A DNA stretch of 64,000 nucleotides from Methylobacillus gramineus. Lineage in GTDB: Bacteria > Pseudomonadota > Gammaproteobacteria > Burkholderiales > Methylophilaceae. A program made the translations under genes and the position numbers. Positions 1 through 64,000 of this stretch are shown piece by piece. The notes under the pieces were generated by a model, which worked only from the letters and a program-made list of their open reading frames with translations, did not search any database and was not told the origin of the DNA. Positions within the stretch are counted from its first letter, which is position 1. The number at the start of each line of letters is the position of its first letter. Location: assembly GCF_020532675.1 (NCBI RefSeq), contig NZ_JAJAVE010000003.1:62001-126000 (forward strand), in the 5' to 3' direction.

Positions 1-357
1 GGTCATTACCGGGTAATCGTTGGCAGGCAAGGTTTGCAAATTAAATCGACTTTTTCCGGTTTTGACCTGAATTCGATTTTCCTGCGTTGCCATGTTGATT
101 TCAGCGTTTTCAGGTAGTGACCTGCAGATATCCAGCAGTTTTTTTGCTGATACTGTGGTCGATAATTCTCCACCAACCGCGGTTTCCACAGAAAGTGAGA
201 TTTGCATTTCAAGATCTGTGGCTGTCAGGACGATTTTATCTTGCTTTGCTTCCAGTAACAGATTGGAAAGGATAGGCAAGGTATGACGTCTTTCAACAAT
301 GCCGCTTACAGATGAAAGGGGTTTTAGCAGCGTATCGCGATTGATTTTGATATTCAT
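1..357 (-). CDS. dnaN: DNA polymerase III beta sliding clamp, N-terminal part (cut by window edge)
   Basis: This gene reads leftwards off the window, so only the first 119 codons are present. The start is the ATG whose complement lies at 355-357, and the protein begins MNIKINRDTLLKPLSSVSGI. That opening, followed by RRHTLPILSNLLLEA and the TATDLEMQIS segment, is characteristic of domain 1 of the bacterial beta clamp. The clamp is a ring-shaped dimer that encircles DNA and tethers the replicative polymerase and other repair and replication factors. It lies downstream of dnaA in the same direction, the usual dnaA-dnaN order. The frame is open to the edge with no stop, so nothing suggests a broken gene. 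Confidence 0.95.
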   Translation of the reverse strand, partial: MNIKINRDTLLKPLSSVSGIVERRHTLPILSNLLLEAKQDKIVLTATDLEMQISLSVETAVGGELSTTVSAKKLLDICRSLPENAEINMATQENRIQVKTGKSRFNLQTLPANDYPVMT

Positions 358-581
358 ATCTTTAAAACCTAAATAGTAAAATATAAATTAATGATAACAA
401 TAATGTTAGAGACTTCTGTTGATAACTCTATTTTTTCTTTTAAACTCAAATTACTAAGTCAGACTCAACTGTCTTGACATTGTTAGATACTGGTGTGGAT
501 AGAATGTTGGTTATTTTAACGCTTTCTGAAAATCGCGCCTAAACCGCATTTCTATTCACAGGCTATCCATAACTTAACTGC
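358..581. other. dnaA-dnaN intergenic region, candidate oriC with DnaA-box-like 9-mers
   Basis: This 224-base gap contains an AT-rich stretch (about 361-450) that could serve as the unwinding element. It also has several near-matches to the DnaA box TTATNCACA: TGTTGATAA at 417-425 (reverse sense, one mismatch), TGTGGATAG at 494-502 (reverse, one mismatch), CTATTCACA at 552-560 (one mismatch) and CTATCCATA at 563-571 (two mismatches). It lies between the initiator gene and the clamp gene, a common origin position. The other flank of dnaA also carries a perfect box, so which flank is the origin is not settled by sequence alone. Confidence 0.5.
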
Positions 582-2006
582 TTAATCCCTGATCACCTGG
601 ATCAGCACCGAGATATCTCGCCCTACATTGGGATCATTCTGCCTTAATTGCTCAATTTCATCACAGGCATGCATCACGGTGGTGTGATGGCGACTACCAA
701 ACGCTTCTCCAATCTCTGGAAAACTATGATTGGTCAGCTCACGCGCTAGCGCCATGGCTACCTGCCGTGGACGGGCAAAATTACGTGAGCGTTTCTTGCT
801 ATACATTTCCGCTACTTTAATCTTGTAATAGTCAGCCACCGTTTTTTGAATATTTTCAATTGTAATCTGGCGACCGCGTACGGCGATCAGGTCTTTCAAT
901 GCTTCCTTTGCCAAGTTGACGTCGATAGCATGTCCGGTGAAATTGGCCATGGCAATGATACGATTGAGTGCACCTTCCAGCTCACGCACGCTGGAACGGA
1001 CCTGTTTGGCGATGAAGAAGGCGACATCCTCATGCAAGTTGACACGTGCAGCCTCGGCCTTTTTCAACAGAATCGCCACGCGCATTTCCAACTCAGGTGG
1101 TTCAACAGCTACGGTCAGGCCCCAGCTGAAACGAGTACGCAGACGTTCATCGACATCTGCGATTTCCTTGGGATAGGTATCACAGGTGATGATGATCTGT
1201 TTCTTGGCTTCAATCAGCGAGTTGAAGGCGTAGAAAAATTCTTCTTGGGTACGACTCTTTTTGGCGAAAAACTGGATATCGTCAATCAACAGTAGATCAA
1301 GAGAGTGATATTGACGCTTGAACTCATCAAACGCCTTGTGTTCGTAGGCTTTTACCACATCAGAGACATAGCGTTCTGCATGTAGATAGCGGATCTTGGC
1401 ATCTGGCCGTTGCTGTTTGAGGTGATTGCCGATGGCTTGCAGCACATGGGTTTTGCCTAGCCCTACACCGCCATAAATAAACAAGGGGTTGTAGGCGGTG
1501 CCCGGATTTTCTGCGACCTGGATGGCGGCAGCTCTGGCTAGTTGATTCGCTTTACCAGTGACAAAGTTATCAAAAGAGAACGATGGATTCAGTCCATTGG
1601 TTTCAACCGCGGGCTTGGTTTTCTTGACAACGTTGGCAGCGCGACTAGGACTGACAGGCTTGGTTACCTTGCTTATTTCAGCATCCAAAGAAGGGATAGC
1701 AGTGTCAGGGCTGGTTTTTGCTGGTTTACTGGGAATGGCAGAAATGGCAGGCGCTTGTTTCTTGTCGGTCGCATCGTACAAGGCCAATTCAATTTGAACT
1801 GACTCGGGATAGACTTCTTCTGCCAGGATTTGGATCTTCTGCAGGAATCTATCTTTTACCCATTGCTGTACAAAGCGATTGGGGGCAAGTAAACGGAAGA
1901 TACCATTATGGGTTTCAAACCTGAGCGGTTTGATCCAAGTATTGAATTGCTGCGCCGATAATTCCTCTTCAAAGCGACCGAGACAAATAGACCAAAAATT
2001 TTCCAT
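582..2006 (-). CDS. dnaA: chromosomal replication initiator DnaA
   Basis: This 474-residue initiator binds DnaA boxes at oriC, oligomerises with ATP and opens the duplex. Domain I (about 1-75, MENFWSICLGRFEEEL) is the helicase and DiaA-contacting part. A variable proline/lysine-rich linker spans about 80-140. The AAA+ domain has Walker A GGVGLGKTH at 179-187 and the Walker B segment LLLIDDIQFF near 240. The C-terminal DNA-binding helix-turn-helix carries the signature FGSRHHTTVMHA near 435-450. The length is normal for the family. The start ATG at 2006 is the only one that preserves domain I. The gene reads away from rpmH, with divergent promoters in the 2007-2284 gap. Confidence 0.98.
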   Translation of the reverse strand: MENFWSICLGRFEEELSAQQFNTWIKPLRFETHNGIFRLLAPNRFVQQWVKDRFLQKIQILAEEVYPESVQIELALYDATDKKQAPAISAIPSKPAKTSPDTAIPSLDAEISKVTKPVSPSRAANVVKKTKPAVETNGLNPSFSFDNFVTGKANQLARAAAIQVAENPGTAYNPLFIYGGVGLGKTHVLQAIGNHLKQQRPDAKIRYLHAERYVSDVVKAYEHKAFDEFKRQYHSLDLLLIDDIQFFAKKSRTQEEFFYAFNSLIEAKKQIIITCDTYPKEIADVDERLRTRFSWGLTVAVEPPELEMRVAILLKKAEAARVNLHEDVAFFIAKQVRSSVRELEGALNRIIAMANFTGHAIDVNLAKEALKDLIAVRGRQITIENIQKTVADYYKIKVAEMYSKKRSRNFARPRQVAMALARELTNHSFPEIGEAFGSRHHTTVMHACDEIEQLRQNDPNVGRDISVLIQVIRD

Positions 2007-2284
2007 CGGTTGCCCGAAACTCCCGCAGTGACTGATTAAAGATTAATCTAGAATGAATACTTCCGGTTCTTATTGATTGACCGGGTGGATGCCCGTAAGC
2101 GAGGGAGTTTTACCCTCAGCCGGATGGGTGATTCTAGCTTGTTTACCACAACTTATCCACAGGCAAGCCACAATCATTTTCACAAGCTGATGTATTTCCT
2201 AAATAAACATTGACATAACCCTGTGTAATCAGGTTAAATTACGCCCTTTTGATTAGTAACGCATAGAAGTCATCGGAGATTCTC
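2007..2284. other. dnaA-rpmH intergenic region with a consensus DnaA box
   Basis: This divergent intergenic region holds a perfect DnaA box TTATCCACA at 2153-2161, the rpmH promoter at 2210-2239, and presumably the leftward dnaA promoter. The box may autoregulate dnaA or form part of a bipartite origin together with 358-581. Confidence 0.6.
2210..2239 (+). promoter_or_regulatory. sigma-70-type promoter of rpmH
   Basis: A consensus -35 TTGACA at 2210-2215 is followed after 18 bases by a -10 TTAAAT at 2234-2239. It is about 45 bases upstream of the rpmH start, which has a good ribosome binding site (GGAG at 2275-2278). Confidence 0.65.
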
Positions 2285-2419
2285 ATGAAACGCACCTATC
2301 AGCCTTCGAAAGTTCGTCGCGCTCGCACCCACGGTTTTCTGGTGCGTATGAAGACCCGCGGTGGTCGCGCTGTTATCGCTGCGCGCCGTGCCAAGGGCCG
2401 TGCTCGCCTGGCTGTTTAA
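2285..2419 (+). CDS. rpmH: 50S ribosomal protein L34
   Basis: This 44-residue basic protein reads [20 protein letters not shown] at its N-terminus and ends in [10 protein letters not shown]. It matches the highly conserved L34 family over its full length. L34 binds 23S rRNA in the large ribosomal subunit. The ORF is short but certain from the sequence and from its position between dnaA and rnpA. GGAG at 2275-2278 serves as its ribosome binding site. It is the first gene of the rpmH-rnpA-yidD-yidC-mnmE cluster. Confidence 0.98.
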
Positions 2420-2454
2420 TTCAGCCGTTCGCCGTTAAGGCGATTTAGCTATAC

Positions 2455-2844
2455 ATGGTTTTGCCTTCATACGCTTTTACACGTCGGGCAAAATTATTAA
2501 AAACGGATGAATTTTCATCCGTTTTTAATTTCCGCAAGCGGGTTTCCGGGCGTTATATTGTCTTGCATTATCAATGCAATACGCTGGGAAATGCTCGTCT
2601 GGGGCTTGTAGTGGGAAAGAAAGTCGCTCGTCGGGCCGTTGATCGTAATTACATGAAACGTGTATTACGGGAACTGTTCAGGGTTAGGCAAGATCAATTG
2701 CAGGGATTGGATATTGTAGCCAGACCTCAAAAACAGTTTTCTGCTGAAAATTTTGCTGAAATTCAGCAGGAGTTTATTGAGCTGGTTGAGAATTTACAAC
2801 GTAAGCTGATCAAGCATAATGACGAGCATGAAGCTGTTCTCTAG
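2455..2844 (+). CDS. rnpA: ribonuclease P protein component
   Basis: This 129-residue basic protein is the cofactor of RNase P RNA in 5' maturation of tRNAs. The conserved RNA-binding block LGLVVGKKVARRAVDRNYMKR near residues 48-68, followed by RVLREL, and the N-terminal segment AFTRRAKLLKTDEFSSVF are diagnostic. It starts 35 bases after the rpmH stop and overlaps the following yidD reading frame, which suggests translational coupling. Length and context are standard. Confidence 0.97.
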   Translation: MVLPSYAFTRRAKLLKTDEFSSVFNFRKRVSGRYIVLHYQCNTLGNARLGLVVGKKVARRAVDRNYMKRVLRELFRVRQDQLQGLDIVARPQKQFSAENFAEIQQEFIELVENLQRKLIKHNDEHEAVL

Positions 2845-3046
2845 TCTATTGATAGGGATGATCAAGATCTATCAATGGACATTGAGTCCATTCATCGGTC
2901 AGAGCTGCAGATTTTTCCCCACTTGTTCGCAGTATGCGATTGAAGCCATGCATAAGCATGGTGCATTGCGCGGTGCTTTTTATACGATACGCCGGTTGTC
3001 TAGATGCCATCCCTGGCATGCAGGCGGACATGATCCAGTGCCATGA
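2828..3046 (+). CDS. yidD: YidD family membrane protein insertion efficiency factor
   Basis: This 72-residue protein (from the ATG at 2828) has the YidD pattern MKLFSSLL...IYQWTLSPFIGQSCRFFPTCSQYA, with the conserved CRFxPTCSQY block, and ends in CHPWHAGGHDPVP. YidD is membrane-associated through an amphipathic N-terminus and assists YidC-mediated insertion of inner membrane proteins. An in-frame ATG at 2819 would add three residues (MTS); 2828 fits the family start better. It overlaps the last 17 bases of rnpA and is followed 33 bases later by yidC, the normal order. Confidence 0.93.
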   Translation: MKLFSSLLIGMIKIYQWTLSPFIGQSCRFFPTCSQYAIEAMHKHGALRGAFYTIRRLSRCHPWHAGGHDPVP

Positions 3047-3079
3047 TATTGATGGCCTTAATTACTAGATAAGAGATTT

Positions 3080-4768
3080 ATGGATACCAAGCGCCTGATT
3101 CTGTTTGTCATTTTTTCCTTTTCCATATTGATGCTCTGGGATTCCTGGCAACGTGACCATAAACCGGTCCCCACTACTGCTAGTCAAGCTCAACAAGCAG
3201 AGGATGGCAGCATTCCCCAAGCAGCCAAATCAGCTGGTCAGCCAGCAGCTCAGTCCGGCTTGCCGGTCGAGAATGGTTTCCGCTTGCAAACCGCTGAACG
3301 TATTAATGTTGAAACTGATTTGTACAAGGCAGGTATTGATACGATAGGCGGCGACCTGCGTCGTCTGCAATTGCGTGAGCATAAAGATGATGAAGACCTG
3401 AATCAGGACTTCATCTTGATGGATGATAGGGGCTCCCCTGCCCTGTACGTGGCCCAAACCGGCTTGATTGGTAATCAGCTGCCTACCCACAAGGCTACAT
3501 TCACCAGTGAATCCAGCAATTACAAGCTACAAGCCGGTGCTAATACACTGGATGTACGCCTGACCTGGAAGGGTGAAAATGGTGTTGAAGTCGACAAGAT
3601 TTATACCTTCCACCGTGACAGTTATGCAATTGATGTAAATTATCAAATCCGCAATAATGGCACTGCTGCGATTGATCCATCCATCTATTACCAGATTGTG
3701 CATGATAGTGAATCCCATCAAGGATCACGCATGATGCCCACTTTTACCGGTGCGGCTTATTTTACAGAGTCAGACAAGTATAAGAAGTTGAGCTTCTCTG
3801 ACATGTCCAAGACCAATCTTTCCAAGAATGCCAGCGATGGCTGGGTGGGACTGGTACAACATTATTTTGTCAGTGCCTGGATTCCTCAGAATGGTTTGGC
3901 GCGCGAGTTTTACTCCAAGAAACTGGCTGATAAGATTTACTCTATCGGTAGCGTTAGCCATGTTGGCAACATCGAGCCTGGTAAGACTGCGGATGTGAAA
4001 GCTAGACTATACGCCGGTCCACAAACGCAGACTGAGCTCAATAGTGTCGCCCCTGGCCTCGAATATACCGTCGATTATGGCTGGCTTACTGTCATTGCTT
4101 CTCCCTTGTTCTGGGTATTGTCATCTATCCAGAAACTTGTGAATAATTGGGGTGTTTCAATTATTCTGCTGACTGTGCTGATCAAGCTGGCGTTCTATCC
4201 ATTGTCTGCGGCAAGCTATCGCTCCATGGCCAATATGCGGGAACTGGCACCACGTCTGCAACGCCTGAAAGAGCAATATGGCGATGACAAGCAGAAGATG
4301 CATCAAGCCATGATGGAGATGTACAAGACCGAGAAGATCAACCCAATGGGCGGTTGCTTGCCTATCCTGGTACAGATCCCGGTATTCATCTCTCTTTACT
4401 GGGTGCTACTCGGTAGTGTGGAAATGCGTCATGCCCCATTCATGCTGTGGATACAAGACTTGTCTGCGCCGGATACTTTGTTCGGCACTATCCCTTGGTT
4501 GAACATGCCGGTTGGCTTGCTGCCTTTGCTGATGGGCGCGACCATGATCATCCAGACCAGGCTGAATCCTAAGCCAGCCGATCCAGTCCAGGCCAAGGTC
4601 ATGGCCATCATGCCGATTGTGTTCAGCGTATTCTTCTTTTTCTTCCCGGCCGGGTTGGTACTTTACTGGTTGGTGAATAATATTCTTTCTATTGCACAGC
4701 AATGGCATATCAACCGTTCAACAGAACGTGCAGCTGCTACCAAGAAGAAGGGAAATGTACGCCGTTGA
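3080..4768 (+). CDS. yidC: membrane protein insertase YidC
   Basis: This 562-residue insertase helps inner-membrane proteins fold and insert, alone or with Sec. An N-terminal membrane anchor (residues about 5-20, [15 protein letters not shown]) is followed by a large periplasmic beta-sandwich domain (about 60-330). The conserved insertase core begins near 355 ([15 protein letters not shown]...[19 protein letters not shown]) and has several membrane helices. The C-terminus is basic ([16 protein letters not shown]). Length is typical for Gram-negative YidC. Its end overlaps the mnmE start by 14 bases. Confidence 0.98.
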
Positions 4769-6095
4769 TACGATTGCTGCCATAGCCACTGCCCCAGGTT
4801 CTGGGGGCATTGGCGTGGTGCGTGTATCAGGCTCTGCGAGCAGGGAAATCGCCGTGGCCATCCTTGGCCACTGCCCTGCTCCACGTCATGCGGCTTACCT
4901 TGATTTCAAGGAAGCCGATCAGCAGTTGATCGATAAAGGCATCGCCATTTACTATGTCGGTCCTTATTCCTACACCGGTGAAGATGTCCTGGAGTTGCAG
5001 GCCCATGGCGGCCCTGCCCTCATGCAGATACTACTAAAGCGCTGTATTGCCCTGGGTGCACGCCAGGCTGAACCTGGTGAATTCACCAGGCGCGCTTATC
5101 TCAATGACAAACTTGATCTGGCCCAGGCTGAAGCAGTGGCGGATGTGATTAATGCGGCGACTGAAGCTGCAGCCAGAAGTGCAGTGAGATCCCTCTCAGG
5201 CGAATTTTCCTCCCGTATCCATGCATTGCTGCAACAACTGATAGACCTGCGTCTTTACGTGGAAGCCTGTCTGGACTTTCCCGAAGAGGATATCGATTTT
5301 ATTTCTCAGGGACGGGTGGCAGAAAAGCTGGCAACGGTAGCTGTCGGCTTGCAATCGGTGTTCAAGGAAGCGCAGCAAGGCAATTTATTGCGTGAGGGTA
5401 TACAGGTTGTCCTGGTTGGCCAGCCTAACGTGGGAAAATCGAGCTTGATGAACCAACTGGCCGGGGAAGAGGTGGCGATTGTGACCCCTATTGCCGGGAC
5501 CACACGGGATACCATAAAAAACTCCATACAAATCAATGGAGTACCGTTGCATATTATTGATACTGCTGGTTTGCGCGAGACCGAAGATGAAGTAGAACAG
5601 CATGGAATTGCCAGAACTTGGCGAGCGCTAGAAAACGCCAGCGTTGCATTATTATTGCTAGATGCAAGCCATGGTATTGGAAATGCAGAAAAATTGATTT
5701 TGCAGCGATTGCCGCAGTTTTTGCCAAAAATATGGGTACACAACAAGATTGATCTTGATTCAACAAGCCCAAAAATTGAGAAAATCGATCAGCAGACTCA
5801 TATTCACCTCTCGGCAAAAACTGGTGATGGGTTGAGTTTGCTTCGTCAACATCTGCTGGAAATTGCTGGCTGGCAACCGAGCGGTGAAGGTGTTTTTATG
5901 GCGAGAGCTCGTCACTTGACTGCGTTAGACCAAGTGCGGGAACATCTGGAATTGGCTGCTGAGTTATTGTTACAGCCGGAGTTATTTGCGGAAGAGTTGC
6001 GTTTGGCACAAGAAGAATTAAATACGATCACAGGGGAGTTTAGCCCTGATGATTTGCTCGGAGAAATATTTAGCCGATTTTGTATTGGTAAATAG
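4755..6095 (+). CDS. mnmE: tRNA-5-carboxymethylaminomethyluridine synthesis GTPase MnmE
   Basis: This 446-residue potassium-stimulated GTPase acts with MnmG to modify U34 of certain tRNAs. The N-terminal tetrahydrofolate-binding domain begins [20 protein letters not shown]. The G domain has the P-loop GQPNVGKS at 222-229, GTTRDT at 248-253 and DTAG near 270. The protein ends in the invariant CIGK, whose cysteine is needed for catalysis. A longer frame starts at 4692 inside yidC, but the ATG at 4755 aligns with the family start and is preceded by AAGAAGGG. It overlaps yidC by 14 bases. Its partner mnmG is unusually separated from it by a PEP-CTERM gene. Confidence 0.97.
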
Positions 6096-6111
6096 AGTTA
6101 TTTAGTTGAAT

Positions 6112-6140
6112 AAAAAAGCCCGGTTAACCCGGGCTTTTTT
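6112..6140. terminator. bidirectional terminator between mnmE and the PEP-CTERM gene
   Basis: A strong GC stem (GCCCGG / CCGGGC) is flanked by an A run on the left and a T run on the right, so it can terminate mnmE transcripts rightwards and the convergent gene leftwards. Confidence 0.9.
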
Positions 6141-6159
6141 ATTGTCAATCGTGCTTTAT

Positions 6160-7185
6160 TTATGCGCGACGACGAGCACCAAACGCTAGCAGACCCAGGC
6201 CCGCGAGGAACATGGCATAAGTAGAAGGTTCTGGTACAGCCAGTACTGGGATATCACCAGTAAATCCGTATTGATGAATTTGACCACGTTGAGTCAGGTT
6301 GTTGACGTACACATTACCTTCAATATCCGCCGTGTTTTTCAGGTCAGCTTTAACGGCAAGTACTGAGCCACCAAATTGGGCACCGAAATCGACAGTTTCA
6401 GCATCGTAAAAATTCCAGATGGTCGAGCTGGCAATTTTTTGCGCTGAACCACCGAGGAAGTTTGCGGAAATATCGATGTCGGTAAGTCCGGAATTAATGA
6501 TGATGGTAGTCGCGTTGTTCAGGATGAAATCAAATTCACCCAGCTTGAAGATGGAGATAGAGTCTTCGATGCTCAGATTGAACACGGCCAGTCCGGTGCT
6601 ATCAGCAGTGGCGGTAAAAGTAGCTTTATTGCCATTCAGGGTTACACTGCTGGTATTGCTCAGTTGACGTAAGTCAGAGGAAGTGTTGCCAAGCAGGGTA
6701 CGAAAATCAGTGGAGGTGGCTGCGCTGATATTGGTTTGCAATATTGAGTTTGGCGTGTCTAGCTTGCCGCCATTGAAGTTAATATTGGTCGCTGTCCCTT
6801 GCACATAAGTGGGACCATTCAAATGACCATTGTTAGCATTTCCCAATATTGCTGCACTGCCACCGTTGACATGAAAGTTATCAAGACTGCCGCCGATAAC
6901 CGCGCCAGCTGAAAGCACTTTGCCACTACCACTACTTTGTACATTACCGATAACAGTCAGGCCCGCGTAATCAGATGCTGGGAGTGTGCGGTGTACATAC
7001 TCGCCTCCTACAACACTGCCGCCGACCCAAGTGCGTCCATGCAGGTGAGATGTTGAATCAATATTACCCAATACGACCGCATTGAATTGTTGAAATGTTT
7101 GATTGGCATCAAGTGCTGCATGAGCGCTGATGCTGAAAAAAGAGCTTGCTACCATTGCAGGTAACAATAAGGCACGTAATAACAT
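6160..7185 (-). CDS. choice-of-anchor A family protein with PEP-CTERM sorting signal
   Basis: This 341-residue exported protein begins with a signal peptide (MLLRALLLPAMVASSFFSIS, likely cut after AHA near 23). The body (about 25-310) has the glycine/asparagine-rich repeating pattern of the choice-of-anchor A domain (VVLGNID, VGGSVVGG, VIGGSLDNF, ILGNANNGHLNG). It ends in a classic PEP-CTERM tail: VPEPSTYAMFLAGLGLL, a membrane helix, then the basic FGARRRA. Such tails are recognised by exosortase (EpsH/XrtA) for surface or biofilm-matrix deposition. No exosortase gene is visible here, so it must lie elsewhere. The ribosome binding site is GGGGA about 7 bases upstream. The specific function is unknown. 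Confidence 0.88.
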   Translation of the reverse strand: MLLRALLLPAMVASSFFSISAHAALDANQTFQQFNAVVLGNIDSTSHLHGRTWVGGSVVGGEYVHRTLPASDYAGLTVIGNVQSSGSGKVLSAGAVIGGSLDNFHVNGGSAAILGNANNGHLNGPTYVQGTATNINFNGGKLDTPNSILQTNISAATSTDFRTLLGNTSSDLRQLSNTSSVTLNGNKATFTATADSTGLAVFNLSIEDSISIFKLGEFDFILNNATTIIINSGLTDIDISANFLGGSAQKIASSTIWNFYDAETVDFGAQFGGSVLAVKADLKNTADIEGNVYVNNLTQRGQIHQYGFTGDIPVLAVPEPSTYAMFLAGLGLLAFGARRRA

Positions 7186-7363
7186 ATGAATCCCCGATAG
7201 TATTAACTTGAATGACTTTTTAACTACTGATTTATTTTGATATTTCTAATTATTTACTTATAACAGCACAATGTTTTATTGATCCCAAAAATACCATAAC
7301 TCCATAATCGCGCATATAGTCCGAATGGACATATTGACGACAGTGATGAGTGGTAATTTCGAT

Positions 7364-7379
7364 TGTTTCACGTGAAACA
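7364..7379. promoter_or_regulatory. parS centromere site 1 (ParB binding)
   Basis: TGTTTCACGTGAAACA is a perfect 16-bp palindrome identical to the conserved bacterial chromosomal parS consensus. ParB loads here as a CTP-dependent clamp and spreads to build the segregation complex. Confidence 0.95.
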
Positions 7380-7409
7380 AAAAGGGAGAGAAATGAGGTC
7401 TAAAAAGGA

Positions 7410-7425
7410 TGTTTCACGTGGAACA
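7410..7425. promoter_or_regulatory. parS centromere site 2 (ParB binding)
   Basis: TGTTTCACGTGGAACA differs by one base from the perfect palindrome and is itself a common parS variant. The flanking AAGGA / TCCTT extends the inverted repeat beyond 16 bp. Its centre is 46 bases from that of site 1. Confidence 0.93.
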
Positions 7426-7494
7426 TCCTTATAATCACTGACAGGTAAGGCATGAATGCAGTATCATTCAGATAATTCTATCTGAGTAATTTTA

Positions 7495-9399
7495 ATGCAA
7501 TATCCTGAAAAATTTGATGTGATTGTAGTGGGAGGTGGGCATGCGGGAACGGAAGCGGCGTTAGCAAGTGCTCGCATGGGTCAGAAAACCCTGCTATTAA
7601 CACACAATATAGAAACATTAGGTCAGATGTCCTGTAATCCATCAATTGGTGGTATTGGTAAAGGACATTTGGTCAAAGAGGTGGATGCTTTGGGCGGTGC
7701 TATGGCTGCCGCTACCGATGAGGGTGGTATTCAATTCCGTATCCTTAATTCCAGTAAGGGCCCTGCTGTTCGAGCCACTCGGGCGCAGGCTGATCGTGTG
7801 TTGTACAAGGCGGCTATACGTCGGCGTCTGGAAAATCAGCCTAATTTGTGGCTGTTTCAGCAAGCAGTGGATGACATTATTCTCGAGGGCGAGAGGGTGG
7901 CTGGAGTTGTCACCCAGCTTGGCTTGCGCTTTGAATCCAAATCGGTGGTGTTAACAGCAGGTACATTTCTGGCTGGATTGATCCATGTGGGGTTGTCCAA
8001 TTACCAGGCAGGGCGTGCCGGAGATCCTCCCGCAGTATCCTTGGCTGCGAGGTTGCGCGAGATTGGTTTGCCGGCAGGACGTTTGAAAACTGGGACCCCT
8101 CCCCGCATTGATGGCCGGACTATCGATTATAGTGTGATGGCAGAGCAGCCTGGGGATAACCCGGTGCCAGTGTTCTCCTTTCTTGGGAATGTGGCCCAGC
8201 ACCCTGCCCAACTCCCGTGCTGGATTACCTTTACCAATGAAAGAACGCACGAAATCATCCGGAGTGGCTTGGACCGCTCCCCTATGTATACCGGCGTGAT
8301 TGAAGGGGTGGGTCCACGCTATTGTCCTTCGGTGGAAGATAAGATTCACAGGTTTGCTGATAAAGAATCGCACCAGATTTTCCTGGAGCCTGAAGGTCTG
8401 ACGACCAATGAAATTTACCCTAATGGCATTTCAACCAGTTTGCCGTTTGATATCCAGTATCAGTTAGTAAGATCTATCAAGGGCTTGGAAAGTGCGCATA
8501 TCCTGCGCCCAGGTTATGCGATTGAGTATGACTATTATGATCCGCGCGGCTTGAAGAGCTCACTTGAAACCAAAGCGGTACAAGGCTTGTTCTTTGCGGG
8601 GCAGATCAATGGCACTACAGGCTATGAAGAGGCTGCTGCGCAAGGTCTGCTGGCAGGTGCCAATGCCGCATTGTATGCCCAGGAAAAAGAGTCCTGGTGC
8701 CCTACTCGTGATCAAGCCTATATGGGCGTATTGGTTGATGACCTGATTACTGGGGGGGTGAGTGAGCCTTACCGTATGTTCACTAGCCGTGCTGAATATC
8801 GATTGATGCTGCGTGAAGACAATGCGGATATGCGATTAACGGAGGCTGGCCGAAAAATTGGTCTGGTGGATGATGTGCGCTGGGAAGCGTTCTCACGCAA
8901 GCAGGAAGCTATCCAGAGAGAACAAGAGCGTTTAAAGAAGACCTTTATTCATCCTCAGCATGTGCCGGTGGATGATTTGCAGCGCGTGTTCGGTAAACTC
9001 CTGGAACGTGAGTATTCCATGTTTGAGCTGTTGCGCCGGCCTGAGGTTAGTTATGAAGGGTTGCTCAGTTTGCCGAATGCGGGTGTGGGTGAGGCTGATG
9101 AGCATGTCCGCCAGCAATTGGAGATCGCCGCCAAATATCAGGGCTATATAGACCGTCAAACTGAAGAGGTGGCGCGTCTCAAGGGTAGTGACAGTAACAA
9201 GCTGCCAGCGGATCTGGATTACAGCGAAGTGCATGGCTTGTCGATTGAGGTGCAGCAAAAGCTGACTAAACAGAAGCCAGAAACTGTTGGCCAGGCTGGA
9301 CGTATTTCTGGCGTTACCCCGGCAGCGATATCATTGTTGCTAGTGCACTTGAAGCGGAAATATCGCAAAAACGGCCGTGTTGCGGATCAGGTGACATGA
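7495..9399 (+). CDS. mnmG: tRNA uridine-5-carboxymethylaminomethyl synthesis enzyme MnmG
   Basis: This 634-residue FAD enzyme forms a complex with MnmE and installs the cmnm5 group on U34 of tRNAs reading split codon boxes. The N-terminal Rossmann motif GGGHAG is at 13-18. [18 protein letters not shown] (near 44-61) carries the conserved cysteine and glycines, and [15 protein letters not shown] follows near 86-100. The helical C-terminal domain contacts MnmE and tRNA. Length is normal. It heads the mnmG-rsmG-parA-parB operon and its stop overlaps the rsmG start by 4 bases. The two parS sites lie just upstream. Confidence 0.98.
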
Positions 9400-10031
9400 G
9401 TTTGCAATTAAAGCTGGAAACAGGTTTGCAGGCATTGGATATTCAACTTCCTGCCGAGGCCGTGAAGAAATTGTTGGACTATCTGGTGTTGCTGCAGAAG
9501 TGGAACAAAGTACATAACCTGACTGCGGTACGAGATCCTGACGAAATGGTGACCTTGCATTTACTCGATAGCCTATCTGTTTTGCAGCATATTCCCCCTG
9601 GTCGGTTGTTGGATGTGGGCAGTGGTGCTGGGCTGCCTGGCATTGTGCTGGCTATTTGTTTGCCTGATTTGCAGGTGACTACCATTGATGCGGTGCAGAA
9701 AAAAGCCAGTTTTATGCGCCAGGCCAAGGCGGAGTTGCAGATAGGCAATTTACAGGTAGTAAGTGGTCGCGTGGAACAGTTTAAGCCAGAGTCTCCATTC
9801 AATGCGGTCATTTCTCGCGCTTTTTCCGAGCTGGCTTTGTTTATCAAGCTGACGCGCCATTTGATCGCCGAGGATGGGTGTTGGCTGGCAATGAAAGGGA
9901 TTAACCCTGTTGAGGAGTTGGCCGCGGTGAATTTGCAGCCCTCTCGGATAGAGCCTTTGCATGTGCCGGGTTTGGATGCACAGCGACACCTGGTTTTCCT
10001 GCCGGTCAACCAGAACGAATTAATTCAATAA
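9396..10031 (+). CDS. rsmG: 16S rRNA (guanine527-N7)-methyltransferase RsmG
   Basis: This 211-residue SAM-dependent enzyme methylates G527 of 16S rRNA in the 530 loop. The class I methyltransferase glycine motif [17 protein letters not shown] lies near 70-86, and the family motif [25 protein letters not shown] starts near residue 35. The ATG overlaps the mnmG stop (ATGA), showing translational coupling. parA starts 18 bases downstream, as in most proteobacterial origin regions. Confidence 0.96.
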
Positions 10032-10049
10032 AGTGGGATGGCTTAAATC

Positions 10050-10838
10050 ATGAGGATTCTGGCAATTACCAATCAAAAAGGTGGCGTGGGAAAGACGACG
10101 ACATGCGTCAACCTAGCTGCCAGTCTGGCAGCCACCAAGCGCAAAGTATTGTTGATAGACCTTGATCCGCAAGGCAATGCCACCACCGGTAGCGGCATAG
10201 ACAAATCCAGTATGAAGCACACGATTTACCATGTCCTGATCGGTGAAAAGACTTTGCGCGAAGTTACGCAGCGCTCGGAAAAAGGCCGCTTTGATGTAGT
10301 GCCTGCCAATCGTGAGCTGGCTGGTGCGGAAGTTGAGCTGGTTAATGAGTTTGCGCGGGAAACCCGCTTGAAGACTGCATTGGCAGAGTTGGGAGATGGG
10401 TATGACTATATCCTCATCGACTGCCCCCCGGCCCTCAACCTGACGACGGTGAATGCCTTGACGGCGGCCCATGCGGTGATGATCCCCATGCAATGCGAAT
10501 ACTATGCGCTCGAAGGGTTGTCCGATCTGGTCAATACCATCAAGAAAGTGCGGGCACATCTCAACCCCAACCTTGAGATTGAGGGGTTGCTGCGCACGCT
10601 ATTTGATAATCGCAATACCTTGGCACAGCAAGTATCAGCAGAATTGGCGCAGCATTTTGGTGACAAGGTCTACCGTACAGTGATCCCGCGTAATATCCGG
10701 CTGGCCGAAGCGCCTAGTTATGGGGTGCCGGTGTTGTTCCATGATCGTGCATCCAAGGGTGCCAAGGCCTACTTGGCGTTGGCGGGTGAAATCATCAATC
10801 GCCATCTCATTACAAATCGACAAGTTGCAGTCAGCTAG
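10050..10838 (+). CDS. parA: chromosome partitioning ATPase ParA
   Basis: This 262-residue deviant Walker ATPase drives segregation of the ParB-parS complex by a nucleoid-bound gradient. The deviant Walker A motif KGGVGKTT lies at 10-17 (NQKGGVGKTTTCVNLAA). DLDPQGNATTG follows near 38-48, and the Walker B region YDYILIDCPPALN near 113-125. The length fits a short chromosomal (Soj-type) ParA without an extra DNA-binding domain. It lies between rsmG and parB, 8 bases before the latter. Confidence 0.97.
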   Translation: MRILAITNQKGGVGKTTTCVNLAASLAATKRKVLLIDLDPQGNATTGSGIDKSSMKHTIYHVLIGEKTLREVTQRSEKGRFDVVPANRELAGAEVELVNEFARETRLKTALAELGDGYDYILIDCPPALNLTTVNALTAAHAVMIPMQCEYYALEGLSDLVNTIKKVRAHLNPNLEIEGLLRTLFDNRNTLAQQVSAELAQHFGDKVYRTVIPRNIRLAEAPSYGVPVLFHDRASKGAKAYLALAGEIINRHLITNRQVAVS

Positions 10839-10846
10839 GAGTTTCA

Positions 10847-11701
10847 ATGGTTAAGTTAAAGGGCTTGGGACGTGGCTTGGATGCCCTGTTGGCAGGTGAT
10901 TCAGATAGTGTAAGTGCTAACGATGTGCCGCATGCGTTAAGAGTGGAGCAGTTGCAGCCTGGGAAATATCAACCTCGTACCCAGATGGATCAAGAGTCGC
11001 TAGCCAGTCTGGCTGCCTCTATCAAGGCCCAGGGTATTATGCAACCTATCCTGGTGCGAGAAATTGCTGTTGGCAAATATGAAATCATCGCCGGTGAACG
11101 TCGCTGGCGTGCCTCTCAGCTAGCTGGTCTGCAAGAAGTGCCAGTCCTTGTGCGGGATATTCCTGATGAATCAGCGTTGGCAATGGCGCTGATCGAGAAT
11201 ATCCAGCGCGAGAACCTGAATCCGCTGGAGGAAGCGCTGGGTATACAGCGCCTCATCAATGAGTTCAATATGACGCACCAGGCAGCTGCCGATGCAGTAG
11301 GACGTTCGCGTAGTGTAGTGACCAATCTGCTTAGATTGCAGAATCTAAATGAAAATGTGCAGAATATGCTGATGCATGGCAAGCTGGACATGGGGCACGC
11401 CAGGGCTTTATTGGCATTGCCAGAGGCAAAGCAGATCATCGCTGCAGAGCAAATTAGTCAGAAAGCACTATCTGTGAGAGAGGCAGAGAAGCTGGTTAAA
11501 CAACTTCTGGAAGAACCGCAGCAAAAGCCTGCCAAGCCGGTTGATCGTGATGTGTTGCGTCTTCAGGAGGATCTGTCAGGACTGCTTGGGGCATCTGTGG
11601 AAATTCGAGCGGGCAGCAAAGGGGCGGGACAGGTCAAGATTCACTATGCCAATCTCGATCAGCTGGATGAGCTAATTCAACGGTTTAAAGGCGGGAAATA
11701 G
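10847..11701 (+). CDS. parB: chromosome partitioning protein ParB
   Basis: This 284-residue CTP-dependent DNA clamp binds parS. An N-terminal ParA-interacting segment KLKGLGRGLDALL is followed by the ParB/Srx CTPase domain with GERRWRASQ near 83-91. A helix-turn-helix region near 140-165 (QAAADAVGRSRSVVTNLLRL) contacts parS. The C-terminal part, including ILR-like LDELIQRFKGGK, is the dimerisation domain. It is cotranscribed with parA, and its likely target sites are the two parS palindromes 3.4 kb upstream. Confidence 0.97.
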   Translation: MVKLKGLGRGLDALLAGDSDSVSANDVPHALRVEQLQPGKYQPRTQMDQESLASLAASIKAQGIMQPILVREIAVGKYEIIAGERRWRASQLAGLQEVPVLVRDIPDESALAMALIENIQRENLNPLEEALGIQRLINEFNMTHQAAADAVGRSRSVVTNLLRLQNLNENVQNMLMHGKLDMGHARALLALPEAKQIIAAEQISQKALSVREAEKLVKQLLEEPQQKPAKPVDRDVLRLQEDLSGLLGASVEIRAGSKGAGQVKIHYANLDQLDELIQRFKGGK

Positions 11702-11711
11702 TAATTTCAGC

Positions 11712-11740
11712 TTGACTTGAGCCTGATTTAACAACAGAAT
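11712..11740 (+). promoter_or_regulatory. possible promoter of the atp operon
   Basis: TTGACT at 11712-11717 is spaced 17 bases from CAGAAT at 11735-11740. The -35 is good and the -10 is weak. It lies in the 115-base gap between parB and atpI, where an atp promoter is expected. Confidence 0.4.
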
Positions 11741-11816
11741 CTCGGCTTTTCACGGTTTGGGCAGAAGCCTAGCTCGGGTTTTGCCCGTAATTTGTGAATC
11801 AGGGAAACTAAAAGGC

Positions 11817-12188
11817 ATGGACGAACTACTGGCAAACATGATCAAGCGGCAGCTGGTAGCAACCTTGGTTGTAGCTGTCATTGCCTTTGCCTTGCTTGGG
11901 TTGCATGGCGCACTTTCAGCACTGGCTGGCGGTGGTGCTGCAGTGTTGGGTGGTCTGGCTGCCAAGTTGAAGCTGCAAAATAAGACAGCGACAACAGGAG
12001 CCGGTTCCGTGCTGGTAAATATTTTGATTGCTGAGGCCATCAAGATTGCTGTGATTGCAATATCACTGCTCTTGGTGTTCAAGTTTTACGGACATTTGAT
12101 ACCAATCGCCCTTATCGGTGGATTGGCGGCAGCTGCCATCATGTCCGGCGCAGCAATTTTTGCAATTAACGAAAAAAACAACGCTTAG
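11817..12188 (+). CDS. atpI: ATP synthase subunit I (assembly factor)
   Basis: This 123-residue membrane protein begins [20 protein letters not shown] and has four hydrophobic segments, with a glycine/alanine-rich hairpin ([23 protein letters not shown]) near 30-52. AtpI proteins assist assembly or stability of the c-ring and sit first in many proteobacterial atp operons. A longer frame from 11757 is possible, but its N-terminal 20 residues are not family-like. The ATG at 11817 is therefore preferred. atpB starts 11 bases downstream. Confidence 0.88.
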
Positions 12189-12199
12189 GATTTGATGTT

Positions 12200-13003
12200 A
12201 TGGCGACAGGTCAATTAACTCCATCTGAATATATCGGTCATCACCTTTCCTTTAATCAAAAGGTGGTGGGTGATACAGGTTTCTGGGTGCTCCATGTGGA
12301 TACCCTGGTGACTTCAGCTTTGCTGGGAATTGTTGTGTTTGGCCTGCTGTGGTGGGTGGTGCGCGGTGCGACTGCCGGTGTTCCAACCAAGCGCCAGGCG
12401 TTTGTTGAGCTGTTGTTTGAGTTTGTGGATAACCAGGTCAAAAGCATATTTCACGGTAACCGCCATGCTTTTATTGCCCCGCTCGCCCTGACGGTATTTG
12501 TCTGGGTGTTGGTGATGAATGCGATGGATTTCCTGCCCATCGACATTATGGCCATTGTTTACGGCTGGCTCGGGTTGCATGAATGGCGCAGCGTTCCCAC
12601 TTCTGATATCAATGCAACTTTTGCGCTGGCACTGGCAGTGTGGCTGCTGATGATTTTCTTCAGCATCAAGGTCAAAGGCCTGGGTGGCTGGATTCATGAG
12701 CTGTTCTGTTCTCCGTTTGGTAGCAATCCGCTGGTTTGGCCTGCCAACTTTGCATTCAATCTCATCGAGTACATCTCCAAGCCGCTGTCGCACTCTCTGC
12801 GTCTGTTCGGCAATATGTACGCGGGTGAAATCATTTTCTTGCTGCTGGGTATGTGGGCGGCGACTGGTCTGGCAGGCACTATCTTCGGTGCATTGCTGGG
12901 CGCTGGCTGGGCGATTTTCCATATTCTGATCGTTTGCTTGCAGGCATTCATTTTCATGATGCTGACAGTTGTCTACCTGTCGATGGCGCACGAAAGTCAC
13001 TAA
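12200..13003 (+). CDS. atpB: F1Fo ATP synthase subunit a
   Basis: This 267-residue Fo subunit provides the proton half-channels against the c-ring. Multiple membrane helices are evident, and the core signature is [19 protein letters not shown] near 194-212, containing the essential arginine in SLRLFGN. The N-terminus ([20 protein letters not shown]) resembles other betaproteobacterial subunits. It is the second gene of the operon and is followed by atpE after 44 bases. Confidence 0.97.
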
Positions 13004-13047
13004 ATTATTTTTATCGTTAACACTCTCTAAAGCCGAAAGGAAATTAA

Positions 13048-13326
<279 letters not shown>

Positions 13327-13390
13327 TCAGCTAGTTTGATTTGAGTGAATTAAACTTAAAGCTGACTAGATTAACGGCTCGGGAGCAAAT

Positions 13391-13861
13391 ATGAATATCA
13401 ACCTGACACTAATTGCGCAGGCTATCTCATTTGCCATTCTGATCTGGTTTACAACAAAGTTTGTATGGCCATATCTCCTGAATGCAATTGAGGCCCGTCA
13501 GAAAACCATTGCGGATGGTCTGGCTGCGGCTGAGCGCGGTAAGCAGGAGCTTGAAGTAGCAACTCAGCGTTCGACTGAAGTTGTTAACGATGCCAAGCAG
13601 AAAGCAACTTCCATCATTACGCAGGCCGAAAAACGTGCCAGCGACATCGTGGAAGAAGCCAAGGCAAATGCCAAGGCAGAAGGTGATCGTATTATCACTG
13701 GTGCCAAGGCTGAAATTGATCAAGAAGTAAATCGTGCAAAAGAAGGCTTGCGTCAGCAAGTATCCGCATTGGCTGTCGCCGGTGCTGAAAAGATTCTGCG
13801 CAAAGAGATTGATGCCAAAGCCCATGCTGATCTGTTGACCAGTATCGCAAACGAGCTCTAG
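13391..13861 (+). CDS. atpF: F1Fo ATP synthase subunit b
   Basis: This 156-residue peripheral stalk protein has one N-terminal membrane helix ([21 protein letters not shown], about 3-22). A long charged coiled-coil follows ([20 protein letters not shown]...), reaching to the top of F1 where it contacts delta. Length equals that of the E. coli protein. It starts 64 bases after atpE and ends 19 bases before atpH. Confidence 0.97.
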
Positions 13862-13880
13862 GAAAGATAAGGGGCACGAT

Positions 13881-14417
13881 ATGGCTGAAGCGATAACCAT
13901 TGCAAGACCTTACGCGGTAGCGGTTTACCGCCTGGCTAAGGAAAAAAATGCACTGGCGGACTGGTCACACATGCTGAATCTGCTCGCGACTATCGCGGCA
14001 GATGAGCAGATGCGGGCTTTTATCGACAACCCCAAGGTTGTTGCAGCCGACTTGGAACGTGTATTCCTCTCCGTCAGCGGAGACAAGCTGAATGAAACAG
14101 GTAACAACCTGGTCAAGCTGCTGGTGGAGTATGGTCGGTTGTCCATTTTGCCGGAAATTGCAGCTGCATTTGAAGACTTGAAGGCACAGGAAGAAGGTGT
14201 GCTTGAGGCCGAGATTACAGCCGCTACCCAACCTAGCGATGCAGAAGTTGCTGCTGTCGTGAAGCGTTTGGAAACCAAGTTCGGTAAAAAGGTTGAAGCA
14301 AGCGTTAAAGTGGATCCAGAAATTATTGGCGGGATCAAAATTGTAGTCGGCGATACGGTCATTGACGCTTCGGTCCGTGGCCAATTGCAAGAGATGGCCT
14401 ACACGCTGAAAGGTTAG
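13881..14417 (+). CDS. atpH: F1Fo ATP synthase subunit delta
   Basis: This 178-residue subunit links F1 alpha to the b stalk. It begins MAEAITIARPYAVAVYRLAK, the conserved N-terminal helix bundle that binds alpha. It ends with the conserved C-terminal motif VDPEIIGGIKIVVGDTVIDASVRGQL near 150-172. Size and position between atpF and atpA are standard. Confidence 0.97.
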   Translation: MAEAITIARPYAVAVYRLAKEKNALADWSHMLNLLATIAADEQMRAFIDNPKVVAADLERVFLSVSGDKLNETGNNLVKLLVEYGRLSILPEIAAAFEDLKAQEEGVLEAEITAATQPSDAEVAAVVKRLETKFGKKVEASVKVDPEIIGGIKIVVGDTVIDASVRGQLQEMAYTLKG

Positions 14418-14426
14418 GAAAAAGTA

Positions 14427-15968
14427 ATGCAATTATCCACATCAGAAATCAGTGAACTGATAAAGAGTAGATTAGAGAATTTCTCCACCAGTGCTGAAGC
14501 GCGTACTCAGGGTACGGTAATTTCAGTGACTGATGGTATTGTCCGTATTCATGGCCTGTCCAACGTGATGGCTGGTGAAATGATCGAGTTCCCAGGTAAT
14601 GTATATGGTCTGGCACTGAACCTGGAGCGTGACTCTGTAGGTGCCGTGATCTTGGGTGACTACGAAAATATCACTGAAGGTGACACCGTTAAGTGCACCG
14701 GCAAGATCCTGGAAGTGCCAGTAGGTCCTGAGCTGGTTGGCCGCGTGGTCAACGCGCTGGGTCAGCCTATTGATGGCAAGGGTCCGATTAACGCCAAGCT
14801 GACAGACAAGATTGAAAAGGTTGCGCCTGGCGTGATCGCCCGTAAATCAGTTTCCCAGCCTGTGCAAACAGGGATCAAGGCGATTGACTCCATGGTGCCG
14901 GTTGGCCGTGGTCAACGTGAATTGATCATTGGTGACCGTCAGACTGGTAAGACTGCCGTTGCTGTTGATGCCATCATCAACCAGAAGGGTCAGAACATGA
15001 CCTGTATCTACGTTGCAATCGGCCAAAAGGCATCGACTGTTGCCAACGTAGTGCGCAAGCTGGAAGAGCATGGCGCGCTGGAGTACACGATTGTGGTGGC
15101 AGCGACTGCTTCAGATCCTGCTGCGCTGCAATTCCTGGCTCCTTACGCTGGTTGTACCATGGGCGAGTATTTCCGTGACCGTGGTCAAGATGCATTGATC
15201 GTCTATGATGATTTGACCAAGCAGGCTTGGGCTTATCGCCAGATTTCCCTGTTGCTGCGTCGTCCACCAGGCCGTGAAGCTTATCCAGGTGATGTGTTCT
15301 ACATCCATTCCCGTCTGCTAGAGCGTGCTGCTCGTGTAAGCGAAGAATATGTTGAGAAGTTCACCAATGGTGAAGTGAAGGGTAAAACCGGTTCATTGAC
15401 TGCATTGCCGATTATTGAAACGGCTGCAGGCGACGTGTCCGCGTTCGTGCCAACCAACGTCATTTCGATTACCGATGGCCAGATCTTCCTGGAAACTGAC
15501 TTGTTCAACGCTGGTATCCGTCCTGCGATTAACGCTGGTATTTCGGTATCACGTGTAGGTGGTGCAGCTCAGACTAAGGTGATCAAGAAGTTGGGCGGCG
15601 GTATCCGTCTGGCACTGGCTCAGTATCGTGAACTGGCTGCGTTTGCGCAGTTTGCATCCGATCTGGACGAAGTGACCCGTAAACAGTTGGATCGTGGTCG
15701 TCTGGTGACTGAACTGATGAAGCAAGCCCAGTATGCCCCTCTGTCTACTTCCGATATGGCGGTAACACTGTTGGCAGCCAACAAGGGTTACTTCGATGAC
15801 GTTCCTGTTGCCCGTGCTTTGGCGTTTGAATCTGCCCTGCACTCCTTCCTCAAGTCCAAGTACAAGAACCTGTTGGACAAGATCGACAGCACCAATGACC
15901 TTGGTGGTGACGACGAGAAGGCTGTAGAAGCCGCTATTCAAGACTTCAAGGCAACCAACGCTTACTAA
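14427..15968 (+). CDS. atpA: F1Fo ATP synthase subunit alpha
   Basis: This 513-residue subunit forms the alpha3beta3 hexamer and carries non-catalytic nucleotide sites. The P-loop GDRQTGKTA is near 169-177, the Walker B region DALIVYDDL near 258, and the family signature [17 protein letters not shown] near 366-382. Length equals that of E. coli AtpA. It starts 9 bases after atpH. Confidence 0.98.
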
Positions 15969-15999
15969 GCTCAAGTTGAACAGACAGGCAGACTAGACA

Positions 16000-16875
16000 A
16001 TGGCCGGTAGCAAAGAAATACGTACCAAGATCAAGAGTGTGGAAAACACACGCAAGATCACCAAGGCGATGGAAATGGTCGCTGCATCCAAAATGCGCAA
16101 GGCGCAGGAACGGATGCGGATGGCCAGACCCTATGCGGAGAAAATTCGTAATGTGACAGCTCACTTGTCGCAAGCCAATTCTGAATACAAGCACGCCTTT
16201 ATCGTCAAGCGCGAGAAAGTATCAAACGTAGGTTTGATCGTGGTGAGTTCGGACAAGGGTTTGTGCGGTGGTCTTAACACCAACGTATTGCGCTTGTCGC
16301 TGAACCAGATGAAGGAATGGGAAAGCGAAGGCAAGAAGATTGCCGTGAGCGCCATTGGCAACAAGGGATTCGGTTACATGAATCGTATTGGTGCCGACGT
16401 GAAGTCCCATGTGACTGGTTTGGGTGATACGCCGCATCTGGAGAAACTGATCGGTACGATCAAGGTGATGCTGGATGCGTATGTGGCAGGTGAAATTGAT
16501 CAACTGTTCATTTGCTACACCCGCTTCATCAATACGATGAAGCAAGCGCCGATCATGGAGCAATTGCTCCCATTGTCTAGTGAACACCTGGATACAACAG
16601 CCACGACAGCACAAGGCCATTGGGATTACATCTATGAGCCTGATGCAAATGTCGTCATCGATGAACTGATGACTCGTTATATTGAGTCCATTATTTATCA
16701 CGCCGTTGCCGAGAACATGGCTTCTGAGCAAAGCGCCCGTATGGTGGCAATGAAGGCCGCTTCGGATAACGCGAAGACTGTGATTGGTGAGTTGAAGCTG
16801 GTGTACAACAAGGCACGCCAGGCTGCAATTACCAAGGAAATTTCAGAGATTGTCGGTGGCGCGGCGGCTGTCTAG
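16000..16875 (+). CDS. atpG: F1Fo ATP synthase subunit gamma
   Basis: This 291-residue central shaft subunit begins [20 protein letters not shown], the N-terminal coiled-coil that fits inside the hexamer. It ends with the conserved C-terminal helix near 250-291 ([20 protein letters not shown], then [17 protein letters not shown]). [11 protein letters not shown] near 83-93 is a family motif. It lies between atpA and atpD as usual. Confidence 0.98.
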
Positions 16876-16922
16876 TCGTGCTGAAACGTAGCTTAGATAA
16901 AGCTCGAAGAATTTAAGTATAG

Positions 16923-18335
<1,413 letters not shown>

Positions 18336-18364
18336 TACCTGTCAAAGGGTAAGGATAGGACGAT

Positions 18365-18790
18365 ATGGCATCAACAATACACTTGGACGTGGTGAGCGCA
18401 GAAGAGTCCATTTTCTCAGGCGAGGCAGAGTTTGTTGCAGCGCCTGCGAAATTGGGTGAGGTGGGTATTTATCCCAACCATGCGCCCTTGATCACGACAA
18501 TCAAGCCAGGCGTACTACGCATCAAGGTGGCCAACAGCACTGAAGAACAGGCGATCTACATTTCTGGCGGTTTGCTCGAAGTGCAGCCTGGTGTTATTAC
18601 CGTGTTGGCGGATACGGCGATCCGTGGTCATGACCTGGATGAAGCCAAAGCAATTGAAGCCAAGCGCGCTGCTGAAGAAGCATTGAAGAACAAAGCCTCT
18701 GGCGTAGATTATGCGCGAGCTCAGGCTGAGTTGTCAGAAGCACTGGCACAATTGCAGACAATTGAGCAATTACGCAAGACGACGCATTAA
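18365..18790 (+). CDS. atpC: F1Fo ATP synthase subunit epsilon
   Basis: This 141-residue subunit of the rotor can inhibit ATP hydrolysis through its C-terminal helices. The N-terminal beta sandwich ([23 protein letters not shown]) contains the motif [19 protein letters not shown] near 35-53. The C-terminal helical hairpin begins near 92. It is the last gene of the operon and is followed by a strong terminator. Confidence 0.97.
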
Positions 18791-18810
18791 TCCTGCAAGT
18801 TTTGCTTGAG

Positions 18811-18838
18811 AAGGCAGCCATTTGGCTGCCTTTTTTAT
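18811..18838 (+). terminator. terminator of the atp operon
   Basis: AAGGCAGCC / GGCTGCCTT stem with a short ATTT loop, followed by a T-rich run. It is 20 bases after the atpC stop and separates the atp operon from glmU. Confidence 0.92.
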
Positions 18839-18875
18839 TTATACTTGAACATTTACTGATCAGCATAAACCGGGT

Positions 18876-20261
18876 TTGACTTTGTCCTCCTCACACGCCA
18901 GTTCCAGACTTAATATCGTGATCCTTGCCGCTGGTAAAGGCACGCGCATGCATTCCAGCAAGCCCAAAGTGCTGCATGCACTAGCTGGCAAGCCCATATT
19001 GCAACATGTGATTGATGTCGCGAAATCTTTGAATCCTAGCAAGATTGTTGTGATCTACGGGTTTGGTGGTGAAGCGGTGCCACAGGCTTTAGCCCATGAG
19101 GAGATAGTCTTGGTTAAACAGACAGAGCAACTGGGGACAGGTCATGCCATGCAACAAGCCCTGCCCTATTTGGATCATGATGCCAGAACGCTGATCTTGC
19201 TAGGTGATGTGCCTTTACTCAGTGTGCAAAGTTGTCAGCAACTACTGGCACAGCCGCAATCACTCACTCTGCTTACTGTGATCAAGGCTAACCCCAATGG
19301 TTATGGCCGGATTGTGCGAGATAACGGTCAAGTGCGTGCCATAGTCGAGCACAAGGATGCCACTGAACAGCAGCGCATGATCGCTGAGGTGAACACCGGT
19401 ATCATGGCGGCAGAGAACCGCTGGCTGAGCCAGTGGCTGCAACGCCTCAACAACGATAATGCCCAGCAGGAATACTATCTGACAGATATCGTGGCGATGG
19501 CTGTGGAGGATGGCGAGCAAGTCACGGCGATAGCAGGGGATGACGAGTGGCAGGTCGCTGGCGTTAACTCCAAGCAGGATCTTGCAGCGCTGGAACGAGT
19601 CTATCAGCAGCGTTATGCTGGGCACTTGCTGGCTCAAGGTGCCACATTGGCTGACCCCGCGCGTATTGATGTACGCGGAGAATTGAATATCGGCAGCGAT
19701 GTAGAGATTGATGTGGGCTGTGTGTTTGAAGGTAAGGTCACGCTGGCTGACAATGTGCGCATAGGCCCCTATTGCGTCATCCGTAATGCGTTTATCGGTG
19801 CTGGGACGGTGATTGCGGCTTATACCCACATTGAGGAAGCCCAACTGGCTGAAAGCTGCAAAATAGGCCCCTATGCTCGCTTGCGGCCGGGTACGGTGCT
19901 GGCAAATGACACCCATATAGGTAATTTTGTCGAATTGAAAAATGCGCAGGTGGATGTCGGCAGCAAGATCAATCATTTAAGCTATGTCGGTGATACCACC
20001 GTAGGCAAAAAGGTGAATATCGGCGCTGGTACGATTACCTGCAATTATGATGGTGTGAACAAGTTCCGTACCATCATTGAAGACAATGCCTTTATTGGTT
20101 CGGATTCACAGCTGGTCGCTCCTGTCACCATAGGTGCAGGCGCTACCATTGCTGCTGGTTCTACCATCACCCAGAATGCGCCTGCAGACAAACTTACCAT
20201 GTCGCGCGGCAGGCAATTCACGATAGAACACTGGAAACGCCCTGAGAAAGTGAAGAAATAA
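18876..20261 (+). CDS. glmU: bifunctional N-acetylglucosamine-1-phosphate uridyltransferase / glucosamine-1-phosphate acetyltransferase
   Basis: This 461-residue cytosolic enzyme makes UDP-GlcNAc for peptidoglycan and lipopolysaccharide. The N-terminal uridyltransferase domain carries LAAGKGTRM near 18-26. The C-terminal acetyltransferase domain is a left-handed beta helix of hexapeptide repeats from about 255 ([20 protein letters not shown]) to 440, with the catalytic-region motif [21 protein letters not shown]. No ATG precedes the nucleotide-binding loop in frame, so the start must be a TTG, at 18876 or 18882. There is no strong ribosome binding site. It ends 1 base before glmS. Confidence 0.96.
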
Positions 20262-20262
20262 C

Positions 20263-22092
20263 ATGTGTGGCATTGTAGGCGCTGTTGGCGCACGTAATAT
20301 TGTTCCCATTCTGATCGAGGGCTTGAGCCGTCTGGAATATCGCGGCTATGACTCAGCGGGTATCGCAGTGTTGGGTGATGGCATACGCCGTGTGCGTGCA
20401 GTGGGCCGTGTGGCAGAAATGCAAGGCAAGGTCGCAGCAGAAAATCTCACAGGCCAGGTAGGCATAGGTCATACGCGCTGGGCCACCCACGGCGGAGTGA
20501 CAGAGTCCAATGCTCATCCGCATGTCTCACGTGGTGAAATTGCCGTAGTACACAATGGCATTATCGAGAACCACGACGAGCAACGTCAACGGTTGCAAGG
20601 GCTGGGCTATCAATTTGAATCCCAGACTGACACTGAAGTGATCGCTCACTTAATTCATTATTACTTGAGCCAGCAACATGATTTATTGAGCGCTGTCCAA
20701 CATGCGGTGATTCAGCTTACCGGCGCTTTTGCCATTAGTGTAGTCTCGATTAAATTCCCCGACATCATGATTTGCGCACGTCAGGGATGCCCCTTGCTGA
20801 TCGGCTTGGGGGAAGGTGAGAACTTCATTGCTTCAGATGTTTCTGCCGTGCTGTCTGTGACGCGTAATGTGATTTACCTGGAGGATGGCGATGTAGGTGA
20901 GATTCGCCGCGATGGAGTCACGATCTATGATACGGCAGGCAAGGTGGTGGAGCGCACCATACACCGTAGTGATGTATCGCTCGCTTCTCTTGAATTGGGG
21001 CCTTACTCCCATTTTATGCAGAAGGAAATTTACGAACAGCCGCGCGCACTGACCGATACACTGGAAGCCATTATTGATGACAACGCGTTTACTCCAGAGC
21101 TGTTTGGCAAGGATGCGCATGAGGTATTTGCTCAGATTGATAGCGTGCTCATTATTGCCGCAGGTACCAGTTACTATGCCGGGCTGACGGCGAAGTACTG
21201 GCTGGAAAGCATTGCACAATTGCCCACTTCAGTGGAAATTGCCAGTGAATACCGTTATCGCAAATCGGTGCCTAATCCCAGGCAGTTGATCGTCACCATT
21301 TCCCAGTCTGGCGAAACACTAGATACGATGGAAGCTCTCAAACATGCCAAATCCTTAGGACAGAGCCTGACCCTGGCCATCTGTAATGTGCAGGAAAGTG
21401 CCATTCCACGCGCTTCACGCTTGGTGCTGTATACACGTGCGGGTGCTGAAATCGGCGTGGCTTCCACCAAGGCATTCACTACCCAGCTGGTTGCCCTCTT
21501 TACTCTGGCTGCAACCCTGGCCAAGCAACGCAAGCTGCTTGATGCAGAACAGGAGCAATCCTACATTGATGGCTTGCGCCATCTGCCTGGCAGTGTGCAG
21601 TATGCGCTCAACCTGGAGCCGCAGATACGTGAGTGGGCCAAGGCATTCAGCAACAAGTTTCATGCACTTTTCCTTGGACGGGGCATGCACTACCCGATTG
21701 CCCTTGAAGGCGCGCTCAAGCTCAAGGAGATTTCCTATATTCATGCAGAAGCCTACCCTGCCGGTGAGCTCAAGCATGGTCCGTTGGCACTGGTAGATCG
21801 TAATATGCCCGTGGTGGTGATTGCCCCCAACGATGCCTTGCTGGAAAAGGTGAAATCCAACATGCAGGAGGTCAGCGCGCGTGGTGGTGAGCTGTTTGTG
21901 TTTGCCGATGCTGACAGCAACTTCACTGAAAGCGAAGGAGTGCACGTGATTCGTACACCGCGCCACGTCGGTGTCCTATCCCCTATTCTGCATACCATCC
22001 CTGTGCAATTGCTGGCTTATCACGCTGCCTTGCTCAAGGGGACGGATGTCGACAAGCCGCGGAACCTAGCTAAGTCGGTGACGGTGGAGTAA
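20263..22092 (+). CDS. glmS: glutamine--fructose-6-phosphate aminotransferase (isomerizing)
   Basis: This 609-residue enzyme produces glucosamine-6-phosphate, the first step of hexosamine synthesis, using glutamine nitrogen. The N-terminal nucleophile cysteine is residue 2 (MCGIVGAVG), and the class II amidotransferase domain follows (GHTRWATHG near 72-80). Two SIS sugar-binding domains occupy about 285-600 ([29 protein letters not shown]) and the protein ends KSVTVE. It is adjacent to glmU, so both pathway enzymes are cotranscribed. Length is that of the E. coli enzyme. Confidence 0.98.
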
Positions 22093-22192
22093 TCAACACG
22101 CTGTGACCTGACTAGAGCGAATAACGTGAGTCGAGTTTGAATAAAGCTGGTCAGATATTATAAAAAACTAATCAAGTCTGTCGAGACAATGT

Positions 22193-22220
22193 AAAAAATC
22201 TCGCATATGCGAGATTTTTT
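22193..22220. terminator. terminator after glmS
   Basis: Perfect inverted repeat AAAAAATCTCGC / GCGAGATTTTTT around ATAT. The A and T runs on both sides make it usable in both directions. It closes the glmU-glmS unit. Confidence 0.9.
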
Positions 22221-22371
22221 ATGTTTTGAATCTGGGGTAACCGCTTTAATGTATCTCATCGCTTAAGTTAGCCATTCTTCGGGTACAAGAGCAGGTGGTT
22301 TCCTCCAAGCCTTTAACAGTGTGAGTACACTATTTGAAATTACTAAACATTGATCGTATCAATAAAGCCCG

Positions 22372-22620
22372 TCAGTCGTAAAACCATTTAGTAGCATAAA
22401 TAACTAGAATAACTAGAATAATAAGAATAACTGGGAGGGCTATCATCATTGCCAACTTTTTCATGAAGCTTGGTTTATCAAATACCACGCCTTCTGCTTC
22501 CCTCACCCTCCTCTCTTCATCAAAATGCCATTTAATAGCAAAATAGGCGCCAATACTTAATACAATAAGCTTAAAAGCTCCAGCAAAGTATGGAAAGATG
22601 TTAGTCCAACTGCCGTTCAT
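22372..22620 (-). CDS. small two-helix membrane protein of unknown function
   Basis: This 82-residue protein is not recognised. Two hydrophobic helices (about 8-28, IFPYFAGAFKLIVLSIGAYF, and about 55-78, LAMMIALPVILIILVILVIY) flank a charged loop IKWHFDEERRVREAEGVVFD. This predicts an inner-membrane hairpin with a soluble loop. A convincing ribosome binding site (GGAG about 8 bases upstream of the ATG) supports translation. It is monocistronic on the minus strand between glmS and a decayed region. Function cannot be assigned. Confidence 0.6.
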   Translation of the reverse strand: MNGSWTNIFPYFAGAFKLIVLSIGAYFAIKWHFDEERRVREAEGVVFDKPSFMKKLAMMIALPVILIILVILVIYATKWFYD

Positions 22621-22706
22621 TATCTATCTCCATCAAATTCAATATCGATTTTGCGGCAGCATAATCAAAGGTTCATGTTTAGTGCGCATCGAGAGTCAGG
22701 CGCTCT

Positions 22707-22737
22707 AGCTAGCGCAAGTCTACTGCTCGCGCTAGCT
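22707..22737. repeat. 9-bp perfect inverted repeat
   Basis: AGCTAGCGC at 22707-22715 and GCGCTAGCT at 22729-22737 form a stem with a 13-base loop. No T run follows, so it is not an obvious intrinsic terminator. Role unknown. Confidence 0.5.
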
Positions 22738-22891
22738 GTCCACAACACTGCAATACCTGTAGTTATGGTGGTTTGCTAAATTAGCGAAAGCACTGGCACA
22801 TTTATGTCCAAAACTGAGTTACAACCAGTATGATACTTTAATGCTCAGTTGTAGCTCGATTCAAACTTGGTAGTAGCAATAGTGGCGGGTG

Positions 22892-23017
22892 GTAAAGCAT
22901 GTGTTTGAGCAGGAGTTTGGCCGCTTGTTGCCTATTCGTAAGGCAGATATTGATCTGCATGATGATCATGGCAGGGAGGCGGGTTGATTGGATCTGTTCG
23001 AGTCCCACTACCCCTCT
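22892..23017 (+). pseudogene. fragment of a sensor histidine kinase periplasmic domain
   Basis: The frame starting at 22892 reads VKHVFEQEFGRLLPI, then RKADIDLHDDHGREAG, a stop (TGA at 22985-22987), then LDLFESHYPS. This aligns without gaps to residues about 104-145 of the intact kinase at 24838-26223 (FKRVFEQEFGRLLPI, DLHDDQGKEASWLDLFESYYPS). The stop replaces the kinase tryptophan codon. No start codon, membrane helix or kinase domain accompanies it. It is a relic of a paralogous kinase or of a local duplication, lying 2.3 kb upstream of its intact relative on the same strand. Confidence 0.8.
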
Positions 23018-23112
23018 AGGAGCTGGCAGTGGGAATTTCCATCGTGGCACCGAGCGATCGAATAACATCATTGATTTTATCGCGCCGATCTACCGAGCCT
23101 GGGCATATATGA

Positions 23113-23232
23113 ATGTTTGACACCTACGTTTTTGAAGGCAAGCAAACCTCCTTTGAACCTAACTTTAATCCATACTTTAACTTTGACGATGTGATGTCAC
23201 GTATCTCTGGCGCATATAAGCCAAGTAGGTAG
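23113..23232 (+). other. 39-codon unrecognised reading frame, probable remnant
   Basis: The frame MFDTYVFEGKQTSFEPNFNP...SGAYKPSR* is coding-like in composition (aromatic and acidic residues, few rare codons). It has no ribosome binding site and no recognised family, and it follows the decayed kinase fragment. An overlapping frame just upstream (NNIIDFIAPIYRAWAYMNV*) may belong to the same broken gene. I do not claim it is expressed. Confidence 0.3.
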
Positions 23233-23442
23233 GTTCTGAAGTTTTTTTTAAAAAAGATAATGTTCTTTTATTGCTTCTTGTCTTTGCTATTCCAGTGCAG
23301 CCTATCATCGCAGCCCGACCAACTTTGATCTGCAACAGTGTTTACGATAGATCAATAAGTTCGGTCCGAGCCGTCCGACTAACATTATTTGTTCCAGTCA
23401 GATGACTACTTTCGCATTGCCAAGATACGTATTAGTCTTGGA

Positions 23443-23772
23443 TTAATTAGCGACAGCCTTCAAGCAAGTGTCCAGGCAATGCTGGCAAGCCTTAGCGCAT
23501 TGCTGGCAGTGATCAAACTGATGTCCCGCGCATTCTTCACCACAGGCGCGGCAGATTTCAGCACAATCCTCGACAACCAAGTCAGCAAACTCACTTTCCC
23601 GCTGCAAAAAATTCAAGGTCAGTCGGCAAAATTCCGCACAATCAGTATCAAGCTTGATGCAACGTTGCATATGCAAGGGTGAACCTTCGCTTCTACATGC
23701 GGCGGCACAGTGCTCACAGGCTTCAATACAGGATTTAAGGGCTTCTATGCATGGCTGGTAGTGATTGTGCAT
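23443..23772 (-). CDS. Csp3-like four-helix-bundle copper storage protein
   Basis: This 109-residue cytosolic protein has 17 cysteines, mostly in CxxxC and CxxC-type spacings facing one side of each helix (C8, C15, C19, C22, C26, C38, C45, C49, C70, C74, C77, C81, C89, C92, C96, C99, C103). It matches the Csp/DUF326 family, where a tetramer of four-helix bundles stores many Cu(I) ions in the core. No signal peptide is present, so it belongs with cytosolic Csp3 proteins rather than exported Csp1. The ribosome binding site is AAAGGA. It is divergent from the response regulator at 24119. The family name is known; copper binding here is inferred from the cysteine pattern. Confidence 0.88.
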   Translation of the reverse strand: MHNHYQPCIEALKSCIEACEHCAAACRSEGSPLHMQRCIKLDTDCAEFCRLTLNFLQRESEFADLVVEDCAEICRACGEECAGHQFDHCQQCAKACQHCLDTCLKAVAN

Positions 23773-24118
23773 CAGTATTCCTTTGAATCAGGCGGACATT
23801 CATTCTAGGTCTGTAGCGCAATAAGGCTTTATACGGGAATGTCCTATGCCGACGTCAGAAGAACTTAATCATGACTGTTATGAATAATCATAGGGGTGTA
23901 TTCAATTTCTCTGGGGTGGAGCGTACGTAATTTCTTCAAATATGGGGAAGTTGTACAAAGCTGTAGTCAACAGGAGTAAATTCGACCAGTGCTGTCTGAA
24001 AAATCATCAGTCTTTGATGTAGCACCATGTATGAACGAGTTTCTAGATGTAATTCGTCGAGAGTTTACTCACTCTGCCTTATAATAATTTATGCTGCAAT
24101 TGCTTAGAATCCAATCAA
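23773..24118. other. divergent regulatory gap between csp3-like gene and response regulator
   Basis: This 346-base gap has no gene. A good -10 TATAAT at 24080-24085 lies 34 bases before the response regulator start, without a clear -35, which would fit an activator-dependent promoter. A 13-codon frame at about 23846 (MPTSEELNHDCYE*) is likely chance. Confidence 0.5.
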
Positions 24119-24841
24119 ATGAATAATCAGGATCATATCCTCGTCGTTGATGACGACCACGAAATTCGGGAATTGCTGACGGACTACCTGCGCGATTCTG
24201 GTTTTACTGTTTCTGAAGCAGCCAATGGGCGTGAGATGTGGCGGCTGGTGAATAAGGAACAGATAGACCTCATCGTACTCGATCTGATGTTGCCTGAAGA
24301 AGATGGTCTTAGCTTATGCCGTGAGTTACGGGTGCAGGACGATACGCCTGTCATTATGTTGACAGCCAAGGGCACATTGATTGATCGTATTGTCGGGCTG
24401 GAGGTTGGGGCTGATGATTATCTGCCTAAGCCTTTTGATCCACGTGAGTTGCTGGCCCGGATCAAAGTGATATTGCGACGGACCAGATCGACGACTGAAA
24501 AACCAGCTGCTGATGAGTTTGCATTTATCAGTTTTGAAGGCTGGCGCCTGGATACACAGGCGAGACAGATGTTTTCACCGCAAGGCGTGATTGTGTCGCT
24601 GGGCAGTTCCGATTACATCGTCTTGCGTGCCCTGCTTGAGCATCCTAACCGTCCTTTAAGCCGTGAATTTCTGATTGAGCATGTCTATGGCAAGGACAGC
24701 CAGGCCTTTGACCGCTCCATCGATGTCTGTATCAGCCGTCTGCGCCAGCATCTGGAAATCGATACGCGCAACCCCGTCCTTATTCGCACAGTGCGTAACG
24801 CTGGCTATATGCTGGTTAGCCAGGTCAAGCACGAAAAATGA
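24119..24841 (+). CDS. OmpR/PhoB-family response regulator
   Basis: This 240-residue transcription factor has a receiver domain (1-120) with acidic pocket DDD at 11-13, phospho-acceptor Asp55 in LIVLDLMLPEEDG, and the conserved lysine in LPKPFDPREL. The C-terminal winged helix (about 135-235) ends in RTVRNAGYMLVSQ, typical of the trans_reg_C domain. It overlaps its kinase by four bases (ATGA), so the two are coupled. The sequence is OmpR-like, but the regulon cannot be inferred. The adjacent csp3-like gene on the opposite strand is the nearest possible target. Confidence 0.92.
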   Translation: MNNQDHILVVDDDHEIRELLTDYLRDSGFTVSEAANGREMWRLVNKEQIDLIVLDLMLPEEDGLSLCRELRVQDDTPVIMLTAKGTLIDRIVGLEVGADDYLPKPFDPRELLARIKVILRRTRSTTEKPAADEFAFISFEGWRLDTQARQMFSPQGVIVSLGSSDYIVLRALLEHPNRPLSREFLIEHVYGKDSQAFDRSIDVCISRLRQHLEIDTRNPVLIRTVRNAGYMLVSQVKHEK

Positions 24842-26223
24842 AATGGCTATGGCCAGCCTCTTTGTTTGGCCGACTGGTGATTGTGCTGGTGGCTGGCACC
24901 ATGACGGCACAGATCCTGACCGGGTTTATCTGGTATGACATGAATTATGGCAAGGCGCTGGAGATTCCAACCCGTGTGCTGGCTGCTAAACTTTCCGACA
25001 GTATCAGTTTGGTCGAAATCAGTAAGGTTGAAGATGAGCGATTGCTGATCAAGAAATTGAGTAATCCGCTCTATCAGCTGACACCAGTGGATGCCCCTCC
25101 GCGCCCGAATGCCTTAAAAACCCGGGAACGGGCAATTGAGTTGTTGTTCAAACGAGTATTCGAGCAAGAGTTTGGCCGGTTGTTGCCGATCAAGCTCTTC
25201 GATGTTGATCTTCATGATGACCAGGGCAAGGAGGCCAGCTGGCTGGACTTGTTTGAATCGTATTACCCCTCTGCCCATTTTCTGCTTTATGTGCAGCTTG
25301 ATAGCGGTCAATGGCTAAAGCTTGATGCCTATGAAGGCCAGGCCGGCATGAGCCTGGCGCCGTTGATGGACTTGTTTGATTACCTGTTCCGTATCTATTT
25401 TGTGCGCATTGTCATTATTATCGGTATTGCCTTGTTTGCCGTACGCCAGATCATGAAGCCGCTGAACCGGCTTGCGATAGCTGCAGAGCGGTTAGGGCGC
25501 AATATCTACAGCCCACAACTGGATGAGACCGGTCCGACAGAGGTCAGGCGTTCAGCCAAGGCCTTCAATTTGATGCAGCAGCGCCTGATTGATACCGTGA
25601 CGGAGAAAACCCGCTTCCTGGCCGCGGTTTCACATGATTTACGCTCGCCCATTACCCGCTTGAGATTGCGGACAGAGTCGATTGAGAACCCGATATTAAA
25701 AGAAAAATTCAGGCGTGACCTTGAAGGGATGGAGGGCCTGATTTCTTCAACACTGGATTTCATGCGCGGAGTTGAAGTGCATGAAAATCGCCATATGATC
25801 AATATCAACGCCATGCTGCAGAGCCTGCAGGTAGACGCGCAAGAAACTGGCGCCGAGGTTTCTTTGCATGGTGAAGCACAGCCATTTGATGGCTATGCTG
25901 TCAGTCTCAAGCGCTGTCTGCAAAACCTGCTGGAAAATGCGATTCGCTATGGCAAGTCTGCGCATATTGAGGTGGTGGATAGTGAGACGCGGTTGCGTAT
26001 CGTTATACGCGATCATGGCCCTGGTATTCCTGAACAGCTGTTAAAGCAGGTATTTGAACCGTTTTACCGGGTTGAAACCTCAAGAAATACGACCACAGGT
26101 GGATCCGGCCTGGGCTTGAGTATTGCCAAAACCATAGTGGAAGCCCATGACGGTGAAATACACCTGCGAAATCTGAGTAGTGGTGGTCTTGAGGTGCTGA
26201 TTGATTTCCCGCGCAAAAAATGA
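24838..26223 (+). CDS. sensor histidine kinase (EnvZ-like architecture)
   Basis: This 461-residue inner-membrane kinase has transmembrane helix 1 at about 9-27, a periplasmic sensor region (about 30-180) rich in acidic and basic residues, and helix 2 near 183-205. A HAMP linker follows (RQIMKPLNRLAIAAERLG). The HisKA domain has phospho-His266 in AAVSHDLRSPITRL, and the ATPase domain has QNLLENAIRYG, DHGPGIPEQ and GGSGLGLSIAKTIVEAHDG. It pairs with the overlapping response regulator. The signal is unknown. Part of its periplasmic domain recurs as a broken fragment at 22892-23017. Confidence 0.93.
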   Translation: MKWLWPASLFGRLVIVLVAGTMTAQILTGFIWYDMNYGKALEIPTRVLAAKLSDSISLVEISKVEDERLLIKKLSNPLYQLTPVDAPPRPNALKTRERAIELLFKRVFEQEFGRLLPIKLFDVDLHDDQGKEASWLDLFESYYPSAHFLLYVQLDSGQWLKLDAYEGQAGMSLAPLMDLFDYLFRIYFVRIVIIIGIALFAVRQIMKPLNRLAIAAERLGRNIYSPQLDETGPTEVRRSAKAFNLMQQRLIDTVTEKTRFLAAVSHDLRSPITRLRLRTESIENPILKEKFRRDLEGMEGLISSTLDFMRGVEVHENRHMININAMLQSLQVDAQETGAEVSLHGEAQPFDGYAVSLKRCLQNLLENAIRYGKSAHIEVVDSETRLRIVIRDHGPGIPEQLLKQVFEPFYRVETSRNTTTGGSGLGLSIAKTIVEAHDGEIHLRNLSSGGLEVLIDFPRKK

Positions 26224-26326
26224 AAATAGCATTGCGCATAAAAATAATAGTGCAATGTTAAGAATCCACTACAGGTCTATGGTTTAATCCTGTTGAAATC
26301 ATGAAAAATAAATCTCGGTGACATGA

Positions 26327-29185
26327 ATGAGCAATGCGGACGTCAATGATCAGCTATTAAGTGCAGGAGATCAGCTCAAAGTACTAAGCTTTGCCATGAG
26401 TAGGATACGTGAAGCCATATTTTTGTGTGATGAGCAGGGCAGGATCAGGTTTGTCAACGAAGAAAGTAGCAAGCTCCTAGGGTATACCGACGCCGAGTTG
26501 CTCAATATGTCGGTGCTGGATATTGATCCTGATATGACGCCCGAGCGCTGGCCTACTTATTGGCATGACCTTCAGCAGAATGACACCTTGGTGTTTGAAA
26601 GCCGGCATCAGGCAAAAAATGGGGAAATGATCCCGGTCGAGATCAAGAGTAACTATTTTGATCATGCAGGAGGCCTATACTCTTTAGCTCTGGTGCGTGA
26701 CATTACTCCACGTCTTGCCATGCGTAGCAAACTGCGCGAACAGGAGCTGCAATACAGGCAGCTCGTCAAAAACTCCCCCGATATTTTTATTCGTTACGAT
26801 CAAGATTGCCGCCGTATTTTCTTGAGCGATGGCTATGAGCAGGTATTTGGCCTGCCAGCATTGCTGGTCTTGGGCAAAACCCCGACTGAGATATGGGGCA
26901 GGCCCGCTATGCGCCCCGAGCTCTACGAGCAGAGATTGCGGCAAGTGATGGTCTCGGGTGTTGCACAGCAGATTGAGCTTGAGTGGGAGCAAGATGGTGA
27001 ATATGTCTGCCAGTCTTTACATGCGGTGCCTGATCGTAATGTCGATGGAGAGGTTACAGGTGTCCTGACCATTACTCGCGATATTTCCCAGACAAGGTAC
27101 GCAGAGAATGCGATTAAGCAACGCGATAAATACCAGAATGCATTGATTGAGAACTTCCCTTTTGTCGTATGGTTCAAGGATCTGGATAGTCGCTTGCTGG
27201 CGGCTAACAGTGCTTATGCCAGAATGGCCAGGGTCGAGTCTACGGAAGAACTGGAAGGGAAAACCGATTTTGATTTTTTCCCACCAGAGCTAGCGGAAGA
27301 GTATGTCTCTAGTGACAGGCGTGTACTGGAAAGCGGACTACCCTGTTTTGTGGTTGATATGTTTGAAAAGCCCGATGGCGAGCGCGGCTGGATTGAAACT
27401 TATAAGTCTCCAGTCGTGGTGGACGACAAAGTGGTGGGTACGGTTGGTTTTGCGCGGGATGTGACGGAAGCCAAGCTGAATGAAGATAAGCTGATCCAGC
27501 GCGAACGTGAATTGCAGTCGTTGATTGATAATACACCGGACACGATTACCCGTTACGATCTGCAGGTACGTCGCCGGTATATCAATACGCCCAAGCTCAA
27601 GCGCCTCGGTGTCGCAACTGAAGCGATTTTAGGCACCTCGCCTACCGAGTTTCCAGGAGGTGATATCTACCTCAAATATGAAGAAAAGATCAAGGCGGTG
27701 ATTGCAAGTGCAACCCCGGATTTTTTTGAGCTTAGAGGAGAGAATCAGGACGGTTCAGCCTGGTTCATTCATGTGCGTATCGTTCCCGAGTTTGATGACA
27801 ACGGTCAAGTCAGTGGCGTGCTGGCAGTAGAGCGCGATATCACTGAGCTTATGGAATATCGCGAGCGTATTCATCATCTGGCGTATTACGATGCATTGAC
27901 CAGCCTGCCCAACAGAACCTTGTTTTCGGATCGGTTAAATCAGGTCTTGGCTGATGCCAGCTGGCACGATAACCAGTTTGGCTTGATGATGCTGGATCTG
28001 GACCGGTTCAAGGAAGTGAATGACAGCTTGGGCCACCAGGCTGGTGATGCCTTGCTGGTGGCCGTGGCCAAGCGCCTGCAGGCATCAGTGCGTACCTATG
28101 ACACGACGGCACGGCTCAGTGGGGACGAATTTGCGATATTGCTGCCCGAATTACGCAATGCGGATGACCTGGCCACGATTGCTAAAAAGATCAATGAGGA
28201 AATTGCCAAGCCATTTACCATTCAGGATAAAGAGCTGTTTATCTCCACCAGCATCGGCATTGCCATTTACCCCAATGATGGCAAGGATAGTGCCAAGCTG
28301 TTCAAGAGTGCCGACGTGGCGATGTACCACGCCAAGAATTATGGGCGCAATAATTACCAGTTTTACTCGCAAGAGTTGGGCTCCAAGGCTTCCGAATACA
28401 TATTACTCGGGGCTTCGCTACGCCAGGCACTCAAGAACGAGGAGTTCGAGTTGTTCTACCAGCCCCAGGTGGATCTGATTAGTGGGCAGATTATAGGGGC
28501 CGAGGCTTTGCTACGGTGGCGGAATCCACAATTGGGCGTGGTGATGCCTGATCGCTTTATCAAGGTTGCCGAAGAAAGTGGTTTGATTGTCGATATCGGT
28601 GAGTGGGTCTTGCGTCAGGCTTGTGCCGCGGTAGTCAGTTTAAATTACGGCCGAACCAATCCCCTCGGCATGGCGGTTAATCTGTCTTCTCGTCAGTTCC
28701 TCTTTAACGACCTCTTGTCCTCGGTACAGAATATTTTACTTGAGACGGGCTGCAGACCAGAATGGCTCAAACTGGAAATTACCGAAAGCCTGCTACTTGA
28801 GGACAGTAGCGAAATCATCGCCACCCTCAGTGCTTTCGAGAACATGGGCATCACTATTTCAATTGATGATTTTTGTACCGGGTATTCAGCGATGAGCTAC
28901 CTGGGCCAGTTCCCGATCAGCCAGGTCAAGATTGACCGCTCATTTGTGCGCGATATTGCGATCAAGCAGGACAAGCTGGAACTGATTACCGCCATCATCC
29001 GTATTGCACATGCCTTGCGATTGGAACTGGTTGCTGAGGGTGTGGAGAGCAAGCAACAAGCCAATCTGCTTAAAATACAGGGATGTACCATTGCACAAGG
29101 ATATTATTTTGGTAAGCCGATGAAGTTGAGTCATCTCAAACTGATCATCGCAGATGGTCAAGATCTGATGAGTAATCGTGTGTAA
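26327..29185 (+). CDS. PAS-GGDEF-EAL cyclic-di-GMP signalling protein
   Basis: This 952-residue protein has four PAS-like sensor domains (about 20-135, 140-260, 265-385, 390-510), then a diguanylate cyclase domain and an EAL phosphodiesterase domain (from about 690). The cyclase signature is SGDEF at 598-602 instead of GGDEF, with an RTYD inhibitory-site motif five residues before it. The EAL motif is intact at 726-728 (EALLRW), and the downstream loop reads DDFCTGYS where DDFGTGYS is usual. VAEGVES is intact. No membrane helix is seen, so it is probably cytosolic. Whether it makes or degrades c-di-GMP cannot be told from sequence; the EAL residues look the more complete. Confidence 0.9.
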   Translation: MSNADVNDQLLSAGDQLKVLSFAMSRIREAIFLCDEQGRIRFVNEESSKLLGYTDAELLNMSVLDIDPDMTPERWPTYWHDLQQNDTLVFESRHQAKNGEMIPVEIKSNYFDHAGGLYSLALVRDITPRLAMRSKLREQELQYRQLVKNSPDIFIRYDQDCRRIFLSDGYEQVFGLPALLVLGKTPTEIWGRPAMRPELYEQRLRQVMVSGVAQQIELEWEQDGEYVCQSLHAVPDRNVDGEVTGVLTITRDISQTRYAENAIKQRDKYQNALIENFPFVVWFKDLDSRLLAANSAYARMARVESTEELEGKTDFDFFPPELAEEYVSSDRRVLESGLPCFVVDMFEKPDGERGWIETYKSPVVVDDKVVGTVGFARDVTEAKLNEDKLIQRERELQSLIDNTPDTITRYDLQVRRRYINTPKLKRLGVATEAILGTSPTEFPGGDIYLKYEEKIKAVIASATPDFFELRGENQDGSAWFIHVRIVPEFDDNGQVSGVLAVERDITELMEYRERIHHLAYYDALTSLPNRTLFSDRLNQVLADASWHDNQFGLMMLDLDRFKEVNDSLGHQAGDALLVAVAKRLQASVRTYDTTARLSGDEFAILLPELRNADDLATIAKKINEEIAKPFTIQDKELFISTSIGIAIYPNDGKDSAKLFKSADVAMYHAKNYGRNNYQFYSQELGSKASEYILLGASLRQALKNEEFELFYQPQVDLISGQIIGAEALLRWRNPQLGVVMPDRFIKVAEESGLIVDIGEWVLRQACAAVVSLNYGRTNPLGMAVNLSSRQFLFNDLLSSVQNILLETGCRPEWLKLEITESLLLEDSSEIIATLSAFENMGITISIDDFCTGYSAMSYLGQFPISQVKIDRSFVRDIAIKQDKLELITAIIRIAHALRLELVAEGVESKQQANLLKIQGCTIAQGYYFGKPMKLSHLKLIIADGQDLMSNRV

Positions 29186-29227
29186 ATAAAGGCGCATGCT
29201 TTTCGGGGATCTGTTATTGCTATATAA

Positions 29228-29242
29228 TGAGATTCATTATCA
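29228..29242. promoter_or_regulatory. Fur-box-like operator upstream of fecI cassette 1
   Basis: TGAGATTCATTATCA matches the 7-1-7 Fur consensus TGATAATNATTATCA at 12 of 14 defined positions. It lies 27 bases before the sigma factor start, overlapping the expected promoter. Confidence 0.7.
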
Positions 29243-29268
29243 TTTGAAATTGCTGGTTTATCTGGCAA

Positions 29269-29790
29269 GTGCTTGCTGCCGTGTCAATTCAACCATCACC
29301 ATCAGTCATCGCATTCAAGGCACTCTACTCTGATCATCACAGTTGGCTCAATGGCTGGTTACGCAAGAAAATAGGCAATAGTTTTGACGCTGCAGACCTG
29401 ACCCATGACACTTTCATGCGGGTGCTGACCAACAGTGATGTGGCTTCGTTACGTGAACCACGGGCTTTTCTCACCACTGTCGCCAGTGGGTTGCTTTCCA
29501 ACTTCTACAGACGCAAGAAAATTGAGCAATCCTATCTGGATGCCCTCGCATTGTTGCCTGCCCAAGATATACCCTCTCCTGAGCTGCGGGTCATTATTCT
29601 GGAAACCCTGCTGGAAATTGATGCCTTACTTGATGGTTTGCCTGGCGATGTACGCAAGGCATTTCTCTGGTCCCAGCTTGATGGCTTGAGTCAGGCAGAC
29701 ATTGCCCGGCAACTTGGTGTGTCAATTTCCACGGTCAAGCGCTATATCGTGCGTGCGGTGCAGCAATGTTGCTTTGGGGTAAATCGGTAA
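29269..29790 (+). CDS. FecI-type ECF sigma factor (cassette 1)
   Basis: This 173-residue extracytoplasmic-function sigma factor is expected to transcribe the adjacent receptor gene when a ferric siderophore signal arrives. Region 2 reads LYSDHHSWLNGWLRKKI...DAADLTHDTFMRVL (about 20-60). Region 4 has the helix-turn-helix LSQADIARQLGVSISTVKRYIVRA near 142-165. The start is GTG (29269, or 29281 in frame); no ATG fits. A Fur-box-like sequence sits just upstream, so iron repression is likely. Its stop overlaps the fecR start by one base. Confidence 0.88.
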   Translation: MLAAVSIQPSPSVIAFKALYSDHHSWLNGWLRKKIGNSFDAADLTHDTFMRVLTNSDVASLREPRAFLTTVASGLLSNFYRRKKIEQSYLDALALLPAQDIPSPELRVIILETLLEIDALLDGLPGDVRKAFLWSQLDGLSQADIARQLGVSISTVKRYIVRAVQQCCFGVNR

Positions 29791-30778
29791 TGGTGTCTAT
29801 AGGCCCACAATCGATTCCCGCAGAAACCAGCCGTCAGGCTGCGGAGTGGCTGGTTGAATTGCAATCTGACCATGTCACCCAGGAGATGCGCAGTCACTGG
29901 CAACAATGGCGCGATGCCCACCCTGATAATGAACGCGCATGGCAGCATATAGAGCGACTGGGTGAAAAACTGAGCGGGCTTTCTTCACCACTTGCCCATG
30001 CGACACTTACACCACGAGGTTCAAGCCAGCGCCGCCGGGCAATCAAGACGCTCGCTGCCGTCCTGTTTGCTGGTGGTTCGGCCTTTGTGGCACAGGACAG
30101 ATTGTCCTGGTGGCAACTGACGGCAGATCATAGCACTGGCGTAGGCGAGCGCAGGCAGGTGGTGCTGGAAGATGGCACGGTAGTGGAGTTGAACTCATCA
30201 AGTGCCATCAACATTGCCTATACCCAGCATCAGCGGATTGTCATGCTGGTGCATGGGGAAATCATGGTGACAACTGCGCCCGATAGACAGCTAAATCCAC
30301 GCCCTTTTCTGGTGGCGACTGATCAGGGTAGCATGCGCGCACTTGGCACCCGTTTTATGGTGCGCCAGTTGACGAATGAAAAAGACGGACCGATCAAGAT
30401 CGGCGTATGGGAAGGTGCGGTTGAAGTAATGCCTTCAGAGATGACCATCAGTGTCCGTGTGGACAATGGCGAGCAGCTTTCATTTACCACCCGCAGGTGA
30501 CGCCACTTGAAGTGATCAATGACAATGACACTGCCTGGGTGCAGCACATGATCGTGGCGGATGATATGCGCTTGGATGATTTCCTGGCGGAGCTGAATCG
30601 TCACCGGCAAGGTAGCCTGGGGTGTGACGACAGTATTGCCGGACTCAAGGTGTCAGGGACTTACCCATTGGAGGATACCGACAAGGTGATTGATATGGTC
30701 AGGAATACCTTGCGGCTGGAAGTTAAGTCACTTACGAGGTTCTGGGTCAGGTTATTCCCGGCGAATCAGCCGGGCTGA
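29790..30778 (+). pseudogene. FecR-type anti-sigma regulator (cassette 1), frameshifted
   Basis: The first frame (29790-30500) encodes the cytoplasmic anti-sigma segment (TSRQAAEWLVELQSDHVTQE), a membrane helix near 75-95 (KTLAAVLFAGGSAFVAQ), and the FecR periplasmic domain with GSMRALGTRFMVRQ, then stops at TGA 30498-30500. The second frame (from about 30480 to 30778) continues with VTPLEVINDNDTAWVQHMIV and DDFLAELNRHRQGSLGCDDS, which matches the C-terminal domain of the four other FecR proteins here. One base appears to be missing near 30480-30497. It could be a sequencing error, a true mutation, or two separately translated halves (a GTG at 30497 could start the second). Confidence 0.85.
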
Positions 30779-30892
30779 GTCATATATCAATCATTTAAAT
30801 GCGATTAATTTGTATTAGCTGAGCTGTTTTTGATTGTTATGGGGCATAGGAAATAGGGAAACCTGTTTTCAATGGTCAATAAGGGAAAATCA

Positions 30893-33367
30893 ATGCAGCA
30901 ACAGCACGGTAGTCAGCAGATTCAACATCATCATTTCAGGCTTCGCATTGCAGGCTTTGCTGTCGCACAAGCCTTGTCTAGCATGGCGCTCATCGCCTTG
31001 CCAGTATTGGCGATCAGCAGCCCTCAGGCGGCTGAAGCCGATGTGCAGCGTTACCATATTCCAGCTGGTTCGCTAAAGGAAGCACTGAACCGATTCGGGC
31101 GCGAAGCTGGTGTCATGATTGCTTTCACCAATGAAATAGCCTCAGGCCTGCACAGTAACGGCCTTGATAACGCCTATTCTGCGCGCGATGGTCTCAACGC
31201 GCTATTGCTTGGCACAGGCCTGGAAGCGGTGCAGCAGGAAAATGGTGGTTATCTCGTGCGCAAGGCGGGTGTGGCAGCCCCAAGTAAAGGAGCTGCATCT
31301 ACCCTTGAAGAAGTCAAAGTAAGCGCCAGCAAGGATCCTACTACTGAGAATACCGGCTCCTACACCACAAGCTCCACCGGTGCTTCCGCCAAATTGCCCA
31401 TGTCATTACGTCACACGCCACAGTCGGTCAGTGTAATCACCAGGCAGCGCATGGACGACCAGAACCTGACGCAGTTGCAGGAAGTGCTGGAGCAAACAGT
31501 GGGTATTAGTGTGGTACAAAGCGGCTATGTAGGTGCCAACTGGAACACTTTCCAGTCCCGTGGGTTCAACATTCATAATTATCTTGTAGATGGCTTGCCT
31601 CTAGGTAGTGGCGGTTTTGAATTGATGACCAACGATATGGCTTTTTATGATCGGGTGGAAATCGTACGCGGTTCCAATGGCTTGATGCTTGGTATTGGTT
31701 CACCCGGGGGAAGTATTAATTACATCCGCAAAAAACCCACCAAGGAATTTCAGGCATCTGTTACAGGTCAACTTGGCTCGTGGGACAATTACCGCGGCAT
31801 GGTCGATATTTCTACCCCACTAAATCCTGATGGAAGTGTGCGTGGGCGCCTGGTGGCGGTTAAGCAAGATAGTGGATCCAATCTTGATCGGTATGGCGTT
31901 GAGCGGGAGATGCTGTACGGTATTGTCGAGGCTGACCTGACGCCATCAACGCTGTTCACTGCCGGTATGGAGTATCAGAATCATGAAACGCATGATTCAC
32001 CGGAAGCTGGGCTTCCCTTGTTCTATAGCAATGGTAGCCATACGAAATGGAATCGATCCAAGAATCCTGGGGCCAAATGGGCTTATAGCGAGAATGAGAA
32101 GTTTGCCTTCTTTACATCGCTTGAGCATTTTTTCGAAAATGATTGGCGTGCCAAAGTGCAATTCAATCAGTCGCGAAATCGTTATGACAGCGTGATAGGT
32201 GCAGGTGGTTCTGGCAGTCTCAACCAGAACACAGGCAGAGGTATTACATTATGGGGTGGTCGTTGGCAGGCGAAGCCGGTGCAGAATGGGCTCGATGCTT
32301 ACGCTTCCGGACCGTTTTCACTAGGCGGGCGTCAGCATGAGTTGATATTCGGGCTGAATTATTCACATACCGAGTATAACCAGCCAACATACAGACTGTG
32401 GCAAATACTTCCAGTAGACAATTATTTTGACTGGGATGGCGATATTGCTAAGCCAGACATGCCATCAACGGGACGCAGTGATTTCCGGTCACGCCAGTTT
32501 GGCGGTTATATGACAGCCAAGTTCAAGCCAGCAGATCGATTGTCCATCCTGGCGGGGGCCAGAATAGTACATTGGCATCGCTCAGTCGAAACTCTTCCTT
32601 ATGTAGGTGCCTCTAGGTTGGCAAGCCGTGATGAAACAGGAATAGTAACCCCATACCTGGCAGCCACTTATGACATCACTGATAACGCTTCTGTGTACAC
32701 AAGTTATACGAAAATCTTTAACCCGCAGGTCAGTGCCATGGATAGAAATGGTAGCTATCTGGATCCAGAGGAAGGCGATAGCTACGAAGCGGGAATAAAG
32801 CATGCCTTGTATGGCGGTCGTCTGAACACCAGCCTGGCAATCTTCAGAGTGGAGCAGGATAACCTGGCTGTACCAGATACGGGTTTCCTTACACCTGCTG
32901 GCGGTAGTGCTTCACGTGCTGAACAAGGTACTGTCACCAAGGGGTTTGAAGCAGAGGCAAGTGGTGAGCTAGCACCGGGCTGGCAAGTCAGTGGAGGCTA
33001 TACCTTCCGAATTTCGCAAAATGCAGATGGAAATAAAATACAGACCGTGACACCGCAGAGCCTGTTCAAGTTGTTCACTACCTATACTCTGCCAGGTGCC
33101 TGGAACAAGGTGATGATTGGTGGCGGTGCAAACTGGCAAAGCCGGATTTATACCAATGATACTGGTCCTGGCAATGCATATCGGTTTACACAGGGGAGTT
33201 ATGCCGTTGTCAATTTGATGGCGCGTTATCAATTTGACGAGCATTTTTCAGCGGCATTAAATCTAAATAACCTGTTTGATAAGGCGTATTACACCAACAC
33301 GACAAGCAATATGGGCTTTTACGGCGCGCCACGTAATGCCATGCTGACGTTGAAGTATCAGTTCTAA
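30893..33367 (+). CDS. TonB-dependent siderophore receptor with signalling domain (cassette 1)
   Basis: This 824-residue outer-membrane receptor has a signal peptide (about 18-47). An STN signalling domain occupies about 50-118 (YHIPAGSLKEALNRFGREAG), followed by a plug domain (LPMSLRHTPQSVSVITRQRMDDQNL) and a 22-strand barrel ending in aromatic LTLKYQF. The STN domain would contact the periplasmic part of FecR. Start 30893 is preceded by AAGGGA; an upstream ATG at 30872 would add seven residues. The ligand is unknown; the TIGR-type siderophore receptor fold suggests a ferric hydroxamate or catecholate. It ends at a strong terminator. Confidence 0.92.
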   Translation: MQQQHGSQQIQHHHFRLRIAGFAVAQALSSMALIALPVLAISSPQAAEADVQRYHIPAGSLKEALNRFGREAGVMIAFTNEIASGLHSNGLDNAYSARDGLNALLLGTGLEAVQQENGGYLVRKAGVAAPSKGAASTLEEVKVSASKDPTTENTGSYTTSSTGASAKLPMSLRHTPQSVSVITRQRMDDQNLTQLQEVLEQTVGISVVQSGYVGANWNTFQSRGFNIHNYLVDGLPLGSGGFELMTNDMAFYDRVEIVRGSNGLMLGIGSPGGSINYIRKKPTKEFQASVTGQLGSWDNYRGMVDISTPLNPDGSVRGRLVAVKQDSGSNLDRYGVEREMLYGIVEADLTPSTLFTAGMEYQNHETHDSPEAGLPLFYSNGSHTKWNRSKNPGAKWAYSENEKFAFFTSLEHFFENDWRAKVQFNQSRNRYDSVIGAGGSGSLNQNTGRGITLWGGRWQAKPVQNGLDAYASGPFSLGGRQHELIFGLNYSHTEYNQPTYRLWQILPVDNYFDWDGDIAKPDMPSTGRSDFRSRQFGGYMTAKFKPADRLSILAGARIVHWHRSVETLPYVGASRLASRDETGIVTPYLAATYDITDNASVYTSYTKIFNPQVSAMDRNGSYLDPEEGDSYEAGIKHALYGGRLNTSLAIFRVEQDNLAVPDTGFLTPAGGSASRAEQGTVTKGFEAEASGELAPGWQVSGGYTFRISQNADGNKIQTVTPQSLFKLFTTYTLPGAWNKVMIGGGANWQSRIYTNDTGPGNAYRFTQGSYAVVNLMARYQFDEHFSAALNLNNLFDKAYYTNTTSNMGFYGAPRNAMLTLKYQF

Positions 33368-33380
33368 GACAATGACGTTT

Positions 33381-33412
33381 AAAAATACCCGGCTAATCAC
33401 CGGGTATTTTTA
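33381..33412. terminator. terminator after receptor of cassette 1
   Basis: AAAAATACCCGG / CCGGGTATTTTTA inverted repeat with a CTAATCA-type loop and T-rich tail. A-rich and T-rich flanks allow action in both directions. Confidence 0.9.
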
Positions 33413-33431
33413 TTGATAGAGGACAAACATA

Positions 33432-33447
33432 TGCACCAGTTTGGTGC
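33432..33447. promoter_or_regulatory. NtrC-type binding site 1
   Basis: TGCACCAGTTTGGTGC is a palindrome of two GCACCA half sites around GTT. It matches the enteric NtrC consensus TGCACCANNNTGGTGCA closely. It lies about 390 bases upstream of the sigma-54 promoter. Confidence 0.75.
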
Positions 33448-33646
33448 TTTTTACTGAGTGTCATGAAATAACGCAAGGGGTAATGTAATTAATTAAGCAA
33501 TTGATTTTAATTATTATATTGTCATTTATTACTTTTCCCCGTTATGTTAAAGAAATCTGGATTGCTCATTCGAAGTAATCTAAATAGCTTGTTGAGGCTA
33601 ATAATGGCAAGGAGTTAGGTAGGTTTTGTAGCAGAAAAGGACAATA

Positions 33647-33663
33647 TGCACACAATTTGTGCA
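33647..33663. promoter_or_regulatory. NtrC-type binding site 2
   Basis: TGCACACAATTTGTGCA is a perfect 17-bp palindrome of the NtrC class (TGCAC-N7-GTGCA). It is centred 30 bp from site 3, three helical turns, which would allow cooperative binding. Confidence 0.75.
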
Positions 33664-33676
33664 ATCTAAGGATATT

Positions 33677-33693
33677 TGCACAACTGTGGTGCG
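33677..33693. promoter_or_regulatory. NtrC-type binding site 3
   Basis: TGCACAACTGTGGTGCG keeps the TGCAC / TGGTGC halves with the right spacing. It lies about 140 bases upstream of the sigma-54 -24 element, a typical enhancer distance. Confidence 0.7.
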
Positions 33694-33821
33694 GTTGTTG
33701 GGAAGGGTAAATCAGTTTTTAATGCGACGGATTAACAATAATAAAAATAAGTAATTAAAATTCATTGACTTATTGTTTACTTTGCCATGATAGATAAGCC
33801 TTAATTGATATGAATTATCAG

Positions 33822-33837
33822 TGGTACAGGTCTTGCT
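33822..33837 (+). promoter_or_regulatory. sigma-54 (-24/-12) promoter of the glutamate synthase operon
   Basis: TGGTACAGGTCTTGCT fits the RpoN consensus TGGYRYR-N4-TTGCW at every position, with GG at 33823-33824 and GC at 33835-33836. Confidence 0.85.
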
Positions 33838-33946
33838 TACGGTGAAAGCCCAACAAAAGTTGGGGTGCGCCTGAATCGCGAGGCAAGGCTAACAATACAC
33901 GATGTGTTTATGAACTCATAGTGCTGTTTTCTCCTCCAATCAAGAC

Positions 33947-36900
33947 ATGCCGGTTGCGGTTAGCGCTCTGTCAGAATTTAACGAAATTGCTGGAGAAGTT
34001 CAATTGAGCACGATCGATAGTCCTTTGGGCGAAAACACTTTTGGTTTGTACGACAGTTCTCTTGAAAAAGATAACTGTGGTGTCGGTTTTATTACGCGCA
34101 AAGACGGCGTGCAGACCCATGATGTGTTGATCAAGGGTCATGAAGCGTTGTGTACTATTCCGCATCGAGGTGGTATGTCTGCCGAGGGTGTGGGTGACGG
34201 CGCGGGTGTTTCAATTGATCTTTCTTTATCCTTTTTCCGCAGGCTGACTGGTCAGGAGCTTGAATCTGGCAGTTTTGGAGTGGGCAATTTCTTCTTGCCA
34301 AGTGATGCGGCTGCGCATCCACGTGCCGAACACATTATTCAGGATGCGTTGAGTGCCAAGGGCTTCACGGTATTGCTCAAGCGTGAAGTGCCTGTCGACA
34401 ATACATCCATCCGCCCTGCTGCAGTGCGTTATCAGTTGCCTATCCAGCAATGGGTCTTTGCTGCGCCGCAGGATATTGATGTAGCGGAATTTGATCGCCG
34501 TATTTACCAAGCCTTGCTGGTGATCGAGGAGCAAGCTTATACAGACGCAGCACTCGCTGGCCTGTATCCGCTTTCCATGTCTGCACACACCCAGGTGCTC
34601 AAGGGGCGTTTGAATTCCAATGAAGTGATCCCTTATTTCCATGACCTTATGGAAGCGGATCATGCTGTACACACCATGTATTTCCATACCCGGTTCTCCA
34701 CCAATACTGACCCGCATCCCAGTATGGCGCAGCCATTCCGCATGATGGCGCACAATGGTGAGCTGAATACCGACCGTAAGAACCGCATTGCAGAAGCTGC
34801 ATTAGCCCGCGCCCGCAATGGCAAGATTTTTCGTCCCAAGGGGCAGTCCGATAGCTCCCGTCTGGATCAGACCTTGAACAGCCGCCTGATGGATGATGGC
34901 CTGGATCTGGTGACTGCGGTAGTGTCGATGATGCCACCTGCCTGGGAAAATGATGAAACCCTGCCGGAAAACATCCAGGCGATGCTGGAGTATTTCTCGC
35001 TGTATGAAGAGAAAAATGATGGCCCGGCTGCCCTGATCTTTGGCAATGGTACCGTCGTGGGTGCCCGCCTGGACCGACTTGGTCTGCGTCCATTGCGTAG
35101 CGTTGAAACCCAGGAATACCTGTGCGTCATGTCTGAAGCTGGCCAGATCAATTTTGCGCCTGAAAGTGTCTTGCGTCGTGGTCGTATTGAAGCTGGTGGC
35201 ATGCTCTATTTTGATCATGATCAGCAACGCTCTTTTGGCACACTGGAAACGCTGGAAATGCTGGCAGCCAAACGTGATTACAAGGAGCTGCTGGAAAAAG
35301 CGCGCGCGAATCTTGGTGACTTGCCTGCAGTAGCTGCGGAGACAGCCAGTTCTCCACAGCGTTATCACGGCAACCTTGAGCGCTATCAGCGCTTTGTCGC
35401 CTATTACTACAATCAGGAAAGCTTCAAGTTCATGATGGACCCGATGCTGGCAACCGGCGCAGAGAAAATCTCTGCCATGGGTTACGGCAATGCCATCAAT
35501 GCGCTGAGCGATCATGAAGGCGGCGTTGCGCACTACTTCTCGCAACGTTTTGCCCAGGTGACCAATCCCCCGCTGGATTCAATCCGTGAAGCGGATGGCA
35601 TGACCTTGCGCGTGGCGCTGGGTGCCAAACCGAACATGAATAAGGCTAGTGGTCGCCAGATCGTGATTGATTCGCCTATCCTGGGTCATCTGGATATGCT
35701 GAAACTGCGTGATCAGCAGGAAACACCCTATCGCTGCTTTGACATGTTGTACGCGCCTATCATCAATGATGCAGACGCGAATGCGGTGGTGCTGGAAAAG
35801 GCCATTGATGAACTGGCCAACGCCGTGGTGGCATTTGCCCGTGAAGAAGGCGGTATTGCCGTCATTTCTGATCGCCATGTCTCTTCCACCCTGGCTTCCA
35901 TGCCTTTGCTGGTCGTGGTGTCCGCCATCAACCAGCGCCTGATTGATGAAGGTTTGCGCCTGGATGTTTCCCTGGTAGCGGAAAGCGGCCAGGTTGTGTC
36001 TTCCCATCATATTGCTGCGGCACTGGGTTTTGGCGCTTCTGCGGTGTATCCGCTGGGCGTACAGATTCGTGCTGAAGAAAAGTATGCAGCGGATGCGGAC
36101 AAGGCCTTCAAGCGTTATGCCAAGGCTGCCGAAAAAGCCCTGATGAAGACCATGGGCAAGGTCGGCCTCTGTACTGTTGAAAGCTATATTGGCGGTGAGT
36201 TCTTTGAGCCTAACTTCCTGAATACCAACGACCGGGTGCTGAAAAAATATTTCCCCAACCTGAAAAACACCGTGGGTGGGGCTGACTTTGCCGTGATCGC
36301 GCAAATGGTGGTGGATTGGCATCAGCGTGCCCTGATCGTGACCGATGAAAACAGTGTGCCTTTACTCGGCCTGTTCAAGGAGCGTTCAGAAGGTGCTGGT
36401 CACTCTTATGGCACCATCGCGGTTCGCGGTTTTGTCGACATGACCGAAGAAAAAATCCATTTCGATAAGCAGGAAAAGCGGCCTGAAGATGAGTTCCTGC
36501 GCCTGATGACACTGTCACGCCTGGAAGATGCATTTGCCCTGAAAAAGGAAGATGCCTTTAATAATGGCAGCTTTGATCGTCTGAGTAATGAAGCGATCAA
36601 CCAGTTTGACGTGACCAGCAGCTATCGCAGTTTTTCCCACATGATGGCAGAAGAGCGCGAGAAGCGGCCTGCGGCGTTGCGCGATGTGCTGGAGTTCCCG
36701 GCAGATGTCAGCAAGCTCAAGACTGAAGCCGAATTCCGCAAGGTGCTGGGACGCTTTGCCATTGTTGGCAATAACAGCGTGATGATTCGTGGCTTGAAGA
36801 GCGAGGTACTGGAAAATGGGCGTTTCAGCCTGCATTTGACTGGCCCTCTTGCCTCAGACATTACCCGTCTTTCTACCCTTGGCCAGGCGCTGGTGGCACA

Positions 36901-39517
36901 TTTTGGTCACGATATCAGTGGTCACTGGATGGAAAGTGATGCCCTGACAGTAGAAGCCAGTGGCAATGCCGCTGATTATCTCAAGCTATTGCGGGTGGCC
37001 CCGGAAAGCCTGCCACTGGCAGACGTGCAGCCAGCAAGTGAGATTACCCGTAGCTTTGCTTCCGGTGCCATGAGTCATGGCGCGCTGGTGGCACCTGCGC
37101 ATGAGGCGGTGGCGCACGGTACCAATATGGTGGGCGGTATGTCCAATTCCGGTGAAGGTGGCGAGCATATGACGCGTTACGGCACTATCCGTGCCTCGCG
37201 TATCAAACAGTTGGCTTCAGGTCGCTTCGGTGTATGGGCAGGCTATCTGGCTGACCCTATGCTGGAAGAGCTGGAAATCAAGATTGGTCAGGGTGCCAAG
37301 CCAGGTGAAGGCGGTCAGCTTCCTGCTCCCAAGGTAACAGTGGAAATTGCTGCTGCGCGTGGCGGTACACCAGGGGTTGAGCTGGTTTCACCGCCGCCCC
37401 ATCACGATACTTATTCGATTGAAGATCTGGCGCAGTTGATCCATGACTGCAAGGCTGCGCGCGTTCGCGTGATCGTTAAGCTGGTGTCTTCAGAAGGGAT
37501 AGGCACGATTGCTGTTGGCGTTGCCAAGGCGGGTGCCGACGTGATCAACGTGGCCGGTAATACTGGCGGCACTGGTGCCGCTTCTGTGACCAGCTTGAAA
37601 TACACTGGTCGTGCTGCGGAAATCGGTATTGCTGAAGTGCACCAGGCATTGTCTGCCAACGGTTTGCGCGACAAAGTGATCCTGCGTTGCTCCGGCGCGC
37701 ACCAGACAGCTAGCGACGTGGTGAAATCTGCCATGCTGGGAGGCGACAGTTTTGAATTTGGCACTACCGCATTGATGATGTTGAAATGCGTGATGGCGAA
37801 GAACTGTAACGTCAAGTGCCCTGCTGGCCTGACCACCAATGCGGAAGTATTTGATGGTGACCCACGTGCCCTGGCGCAATACCTGTTGAACGTGGCCCAT
37901 GAAACTCGCGAGATTCTCGCGACGATTGGCCTGCACTCGCTGGCGGAAGCGCGTGGTCGTTCCGACTTGCTGCAATTACTTGATCACCCTTCCAGCGTCG
38001 GCCAGCTTGACCTGCGTGCCATGTTGACCGTAGTGCCTGAAGTGAAGATTGAAAATCCTGTCTACATGGAAAAAGACTACGCATTGGACGATGCTTTCAT
38101 CGACCAGCTGCGAGCTGCTCTTGTAGAGGGCAAAGCACTGGAAGTGAGCCTGGGTGAAGGCCGCAGACTCAACAACTGTCATAAGAGTGTGGGTGGCCAG
38201 CTGGCTATTGATATCGAGCGCATGCTTAATCATGACATGAACGCGCAACAGGCATTGAGCTTGCCAGCAGCGGCCATGGATAAGCGCGGTCGTCGTTACC
38301 TCAAGCCAGGTAGCGTGGTGGTCAGCACCAGTGGTTCTGCTGGTCAGTCTTATGGAGCATTCTGCAACGATGGCATGATCATGCGTCACAGTGGTACCTG
38401 TAACGACGGCGTGGGCAAGGGCCAGTGCGGTGGTTCCATCATCGTCACCTCTCCAGGTGGCGGTTCTGAGCAAGCTGGTGGCAACGTGCTGGTGGGTAAC
38501 TTTGCCTTGTTTGGCGCTACCGGTGGCCGCCTGTTTGTCGAAGGCCAGGCTGGCGACCGCTTTGCCGTGCGTAACTCAGGCACCACTGCCGTGGTTGAAG
38601 GCGTGGGCGATTTTGCCTGTGAATACATGACCAATGGCGCGGTACTGAACCTGGGTGCATTCGGCAAGGGCTTCGGTAACGGCATGAGTGGTGGTTTTGC
38701 TTACCAGTATGATCCTTATGGTGAGCTGGCGGGCAAGGCTGCTGCGGACTCTGTGCTGCTAGGTTCTATTACAGACGGTAGCGAAATGGCGCTGGTGCAT
38801 AGCCAGGCTGTACAGCAGTTGTTGCAATGGCACCTGGAAGCCACGGGTTCCAAGCGTGCCGCGTGGTTGCTGGAGAATTGGGAAGCTGAACAGCACAACT
38901 TTGCCTATGTCATGCCGCGTGCGCTGTTGTTATATCAGGACAGTACGGAAATCCTCAAGGCCAAGCCCCGGAAAGACCTGCTGGAAGAGCTGTCGGTTGC
39001 GCTGGCTTCGTTCCAAGTGCGCAAGTTCAAGCTGGCATACCGGGATGGCAAGCCAGTATTGGGCGGCAAGGTGCCTGCTTATGGCGACACCGACACTCAG
39101 GACATGTTTGAGCTGCTGAACAACTATACCGTACTGAACATGGCACAACAGGTAGCGCTGGCGAAGGTACCGCAAGCAAAGGATGCTGCTGATCCTGCCG
39201 TGCAGAAGGCAGTGCGTAACTTGCTTCTGACGGAAGATTTTGTGCTGATGCAGAAGCTGCAACGCTACGCGCGTGAAGCGATTGAGGACTATGGTGATGA
39301 AGAGCTTGCCGTATTGATCGCAGATAAGCGTTTGTCTGATTACAAGGCTGCATTGAGTCAGCGCAATATTCTCTCCATGGATAGCCCAGGTACGTATGGC
39401 TGGATCATCCACCAGAGTTTCAAAAACCGCGGCCTGATTGGTGCGTTGCCCAGCCTGGAAGAACTGTTTGCCAAGTCTTCCCTGCTTGAGCTTGCCACTG
39501 CGCTGAAGTCCAACTGA
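33947..39517 (+). CDS. gltB: divergent glutamate synthase (GOGAT) large subunit with extra domains
   Basis: This 1856-residue enzyme should make two glutamates from glutamine and 2-oxoglutarate. The N-terminal amidotransferase nucleophile is Cys44 in DNCGVGFI, so about 43 residues would be removed. The amidotransferase and central domains reach about 800. The FMN synthase domain (about 1030-1340) has FASGAMSHGAL, GGMSNSGEGGE, GQGAKPGEGGQLPAPKV and VSPPPHHDTYSIEDL. The GXGXG domain ends near 1670. It is about 350 residues longer than E. coli or Azospirillum GltB: an insertion of about 100 residues precedes the FMN domain and about 185 unrecognised residues follow GXGXG. The Fe-S cysteines C1281, C1287, C1291 are spaced x5-x3, not x5-x4. 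It is followed by a diflavin reductase rather than gltD. Confidence 0.93.
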   Translation: MPVAVSALSEFNEIAGEVQLSTIDSPLGENTFGLYDSSLEKDNCGVGFITRKDGVQTHDVLIKGHEALCTIPHRGGMSAEGVGDGAGVSIDLSLSFFRRLTGQELESGSFGVGNFFLPSDAAAHPRAEHIIQDALSAKGFTVLLKREVPVDNTSIRPAAVRYQLPIQQWVFAAPQDIDVAEFDRRIYQALLVIEEQAYTDAALAGLYPLSMSAHTQVLKGRLNSNEVIPYFHDLMEADHAVHTMYFHTRFSTNTDPHPSMAQPFRMMAHNGELNTDRKNRIAEAALARARNGKIFRPKGQSDSSRLDQTLNSRLMDDGLDLVTAVVSMMPPAWENDETLPENIQAMLEYFSLYEEKNDGPAALIFGNGTVVGARLDRLGLRPLRSVETQEYLCVMSEAGQINFAPESVLRRGRIEAGGMLYFDHDQQRSFGTLETLEMLAAKRDYKELLEKARANLGDLPAVAAETASSPQRYHGNLERYQRFVAYYYNQESFKFMMDPMLATGAEKISAMGYGNAINALSDHEGGVAHYFSQRFAQVTNPPLDSIREADGMTLRVALGAKPNMNKASGRQIVIDSPILGHLDMLKLRDQQETPYRCFDMLYAPIINDADANAVVLEKAIDELANAVVAFAREEGGIAVISDRHVSSTLASMPLLVVVSAINQRLIDEGLRLDVSLVAESGQVVSSHHIAAALGFGASAVYPLGVQIRAEEKYAADADKAFKRYAKAAEKALMKTMGKVGLCTVESYIGGEFFEPNFLNTNDRVLKKYFPNLKNTVGGADFAVIAQMVVDWHQRALIVTDENSVPLLGLFKERSEGAGHSYGTIAVRGFVDMTEEKIHFDKQEKRPEDEFLRLMTLSRLEDAFALKKEDAFNNGSFDRLSNEAINQFDVTSSYRSFSHMMAEEREKRPAALRDVLEFPADVSKLKTEAEFRKVLGRFAIVGNNSVMIRGLKSEVLENGRFSLHLTGPLASDITRLSTLGQALVAHFGHDISGHWMESDALTVEASGNAADYLKLLRVAPESLPLADVQPASEITRSFASGAMSHGALVAPAHEAVAHGTNMVGGMSNSGEGGEHMTRYGTIRASRIKQLASGRFGVWAGYLADPMLEELEIKIGQGAKPGEGGQLPAPKVTVEIAAARGGTPGVELVSPPPHHDTYSIEDLAQLIHDCKAARVRVIVKLVSSEGIGTIAVGVAKAGADVINVAGNTGGTGAASVTSLKYTGRAAEIGIAEVHQALSANGLRDKVILRCSGAHQTASDVVKSAMLGGDSFEFGTTALMMLKCVMAKNCNVKCPAGLTTNAEVFDGDPRALAQYLLNVAHETREILATIGLHSLAEARGRSDLLQLLDHPSSVGQLDLRAMLTVVPEVKIENPVYMEKDYALDDAFIDQLRAALVEGKALEVSLGEGRRLNNCHKSVGGQLAIDIERMLNHDMNAQQALSLPAAAMDKRGRRYLKPGSVVVSTSGSAGQSYGAFCNDGMIMRHSGTCNDGVGKGQCGGSIIVTSPGGGSEQAGGNVLVGNFALFGATGGRLFVEGQAGDRFAVRNSGTTAVVEGVGDFACEYMTNGAVLNLGAFGKGFGNGMSGGFAYQYDPYGELAGKAAADSVLLGSITDGSEMALVHSQAVQQLLQWHLEATGSKRAAWLLENWEAEQHNFAYVMPRALLLYQDSTEILKAKPRKDLLEELSVALASFQVRKFKLAYRDGKPVLGGKVPAYGDTDTQDMFELLNNYTVLNMAQQVALAKVPQAKDAADPAVQKAVRNLLLTEDFVLMQKLQRYAREAIEDYGDEELAVLIADKRLSDYKAALSQRNILSMDSPGTYGWIIHQSFKNRGLIGALPSLEELFAKSSLLELATALKSN

Positions 39518-39535
39518 TAATAATATGCTTGATCT

Positions 39536-39561
39536 CATGCCGTGCTTGCGGGCACGGCATG
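39536..39561. repeat. intercistronic perfect hairpin
   Basis: CATGCCGTGC / GCACGGCATG forms a 10-bp stem with a TTGCGG loop between the glutamate synthase and reductase genes. No T run follows, so it is more likely an mRNA-processing or stability element than a terminator. Confidence 0.6.
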
Positions 39562-39580
39562 AACGACTAACGACTGAATC

Positions 39581-41332
39581 ATGAATATTCCCTACATTCC
39601 CGAAGACTCCCCTTTCAATACAGACCAGAAAGCCTGGCTGGCTGGATTCCTGGCAGGCATGAATACCCGCTTATTAGCGAGTGATCAGGCAGCTGGTGCT
39701 GCTCGTGCCAAACCGCCTGTGTATATCCTCTATGGCACCCAGACCGGTAATGCAGAAGGCCTTGCCCGTACTGCGGCTGCCACTGCCAAGAGCCATGGCC
39801 TGGAGCCGGTCGTCAAATCCCTGGACGAGGTTGAGCTGGAAGCTTTTGCTACCATGCGGCGCGTCATGATCGTGACTTCCACCTATGGTGAAGGCGAAAT
39901 GCCGGATAACGCCGAGCTGTTCTGGGAGGCGATCTCCTCTCCAACCATCGCACGCCTGGAAGAGATGACCTTTGGCGTGCTGGCAATTGGGGATACTGGT
40001 TACGATGGTTTCTGTGAAGCAGGCAAGCTGATCGACATGCGCCTGGAGCAGTTGGGTGCAAAGCGCCTGCTGGCAAGGGTGGATTGCGATGTGGATTTTG
40101 AAGAGCCCGCCAATGGCTGGATAGAAGCTGCCATGCCGTTGTTCGCAGAAGTAGAAGGTGGCCCGGATGAAGTGGCGGCAGCACCTGATACACCAGAAGC
40201 TGCGCCTGTGGTATCGGCCTATAACCGTAAAAACCCTTATGTTTCCACGCTGGCAGTCAATCGTCGCCTGTCTGGCAATGACTCTGCCAAGGAAATTCGC
40301 CACTATGAATTTGACCTGGCGGGTAGCGGACTGACCTATGAAGCGGGCGATGCCCTCAATGTGGTGCCGGAGAACGACCCAGCCTTGGTGGAGTTGATGT
40401 TGAACCGCCTGGGCGTGGCCGCCGATAAAGCGGTTGCCAAGCACGACAAGCCATTGGGTGAGCTGCTAAGCCGCTCATTGGAGATTTCAACGCCGTCACG
40501 CGAGTTGATTGCCGCCATTGAACAGCGTGCTGGCAATGAAGATTTGAGCAATATCGTCCGCAGTGGTGACAAAGAGGCCCTGGAAAACTGGTTGTGGGGC
40601 AAGGATACGCTGGACCTGCTGCAACTCAATCCAGCGCTAGCGCTTGAAGCGGATGACTTTGTCAGTCTGCTCAAGCCACTGCAACACCGTGCCTATTCCA
40701 TTTCCTCCAGTGCATTGGCTAACCCTGATCGGGTACACCTCACGATTGCGAGTGTGCGCTATCGCACTGGTGAACGTTTGCGCGGTGGTGTCTGCTCAAC
40801 TTACCTGGCTGACCGTGTCAATGAAGGTGACCAGGCCGGGATTTTTGTCACGACTAACAAGGCATTCCGCGTACCAGCGGACAAGGCTGCCCCTGTCATC
40901 ATGGTGGGCCCTGGTACCGGCATTGCCCCGTTCCGCGCCTTCCTGCAGGAGCGCCGTGAGTCTGGTGCCAATGGACGTAACTGGTTGTTCTTTGGTGACC
41001 AGAAGCGTGCCAGCGATTTTATCTATGAAGATGAGCTGACCGGCATGATGAAGGATGGCATATTGAGTCGTCTGGATCTGGCTTTCTCGCGCGATCAGTC
41101 AGACAAGATTTATGTCCAGACCCGCATGAAGGAGAACGGCAAGGAGCTGTTCGCCTGGTTGCAAGAGGGCGGCCATTTCTATGTCTGTGGCGATGCCAGC
41201 CGCATGGCCAAGGACGTGGATCAGGCGTTACATGATGTGATAGCCCAGCATGGTGGCTTGGATGCAGATGCCGCGGCTGGTTACGTCAATCAGCTCAAGC
41301 GTGAAAAGCGCTACCTGCGAGACGTCTATTAA
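39581..41332 (+). CDS. CysJ-like NADPH-flavodoxin/FAD diflavin reductase
   Basis: This 583-residue soluble protein has a flavodoxin (FMN) domain at about 48-190 (YGTQTGNAEGLA, TSTYGEGEMPDNA, IGDTGYDGFCEAGK). An FAD domain with connecting region runs over about 210-430 (RAYSISSSAL; GGVCSTYLADR), and an NADPH domain follows (MVGPGTGIAPFRAFLQER, FGDQKRASDFIY), ending YLRDVY like CysJ. It would pass electrons NADPH to FAD to FMN to a partner. Sulfite reductase flavoprotein is the closest name, but no hemoprotein (cysI) is near. It lies 63 bases after the glutamate synthase gene in the place of gltD. I infer that it may feed electrons to that enzyme. Sulfite reduction with a distant cysI remains possible. 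Confidence 0.88.
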   Translation: MNIPYIPEDSPFNTDQKAWLAGFLAGMNTRLLASDQAAGAARAKPPVYILYGTQTGNAEGLARTAAATAKSHGLEPVVKSLDEVELEAFATMRRVMIVTSTYGEGEMPDNAELFWEAISSPTIARLEEMTFGVLAIGDTGYDGFCEAGKLIDMRLEQLGAKRLLARVDCDVDFEEPANGWIEAAMPLFAEVEGGPDEVAAAPDTPEAAPVVSAYNRKNPYVSTLAVNRRLSGNDSAKEIRHYEFDLAGSGLTYEAGDALNVVPENDPALVELMLNRLGVAADKAVAKHDKPLGELLSRSLEISTPSRELIAAIEQRAGNEDLSNIVRSGDKEALENWLWGKDTLDLLQLNPALALEADDFVSLLKPLQHRAYSISSSALANPDRVHLTIASVRYRTGERLRGGVCSTYLADRVNEGDQAGIFVTTNKAFRVPADKAAPVIMVGPGTGIAPFRAFLQERRESGANGRNWLFFGDQKRASDFIYEDELTGMMKDGILSRLDLAFSRDQSDKIYVQTRMKENGKELFAWLQEGGHFYVCGDASRMAKDVDQALHDVIAQHGGLDADAAAGYVNQLKREKRYLRDVY

Positions 41333-41358
41333 TTGCAGTTAAATTTCATGCAGTAACC

Positions 41359-41387
41359 AAAACGGGGCCATGTGCCCCGTTTTTTTT
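41359..41387. terminator. terminator of the glutamate synthase-reductase operon
   Basis: AAAACGGGGC / GCCCCGTTTT stem with a CATGT loop and an eight-T tail, 26 bases after the reductase stop. It shows that the two genes form one transcription unit. Confidence 0.93.
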
Positions 41388-41575
41388 GATGTTAGTCACA
41401 AGTGACGATGGAACAACAGTTTAGATGGCATAAACAGGGTATTTACCCCATGCACTCTGGAATTTTTCATGATTTTTCGGGCTTGAGGGTGTCCTTTTTT
41501 CGATCTCGCGTGTCATTACTAGTAAGAACCGCAATTTTTCAACAATAACAATATGTATGCTTTACGGGGTACCTG

Positions 41576-42193
41576 ATGAACACAACAATATTGAAGGCCT
41601 GTGCCGGAGCGCTGGGTTTGCTCGCCAGCCTGAATGCCTATGCTAACTATCTGTGGCTGGAGCCTGGAGAAAAAGGTACCAGTGCTTACATCGGGCTCTA
41701 TGAATCCGAACGTCTGGCGCCCACTACTGTGGCTGCTGCGCGCGCGTATCTGGCAGATGGCAAGGATTTGCCATTAAAGGCGGAAAAACATCAATTGACG
41801 GTGGATGCCGATGGCAGTGCAGATGTCAGGCTGACAGCCCAGGCCGTGACCGATGGCAATGTGTTGAATTTTTACCAGGCACGTCTGGGTCGCAATGAAA
41901 CCAAGGCCGTTAATGACCTGGAGCTGGTACCTACCGAACCTAACGGCAACACTTTCAAGCTGGTGTGGAAGGGCACGCCAGTCGCGGCCTCCCAGGTCAA
42001 TGTCACTACCAGTGAAGGTTGGATACGCACTTTGAAACCAGCCGAGGATGGCACAGTATCCATGTCCACCCCTTTTCCTGGCTTGTATGTGCTGGAAGTG
42101 ACGGCACGCGTGAATGGCTCCATGACACATCAGGGCAAGAAGTACGAGGATGTGCGGCATACTGCTACCCTGACATTTGTGGTGAAGAATTAA
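41576..42193 (+). CDS. exported DUF4198-like protein
   Basis: This 205-residue protein has a signal peptide (MNTTILKACAGALGLLASLN, cut near AYA-N at 24). The mature part starts NYLWLEPGEKGTSAYIGLYE, resembling DUF4198 periplasmic proteins, which are often found near metal-uptake genes. Beta-rich segments and a C-terminal half with FPGLYVLEVTARVNG suggest a carboxypeptidase-regulatory or Ig-like fold. Its stop abuts the macA start, so it belongs to the exporter operon. The function is not known; an accessory role in metal or siderophore handling is a guess. Confidence 0.6.
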   Translation: MNTTILKACAGALGLLASLNAYANYLWLEPGEKGTSAYIGLYESERLAPTTVAAARAYLADGKDLPLKAEKHQLTVDADGSADVRLTAQAVTDGNVLNFYQARLGRNETKAVNDLELVPTEPNGNTFKLVWKGTPVAASQVNVTTSEGWIRTLKPAEDGTVSMSTPFPGLYVLEVTARVNGSMTHQGKKYEDVRHTATLTFVVKN

Positions 42194-43363
42194 ATGGCAG
42201 CACGCAGGTTTGGCTGGTTGTCCTGGGCGCTATTACTGGCGGTCGTACTCATATGCGCGTGGCTATGGTGGAACGGGCGCGCATCGCACGCGTTTGAGAC
42301 TGAACAGGTAAAGCGTGGTGACATTGAGTATAACGTGACCGCCATTGGTACCTTGCAGCCGCGTAGTTACGTGGATGTGGGCGCGCAGGTATCTGGCCAG
42401 ATCCTGGCTTTGCATGCGCAACCTGGGGATGCGGTGCAGAAGGGTCAGCTTTTGGCCGAGATTGATCCGCGCGTACCTCAGGCCACCGTGGATGCAGGAC
42501 GTGGTGCACTGGCAGGCCTGCAGGCCCAGCTGGAAGAGCAAGAGGCGCAATATGAGCTGGCAAGCCAGCAACAGGAACGCCAGCAACAGATGCAAGCCGA
42601 TGGATCGACCCGGACCGAAGAGGTGCAACAGGCGCAGGCTGCGTTGAAAACGGCATTGGCGCGTATCAAGAATCTCAAGGCGCAGATTGAGCAAACGCAA
42701 TCCACGTTGCAGGGCAATGAGGCACTGCTTGGCTTTACCAAGATTTATGCGCCGATGGCAGGTACTGTAATTTCCATCGAAGCCAAGGCCGGGCAGACAC
42801 TAAATGCCACCTACCAAACCCCTACTCTGTTGCGCATTGCTGACCTGTCGACCATGACGGTATGGACCGATGTATCGGAGGCGGATGTGCGTCATGTCAA
42901 ACCGGGCATGCAAGTGTATTTCAAGACGCTGGGCGGTGATCTGCGACGCTGGAACAGTACGGTGCGCCAGGTGCTTCCTGCACCGCCCAAGCCTGAAGGC
43001 CAGACGGCTAGTGCTACGCAGGCAACCAGCGGCAACAAGGTGGTGCTCTACACCGTATTATTTGATGTGGATAATCGCGATGGTGAGCTCATGCCGCAAA
43101 TGACAGCACAAGCATCCTTTATCGTGGCGGCAGCACACCAGACCATTACCGTACCGGTTGCAGCGCTGACAGAGGTGGATGCCAAAACCAGTCAGTACAA
43201 AGTACAGGTATTGACGGACCAAGGCAAGACAGTCTGGCGCGAGGTCAAGGTCGGGGTGCGTAATCGTTTACGCGCAGAGGTGCAATCTGGCCTGAACGAG
43301 GGAGAGCAACTGGTCACGGCCATCAAGGCAAGCAAACCTAGCCCCTGGAGATTCCAGTTTTGA
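42194..43363 (+). CDS. macA: MacA-like periplasmic adaptor (membrane fusion protein)
   Basis: This 389-residue adaptor is anchored by an N-terminal helix (about 8-26, [18 protein letters not shown]). The lipoyl half-motif [30 protein letters not shown] near 62-92 is followed by an alpha-hairpin coiled coil (about 100-165, rich in glutamine) and the second lipoyl half [19 protein letters not shown]. It bridges the MacB ABC transporter and an outer-membrane channel. The ATG is one base after the preceding stop, and macB overlaps its end. Family assignment is firm; the substrate is not known. Confidence 0.9.
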
Positions 43364-45312
43364 GTGAATCCAAGCCGCTGATATCCTTATTTGATATCCG
43401 CAAGCACTATGGCGGCGGGGATAAGCCGCGCGTGGATATCCTGCACGGTATTTCACTGGAGATTCATGCAGGGGAGTTTGTGGCGATTGTCGGTGCTTCT
43501 GGCTCGGGAAAATCCACGCTGATGAACATCCTGGGCTGTCTTGACCGCCCAAGTGAAGGCAGTTATTACTTCGCCGGGCGCAATGTGGCGCAAATGGATG
43601 CAGACGAGCTCGCCTGGTTGCGGCGTGAGGCCTTTGGTTTTGTGTTCCAGAGTTATAACCTGATCGCAAACGAGACTGCTCAGGAAAACGTTGAAATACC
43701 CGCGCTCTACTCTGGTATGCCAGAGCATGCGCGCGCAGAGCGGGCCAAGGCCTTGCTCATGCGCCTGGGTCTGGCAGATCGTTGCCAGTATCGACCAAAA
43801 CAACTGTCCGGTGGTCAGCAGCAGCGGGTATCAATTGCCCGTGCCTTGATGAATGGCGGAAGTATCATCCTTGCCGATGAGCCCACAGGTGCGCTGGATT
43901 CGCGTAGTGGCGAGGAAGTGATGCGCCTGTTGAATGAGCTTGCCGATGCAGGACATACCGTTATCCTGATCACGCATGACCGCGACGTGGCGGCCAGTGC
44001 AAAGCGCATCATCGAAATCCGCGATGGCAAGATTATCAGTGATACCGGTGTTGGTGTTTTAGGTGAGCAGACCATAGGGCAGACATTTGAGTTCAGTCCT
44101 AAAGCACTCCCAGCCAAGTCTCAATGGCGTGGTGATGTGCTGGAAGCCTGCCGTGCTGCCTGGCGGGTGATGTGGGTCAACCGTTTCCGTACAGCACTGA
44201 CCTTGCTCGGCATCATTATCGGCGTGGCCTCGGTGATCGTGATGCTGGCAGTCGGCATGGGCACCAAGGAGCGTGTGGTCAGTGAGCTGGGTGCCTTTGG
44301 CACCAATCATATCTATATCAGTCCCAAGCGAGAGAGTTCGCGCATTCCCGGGCGTGGCATTAATAGCGCCGATCTGGAAGCCTTGGCGGATATCCCGCAG
44401 ATTAGCTATGTTTTGCCTAATCTTTCTGGCAGCAAGATCGTGCGTTATGGCAACGAGGACGTGCAAACGCGCATCAAGGGCTCCCGTGCGGCCATGTCGA
44501 GGATGTTGTCCTGGCCTGTGGTCAGGGGCAGTTTCTTTACCGAGGAAGATGATCAGCGTATGGCCACCGTGGCGGTACTGGGGCCACGCTTGGTGCGCAA
44601 TCTCATGCCCGATGTCGAGAATCCGGTGGGCGAAACCATACTGATCGGCAATGTGCCATTCCAGGTGATCGGGGTACTGGATTCCAAGGGCGCTGTGACC
44701 GGCGACCAGAGCGATGATGACCTGGTGGTGATCCCCTATACCACTGCCAGTCTGCGGGTGTTTGGCGAGCGTGATCCTTCCTACATCACCCTGGAAGTCG
44801 GCGATATGAAGCAGGTCGATGTGGCAGAAAAAGCGGTGGATGATCTCTTGTTTGAACGGCATCGGGTACGGGATTATGCCCTGGAGAATGCTGCGGCCTG
44901 GATTGCGGCACAAGCCAAGACCCAGGACAGCATGGGCGTGATGCTGGCCTTGATTGCGGTGGTTTCCCTGGGGGTGGGCGGTATCGGTGTCATGAATGTG
45001 ATGTTGATGACGGTGCGGGAGCGTACGCGCGAGATAGGCATCCGCATGGCGACTGGCGCACGCCAGCGCGACATCCTGCAGCAGTTTCTCACTGAAGCCG
45101 TGCTGGTGACCACTGTGGGAGGCGTCACCGGCGTGGTGCTCGGGCTGGCCATCGGTGTTGCCCTCGTGTTGTGGGGCATGCCGGTTATCTTTTCCTTTAG
45201 CGCAGTCATCGGCGCTTTTTTCTGTTCCGTAATTACCGGGGTGGTGTTTGGTTTTATGCCTGCGCGTCAGGCCGCCAAGCTGGATCCGGTAGTGGCGCTT
45301 GCCAGTGAGTAA
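43360..45312 (+). CDS. macB: MacB-like ABC transporter (ATPase-permease fusion)
   Basis: This 650-residue protein has an N-terminal ABC domain with Walker [10 protein letters not shown] at 45-53, signature [15 protein letters not shown], Walker [14 protein letters not shown] and H-loop THD. The C-terminal half has one helix near 275-300, a large periplasmic domain, and three more helices at the end (MacB/FtsX fold; [20 protein letters not shown]). MacB pumps extrude macrolides, peptides or siderophores by mechanotransmission. The start is TTG at 43360, overlapping the macA stop, because no ATG or in-frame GTG fits. Pyoverdine exporters of this class (PvdRT-OpmQ) make siderophore export a reasonable idea beside these iron genes. 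Confidence 0.92.
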
Positions 45313-45313
45313 T

Positions 45314-46696
45314 ATGAAAGCCCTGAGTTTATTTCTGCTGGTATTGTTGCCAGCCTGTACCAGCGTGCAACCTTTACAGCTACAACCTGAAGATGGACTG
45401 TCTCCGCTGCCTGCTGCATGGCGCAATGCTTCATCCCTAGACAATAACAAGCTGGATCAGGCGTGGTGGCAGGCATTTGGTAGCCCTGACCTGGATCGCC
45501 TGGTGCGTAGTGTGCACACCGACAGCTTCAATATGGCCGCTGCAATTGCGCGAGTAGAGCAGGCACAGAAGCTGGCCGTGGTGGCGGGAGCGCCGTTGTT
45601 GCCTGAGGTGTCGGCAACCGGTAGCCTGGGTCGGCAGCGCAGGATGGGCGGCAGTAGTGATGCTGCCAGCCTGAGCAATTACTCAGCAGGCCTGGCCGCC
45701 AGTTATGAGATTGATTTCTGGGGCAAGAACCGGGCGGCTTACCAGGGTGCCCTGTCCACGTTGCGGGCCAGTGAATTTGACCGTGACAGCCTGCAACTGA
45801 CCTTGACGGCCAGTGTGGCGACAGCCTGGATACAGCAGACTGGCCTGCAAGACCGGGTGCAGATTGCCGGACGTAACCTGGAGAATGCCGAGCGGGTGCT
45901 GCAGCTGGTGGAGTCCCGCTATCGGGCAGGCGCAGCCACTCCGATAGAGCTGGCACAACAGCGCGGCCTGGTGGCGTCCCAGCGTCGTAGCCAGGCCTTG
46001 TTGCAACAGCAATACGGCAATATCCAGGCGGCGCTGGCAGTATTGTTGTCCAAGTCAGTCAGCGAGCTGGCAATCGCGGACAACAGCCTGAATCAGGTGG
46101 CCAAGCCGATGATTGGGCTGGTAATGCCTTCCGAGTTGTTGACCCGACGGCCCGATATCGCACGTGCAGAAGCCAGCCTGCTGGCAGCAGATGCCAATAT
46201 TCAGGTTGCCCGTGCCACCATGTTACCCAGCATCACATTGACTGGCGGCATTTCTACTGGGAGTGATCACTTACATAGTGTGTTTGATAACCCCTTGTAT
46301 AGCCTGGCTGCAGGGATCGCCGCCCCTATTTTCAATGCTGGCCGTTTAGCCGCACAACGCGATTACGCGATTGCGCGCCGACAAGAATTGTTAGCCAATT
46401 ATCGCCAGGCCATTATTACCGCATTTGCGGATGTGGAAACTGCGCTGAATCTGATCAATGGCATAGATCGCCAAACCCAGGCACAGGATGTAGAGCTGGA
46501 AAATGCCCAGCGTGCTTTTGCACTGGCGGAGTCTCGCTACAAGGCGGGTGCCGAGACCTTGCTCACCATGCTGGATACCCAGCGTACCTTGTTTGCGGCG
46601 CAGGACTTGGCAGTTCAGTTGCATCAACTCAGCTTGCAAGCATCGGTTGATCTATACCGTGCGCTCGGTGGAGGATGGCAGCAGGTAGCCAGGTAG
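45314..46696 (+). CDS. NodT-family outer-membrane efflux lipoprotein
   Basis: This 460-residue TolC-like channel starts MKALSLFLLVLLPACTS, with a lipobox and Cys15 as the lipidation site. Two OEP repeats follow (about 60-245 and 265-455), with the typical segments YEIDFWGKNRAAYQGA, ESRYRAGAATPIELAQQR and ESRYKAGAETLLTMLDTQR. It completes a tripartite exporter with the adjacent MacA and MacB. The ATG at 45314 is just after the macB stop; an upstream frame start at 45299 would spoil the lipoprotein signal. A short GGCCGT/ACGGCC hairpin follows the gene without a T run. Confidence 0.92.
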   Translation: MKALSLFLLVLLPACTSVQPLQLQPEDGLSPLPAAWRNASSLDNNKLDQAWWQAFGSPDLDRLVRSVHTDSFNMAAAIARVEQAQKLAVVAGAPLLPEVSATGSLGRQRRMGGSSDAASLSNYSAGLAASYEIDFWGKNRAAYQGALSTLRASEFDRDSLQLTLTASVATAWIQQTGLQDRVQIAGRNLENAERVLQLVESRYRAGAATPIELAQQRGLVASQRRSQALLQQQYGNIQAALAVLLSKSVSELAIADNSLNQVAKPMIGLVMPSELLTRRPDIARAEASLLAADANIQVARATMLPSITLTGGISTGSDHLHSVFDNPLYSLAAGIAAPIFNAGRLAAQRDYAIARRQELLANYRQAIITAFADVETALNLINGIDRQTQAQDVELENAQRAFALAESRYKAGAETLLTMLDTQRTLFAAQDLAVQLHQLSLQASVDLYRALGGGWQQVAR

Positions 46697-46772
46697 CACA
46701 AGGCCAGAGGATGACGGCCGTCTTACGGCCAAGGGAGCGTGGCTTGCCAGCAGGATCAGTTAAAGACTAAAA

Positions 46773-46787
46773 TGAGAATTGTTATCG
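46773..46787. promoter_or_regulatory. Fur-box-like operator upstream of fecI cassette 2
   Basis: TGAGAATTGTTATCG matches the 7-1-7 Fur consensus at 11 of 14 positions and lies 30 bases before the sigma factor start. Confidence 0.6.
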
Positions 46788-46816
46788 ATAAACTTGCTTA
46801 ATCTACTTTCTCCTTC

Positions 46817-47347
46817 ATGCCCTCTTCCGAGCCGTCCGCGGCCCAGCGCCTCAGTCACCTGTATACAGACAACCATGCATGGCTATTTGCATGGCTGCGT
46901 AAAAAGCTGGGTTGCCCACATGAAGCGGCAGATCTGGTGCAGGACACGTTTACCCGTATCCTGTCCTCGCGCGATATCCTGTTTAGCATCAAAGAGCCGC
47001 GCGCATATCTCACTACGACGGCCAAGCATTTATTGATAAACCAGGCCAGGCGCCGGGCCATAGAGGAAGCCTACCTGGCGGGTTTGATCGCTTTAGGGGA
47101 AGATCATGCGCCTTCTCCTGAACAAGTATTGGTCGCCGTCGAAGCCCTGGCGCAAATCAGTGCCGTGCTGGAAGGGTTGGCAGACAAACCGCGCACGGCC
47201 TTTTTGCTACGCTATCTGGATGGCCTGTCCCATGCCGAAATTGCTGCGGCATTGGGGGTTTCGACCAAGATGATCCAGAAATACCTGGTGCAGGCACTGG
47301 TGCATTGCCATGCTGCATTGGGACAAGATCAGACTATTGCCTCGTGA
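46817..47347 (+). CDS. FecI-type ECF sigma factor (cassette 2)
   Basis: This 176-residue ECF sigma factor has region 2 LYTDNHAWLFAWLRKKLGCP...AADLVQDTFTRIL near 15-55. Region 4 has LSHAEIAAALGVSTKMIQKYLVQA near 136-159, with the FecI-type ending of the recognition helix (KMIQKYLV). The start ATG at 46817 lies 30 bases after a Fur-box-like sequence. The stop overlaps the GTG start of fecR. It is expected to act on the receptor promoter at 48322-48448. Confidence 0.9.
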   Translation: MPSSEPSAAQRLSHLYTDNHAWLFAWLRKKLGCPHEAADLVQDTFTRILSSRDILFSIKEPRAYLTTTAKHLLINQARRRAIEEAYLAGLIALGEDHAPSPEQVLVAVEALAQISAVLEGLADKPRTAFLLRYLDGLSHAEIAAALGVSTKMIQKYLVQALVHCHAALGQDQTIAS

Positions 47348-48321
47348 GTGCCAGCAGCACAGACATTGCCGAGCAGGCTGCCGAATGGTTGATCCAGCTC
47401 TCTGATGAAAGCAGTGCAGATACGCAGGCAGCATTTGCCCGCTGGCAGCAGGCTGATCCCAGGCATGCACAAGCGGTAGAGCAGATGCAGGGCCTGATTG
47501 GGCAACTGGAAGGTTTTCAACATGCCAGCACTCCAGCGCATGCGGCCCTCAAGGCCGGGATGACACCGAGCAAGCGCCGTCACAAAGCCAAGCCGATTGC
47601 GGGCGCCCTCTTCACCTTGCTCGCACTTTGCCTGCCTGTATGGATAGCATTACAGCATTACCCGCTGGATTATTTGATGGCGGATATCAGTACCTCAACT
47701 GCGGAATGGAAATCCCAGACATTAGCCGATAACACCCACATCACACTCAATAGCAACAGCGCGGTTGATGTCGAGTTTGATCAACATCAGCGGGTGCTAC
47801 GTCTGGTGCAGGGTGAAATCCTGGTCGATGTAGCCAAGGATGCTGCGCGGCCATTTGTGGTGAAAACCGAGCATGGCAGCATCACTGCGCTGGGGACGCG
47901 GTTTGTGGTGAGTCATCATGATCATGCCACGGCATTGGCGATGCTGGAGTCCAAGGTCATGGTCAACAGCGGACTTGCTGACCATGCGGCTGGCACTTTA
48001 GTGACGCAGGGGCAAAGTGTCGTGTTCCAGCAAGATGGCGTAGGGTCTATCAGCACGATTGATGCTGACAGCCTGAATGATGCCTGGAAATTGCACCAGC
48101 TGGTGGTGCAGGATCAGCCACTATCGGATGTCCTGGCTATCCTTTCACGGCATAGGCGTGGACATATACAGTTTAACCCTGATGAGTTGCATGCATATCG
48201 CGTTACCGCGGTATTGCCGCTGGATAACACGGATCATGCGCTGCAATTGCTTGCCGACAGTCTCCCGCTAAGTGTCCGCAGCTATACCCCCTGGTTCGTG
48301 CTGGTCGATCCCCATCCCTAA
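47344..48321 (+). CDS. FecR-type anti-sigma regulator (cassette 2)
   Basis: This 325-residue inner-membrane protein starts at a GTG (47344) overlapping the fecI stop. A longer frame from 47305 is less likely. The cytoplasmic anti-sigma segment is IAEQAAEWLIQLSDESSADT. The single membrane helix is near 82-102 (IAGALFTLLALCLPVWIAL). The periplasmic FecR domain has GSITALGTRFVVSH, and the C-terminal receptor-binding (DUF4974-like) segment is LSDVLAILSRHRRGHIQFNP. It relays ligand occupancy of the FecA STN domain to FecI. Confidence 0.9.
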   Translation: MSASSTDIAEQAAEWLIQLSDESSADTQAAFARWQQADPRHAQAVEQMQGLIGQLEGFQHASTPAHAALKAGMTPSKRRHKAKPIAGALFTLLALCLPVWIALQHYPLDYLMADISTSTAEWKSQTLADNTHITLNSNSAVDVEFDQHQRVLRLVQGEILVDVAKDAARPFVVKTEHGSITALGTRFVVSHHDHATALAMLESKVMVNSGLADHAAGTLVTQGQSVVFQQDGVGSISTIDADSLNDAWKLHQLVVQDQPLSDVLAILSRHRRGHIQFNPDELHAYRVTAVLPLDNTDHALQLLADSLPLSVRSYTPWFVLVDPHP

Positions 48322-48448
48322 TCCCTGTAACGTCGTTCAATTGGCTGGGTATGACGAGGGGTACCAGAATATTTTCCCTGAATGGTTCCAGTTTTCATTT
48401 GCCAAGTGTCTTGGTAATTGAACACTTCATTCCAGGATCAATGACAAC

Positions 48449-50908
48449 ATGCAATTCTCCAGCAGTACTACTTTCAGCTTAAGCCCCATCATATTGGCTT
48501 TACAGCTTGCATTCATTCCCGCGGCTGCAATGGTGACCCCCAGTGTCGCTTATGCAGATAACGCAGCAGCCAACGTACAGTACGATATTCCTGCCGGCCC
48601 TTTGGCACCTGCACTGACCAAATTTGCCCAGCAATCCGGGATTGCGGTGTCTGTTGACGCCCAGAACCTCAAAGGGCTGAATACCAAAGGCGTTAAAGGG
48701 ACATACAGCATAGAGGATGGGTTTAACCTGCTATTGGCTGGTACGGGCTATGCCCCTGAAAAAACAAGCGCGGGTTATGCGTTGCGCAAAGCAACCCAGT
48801 TACGCGAAGAATCGACACATTCTAGTAGTACCGCCTTGCCTGAAGTGACCGTCATGGCTGCTCTGGATCGTGATTCACGAGCCATGAGTGAAGGTACCCG
48901 ATCTTATGCTGCACGGGCTGTCACCATAGGCAAAGGTGAGCAATCGCTACGTGAAACGCCGCAATCCGTCACTGTTGTCACAAGGCAACGCATGGATGAC
49001 CAGAATCTGACCACATTGGACAGTGTGTTGATGCAGACGACAGGAGTGACCAAACAATTACGTGGTTATGGGCATTCGACGTATGCTTCACGGGGCTTTG
49101 AAATCAGCAATTACATGCTGGATGGTGTGCCAACAGGTGATTATGGCGGTATAGGTACCGCGCCAGATACCATCATACTGGACCGTATAGAAGTGATGCG
49201 GGGTGCCCCTGGTCTGATTATTGGTAATGGTGACCCAGGTGGCACGGTTAACATGGTACGTAAGCGTCCCTTGGCGGAGAAACAGATTCAGATCACTGCC
49301 CGTGCTGGGAGCTGGGATTATTATCGCCTGGATGGTGATGTTACAGGCCCGCTCAATGAGAGTGGAACCCTGCGTGGACGCTTGGTAGCTGGATATGAGG
49401 ACAGGCATTATTTCCATGATGAAGCTCAATCGAAATTGCCTGTGGTTTACGGCATTCTTGAGGCGGATCTAGGGCGCCACACTGTGGCGGCTGTTGGTAT
49501 TCGCTATCAGGACTATCAACAGGACGGCGGGCGCTGGAGGGGCGGTTTGCCGATGTCTATAGATGGCAGTAACCTTAATTTATCACGATCTACATCATTG
49601 GGTCCAAGCTGGACAATGTATGAGAGCAAGACCAAGGAAATTTTTGGTGATGTGACGCATCATTTCAATGATGATTGGAAGATTAAACTGAGTGCCATGC
49701 ATCAGCGAAATGATAGAGATGATCTAATCATTCGTACCAATGATGGCCTGGTAAACCCACAGACCATGACAGGTGTGGCATATAACCGTGTGGAATTCCA
49801 GAAAGTGCAGTATGAAACTACAGCACTAGATGCTCAAGTTAACGGTAAATTCAATGGCTGGGGCCAAACGCATGAACTATTCTTGGGGGCAAACTGGCAA
49901 CAGAATGAAACACCGTCCACCAAGAGTGCACGCACAGCATATTCTCCACTATATGCGATCAATCTGGATACGCTAGACCTGTCCCAGGTTCCCAGGCTGT
50001 ATCGTGGTGCTTACGGTGTGCCCAACTCATCCAAAGAAACCAGGCAAGGTGTTTACGGCAACGCCAGACTGCAACTTGTTGACTCGCTCAAGCTGATTGT
50101 TGGCGGGCGTGTGAGTTGGTATGAGTATGAGAGCACTTTCAGCGCGCCTTACAAGCAGGCTAATGAGGTCACTCCCTATGTAGCATTGATCTTCAAGATC
50201 AATGATGAGTGGTCACTGTATGGCAGTTATACCGATATTTTCAAGCCTCAAAGTAACAGTTTTACGGCTAGTGGCAGCTCGTTGAGTCCCTCCACTGGTA
50301 CTAACTATGAAGCCGGGATAAAAGGTGAACTATATGGCGGTAAGTTGAATACTTCATTCACTGTATTCCGTATCGTTCAGGATAATTATGCAATTACTGA
50401 CCCCTTGAATCGAAACAATTGTTCACCTACTGGAGGTGCTTGTTCAATCAATGGTGGCAAGATGCAAAGTCAGGGATTTGAAGCAGAAGTCAATGGCGAG
50501 ATGCGTCCTGGCTGGCAAGTGTCTGCAGGATATACTTTTAACTCTGCCAAGTATGAAACAGCCCAATTCGATAGCGTGAATTCTAATCGCCTGGCAGGAG
50601 ATCATAATCCACGTCAGTTACTACGCCTGTGGAATACATACAAGCTGCCTGGGGACTTGAATCGTGTCTCCATTGGTGGAGGGGTGTTTGTACAAAGTGA
50701 AACTTCCTATATCACTGGAACTAACATCAGGCGTCAGCAAAGTGGATATTCCGTTTGGAGTGCGCAAGCCAGCTATAAAATTGATGATCACTGGTCAGCG
50801 GCGTTAAACATCAACAATCTTTTCGACAAACGTTACTACCTGGATGCATTGCAAACATTTTATGGCGAGCCACAAAGCGTCATGCTGACAGTGCGCGGTA
50901 ACTTCTAA
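48449..50908 (+). CDS. TonB-dependent siderophore receptor with signalling domain (cassette 2)
   Basis: This 819-residue receptor has a signal peptide (cut near AYA-D at 36) and an STN domain at about 44-112 (YDIPAGPLAPALTKFAQQSG). The plug (ETPQSVTVVTRQRMDDQNL, GAPGLIIGNGDPGGTVNMVR) and the barrel follow, ending LTVRGNF. An extracellular loop near 650-665 has two cysteines (NNCSPTGGACSINGG) that could form a disulfide. It is strikingly similar to the cassette 3 receptor over the plug and early barrel. A weak hairpin (CACTGGA / TCCAGTG, 50922-50954) and T-rich sequence follow the gene. Confidence 0.92.
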   Translation: MQFSSSTTFSLSPIILALQLAFIPAAAMVTPSVAYADNAAANVQYDIPAGPLAPALTKFAQQSGIAVSVDAQNLKGLNTKGVKGTYSIEDGFNLLLAGTGYAPEKTSAGYALRKATQLREESTHSSSTALPEVTVMAALDRDSRAMSEGTRSYAARAVTIGKGEQSLRETPQSVTVVTRQRMDDQNLTTLDSVLMQTTGVTKQLRGYGHSTYASRGFEISNYMLDGVPTGDYGGIGTAPDTIILDRIEVMRGAPGLIIGNGDPGGTVNMVRKRPLAEKQIQITARAGSWDYYRLDGDVTGPLNESGTLRGRLVAGYEDRHYFHDEAQSKLPVVYGILEADLGRHTVAAVGIRYQDYQQDGGRWRGGLPMSIDGSNLNLSRSTSLGPSWTMYESKTKEIFGDVTHHFNDDWKIKLSAMHQRNDRDDLIIRTNDGLVNPQTMTGVAYNRVEFQKVQYETTALDAQVNGKFNGWGQTHELFLGANWQQNETPSTKSARTAYSPLYAINLDTLDLSQVPRLYRGAYGVPNSSKETRQGVYGNARLQLVDSLKLIVGGRVSWYEYESTFSAPYKQANEVTPYVALIFKINDEWSLYGSYTDIFKPQSNSFTASGSSLSPSTGTNYEAGIKGELYGGKLNTSFTVFRIVQDNYAITDPLNRNNCSPTGGACSINGGKMQSQGFEAEVNGEMRPGWQVSAGYTFNSAKYETAQFDSVNSNRLAGDHNPRQLLRLWNTYKLPGDLNRVSIGGGVFVQSETSYITGTNIRRQQSGYSVWSAQASYKIDDHWSAALNINNLFDKRYYLDALQTFYGEPQSVMLTVRGNF

Positions 50909-50971
50909 GTCGCTATTCATTCACTGGAGTGCGTTGTCATGACGTATTCCAGTGCTTGTCATTGTTTTTAT

Positions 50972-50986
50972 TGACAATGGTTATTA
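50972..50986. promoter_or_regulatory. Fur-box-like operator upstream of fecI cassette 3
   Basis: TGACAATGGTTATTA matches 11 of 14 positions of the Fur consensus. It overlaps a perfect 9-bp inverted repeat, AATGGTTAT at 50976-50984 and ATAACCATT at 50992-51000. Confidence 0.55.
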
Positions 50987-51067
50987 TTTGCATAACCATT
51001 CGCTATCTTGTGATTGACCAGTGGTGGTAATAGCTGGTTGCAGCCTAACATTATTGCCTGCTAGCGA

Positions 51068-51583
51068 ATGTCCATACCCGACCACACTGTCTCCCGCAAT
51101 GCCATCCTTGGGGATCTCTATCAAGCGCATCATAGCTGGCTGGTGAGCTTGTTGCGTCGCAAACTCAGCTGTACCAATCAGGCCGATGATCTTGCGCATG
51201 ACACGTTTACCCGCATTCTGGCATCCCATAGCGAATTGGCTGGGATCAAGGAACCACGGGCTTTCCTGACGACTGTAGCTAAACGCCTTCTTGCTAATCA
51301 TTACCAGCGGCAAACCTTGGAGCAGGCCTATCTGCAGGCGCTTGCCATCATGCCTGAACCCCAGGCAATCTCCCCCGAGCAGCGCCTTCTGATCCTGCAA
51401 ACCCTGCATGAGGTAGACGAGATGCTGGATGGATTGCCAGCTAAGGCACGAAGTGCTTTTCTGCTTTCTCAGCTTGATGGCCTCACCTACGATGAGATTG
51501 CCATCCAGCTTGAAATATCAAGCCGGACGGTAAAGCGTTATATGGCATTGGCATTTGAACAATGCCTGCTGGCCATGGTATGA
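51068..51583 (+). CDS. FecI-type ECF sigma factor (cassette 3)
   Basis: This 171-residue sigma factor has region 2 LYQAHHSWLVSLLRRKLSCT...ADDLAHDTFTRIL near 16-55. Region 4 has LTYDEIAIQLEISSRTVKRYMALA near 138-161. It follows a Fur-box-like sequence by about 80 bases, and its stop overlaps the fecR ATG (ATGA). It is closer to the sigma factors of cassettes 1 and 4 in the HSWLV and RTVKRY-type segments than to that of cassette 5. Confidence 0.9.
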   Translation: MSIPDHTVSRNAILGDLYQAHHSWLVSLLRRKLSCTNQADDLAHDTFTRILASHSELAGIKEPRAFLTTVAKRLLANHYQRQTLEQAYLQALAIMPEPQAISPEQRLLILQTLHEVDEMLDGLPAKARSAFLLSQLDGLTYDEIAIQLEISSRTVKRYMALAFEQCLLAMV

Positions 51584-52554
51584 GTCGCGACCTCACCATC
51601 CCTGCCCCAAGTCGTGAAGTAATCCGCCAGGCCGCCAAATGGCTGGCATTGTGGCATTCGGGTGAGATGACGGAGGGCGAGCGCCGCAAACTTGCTACTT
51701 GGCGTGCAAGCAGCCCGGAACATGAGCAAGCCTGGCATCAGGCCGAACAGCTGGCGCGCAAATTGGCGCATATCCCTTCTGAACTTGGCATGCCCGTGTT
51801 GGATCGCAATGAGCGCATCAGTCGCCGGGATTTCATCAAGCCCCTGACATTGCTGATGGTCGCCATGCCTACAGGGATATTGGCCTATCGCCATACTCCC
51901 TGGCAGCAGTGGATGGCGGATTACCGTACGGCTACCGGCGAGCTTAGGGAGGTGGTGCTGGATGATGGCACCCGCATCTTGCTCAACACCGCCAGTGCCA
52001 TTGATGTGGATTTTAGTGGCGATTTACGACAAGTCAGGCTGCTGGCGGGAGAAATCCTGATCCAGACTGCCCCGGACAACGCACGGGTGCATAGGCCATT
52101 TGTGGTGGATACGCCAGAAGGACGTTTACGCGCATTGGGTACGCGGTTTACGGTCAGGCAGCAAGATGGGGTGACCAAGCTTGCTGTGATGGAAGGCGCT
52201 GTGGAAGCCAGTCCAGCCCTGGATATCTCCAGGGCCAGCATCCTTCATGCGGGCAGGCAATCCAGTTTATCCGCCAATGAAGTTCACGCAATCCAGCCTC
52301 TGGATGACAAACATATTGCCTGGGCGGACGGCATACTCTATGTCGATAAAATGCCGCTGCATGCATTCATCTCCGAGCTTGGCCGTTATCGGCCCGGGGT
52401 CTTGCGTTGTGCGCCTGAAGTGGCACACCTCGAAGTGTCTGGCGTTTTCCAGCTGAATGATACGGATCGTATCCTGGCTGCCTTGCACAACACCTTGCCT
52501 GTGCAGTTGAAGTGGCGTACCCGGTATTGGGTGACGATTGCTGGCAGAGAGTAG
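51580..52554 (+). CDS. FecR-type anti-sigma regulator (cassette 3)
   Basis: This 324-residue protein starts at the ATG overlapping the fecI stop. The cytoplasmic part (VIRQAAKWLALWHSGEMTEG) is followed by a membrane helix near 90-105 (FIKPLTLLMVAMPTGILAY). The FecR domain has LDDGTRILLNTASAID and GRLRALGTRFTVRQ, and the C-terminal segment MPLHAFISELGRYRPGVLRC is the receptor-binding part. It is the intact reference against which the cassette 1 frameshift can be read. Confidence 0.9.
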   Translation: MSRDLTIPAPSREVIRQAAKWLALWHSGEMTEGERRKLATWRASSPEHEQAWHQAEQLARKLAHIPSELGMPVLDRNERISRRDFIKPLTLLMVAMPTGILAYRHTPWQQWMADYRTATGELREVVLDDGTRILLNTASAIDVDFSGDLRQVRLLAGEILIQTAPDNARVHRPFVVDTPEGRLRALGTRFTVRQQDGVTKLAVMEGAVEASPALDISRASILHAGRQSSLSANEVHAIQPLDDKHIAWADGILYVDKMPLHAFISELGRYRPGVLRCAPEVAHLEVSGVFQLNDTDRILAALHNTLPVQLKWRTRYWVTIAGRE

Positions 52555-52682
52555 CGTCTGTCCGGTTTCGCTGTATTCCCGCTTGCTACCCAGATAAAAG
52601 ATTCTGATACTTTGTCCCCTTTTTTGCGCTCGCCTGACATTGGGAATGTAAACACGACAAAACCAATGAACAGGGATGATCT

Positions 52683-55181
52683 ATGCAAGAACGCAACAAC
52701 ACACAGGCTTACCAGCTCAAGGGCAGCATGATCGCCTTGCGGCTGGTATTTGGGGTCCTGGCCACAGGGACAATGGGCATGCAGGTATATGCCGCTGAAC
52801 CATCCGCGATAAGCAGCAAGCAGCAGTACAATATTCCCGCAGGACCGCTAGATAAAGCACTGGCTAGCTTCGCTGGTCGGAGTGGCGTTAATCTCTCGCT
52901 GGATCCTGCATTGACCAGCGGGTTGCAGAGTGAGGGCTTACAAGGGTCTTATGGCCTCAAGGACGGCTTCAGCCGCTTGTTGACAGGAAGTGGTCTTGAG
53001 GCGGTTGTAGATGATAACGCCAACTGGAAGCTGCGCAAGGCAACTACCCTCAACAGCCCTGCTAGCAATACCAAATCCAGTGCCACCTTGCCCGAAGTTG
53101 GCGTGGTGGCTGCCAGGAGCCGAGAATCAAAAGCCATGACGGAAGGCAGCCAATCCTATGCTGCGCGGGCTGTGACTATCGGCAAGGGAGAGCAATCCCT
53201 GAGAGATGTGCCACAGTCTGTCAGCGTGGTGACGCGCCAGCGTATGGACGAGCAGAACCTGACGTCCCTGGATAGCGTATTAACCCAGACAACTGGTGTG
53301 ACGCGTGAATTCCGCAATTATGGACATTCTGTCTACTATTCACGCGGATTTGAAATTAGCAGTTTCATGACCGATGGCGTGCCCATGGGATATTACGGCG
53401 GTTTGGGCATTGCGCCGGATACCGCCATTTTTGACCGTGTGGAAGTCTTGCGTGGTGCCCCAGGCTTGCTGATTGGGAATGGTGACCCGGGCGGCACGGT
53501 GAATTTTGTGCGTAAACGGCCCCTGGCTGAAAAGCAGGTTCAATTGACCGCACGGGCTGGCAGCTGGGATTACTACCGCCTGGATGGGGATATCACCGGG
53601 CCGATCAACGAAAGTGGGACCTTGCGTGGGCGATTGGTCGCGGGCTATGAGGATCGCCATTACTCCTATGATGAAGCCAAGACCCGGCTGCCTTTGTTCT
53701 ACGGCATCCTTGAGGCCGATCTGGGTGAGCATACAGTAGCCGCAGCTGGTATCCGCTATCAGCATTTCAAGCAGGATGGCGGGCGCTGGGCTGGTGGTTT
53801 GCCGGTGACCACTGATGGCAGCCATATAAAACTGCCGCGTTCTACCGCCTTTGGACCAAGCTGGACCTGGTTTGAGAGCGAAGTCAAAGAGGTATTCGGG
53901 GATGTGACGCATCATTTCAATGATGACTGGTCGGTCAAGGTGAGTGGCACGTATCAAAGTAGCAATCGCCAGGATGCAACGATGATGACGAACGGCAATG
54001 TCAACCCGGCGACGCTCAGCGGGTTTGAATTGACGGGTATTGCATTTGAAGACACGCAATATCGTCGCAAGGGGGTGGATGCCCAGGTGCAGGGCAAGTT
54101 TGATGCCTGGGGCCAACAGCATACGCTCTTTGTCGGGGCTAACTGGCAAAAAAGTACCGTCCCTTCATCCAAGTCAGCAGAGAGCCTCTACAGCACGCCG
54201 GTTGCGGTCAATCTCAATGCGATTAATCTGTCTGCGCTCCCAAGACTGTATCGCGGTGCGTATAGCAATTACTCGGATCAAGAGACCACGCAGGGGATAT
54301 ACGGCAACCTGAAGCTGCAGTTGCTTGAACCGTTGAAAGTGATTCTGGGTGGCCGCGTAAGCTGGTATGACTTCAATAACTCGGGGGGTAGCGCGTATAA
54401 ACAGACACATGAAGTAACGCCGTATGCCGCTGTAATCTGGCGGCTGAATGAGCAATGGTCCTTGTATGGCAGTTATACCGATATTTTCCGCCCACAAAGT
54501 CAGTCATTCACGGCAAGTGGCAACCCGCTCAAGCCCGCCATGGGCAGCAATTATGAGGCGGGCATCAAGGGCGAGCTGAACGATGGCAAGTTGAATACAT
54601 CATTCTCCGTGTTCCGTATCGTCATGGATGATCTGGCACAAATAGATCCGAACAACCCAACCATATGTCCAGGTGCTCCAGTATCAGGCGGTTGCTCCAT
54701 CAATGGTGGCAAGGTCAAAAGCCAGGGGTTTGACGCCGAGATCAATGGCGAAATCCTGCCGCGTGTGCAATTGTTTACCGGGTATACCTATAACGCCACC
54801 AAAACTGTCCGGGATAGGGATGCGAACGGTATCCCTACTCTGGATGAAGGCAGGCCCTATAACAGTGCTTTCAATCCGAGGCATTTACTACGTAGCTGGG
54901 CGACCTATCGATTACCTGGAAGCTTGGACAAGGTCACTCTAGGTGGTGGTGTCACCATCCAGAGCGAGCTTTCTGCAGATACATACTGGGGTGAGGACAT
55001 CCCTCGTCGTCAAGGCGGATATAGTGTGTGGAATGTGCATGCAAGCTATCGTGTTGATGAGCACTGGACCGCGTCACTGAATATCAACAACCTATTCGAC
55101 AGGCGCTATTACACCAATGCAGCTGGCATGTGGTATGGCGAACCACAAAGCGCCATGCTGACAGTTCGCGGCACTTTCTGA
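52683..55181 (+). CDS. TonB-dependent siderophore receptor with signalling domain (cassette 3)
   Basis: This 832-residue receptor has a signal peptide ending near 37 (QVYA-AEPS). The STN domain is at about 48-115 (YNIPAGPLDKALASFAGRSG), followed by the plug (DVPQSVSVVTRQRMDEQNL) and a barrel ending LTVRGTF. SYAARAVTIGKGEQSLR, GAPGLLIGNGDPGGTVN and AGSWDYYRLDGDITGP are nearly identical to the cassette 2 receptor. A cysteine pair (ICPGAPVSGGCSINGG) occupies the same loop. It is followed by a strong terminator. Confidence 0.92.
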   Translation: MQERNNTQAYQLKGSMIALRLVFGVLATGTMGMQVYAAEPSAISSKQQYNIPAGPLDKALASFAGRSGVNLSLDPALTSGLQSEGLQGSYGLKDGFSRLLTGSGLEAVVDDNANWKLRKATTLNSPASNTKSSATLPEVGVVAARSRESKAMTEGSQSYAARAVTIGKGEQSLRDVPQSVSVVTRQRMDEQNLTSLDSVLTQTTGVTREFRNYGHSVYYSRGFEISSFMTDGVPMGYYGGLGIAPDTAIFDRVEVLRGAPGLLIGNGDPGGTVNFVRKRPLAEKQVQLTARAGSWDYYRLDGDITGPINESGTLRGRLVAGYEDRHYSYDEAKTRLPLFYGILEADLGEHTVAAAGIRYQHFKQDGGRWAGGLPVTTDGSHIKLPRSTAFGPSWTWFESEVKEVFGDVTHHFNDDWSVKVSGTYQSSNRQDATMMTNGNVNPATLSGFELTGIAFEDTQYRRKGVDAQVQGKFDAWGQQHTLFVGANWQKSTVPSSKSAESLYSTPVAVNLNAINLSALPRLYRGAYSNYSDQETTQGIYGNLKLQLLEPLKVILGGRVSWYDFNNSGGSAYKQTHEVTPYAAVIWRLNEQWSLYGSYTDIFRPQSQSFTASGNPLKPAMGSNYEAGIKGELNDGKLNTSFSVFRIVMDDLAQIDPNNPTICPGAPVSGGCSINGGKVKSQGFDAEINGEILPRVQLFTGYTYNATKTVRDRDANGIPTLDEGRPYNSAFNPRHLLRSWATYRLPGSLDKVTLGGGVTIQSELSADTYWGEDIPRRQGGYSVWNVHASYRVDEHWTASLNINNLFDRRYYTNAAGMWYGEPQSAMLTVRGTF

Positions 55182-55197
55182 GTATAACCATGTGAAT

Positions 55198-55225
55198 AAA
55201 AAAGCCCTCGCAAGAGGGCTTTTTC
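55198..55225. terminator. terminator after receptor of cassette 3
   Basis: AAAAAAGCCCTC / GAGGGCTTTTT around GCAA, 16 bases after the receptor stop. Confidence 0.93.
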
Positions 55226-55276
55226 ATGCTCGTTTTAAAATTGATCCGTGGTGATATTCGCGTATTGATAGCAGCA

Positions 55277-55303
55277 ATGAAAAGGCCCCGAAAGTTCGGG
55301 GCC
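55277..55303 (-). terminator. terminator-like hairpin oriented leftwards
   Basis: GGCCCCGAA / TTCGGGGCC stem with a two-base centre. Read on the minus strand it is followed by TTTTCATT; on the plus strand no T run follows. No minus-strand gene is evident to its right. Confidence 0.6.
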
Positions 55304-55509
55304 GGGCAGCCGGGGTGTATCGTAATCTTCGGGGGGATGGATGATATAACCAAGCTACGAGTTCATCTTAGATGGGATTTATGAAGAGTTCGTGTTGAGA
55401 AAATGATGATAGTGTGACAAATGAAATAATGGCGGCACACTGCCTTGATGAATCTCAGCGTAATACTTCCAACCGGTATCATCTTTTTTGAATATGATGA
55501 GAATATTAT

Positions 55510-55524
55510 TGACAATGATTCTTA
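55510..55524. promoter_or_regulatory. Fur-box-like operator upstream of fecI cassette 4
   Basis: TGACAATGATTCTTA matches 11 of 14 Fur consensus positions. It would lie inside the coding region if the longer fecI frame (from 55445) were used, which favours the start at 55640. Confidence 0.55.
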
Positions 55525-55588
55525 TTTAACAGACGATAGCACTTATGCATTCTTGGCACATACTTTCTCCGCCAATGATGTCCTTCAC

Positions 55589-55617
55589 AGGCTGGCAATG
55601 TTGCCAGCCTTCTTTTT
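55589..55617 (+). terminator. terminator-like hairpin in the fecI cassette 4 leader
   Basis: AGGCTGGCAA / TTGCCAGCCT is a perfect 10-bp stem with a two-base centre followed by TCTTTTTG. It lies between the Fur-box-like site and the ATG at 55640, so transcripts of the cassette must read through it. Confidence 0.75.
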
Positions 55618-55639
55618 GTCTGGTTGGAGCAGTATCCTG

Positions 55640-56158
55640 ATGGGCCATGATTCATTATCACGCCGGAACCTGCTGAGTGAATGGTATAGCAGTCACCATT
55701 CCTGGCTGGTGAGCTGGTTACGACGAAAAATGGATGGCTCGCAGCAAGCCGATGATCTGGCACAGGATACGTTTATCCGGGTTTTCAAGTCACAGCAATT
55801 GGAACAGGTAGTAGAGCCGCGCGCTTTTCTCACGGTAGTGGCCAAGCGTGAACTCTATAACTTCTGGCGGCGGCGCGAGCTGGAGACTGCTTATCTGGAT
55901 GCGCTGTCCCATATGCCGGAACATCTGGGCTTGTCACAGGAGGACTATGCTGTATTACGCGAGGCCATCCTGATCATAGACCGCCAGCTGGATGGCCTGC
56001 CGGAAAAGGTGAAGCAGGCGTTCCTGCTTAATCGGCTGGAAGGCATGACCTATGTGGCGATCAGCCAGGAAATGCATCTTTCCGTGGCCACCATCGAGCG
56101 CTATATGAAGCAGGCCATTTTGCATTGTCATCAAGCCCGTTTGCGGGACGTGCCCTGA
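55640..56158 (+). CDS. FecI-type ECF sigma factor (cassette 4)
   Basis: This 172-residue sigma factor (from the ATG at 55640) has region 2 WYSSHHSWLVSWLRRKMDGS...ADDLAQDTFIRVF near 14-52. Region 4 has MTYVAISQEMHLSVATIERYMKQA near 136-159. The frame is open back to 55445, but those 65 residues are not family-like and span a Fur-box-like site and a hairpin, so the downstream start is chosen. The stop overlaps the fecR ATG by one base. Confidence 0.88.
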   Translation: MGHDSLSRRNLLSEWYSSHHSWLVSWLRRKMDGSQQADDLAQDTFIRVFKSQQLEQVVEPRAFLTVVAKRELYNFWRRRELETAYLDALSHMPEHLGLSQEDYAVLREAILIIDRQLDGLPEKVKQAFLLNRLEGMTYVAISQEMHLSVATIERYMKQAILHCHQARLRDVP

Positions 56159-57144
56159 TGTCGGTGCTGCAGAACGAGATTCCGTCATCAGTGATTGAAG
56201 CGGCTGTGGACTGGATGGTCAGGCTGGAAGCGGGTGATGTTGATGAAGCCTTGCAGCTGCAATTTCATCAGTGGCTGGAAGCCGATCCAGGCCATCGCAC
56301 TGCATGGAATGAGATTTCGCAGAGCTTGACTGGTTTTCAGCAGATGCAAAGCCTGGGTTATCAGCACGCCGGACATGCTAGCGCGGTATATCAAGCTATT
56401 TCCAATAAAAAAATTTCTACACAGCGTCGTAAGTTTCTACGAGGTGGGATGGCAGTGGTAGTGCTGGGCGCAGGTACTGGGTATCTGGTTAACCGGGTGA
56501 CTCCGCTCGCCCATTTCAATGCGGACTATGTCACGGGCACCGGCGAACGGCACAGTATGATGCTGGCTGATGGCACACAAGTCCGGTTGAATGCGCGCTC
56601 TGCACTGGATGTGGACTTCACGCACACGCAGCGAGTGCTGCGCCTCCACAGTGGCGAATGCTTGCTTGAGGTGGCATCTGATGCCGTGCGTCCATTGTTG
56701 CTGCAAACGCCGCATGGCGTGGTGCATGTGGTCAGTGGTTCGCATCTGCTCGCGCTGGTTGCGGCGCAGCAAAGTGTTGTCATGGTGCAGCAGCAGGCAG
56801 TGAAGTTGGTCAATACCGAACAGCAGACATTGACGTTAGGGCATGATGAGGCGGCCTGGTTTGATGCAGCGCATGTGCAACGCAAGGTGTCGGATTTCAT
56901 GGCCCGTTCAGCGTGGATTCATGGCATGTTGGATGTGCGCAACCAGAGTCTTGCGGAAGTGGTGGAGAGTCTACGTGCCTATCATCATGGCTGGATCAGG
57001 GTTTCACCCAGAGCTGCCAGCCTGCGGGTGTTTGGCATGTTTCGCCTGGATGATGTCGGACAGGCGTTATATTCCCTGCAGGCGGTATTGCCGATTACCA
57101 TCAAGCGTTATGGAAATGTCCTGACCATGATTGATCTTCTTTAA
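56158..57144 (+). CDS. FecR-type anti-sigma regulator (cassette 4), divergent periplasmic domain
   Basis: This 328-residue protein starts at 56158, overlapping the fecI stop. The cytoplasmic part is VIEAAVDWMVRLEAGDVDEA and the membrane helix is near 95-112 (GMAVVVLGAGTGYLVNRV). The FecR domain opens normally (LADGTQVRLNARSALDVDF). Where the other four FecR proteins have ALGT(R/Q)(F/Y), this one reads GVVHVVSGSHLLALV. The C-terminal segment LAEVVESLRAYHHGWIRVSP is present. It is probably functional but altered in signalling or self-cleavage. Confidence 0.87.
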   Translation: MSVLQNEIPSSVIEAAVDWMVRLEAGDVDEALQLQFHQWLEADPGHRTAWNEISQSLTGFQQMQSLGYQHAGHASAVYQAISNKKISTQRRKFLRGGMAVVVLGAGTGYLVNRVTPLAHFNADYVTGTGERHSMMLADGTQVRLNARSALDVDFTHTQRVLRLHSGECLLEVASDAVRPLLLQTPHGVVHVVSGSHLLALVAAQQSVVMVQQQAVKLVNTEQQTLTLGHDEAAWFDAAHVQRKVSDFMARSAWIHGMLDVRNQSLAEVVESLRAYHHGWIRVSPRAASLRVFGMFRLDDVGQALYSLQAVLPITIKRYGNVLTMIDLL

Positions 57145-57375
57145 ATACGCTTGTCAGTGGGTGGTAAAGCATTGATATCAAATAGTGTGAGCATCAGTGA
57201 TGCAATGTAAGGTGCCAGGCTTTCGTCCGGAATGATATAGCACCCACACTCCTCCGGCTTATCCTTAGTACTTACGCAAAATTGATCAAAAAATGTTAAG
57301 AAAAAATGAGGGGTTTTCCTGAGCTTGTTGGACAAAGATATTGAAGTTCAAATTACTATTTCAGGGAACCATCTC
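57145..57375. other. fecR-receptor gap of cassette 4
   Basis: This 231-base gap is about twice the length of the same gap in cassettes 1, 2, 3 and 5. It holds no recognisable gene. A TTG-started extension of the receptor frame from 57325 is possible but unlikely. The receptor promoter used by FecI should lie here. Confidence 0.5.
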
Positions 57376-59808
57376 ATGTCATTCTATTCTTTACGCCCTT
57401 GCCTGCTGGCAATGGCGATTGCTTCCGCATTTCCTGCATCCGCTGCAGTGGCAGCTGAACCTGCCACTGCGGTAGTCGTGCAGCAATATGATATTGCGAC
57501 CGTGGTCTTGGCAGATGCATTAAGCCAGATTGCACAGCGTAGCGGGCAGAACATCGTCGCTGATCCTAAACTGGTCGAGGGTAAACGCGCTGGTGCCGTG
57601 CGCGGCAGTTATTCACCGCGGCAGGCGATAGAGCAAGCGCTGGTAGGGACTGGCTTGCAAGTCGTGGCGAATGAGGCAGGCGGCTTTGTTATCCGTACAG
57701 GTGCACAAGTGAGTAGCGCGTTGCAGGATAATGCCTTGCCAGAGGTGGCGGTCAAGTCGACTAGCCTGTCAGATGGCACCACAGAGGGCAGCAGCTCCTA
57801 TACCACGAAGGCGATGAATACTGCGACACGTTTGCCATTATCCATCCGTGAAACACCGCAATCCGTGACCGTCATCACACGCCAGCGCATGGATGACCAG
57901 GGCATGCTGAATATCACCGATGCGATCAAGAGCACACCAGGTATCTTCCTGAGTAATACTGATGGTCCGGGACGCCCTAATTTTGTTGCGCGTGGATTTG
58001 GTGTAAGCAATATCATGTATGACGGGTCATTGATGCCGTGGTCCTCTTTTGTTCCCAGTGCACAGGCCAATCTGGCGATGTACGACAGGGTTGAAGTGGT
58101 ACGGGGTGCAACAGGCTTGATGCAAGGCGCGGGGAACCCATCAGCAGCGGTCAACTTGGTGCGCAAGAGGCCGACCAGTGAATTCAAGGCATCGCTGACT
58201 GCCTATACTGGTAGTTGGGATAATTACGGCAGCATCCTGGATGTGGGGGGATCATTGAATGATGCTGGTACATTACGCGGACGTACTGTCGTTTCTTTGC
58301 AGGATTCAGGTAGCTTCCGGGAAGGCCAAAGCTATGACAATCATCTTTTCTATGCGGTTGGGGAAGCAGATTTAACCGAGAAAACAACGCTTACCGTGGG
58401 TGCGTTCTCACAGAAGGACAGTAGCAATGGCACTTGGTGGGGCGGTTTACCGGTTGATCAAAGCGGCAAGCATTTCAATCTCAAGCGTTCCACTTCCCTC
58501 GCGGCAAATTGGGAATACCTAGATCAGGAAATGAACAGCGTGTTCGCAATTCTAGAACACCAGTTTAATGATGACTGGAAGATGAAGTTTAATGCCACAA
58601 ACATATGGTCCAAGATTGATGGGTTGGGCACCTATATGTATAGCGATACTTCTGGTGCAACGGTGGACAGGCAGCACTGGGCATGGCGTGGTCAACAGGA
58701 TAACAAGGCCTCGAGTTACGACCTGGCAGTCAATGGGAATGTGGACTGGTTTGGGCGTCGACATGAGGTAGTAATCGGGGCCAACCGGAACCAGTTTGAT
58801 TCCAATCCGCGCGAGTATAGTACTGCTTACATCAGTAATGATGTCAATGTGTACAACTGGAGTCCAAGCAGTCTTGCCAAGCCCAATCTTTCCTATACCG
58901 GCACAGGACATACACGTACTAGCCAAGATGGTATTTATGCAACAGCGCGTTTTAATGTGGCTGATCAGCTGAAATTCATATTGGGTGCACGTCTGGATTG
59001 GTACGAGTTCGATAACTATCGTGATACCTCTGGTTACAAGGTCACACGCAATGTCACGCGCTATGCGGGCCTGATTTACGATATCAATCGGCAGCATTCG
59101 CTGTATGCGAGCTTCACTGATATTTTCAGTCCACAAAGCAGTGTTGCCAGGAGCGGCAACGTACTTAGACCGATTGACGGCGAGAATTATGAAATCGGTC
59201 TTAAAGGTGAATATTTTGAAGGCACACTCAATACCAGCATTGCCCTGTTCCAGATAGACCAGAACAATCGTGCAAGATTGGTCAGGGATGTGAGCCAATG
59301 TCTGGTCGGTGCCAGCTGCTATGAGGCATCAGGTGAGGTGCGTAGCCGGGGTGTAGATATGGAACTGCAAGGAGCTCTGCGTCCTAACTGGCAAGTGGGA
59401 GCGGGATATACCTATACCAATACCGAGTACATCAAGGATAATTCTTATGAGAAAGGCGACCGCTTTGATACGAAGTTGCCTGAGCATATGTTCAAATTGA
59501 CGACCATGTATCATCTGCTTGGCGACCTTGAGCAGTGGCGTGTTGGGGCGAATGTGTACCAGCAAAGCCGAATGCATGTGTCGGCATCTGAAGCTGGTTC
59601 GGTTGCTACGGTGCAACAAAAGGCCTACGCCGTTCTTGATGTGATCGTGGGATATAAAGTCAGTCCCAAGCTTGATCTGCAGCTCAATATCAACAACCTG
59701 CTCGACAAGCATTATTACCGTAGCATTGCCAATGGTGTGGCATGGGGGCCAACCGATGTGTACGGTGAACCTCGTAGTGCCAGGCTGACTGCCCGCTATA
59801 CATTCTAA
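57376..59808 (+). CDS. TonB-dependent siderophore receptor with signalling domain (cassette 4)
   Basis: This 810-residue receptor starts at the ATG at 57376 (AGGGAA upstream). The signal peptide ends near AVAA at 27. The STN domain is at about 36-105 (YDIATVVLADALSQIAQRSG). The plug has RETPQSVTVITRQRMDDQGML and GATGLMQGAGNPSAAVNLVR, and the barrel ends LTARYTF. The plug loop GAGNPSAAVN differs from the GNGDPGGTVN of cassettes 2 and 3, suggesting a different ligand class. A cysteine pair (QCLVGASCYE) sits in a late extracellular loop. Confidence 0.92.
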   Translation: MSFYSLRPCLLAMAIASAFPASAAVAAEPATAVVVQQYDIATVVLADALSQIAQRSGQNIVADPKLVEGKRAGAVRGSYSPRQAIEQALVGTGLQVVANEAGGFVIRTGAQVSSALQDNALPEVAVKSTSLSDGTTEGSSSYTTKAMNTATRLPLSIRETPQSVTVITRQRMDDQGMLNITDAIKSTPGIFLSNTDGPGRPNFVARGFGVSNIMYDGSLMPWSSFVPSAQANLAMYDRVEVVRGATGLMQGAGNPSAAVNLVRKRPTSEFKASLTAYTGSWDNYGSILDVGGSLNDAGTLRGRTVVSLQDSGSFREGQSYDNHLFYAVGEADLTEKTTLTVGAFSQKDSSNGTWWGGLPVDQSGKHFNLKRSTSLAANWEYLDQEMNSVFAILEHQFNDDWKMKFNATNIWSKIDGLGTYMYSDTSGATVDRQHWAWRGQQDNKASSYDLAVNGNVDWFGRRHEVVIGANRNQFDSNPREYSTAYISNDVNVYNWSPSSLAKPNLSYTGTGHTRTSQDGIYATARFNVADQLKFILGARLDWYEFDNYRDTSGYKVTRNVTRYAGLIYDINRQHSLYASFTDIFSPQSSVARSGNVLRPIDGENYEIGLKGEYFEGTLNTSIALFQIDQNNRARLVRDVSQCLVGASCYEASGEVRSRGVDMELQGALRPNWQVGAGYTYTNTEYIKDNSYEKGDRFDTKLPEHMFKLTTMYHLLGDLEQWRVGANVYQQSRMHVSASEAGSVATVQQKAYAVLDVIVGYKVSPKLDLQLNINNLLDKHYYRSIANGVAWGPTDVYGEPRSARLTARYTF

Positions 59809-59893
59809 TTCCCTGTCTTGCTAAGACCTACCCTCTCGTGTGAAAACGGGTGGGTGGATTTCTATTGCTTAATCTGTGTCTCAGAGAATAAAA

Positions 59894-59908
59894 TGAGAAC
59901 CATTCTTG
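59894..59908. promoter_or_regulatory. Fur-box-like operator upstream of fecI cassette 5
   Basis: The stretch AATGAGAACCATTCTTGTT (59892-59910) resembles the AATGAGAATCATTCTCATT form of the Fur box, although the strict 7-1-7 core TGAGAACCATTCTTG matches only 9 of 14 positions. Confidence 0.5.
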
Positions 59909-59933
59909 TTCATTGAGCATTGCTCCTGCTGCC

Positions 59934-60470
59934 ATGTCCTCGGCAATCCCACCTTCCCACACTGAGCTGTTGCGCACCCTGTATCTTGACCATCAAGGCT
60001 GGTTACAGAGTTGGCTACGCCATAAGCTGGGTTGTCGTCACCAAGCGGCTGACTTGTCGCAGGAGACGTTCAGCCGAATATTTTCGGTATCGCGAGTGGA
60101 CTTGGCGGCATTGAAAACGCCGCGAGCTTATCTCACCACCACGGCAACGCGCTTGATGATCGACCAGGCGCGGCGGCAAAAAGTGGAACAGGCCTATATG
60201 GAGGCGTTGGCTTTGTCGCAGGATGGCCTGCATGCCATTTCCCCCGAGCAGCACTTGTTGACCATGGAGGCCCTGACCATGATTGTCGGCATGCTGGATA
60301 CTATGGCCGAGAAGCCTCGCCAGGCGTTCATGCTCAGCCGGTTGGAGCATCTGACCTATCCTGAAATTGGCACTGTGCTGGGCGTCTCCAGCAGCATGGT
60401 CAAGCAGTATATCGCCCAGGCCATGGTGCATTGCCATGACATTGTGCACAGCAATGATGTGTTCGTCTGA
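59934..60470 (+). CDS. FecI-type ECF sigma factor (cassette 5)
   Basis: This 178-residue sigma factor (ATG 59934; a TTG at 59913 in frame would add seven residues) has region 2 LYLDHQGWLQSWLRHKLGCR...AADLSQETFSRIF near 16-53. Region 4 has LTYPEIGTVLGVSSSMVKQYIAQA near 141-164. It is most like the cassette 2 sigma factor (ARRQKVEQAYMEAL versus ARRRAIEEAYLAGL). The stop overlaps the fecR ATG (ATGA). Confidence 0.9.
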   Translation: MSSAIPPSHTELLRTLYLDHQGWLQSWLRHKLGCRHQAADLSQETFSRIFSVSRVDLAALKTPRAYLTTTATRLMIDQARRQKVEQAYMEALALSQDGLHAISPEQHLLTMEALTMIVGMLDTMAEKPRQAFMLSRLEHLTYPEIGTVLGVSSSMVKQYIAQAMVHCHDIVHSNDVFV

Positions 60471-61432
60471 TGACTTCATCCAGCCACATTCCCAGCATTA
60501 TCGAGCAGGCTGCACAATGGCATGCGCATATGCATTCTGGTCAGGCCAGTGCAGCAGAACAGGAAGAGTTTGAGCAATGGCGCCATGTCGATATGAAGCA
60601 TGCCGAGGCTTATGCCCGCATGGAAAAGCTCTGGTCAAGTTTTGACCATGTGCAGGATGTCCCAGGTAAGGCCACATTAAATGCCGTAATCAAGCCAGCG
60701 CGCCGTAAACGTGTGAAAACGGCAGCCAGCATATTGTCGGTGCTTATTGTGGTCGTGATCGCAGGATTGACGGCGCACACCCAGCCAGCTCGCGTCATGA
60801 TGGCGGATTACAGCACTGGCATAGGCGAGCAGCGCGTAATCCAACTCGCGGATAGCAGCCTTATTACCTTGGATACCCATAGTGCGGTGAATGTGGATTT
60901 CAGCGCCGGGCAACGCCAGGTGGAATTATTGCAAGGCAAAATGCTGATTCAGGTAGCCAAGGACAAGCAACGGCCATTCATCGTTGAAACTGCTGAAGGC
61001 ATGGCGCGGGCATTGGGCACGCAATATGCCGTCAGGCGGCAGAGGAAGGTGACGCAGGTGACAGTGCTTGAATCCAGCGTGGAAGCATGCAATCTGCAGC
61101 GAGCATGTGTGACTCTGCAACCGGGAGATTCAACTCGCCTGCAACAGGAGTTGGCAGTCAGTAAGGCGCAGGTGGATCTCCAGACCGAGATGGCCTGGAC
61201 ACAGTTCAAGCTGGTGGCCGACGATATGCCGCTGGCGGATGTTTTGCGCGAAGTGCAACGCTATCACCGTGGACATTTGTATTTCAATGCAGAAGCGATG
61301 GCTCATATCCATGTTTCAGGGGTATTCGCGCTGAATGACACTGCCCGCACCCTCAAGGTGTTGGCAGATACTACCTCGGTCAGCATGACGCAATACACTC
61401 CCTGGCTGACCATGATTAAAGTCGATAAATAA
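60470..61432 (+). CDS. FecR-type anti-sigma regulator (cassette 5)
   Basis: This 320-residue protein starts at 60470, overlapping fecI. The cytoplasmic part is IIEQAAQWHAHMHSGQASAA, in which the usual AAxWL is AAQWH. The membrane helix is near 85-102 (ASILSVLIVVVIAGLTA). The FecR domain has LADSSLITLDTHSAVN and GMARALGTQYAVRR, and the C-terminal segment MPLADVLREVQRYHRGHLYF is intact. A cysteine pair (ACNLQRACVTL) in the periplasmic part is not seen in the other four. Confidence 0.9.
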   Translation: MTSSSHIPSIIEQAAQWHAHMHSGQASAAEQEEFEQWRHVDMKHAEAYARMEKLWSSFDHVQDVPGKATLNAVIKPARRKRVKTAASILSVLIVVVIAGLTAHTQPARVMMADYSTGIGEQRVIQLADSSLITLDTHSAVNVDFSAGQRQVELLQGKMLIQVAKDKQRPFIVETAEGMARALGTQYAVRRQRKVTQVTVLESSVEACNLQRACVTLQPGDSTRLQQELAVSKAQVDLQTEMAWTQFKLVADDMPLADVLREVQRYHRGHLYFNAEAMAHIHVSGVFALNDTARTLKVLADTTSVSMTQYTPWLTMIKVDK

Positions 61433-61511
61433 AAATATTTCCCATTTACTGTCCCTACTTGAGTCTGGTGCGTCATCAATATTGAATACAACACTCAGGG
61501 AGAGTTTTTCA

Positions 61512-63917
61512 ATGCAGTCATTTCATCTCAAGCAGAAACCGGGGGCATTTGCCATACAGGTGCTGCTGGCATGTTCATTCATCGCGTTTGCCTCACAATC
61601 GGTATATGCCGACACTGCGATCCAGGCAGAAAGTCTACGTAGCTTCGATATTCCCGCAGGATCGCTCACCAGCGTACTTAACAGTTTTGCCCAGGCAACG
61701 GGCGTGGTGTTATCGTTCGACCCCGCATTGACCGCAGGCAAGAGCAGCAATGGTCTCAAGGGCAGCTATACCCTCAAGCAAGGGTTTGATGCACTCTTGC
61801 TAAATAGCCGCTTACAAGTGGCACCCACCGCTGATGGCGGTTACACATTGAAAACAGTGCCGACTACCAGCATGCAGGGAAACCCTGCTGTGTTGCCAGA
61901 AGTGGCTGTATCAGCCAATGTGGAGGCGGATGCCACCACGGAAAATAGCCAATCCTATACTTCCAACCTGGTATCCATGGGCAAAGGGCAGCAACGTCTA
62001 CGGGATATCCCACAATCAATCAGCATAGTCACGCGTCAGCGGATTGAAGATCAAAACATGACCACTGTGGCTGAGGCAATGGAACAGACGACAGGTGTGA
62101 CGGTGGTGAGTTATGGTAGTGGAACTAGCGGCCTCATGATGAGGGGCTACCAGATCCAGGCCATTCAAGTGGACGGTATTGCAGTCAATACCGACCAGGG
62201 AACGTGGGGCAACAGCAGCTTTGACCTAGCTACCTATGATCGCGTTGAAGTGTTGCGTGGTGCCGCAGGGTTGCTGCAAGGCGCGGGTGAGCCTGGAGGC
62301 ACGATTAATCTGGTGCGTAAACGAGCATTGTCAGAGTTTGCCATCAAGACGAATTTCCTCGCTGGTTCCTGGGATACCTACCGTGGAGAGTTTGATGTCA
62401 CGGGTGCTCTGGATGGCGAAGGCAGATTACGCGGAAGATTGGTGGCTATGTATGATGATCGTGGGTCATTCATTAACCATGTTAACTCGCGTAAACCCCT
62501 GCTTTATGGCACTCTCGAATATGACCTGGCCCCGCGTACCACTCTCTCAGCAGGCATTACTCTGCAGAGCATGGATGTTGTGCCTACTATCGGCTTGCCA
62601 ACCTATCTGGATGGTGGCAATCCTACTAATATCAGTCGCTCAACATTTATTGGTGCACGTTGGGACAAAAAAACTGAGCACAGCCAGAGTTATTTTGTTG
62701 AGCTGGAGCATAAGTTTGAGACTGGCGGTGAAGCCAAGCTTCGGTTGAGCGCCATGGACAGGGATATGGATGTGGAATTCATCAATGGCAATGGTTATAT
62801 TAACCGTGCAACTGGTGACTTTGCCACTCGGTCTTTAAGTGCCAAGACACGTTCCCATGATTATGGTGTGGATGCCTATGTGAGCAAGCCCATAGAGATG
62901 CTGGGTCGTGAGCATCAATTCATGGCAGGCGTGAACTCGAGAATTTACCGATTCTCGACCAATTATGCCTATGCGGGTGGACCGACACAGAATATTTTCA
63001 ATCCCAACGATGACATTGCCAAGCCTGAGTTTGTGTTTGATGATCCTAGTATTACCAAGACTACCCAGACCGGTATTTATGGCCGCGCAATTCTGCAGGT
63101 GCTGGAGAATACCAAGCTGATACTGGGCGGCAGGCTTAGTAACTGGAAAACGGAAACCAGGGATAATCCACTTGCCTCTGAAAACATCACGCAGAAATTC
63201 ACGCCTTATACCGGTCTGATTGTTGACTTGAATCAGCAGTTCTCTGTGTATGGCAGTTACAGCGACATCTTCGTGCCGCAAACTTCCCAGAAGGCGGATT
63301 TCAGCATATTGAAACCGCGGGTGGGTAAGCAGGGAGAGCTGGGGATCAAAGGTGAGTTTGATCAGGGGCGCCTGAATATGCATGCTGCCATCTTCCGCAT
63401 CATTGATGAGAACCGTCCTGTCAGTGATCCGAGCAATCCGGATTTCTCCCTGGCCTCAGGTAAGGTTCGCAGTCAGGGATTTGAAAGCGAAATCAGTGGC
63501 CGCATCATGCCAAAATGGGACCTGACAGCAGGTTATGCTTATACCGACACCAAGTATCTGGATGCAGAAGAAACGCTGCAAGGCGCTAAATTTGCGCCTA
63601 ATAATCCCAAGCATTTGTTAAAGGTATGGAACAAATACAAGCTTACTGGAGATTCAACTCAGGGGTGGAGCATCGGTGGAGGATTCAATATCAATAGTGG
63701 TATTTATGCGGTTGATAGCGGCACAACCTGGAAACAGGGAGGTTATACACTAGCATCCCTACAGGTTGCTTACCGTATCAACCCACACTGGGATATCAGT
63801 TTGACCGGTAATAACTTGTTCGACAAAAAATACTTCTCCAAAGTAGAGGGCTGGACCAGGCAAACTTTCTTTGGTGAGCCACGCAACTTCATGCTGACCT
63901 TGCGAGGTAGCTTCTAA
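61512..63917 (+). CDS. TonB-dependent siderophore receptor with signalling domain (cassette 5)
   Basis: This 801-residue receptor starts at the ATG at 61512, preceded by AGGGAGAG; a TTG frame start at 61482 lacks support. The signal peptide ends near VYA at 33. The STN domain is at about 43-110 (FDIPAGSLTSVLNSFAQATG). The plug has RDIPQSISIVTRQRIEDQNM and GAAGLLQGAGEPGGTINLVR, and the barrel ends LTLRGSF. Unlike the receptors of cassettes 2 to 4, no cysteine pair is seen in the late barrel loops. A terminator follows 24 bases after the stop. Confidence 0.92.
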   Translation: MQSFHLKQKPGAFAIQVLLACSFIAFASQSVYADTAIQAESLRSFDIPAGSLTSVLNSFAQATGVVLSFDPALTAGKSSNGLKGSYTLKQGFDALLLNSRLQVAPTADGGYTLKTVPTTSMQGNPAVLPEVAVSANVEADATTENSQSYTSNLVSMGKGQQRLRDIPQSISIVTRQRIEDQNMTTVAEAMEQTTGVTVVSYGSGTSGLMMRGYQIQAIQVDGIAVNTDQGTWGNSSFDLATYDRVEVLRGAAGLLQGAGEPGGTINLVRKRALSEFAIKTNFLAGSWDTYRGEFDVTGALDGEGRLRGRLVAMYDDRGSFINHVNSRKPLLYGTLEYDLAPRTTLSAGITLQSMDVVPTIGLPTYLDGGNPTNISRSTFIGARWDKKTEHSQSYFVELEHKFETGGEAKLRLSAMDRDMDVEFINGNGYINRATGDFATRSLSAKTRSHDYGVDAYVSKPIEMLGREHQFMAGVNSRIYRFSTNYAYAGGPTQNIFNPNDDIAKPEFVFDDPSITKTTQTGIYGRAILQVLENTKLILGGRLSNWKTETRDNPLASENITQKFTPYTGLIVDLNQQFSVYGSYSDIFVPQTSQKADFSILKPRVGKQGELGIKGEFDQGRLNMHAAIFRIIDENRPVSDPSNPDFSLASGKVRSQGFESEISGRIMPKWDLTAGYAYTDTKYLDAEETLQGAKFAPNNPKHLLKVWNKYKLTGDSTQGWSIGGGFNINSGIYAVDSGTTWKQGGYTLASLQVAYRINPHWDISLTGNNLFDKKYFSKVEGWTRQTFFGEPRNFMLTLRGSF

Positions 63918-63941
63918 TTACAAGCGTAGTGAGTATCCATG

Positions 63942-63978
63942 ACCCCTTCCAGAAATAATATGGAGGGGGTTTTGTATT
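63942..63978 (+). terminator. terminator after receptor of cassette 5
   Basis: ACCCCTTCCA pairs with TGGAGGGGGT (10 bp with one G-T pair) around a GAAATAATA loop, followed by TTTTGTATT. Confidence 0.85.
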
Positions 63979-64000
63979 ATGCGGGCCACAGATAGGGAGT

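Follow-up and report, generated by a model that had tools for sequence, protein, structure and literature searches.

A CysJ-type diflavin reductase encoded beside a long GltB-type protein: probable components of a distinct two-protein glutamate synthase

The window analyzed here is a stretch of 64,000 nucleotides from Methylobacillus gramineus (contig NZ_JAJAVE010000003.1). It contains a gene pair whose products we call GltX and Dfr:

33947..39517, plus strand: GltX, a long GltB-type glutamate synthase large subunit, 1856 residues as listed, likely start TTG 34004
39581..41332, plus strand: Dfr, a CysJ-type diflavin reductase of 583 residues with flavodoxin/FMN, FAD and NADPH domains
41359..41383, plus strand: terminator-like hairpin closing the pair, a 10-pair stem followed by a T-run

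The initial annotation had described a GltB-type protein followed by a complete diflavin reductase, with one terminator closing the pair. Both open reading frames, the gap of 63 bases and the hairpin directly 3' of Dfr were recovered. The length of 1856 residues holds for the open reading frame, but translation probably starts 19 codons after the ATG at 33947: TTG 34004 has GGAG directly upstream and aligns to an ATG in two related loci (L019 and L073), and GltX read from it would probably be about 1837 residues long. The remark that neither gltD nor cysI is nearby was right, but both are present in the genome. Canonical gltB and gltD lie side by side some 39 kb downstream of the pair (contig C3, L097), and a CysI-like protein of 561 residues is encoded on contig C1. 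No flavoprotein gene adjoins the CysI-like gene; the open reading frames after it, named by eye, presumably encode a DUF934-type protein, CysD and CysN. As the host also holds canonical GltBD, the pair is here a second, probably nitrogen-regulated, system.

All four GltB domains are present in GltX in canonical order (Pfam GATase_2, residues 44-447; Glu_syn_central, 482-754; Glu_synthase, 1019-1329; GXGXG, 1442-1612), and the protein scores 1050.7 bits against NF008730, above the cut-off of 1047. Among PDB entries it scored 792 bits against the glutamate synthase large chain 7mfm and 700 bits against the ferredoxin-dependent enzyme (Fd-GltS). We extracted 76 GltX rows from 83 candidates, the others (L020, L051, L068, L070, L072, L076 and L083) having no usable open frame. 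The N-terminal catalytic cysteine and the glutaminase and barrel motifs, to which we assign their presumed roles, are kept in 76/76 rows, except that two barrel motifs are changed: GYDGGTGA to GNTGGTGA, and DGGxKTG to SGAxQTx. GltX departs from canonical GltB in these regions:

36584..37024, plus strand: GltX-specific insert before the FMN domain, residues 880-1026, roughly 150 extra residues
37787..37819, plus strand: presumed 3Fe-4S motif, cysteines 1281, 1287 and 1291, spacing C-x5-C-x3-C
38897..39514, plus strand: GltX-specific C-terminal helical domain, residues 1651-1856, roughly 180-200 extra residues

The canonical cluster motif C-x5-C-x4-C was found in 19 of 20 GltB rows (two being the same E. 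coli protein; none was found in L102), whereas all 76 GltX rows keep the three cysteines in the shorter spacing, with about five residues deleted behind the motif. The insert had no significant sequence relative in Pfam or the PDB, and the C-terminal domain modelled alone (pLDDT 84.8) matched no convincing fold by Foldseek. With an AF2 model of residues 815-1856 (mean pLDDT 68.6), Foldseek ranked known glutamate synthases first; the model was not used for docking because much of the FMN barrel was poorly modelled.

Dfr has the flavodoxin, FAD-binding and NAD-binding Pfam domains expected of a CysJ. In the 81 rows with a usable open frame (2 of the 83 candidates, L070 and L083, were dropped), the FAD RxYS and NADPH motifs are always kept, strict FMN patterns are found in 73-77 and one strict FAD pattern in 33. 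The best PDB match is CysJ (6efv, 420 bits over 540 residues). Against the CysJ equivalog model TIGR01931, Dfr reaches 611.6 bits (range for the Dfrs of such pairs 577-660), below the cut-off of 668.15, and it forms its own branch apart from CysJ in a tree (SH-aLRT 98). GltX and Dfr distances are correlated (r=0.94, 0/2000 permutations, n=28).

Surveying the pairing across genomes uncovered Dfr directly 3' of GltX in all but one of 79 related loci (78; the exception stops at a contig edge), as well as in 9/9 plasmid records and 3/3 class-sample genomes; the plasmid annotations call Dfr a sulfite reductase alpha subunit. The pair is spread over Proteobacteria and Actinomycetota, and the two genes appear to be transferred together from one phylum to another. 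A search with the host CysI gave no CysI-like match within any of the 79 loci, and Pfam scans of selected neighbours (Comamonadaceae, L062) found no common third gene apart from HrcA, which is encoded upstream in both L035 and L048. In Methylobacillus, L066 and Ketogulonicigenium the pair has a TonB receptor gene or siderophore genes next to it; many loci have neighbours without iron genes.

Canonical gltB and gltD were searched in 49 carriers, with 29 of the 79 loci, and L067, left out. Both genes also occur in 24; in the other half (25/49) neither is found above cut-off, several absences resting on MAG, single-cell or draft genomes with completeness not given. Among these 25, 23 have no gltD match at all at 1e-40, while G043 and G044 encode GltD-like proteins of about 650 residues below the cut-off. 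GltX is present and gltD absent in G198 and G298, both 100% complete by the completeness tool. In the host genome gltD sits beside its own gltB, and no gltD adjoins the pair, although L048 and L094 carry a canonical gltD no more than 10 kb away from it, and L050 and L054 have one at their edge. The sulfite reductase domain NIR_SIR is absent from 6/49 carriers and the complete genome G198, and also from 3/14 control genomes; because of these carriers, service to CysI does not hold as a rule for the family, the host excepted.

In Pantoea/Erwinia and in SAR92-type bacteria, the pair has replaced gltBD in place. It occupies the E. coli gltBD site in 45/45 Enterobacterales loci, with arcB upstream in all 45 and sspB downstream in 42, and the E. 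coli gltB promoter core is retained upstream in 10/10 loci tested. In the SAR92-type loci it lies between aroB and hemE (4/4), and these four genomes gave no match to another gltB, a gltD or a typical GDH in a search that did not include the large NAD-GDH type. According to a 2025 paper (PMC12364357), which reports the result second-hand from Hara et al. 2012, a P. ananatis gltB knockout is a glutamate auxotroph; the paper also states that the P. ananatis GOGAT is 64% identical to that of A. tumefaciens. The candidate gltB product of another P. ananatis strain is 68% identical to the A. pusense GltX and 30-42% to E. coli GltB, and the type strain has no gltD. Judging from these identities, the gene knocked out was most likely that of GltX.

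Upstream of the pair, scoring with general consensus sequences gave the following candidate regulatory elements:

33432..33448, plus strand: NtrC-like site TGCACCAGTTTGGTGCT, 13/14, overlapping a terminator-like stem
33647..33663, plus strand: NtrC-like site 1 TGCACACAATTTGTGCA, 11/14, with counterparts in L018, L019, L070 and L073 (9-11/14)
33677..33693, plus strand: NtrC-like site 2 TGCACAACTGTGGTGCG, 12/14, 30 bp after site 1
33822..33837, plus strand: sigma-54-type -24/-12 element TGGTACAGGTCTTGCT; five Methylobacillus loci match 8-11 of the 11 fixed letters

The -24/-12 element and the tandem NtrC-like sites are thus found upstream in the Methylobacillus loci by consensus match, weakly in L018. 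The 30-bp spacing recurs in L019, L070 and L073 and is indistinct in L018; L019, L070 and L073 also have a comparable third site 197-221 bp upstream of the tandem ones. These elements suggest that NtrC and sigma-54 probably activate the host pair when nitrogen is limiting. The Enterobacterales have an NtrC-like site in 23/44 loci and no good sigma-54 element. An Rfam scan of the leader gave no match at gathering score, and the best Fur-box 19-mers upstream of the pair reached 9-14/19 at no consistent position. DtxR/IdeR-like boxes, again by consensus match, were found in 13 of 15 actinobacterial loci scanned (L053 left out; about five lineages; 0-13 of 300 shuffles as good); L061, L075 and the four non-actinobacterial loci scanned had none.

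GltX and Dfr very probably make up a fourth kind of glutamate synthase, separate from both NADPH-GltBD and Fd-GltS. The initial annotation had already inferred that the two proteins form a glutamate synthase, and the near-constant pairing across phyla, the carriers without gltBD, the in-place replacement, the carriers without NIR_SIR, the Ntr-type promoter signals and the reported auxotrophy support it. In such an enzyme, NADPH would reduce the FAD of Dfr, from which electrons would reach the FMN in the flavodoxin domain. That domain may dock, in a physical complex, where the surroundings of the 3Fe-4S cluster of GltX are remodelled, and may directly reduce the 3Fe-4S cluster and then the synthase FMN; the N-terminal cysteine of GltX would hydrolyse glutamine, the ammonia and 2-oxoglutarate yielding glutamate. 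In the Methylobacillus-type host, the pair coexists with GltBD and is probably induced by nitrogen limitation. Relative to bacterial NADPH-GltB/GltD, the pair shares the large-subunit domains, the glutaminase cysteine, most barrel motifs, the three cluster cysteines and a presumed NADPH donor; it differs in having a diflavin reductase instead of GltD, and GltX is about 30-42% identical to GltB. With the terms used, searches of the open-licence literature listed no paper pairing a glutamate synthase with a diflavin reductase; neither enzyme assays nor copurification nor the phenotype of a Dfr mutant turned up. The initial annotation had likewise remarked that such a cofactor route was not known to be described. 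In the part of a review available to us, the glutamate synthase types named are the NADPH, NADH and ferredoxin ones only (PMC8097209).

Among the points against this reading are two from the host: with canonical GltBD present, glutamate can be made there without the pair, and as the CysI-like protein has no adjoining flavoprotein, Dfr may have a second use. Dfr could also simply be a CysJ sitting beside a glutamate synthase and serving a distant CysI, as its architecture, its best PDB match, its TIGR01931 score, the plasmid labels and the CysI-like protein of the host would suggest. We consider this highly improbable, as Dfr falls below the CysJ cut-off on a separate branch, adjoins GltX in every locus with room for it, has no CysI-like match near it in any of the 79 loci, persists in carriers without NIR_SIR, and is kept in 7/29 genomes together with a true CysJ above the cut-off. 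A CysJ-type module feeding another reductase is found in the host itself, in a protein (C1:1970552) that we take by eye to be a nitrate reductase; there the module is fused, whereas in the pair it is separate, and the two belong to different tree branches.

GltX might instead be fed by a distant GltD or by free ferredoxin or flavodoxin, with Dfr a general flavodoxin/ferredoxin reductase. The gltD genes in the host and near the pair in four loci fit this, as does Fd-GltS, whose large subunit can work without GltD (PMC8097209). The pair resembles Fd-GltS in its large subunit fed by a small redox module, but its presumed donor is encoded next door and fused to an NADPH reductase, and the PDB scores show no special closeness. 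With gltD below cut-off or absent in 25/49 carriers, the host gltD beside its own gltB, and Dfr bringing its own FMN domain and staying beside GltX across phyla, this alternative is very unlikely. The changed barrel motifs, the shortened cluster loop and the two extra regions could also mark GltX as a related amidotransferase-oxidoreductase with another product. That is scarcely credible given the motifs kept in 76/76 rows, the replacement of gltBD in two lineages, the SAR92-type genomes and the reported P. ananatis auxotrophy.

We put forward more tentatively, and with some doubt, that the two-component glutamate synthase is an iron-lean fourth class, whose selection and spread low iron helped: a diflavin reductase, which has no iron, in place of GltD and its two 4Fe-4S clusters would mean 3 rather than 11 iron atoms in each active unit. 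The actinobacterial DtxR/IdeR-like boxes and iron-uptake neighbours in some loci speak for this. Against it stand the Ntr-type signals upstream in Methylobacillus, the gltBD promoter that Enterobacterales have inherited, the lack of a clear Fur box, the loci scanned that have no iron box (L061, L075 and the four non-actinobacterial ones) and the many loci without neighbouring iron genes.

Glutamate synthase is a central enzyme of ammonia assimilation, and it seems that many bacteria, among them relatives of Pantoea and some from the ocean, produce glutamate with an overlooked two-protein form of it, whose electron-donating partner usually carries a sulfite reductase label; in some lineages this form has replaced the textbook enzyme. 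If our reading is true, that label would be the reason why the sole glutamate synthase of the searched Pantoea, Erwinia and SAR92-type genomes escaped notice, and it would be explained how P. ananatis can need gltB while having no gltD. The pair would be a clean case of a two-gene enzyme swapped in place behind an old promoter, and both sulfur and nitrogen pathway calls would be corrected in many genomes.

The two genes of the pair, named gltX and dfr here, and the hairpin behind them were located in the window as follows:

33947-39517, gltX, a long GltB-type gene (from the ORF listing)
39581-41332, dfr, a CysJ-type diflavin reductase gene (from the ORF listing)
41359-41383, a terminator-like hairpin after dfr

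The coordinates, the 63 bases separating gltX from dfr and the hairpin were all found as the initial annotation had described them. The GltX start is probably the TTG at 34004, which has a GGAG upstream and aligns with the ATG of two relatives, so that the listed ATG would be 19 codons too early. All four GltB domains are present in GltX, which narrowly passed the NCBI GltB equivalog model (1050.7 bits, cut-off 1047). Its PDB matches were 7mfm (792 bits), which we take to be B. subtilis GltA, Azospirillum GltB (716-725 bits) and the ferredoxin-dependent glutamate synthase 1llw (700 bits). The closest PDB match of Dfr was CysJ (6efv, 420 bits), and at 611.6 bits Dfr did not reach the CysJ cut-off of 668.15 bits. 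Around the pair (window 24119-63917), ORFs of TonB-receptor and regulator size recur, seemingly as FecI/FecR/TonB units (30872-33367 was searched).

The statement that neither gltD nor cysI is nearby held, although the genome search uncovered a canonical gltB-gltD about 39 kb downstream of gltX-dfr, adjoined by hemE, and a CysI-like protein. GltX-Dfr is thus a second system in this host. A nitrite/sulfite-reductase domain is found in a host open frame of 871 aa, presumably NirB, and a CysJ-like module in one of 1407 aa that, judged by its start, is a nitrate reductase.

The GltX scan matched 85 stretches, and the best 80 of these gave 79 loci, which by record title are Enterobacterales (45), Actinomycetota (15), Alphaproteobacteria (6), Comamonadaceae (5), Methylobacillus (4) and SAR92-type Gammaproteobacteria (4; we take HTCC2207 to be SAR92). 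In this set from the best 80 stretches, dfr directly follows gltX in 78 of the 79 loci, L083 stopping at a contig edge, and no locus gave a CysI-like match with the host CysI as query. Canonical gltD was found inside two of the 79, L048 and L094, while L050 and L054 have one at their edge. In the class sample, 4 of the 369 genomes encode GltX (the host's own, G344, G298 and G198), with a clear score gap (at least 1847 bits vs at most 483 for canonical GltB); dfr adjoins gltX in the latter three, as it does in 9/9 plasmid records carrying GltX. The pairing noticed in the initial annotation therefore extends across genomes. GltX and Dfr distances are correlated (r=0.94 over 28 rows, 0/2000 permutations, shared ancestry not removed). 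For both proteins, the Rhodococcus locus L036 is nearer to the betaproteobacterial window (GltX 72%, Dfr 65%) than to the actinobacterium Pseudoclavibacter L050 (66% and 59%), which suggests that the two genes passed between phyla together.

Several loci differ in detail. Tsukamurella sp. 8F (L094:8557-9753) has a separate 399-aa FAD/NADPH module between canonical gltB and gltX, 51% identical to the reductase half of Dfr and without a flavodoxin domain. Four Rhodococcus loci (L036, L039, L082, L096) have an extra flavodoxin-like stretch at about 17276-17640, ~45 bp behind dfr and about 31% identical to Dfr 47-163, which could encode a separate flavodoxin within the operon. GltX appears broken up into several matches in the draft loci L070 and L051, as do Dfr in L070 and rpoN and arcB in L051, through decay or sequencing error. 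The loci labelled Enterobacter ludwigii (L029) and E. cancerogenus (L089) are of Pantoea/Erwinia type, and these species labels may be wrong. In L066, the stretch 120-6905 near the pair encodes a protein of 2262 aa that carries 20 TIG domains and has an autotransporter end.

Genome searches were run for 50 of the 79 loci, covering 49 GltX-carrying genomes, with canonical GltB set at PF01645 of at least 474 bits. Canonical GltB together with above-cut-off GltD was found in 24 carriers, and neither was found by these criteria in the other 25 (15 Enterobacterales, 4 Alphaproteobacteria, 4 SAR92-type and 2 Methylobacillus). No GltD-model match was seen at 1e-40 in 23 of the 25, a level at which the E. 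coli control was detected, and G043 and G044 encode GltD-like proteins of ~650 aa below the cut-off, which we assume to be AegA-like. No gltD was found in G198 or G298, both 100% complete by tool estimate. Gene content thus indicates that GltX-Dfr replaces GltBD in the carriers without both genes. Typical GDH (PF00208 match above 50 bits; the large NAD-GDH type lies outside this search) was absent from 8 of these 25 (G012, G014-G019, G046) and from G298. In G046 (L042, Pantoea stewartii), where neither typical GDH, canonical gltB nor gltD was found, GltX-Dfr would be the sole route from ammonia to glutamate seen.

Physical clustering points to the same exchange. In Enterobacterales, arcB lies upstream of the pair in 45/45 loci, accompanied by rpoN in 44, and sspB lies downstream in 42, a setting that is the gltBD neighborhood of E. 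coli MG1655. The E. coli gltB promoter and leader core is retained before gltX in all ten loci tried (blastn, 76-90% identity over 52-112 bp). The four SAR92-type loci all have the pair between aroB and hemE (markers from L046, one of the four); aroB, gltB, gltD and hemE occur together in 5 of 17 class genomes with canonical gltB, and at least one of them is missing from the fetched stretch in the other 12. By position, then, GltX-Dfr replaced gltBD in place in these two groups.

According to PMC12364357, the P. ananatis AJ13355 genome encodes nothing closely homologous to E. coli GOGAT but has a gltB with 64% identity to an A. tumefaciens GOGAT, and knockout of this gltB is reported to cause glutamate auxotrophy (citing Hara et al. 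2012); gltD appears there solely within gltBD of E. coli. In P. ananatis LMG 2665 (L027), GltX shares 68% identity with its A. pusense counterpart and 30-42% with E. coli GltB, so the published AJ13355 gltB is most likely gltX. No paper on the GltX-Dfr pairing was found in the open-licence literature searched; Hara et al. 2012 may bear on it.

Dfr might instead serve sulfite reduction, but this is unlikely. No NIR_SIR domain was found in 6 of the 49 carriers (4/4 SAR92-type, L087 and Herbiconiux), an absence that is not rare in itself since 3/14 control genomes also lack it. G198 likewise has no NIR_SIR domain; at 1e-60, no CysJ-type protein other than the Dfr of the pair was found in it or in the four SAR92-type genomes. 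True CysJ above the cut-off was present alongside Dfr in 7 of the 29 genomes searched. In an unrooted tree made by a quick method, with some long branches, 28 Dfr, 7 CysJ and 2 nitrate-reductase fusions separated into three groups, each set off by a single branch (SH-aLRT 98, 99 and 100). Taken as a family, Dfr is, on this comparative evidence, not for sulfite.

Regulatory sites were scored against consensus sequences. Five Methylobacillus loci have in common a -24/-12 element (at 33822 in the window) together with NtrC-like sites, which are in tandem at 30 bp in four and weak in L018. Over both strands of the 64-kb window the -24/-12 pattern occurs three times, and three of the eight NtrC-like sites (at least 11/14) precede the pair; the host canonical gltB has no NtrC-like or sigma-54 site in the 800 bp before the glutaminase cysteine. 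In Enterobacterales, 23 of 44 (related) loci have an NtrC-like site of at least 12/14 within 600 bp upstream, against 0.016 expected per locus as judged by the remainder of those loci, but no sigma-54 element above 8/11 was found upstream. Of the 15 actinobacterial loci scanned, 13 have a DtxR/IdeR-like box (0-13 of 300 shuffles as good). L061, L075 and the four scanned loci from outside the Actinomycetota gave no such box (61-290 of 300). The 13 include five of one Rhodococcus group, four Pseudoclavibacter and two Tsukamurella and so represent about five lineages. Genes for TonB receptors or siderophores lie beside the pair in Methylobacillus, L066 and Ketogulonicigenium, and are absent from its flanks in many other loci examined.

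All 76 GltX rows retain the glutaminase cysteine and the motifs HRGG, AHNGE, GEGGE, IKQxASGRFG, QGAKPGEGGQLP and SPPPHHD (7 of 83 candidates had no usable frame and were dropped). The cluster cysteines are C-x5-C-x3-C in all 76, whereas canonical GltB has C-x5-C-x4-C in 19 of 20 rows (the same E. coli protein counted twice); GltX also has ~5 residues deleted just behind this motif and two changed barrel motifs. Searches of Pfam and PDB sequences found no significant relative of the insert before the FMN domain or of the C-terminal extension, and the extension, predicted to be all-helical (pLDDT 84.8), gave no convincing fold match. Together with the cluster side, these two additions presumably form the docking surface for the Dfr flavodoxin domain. 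In GltD-type enzymes, electrons pass from FAD through two 4Fe-4S clusters and a 3Fe-4S cluster to FMN, according to PMC8097209. The FAD and FMN of Dfr would stand in for the FAD and two 4Fe-4S clusters of GltD. Genomic evidence, namely the pairing, the absence of gltBD from 25 of the 49 carriers and the replacement in place, supports and strengthens the proposal that GltX and the reductase form a glutamate synthase whose electron-input subunit differs from the usual one.
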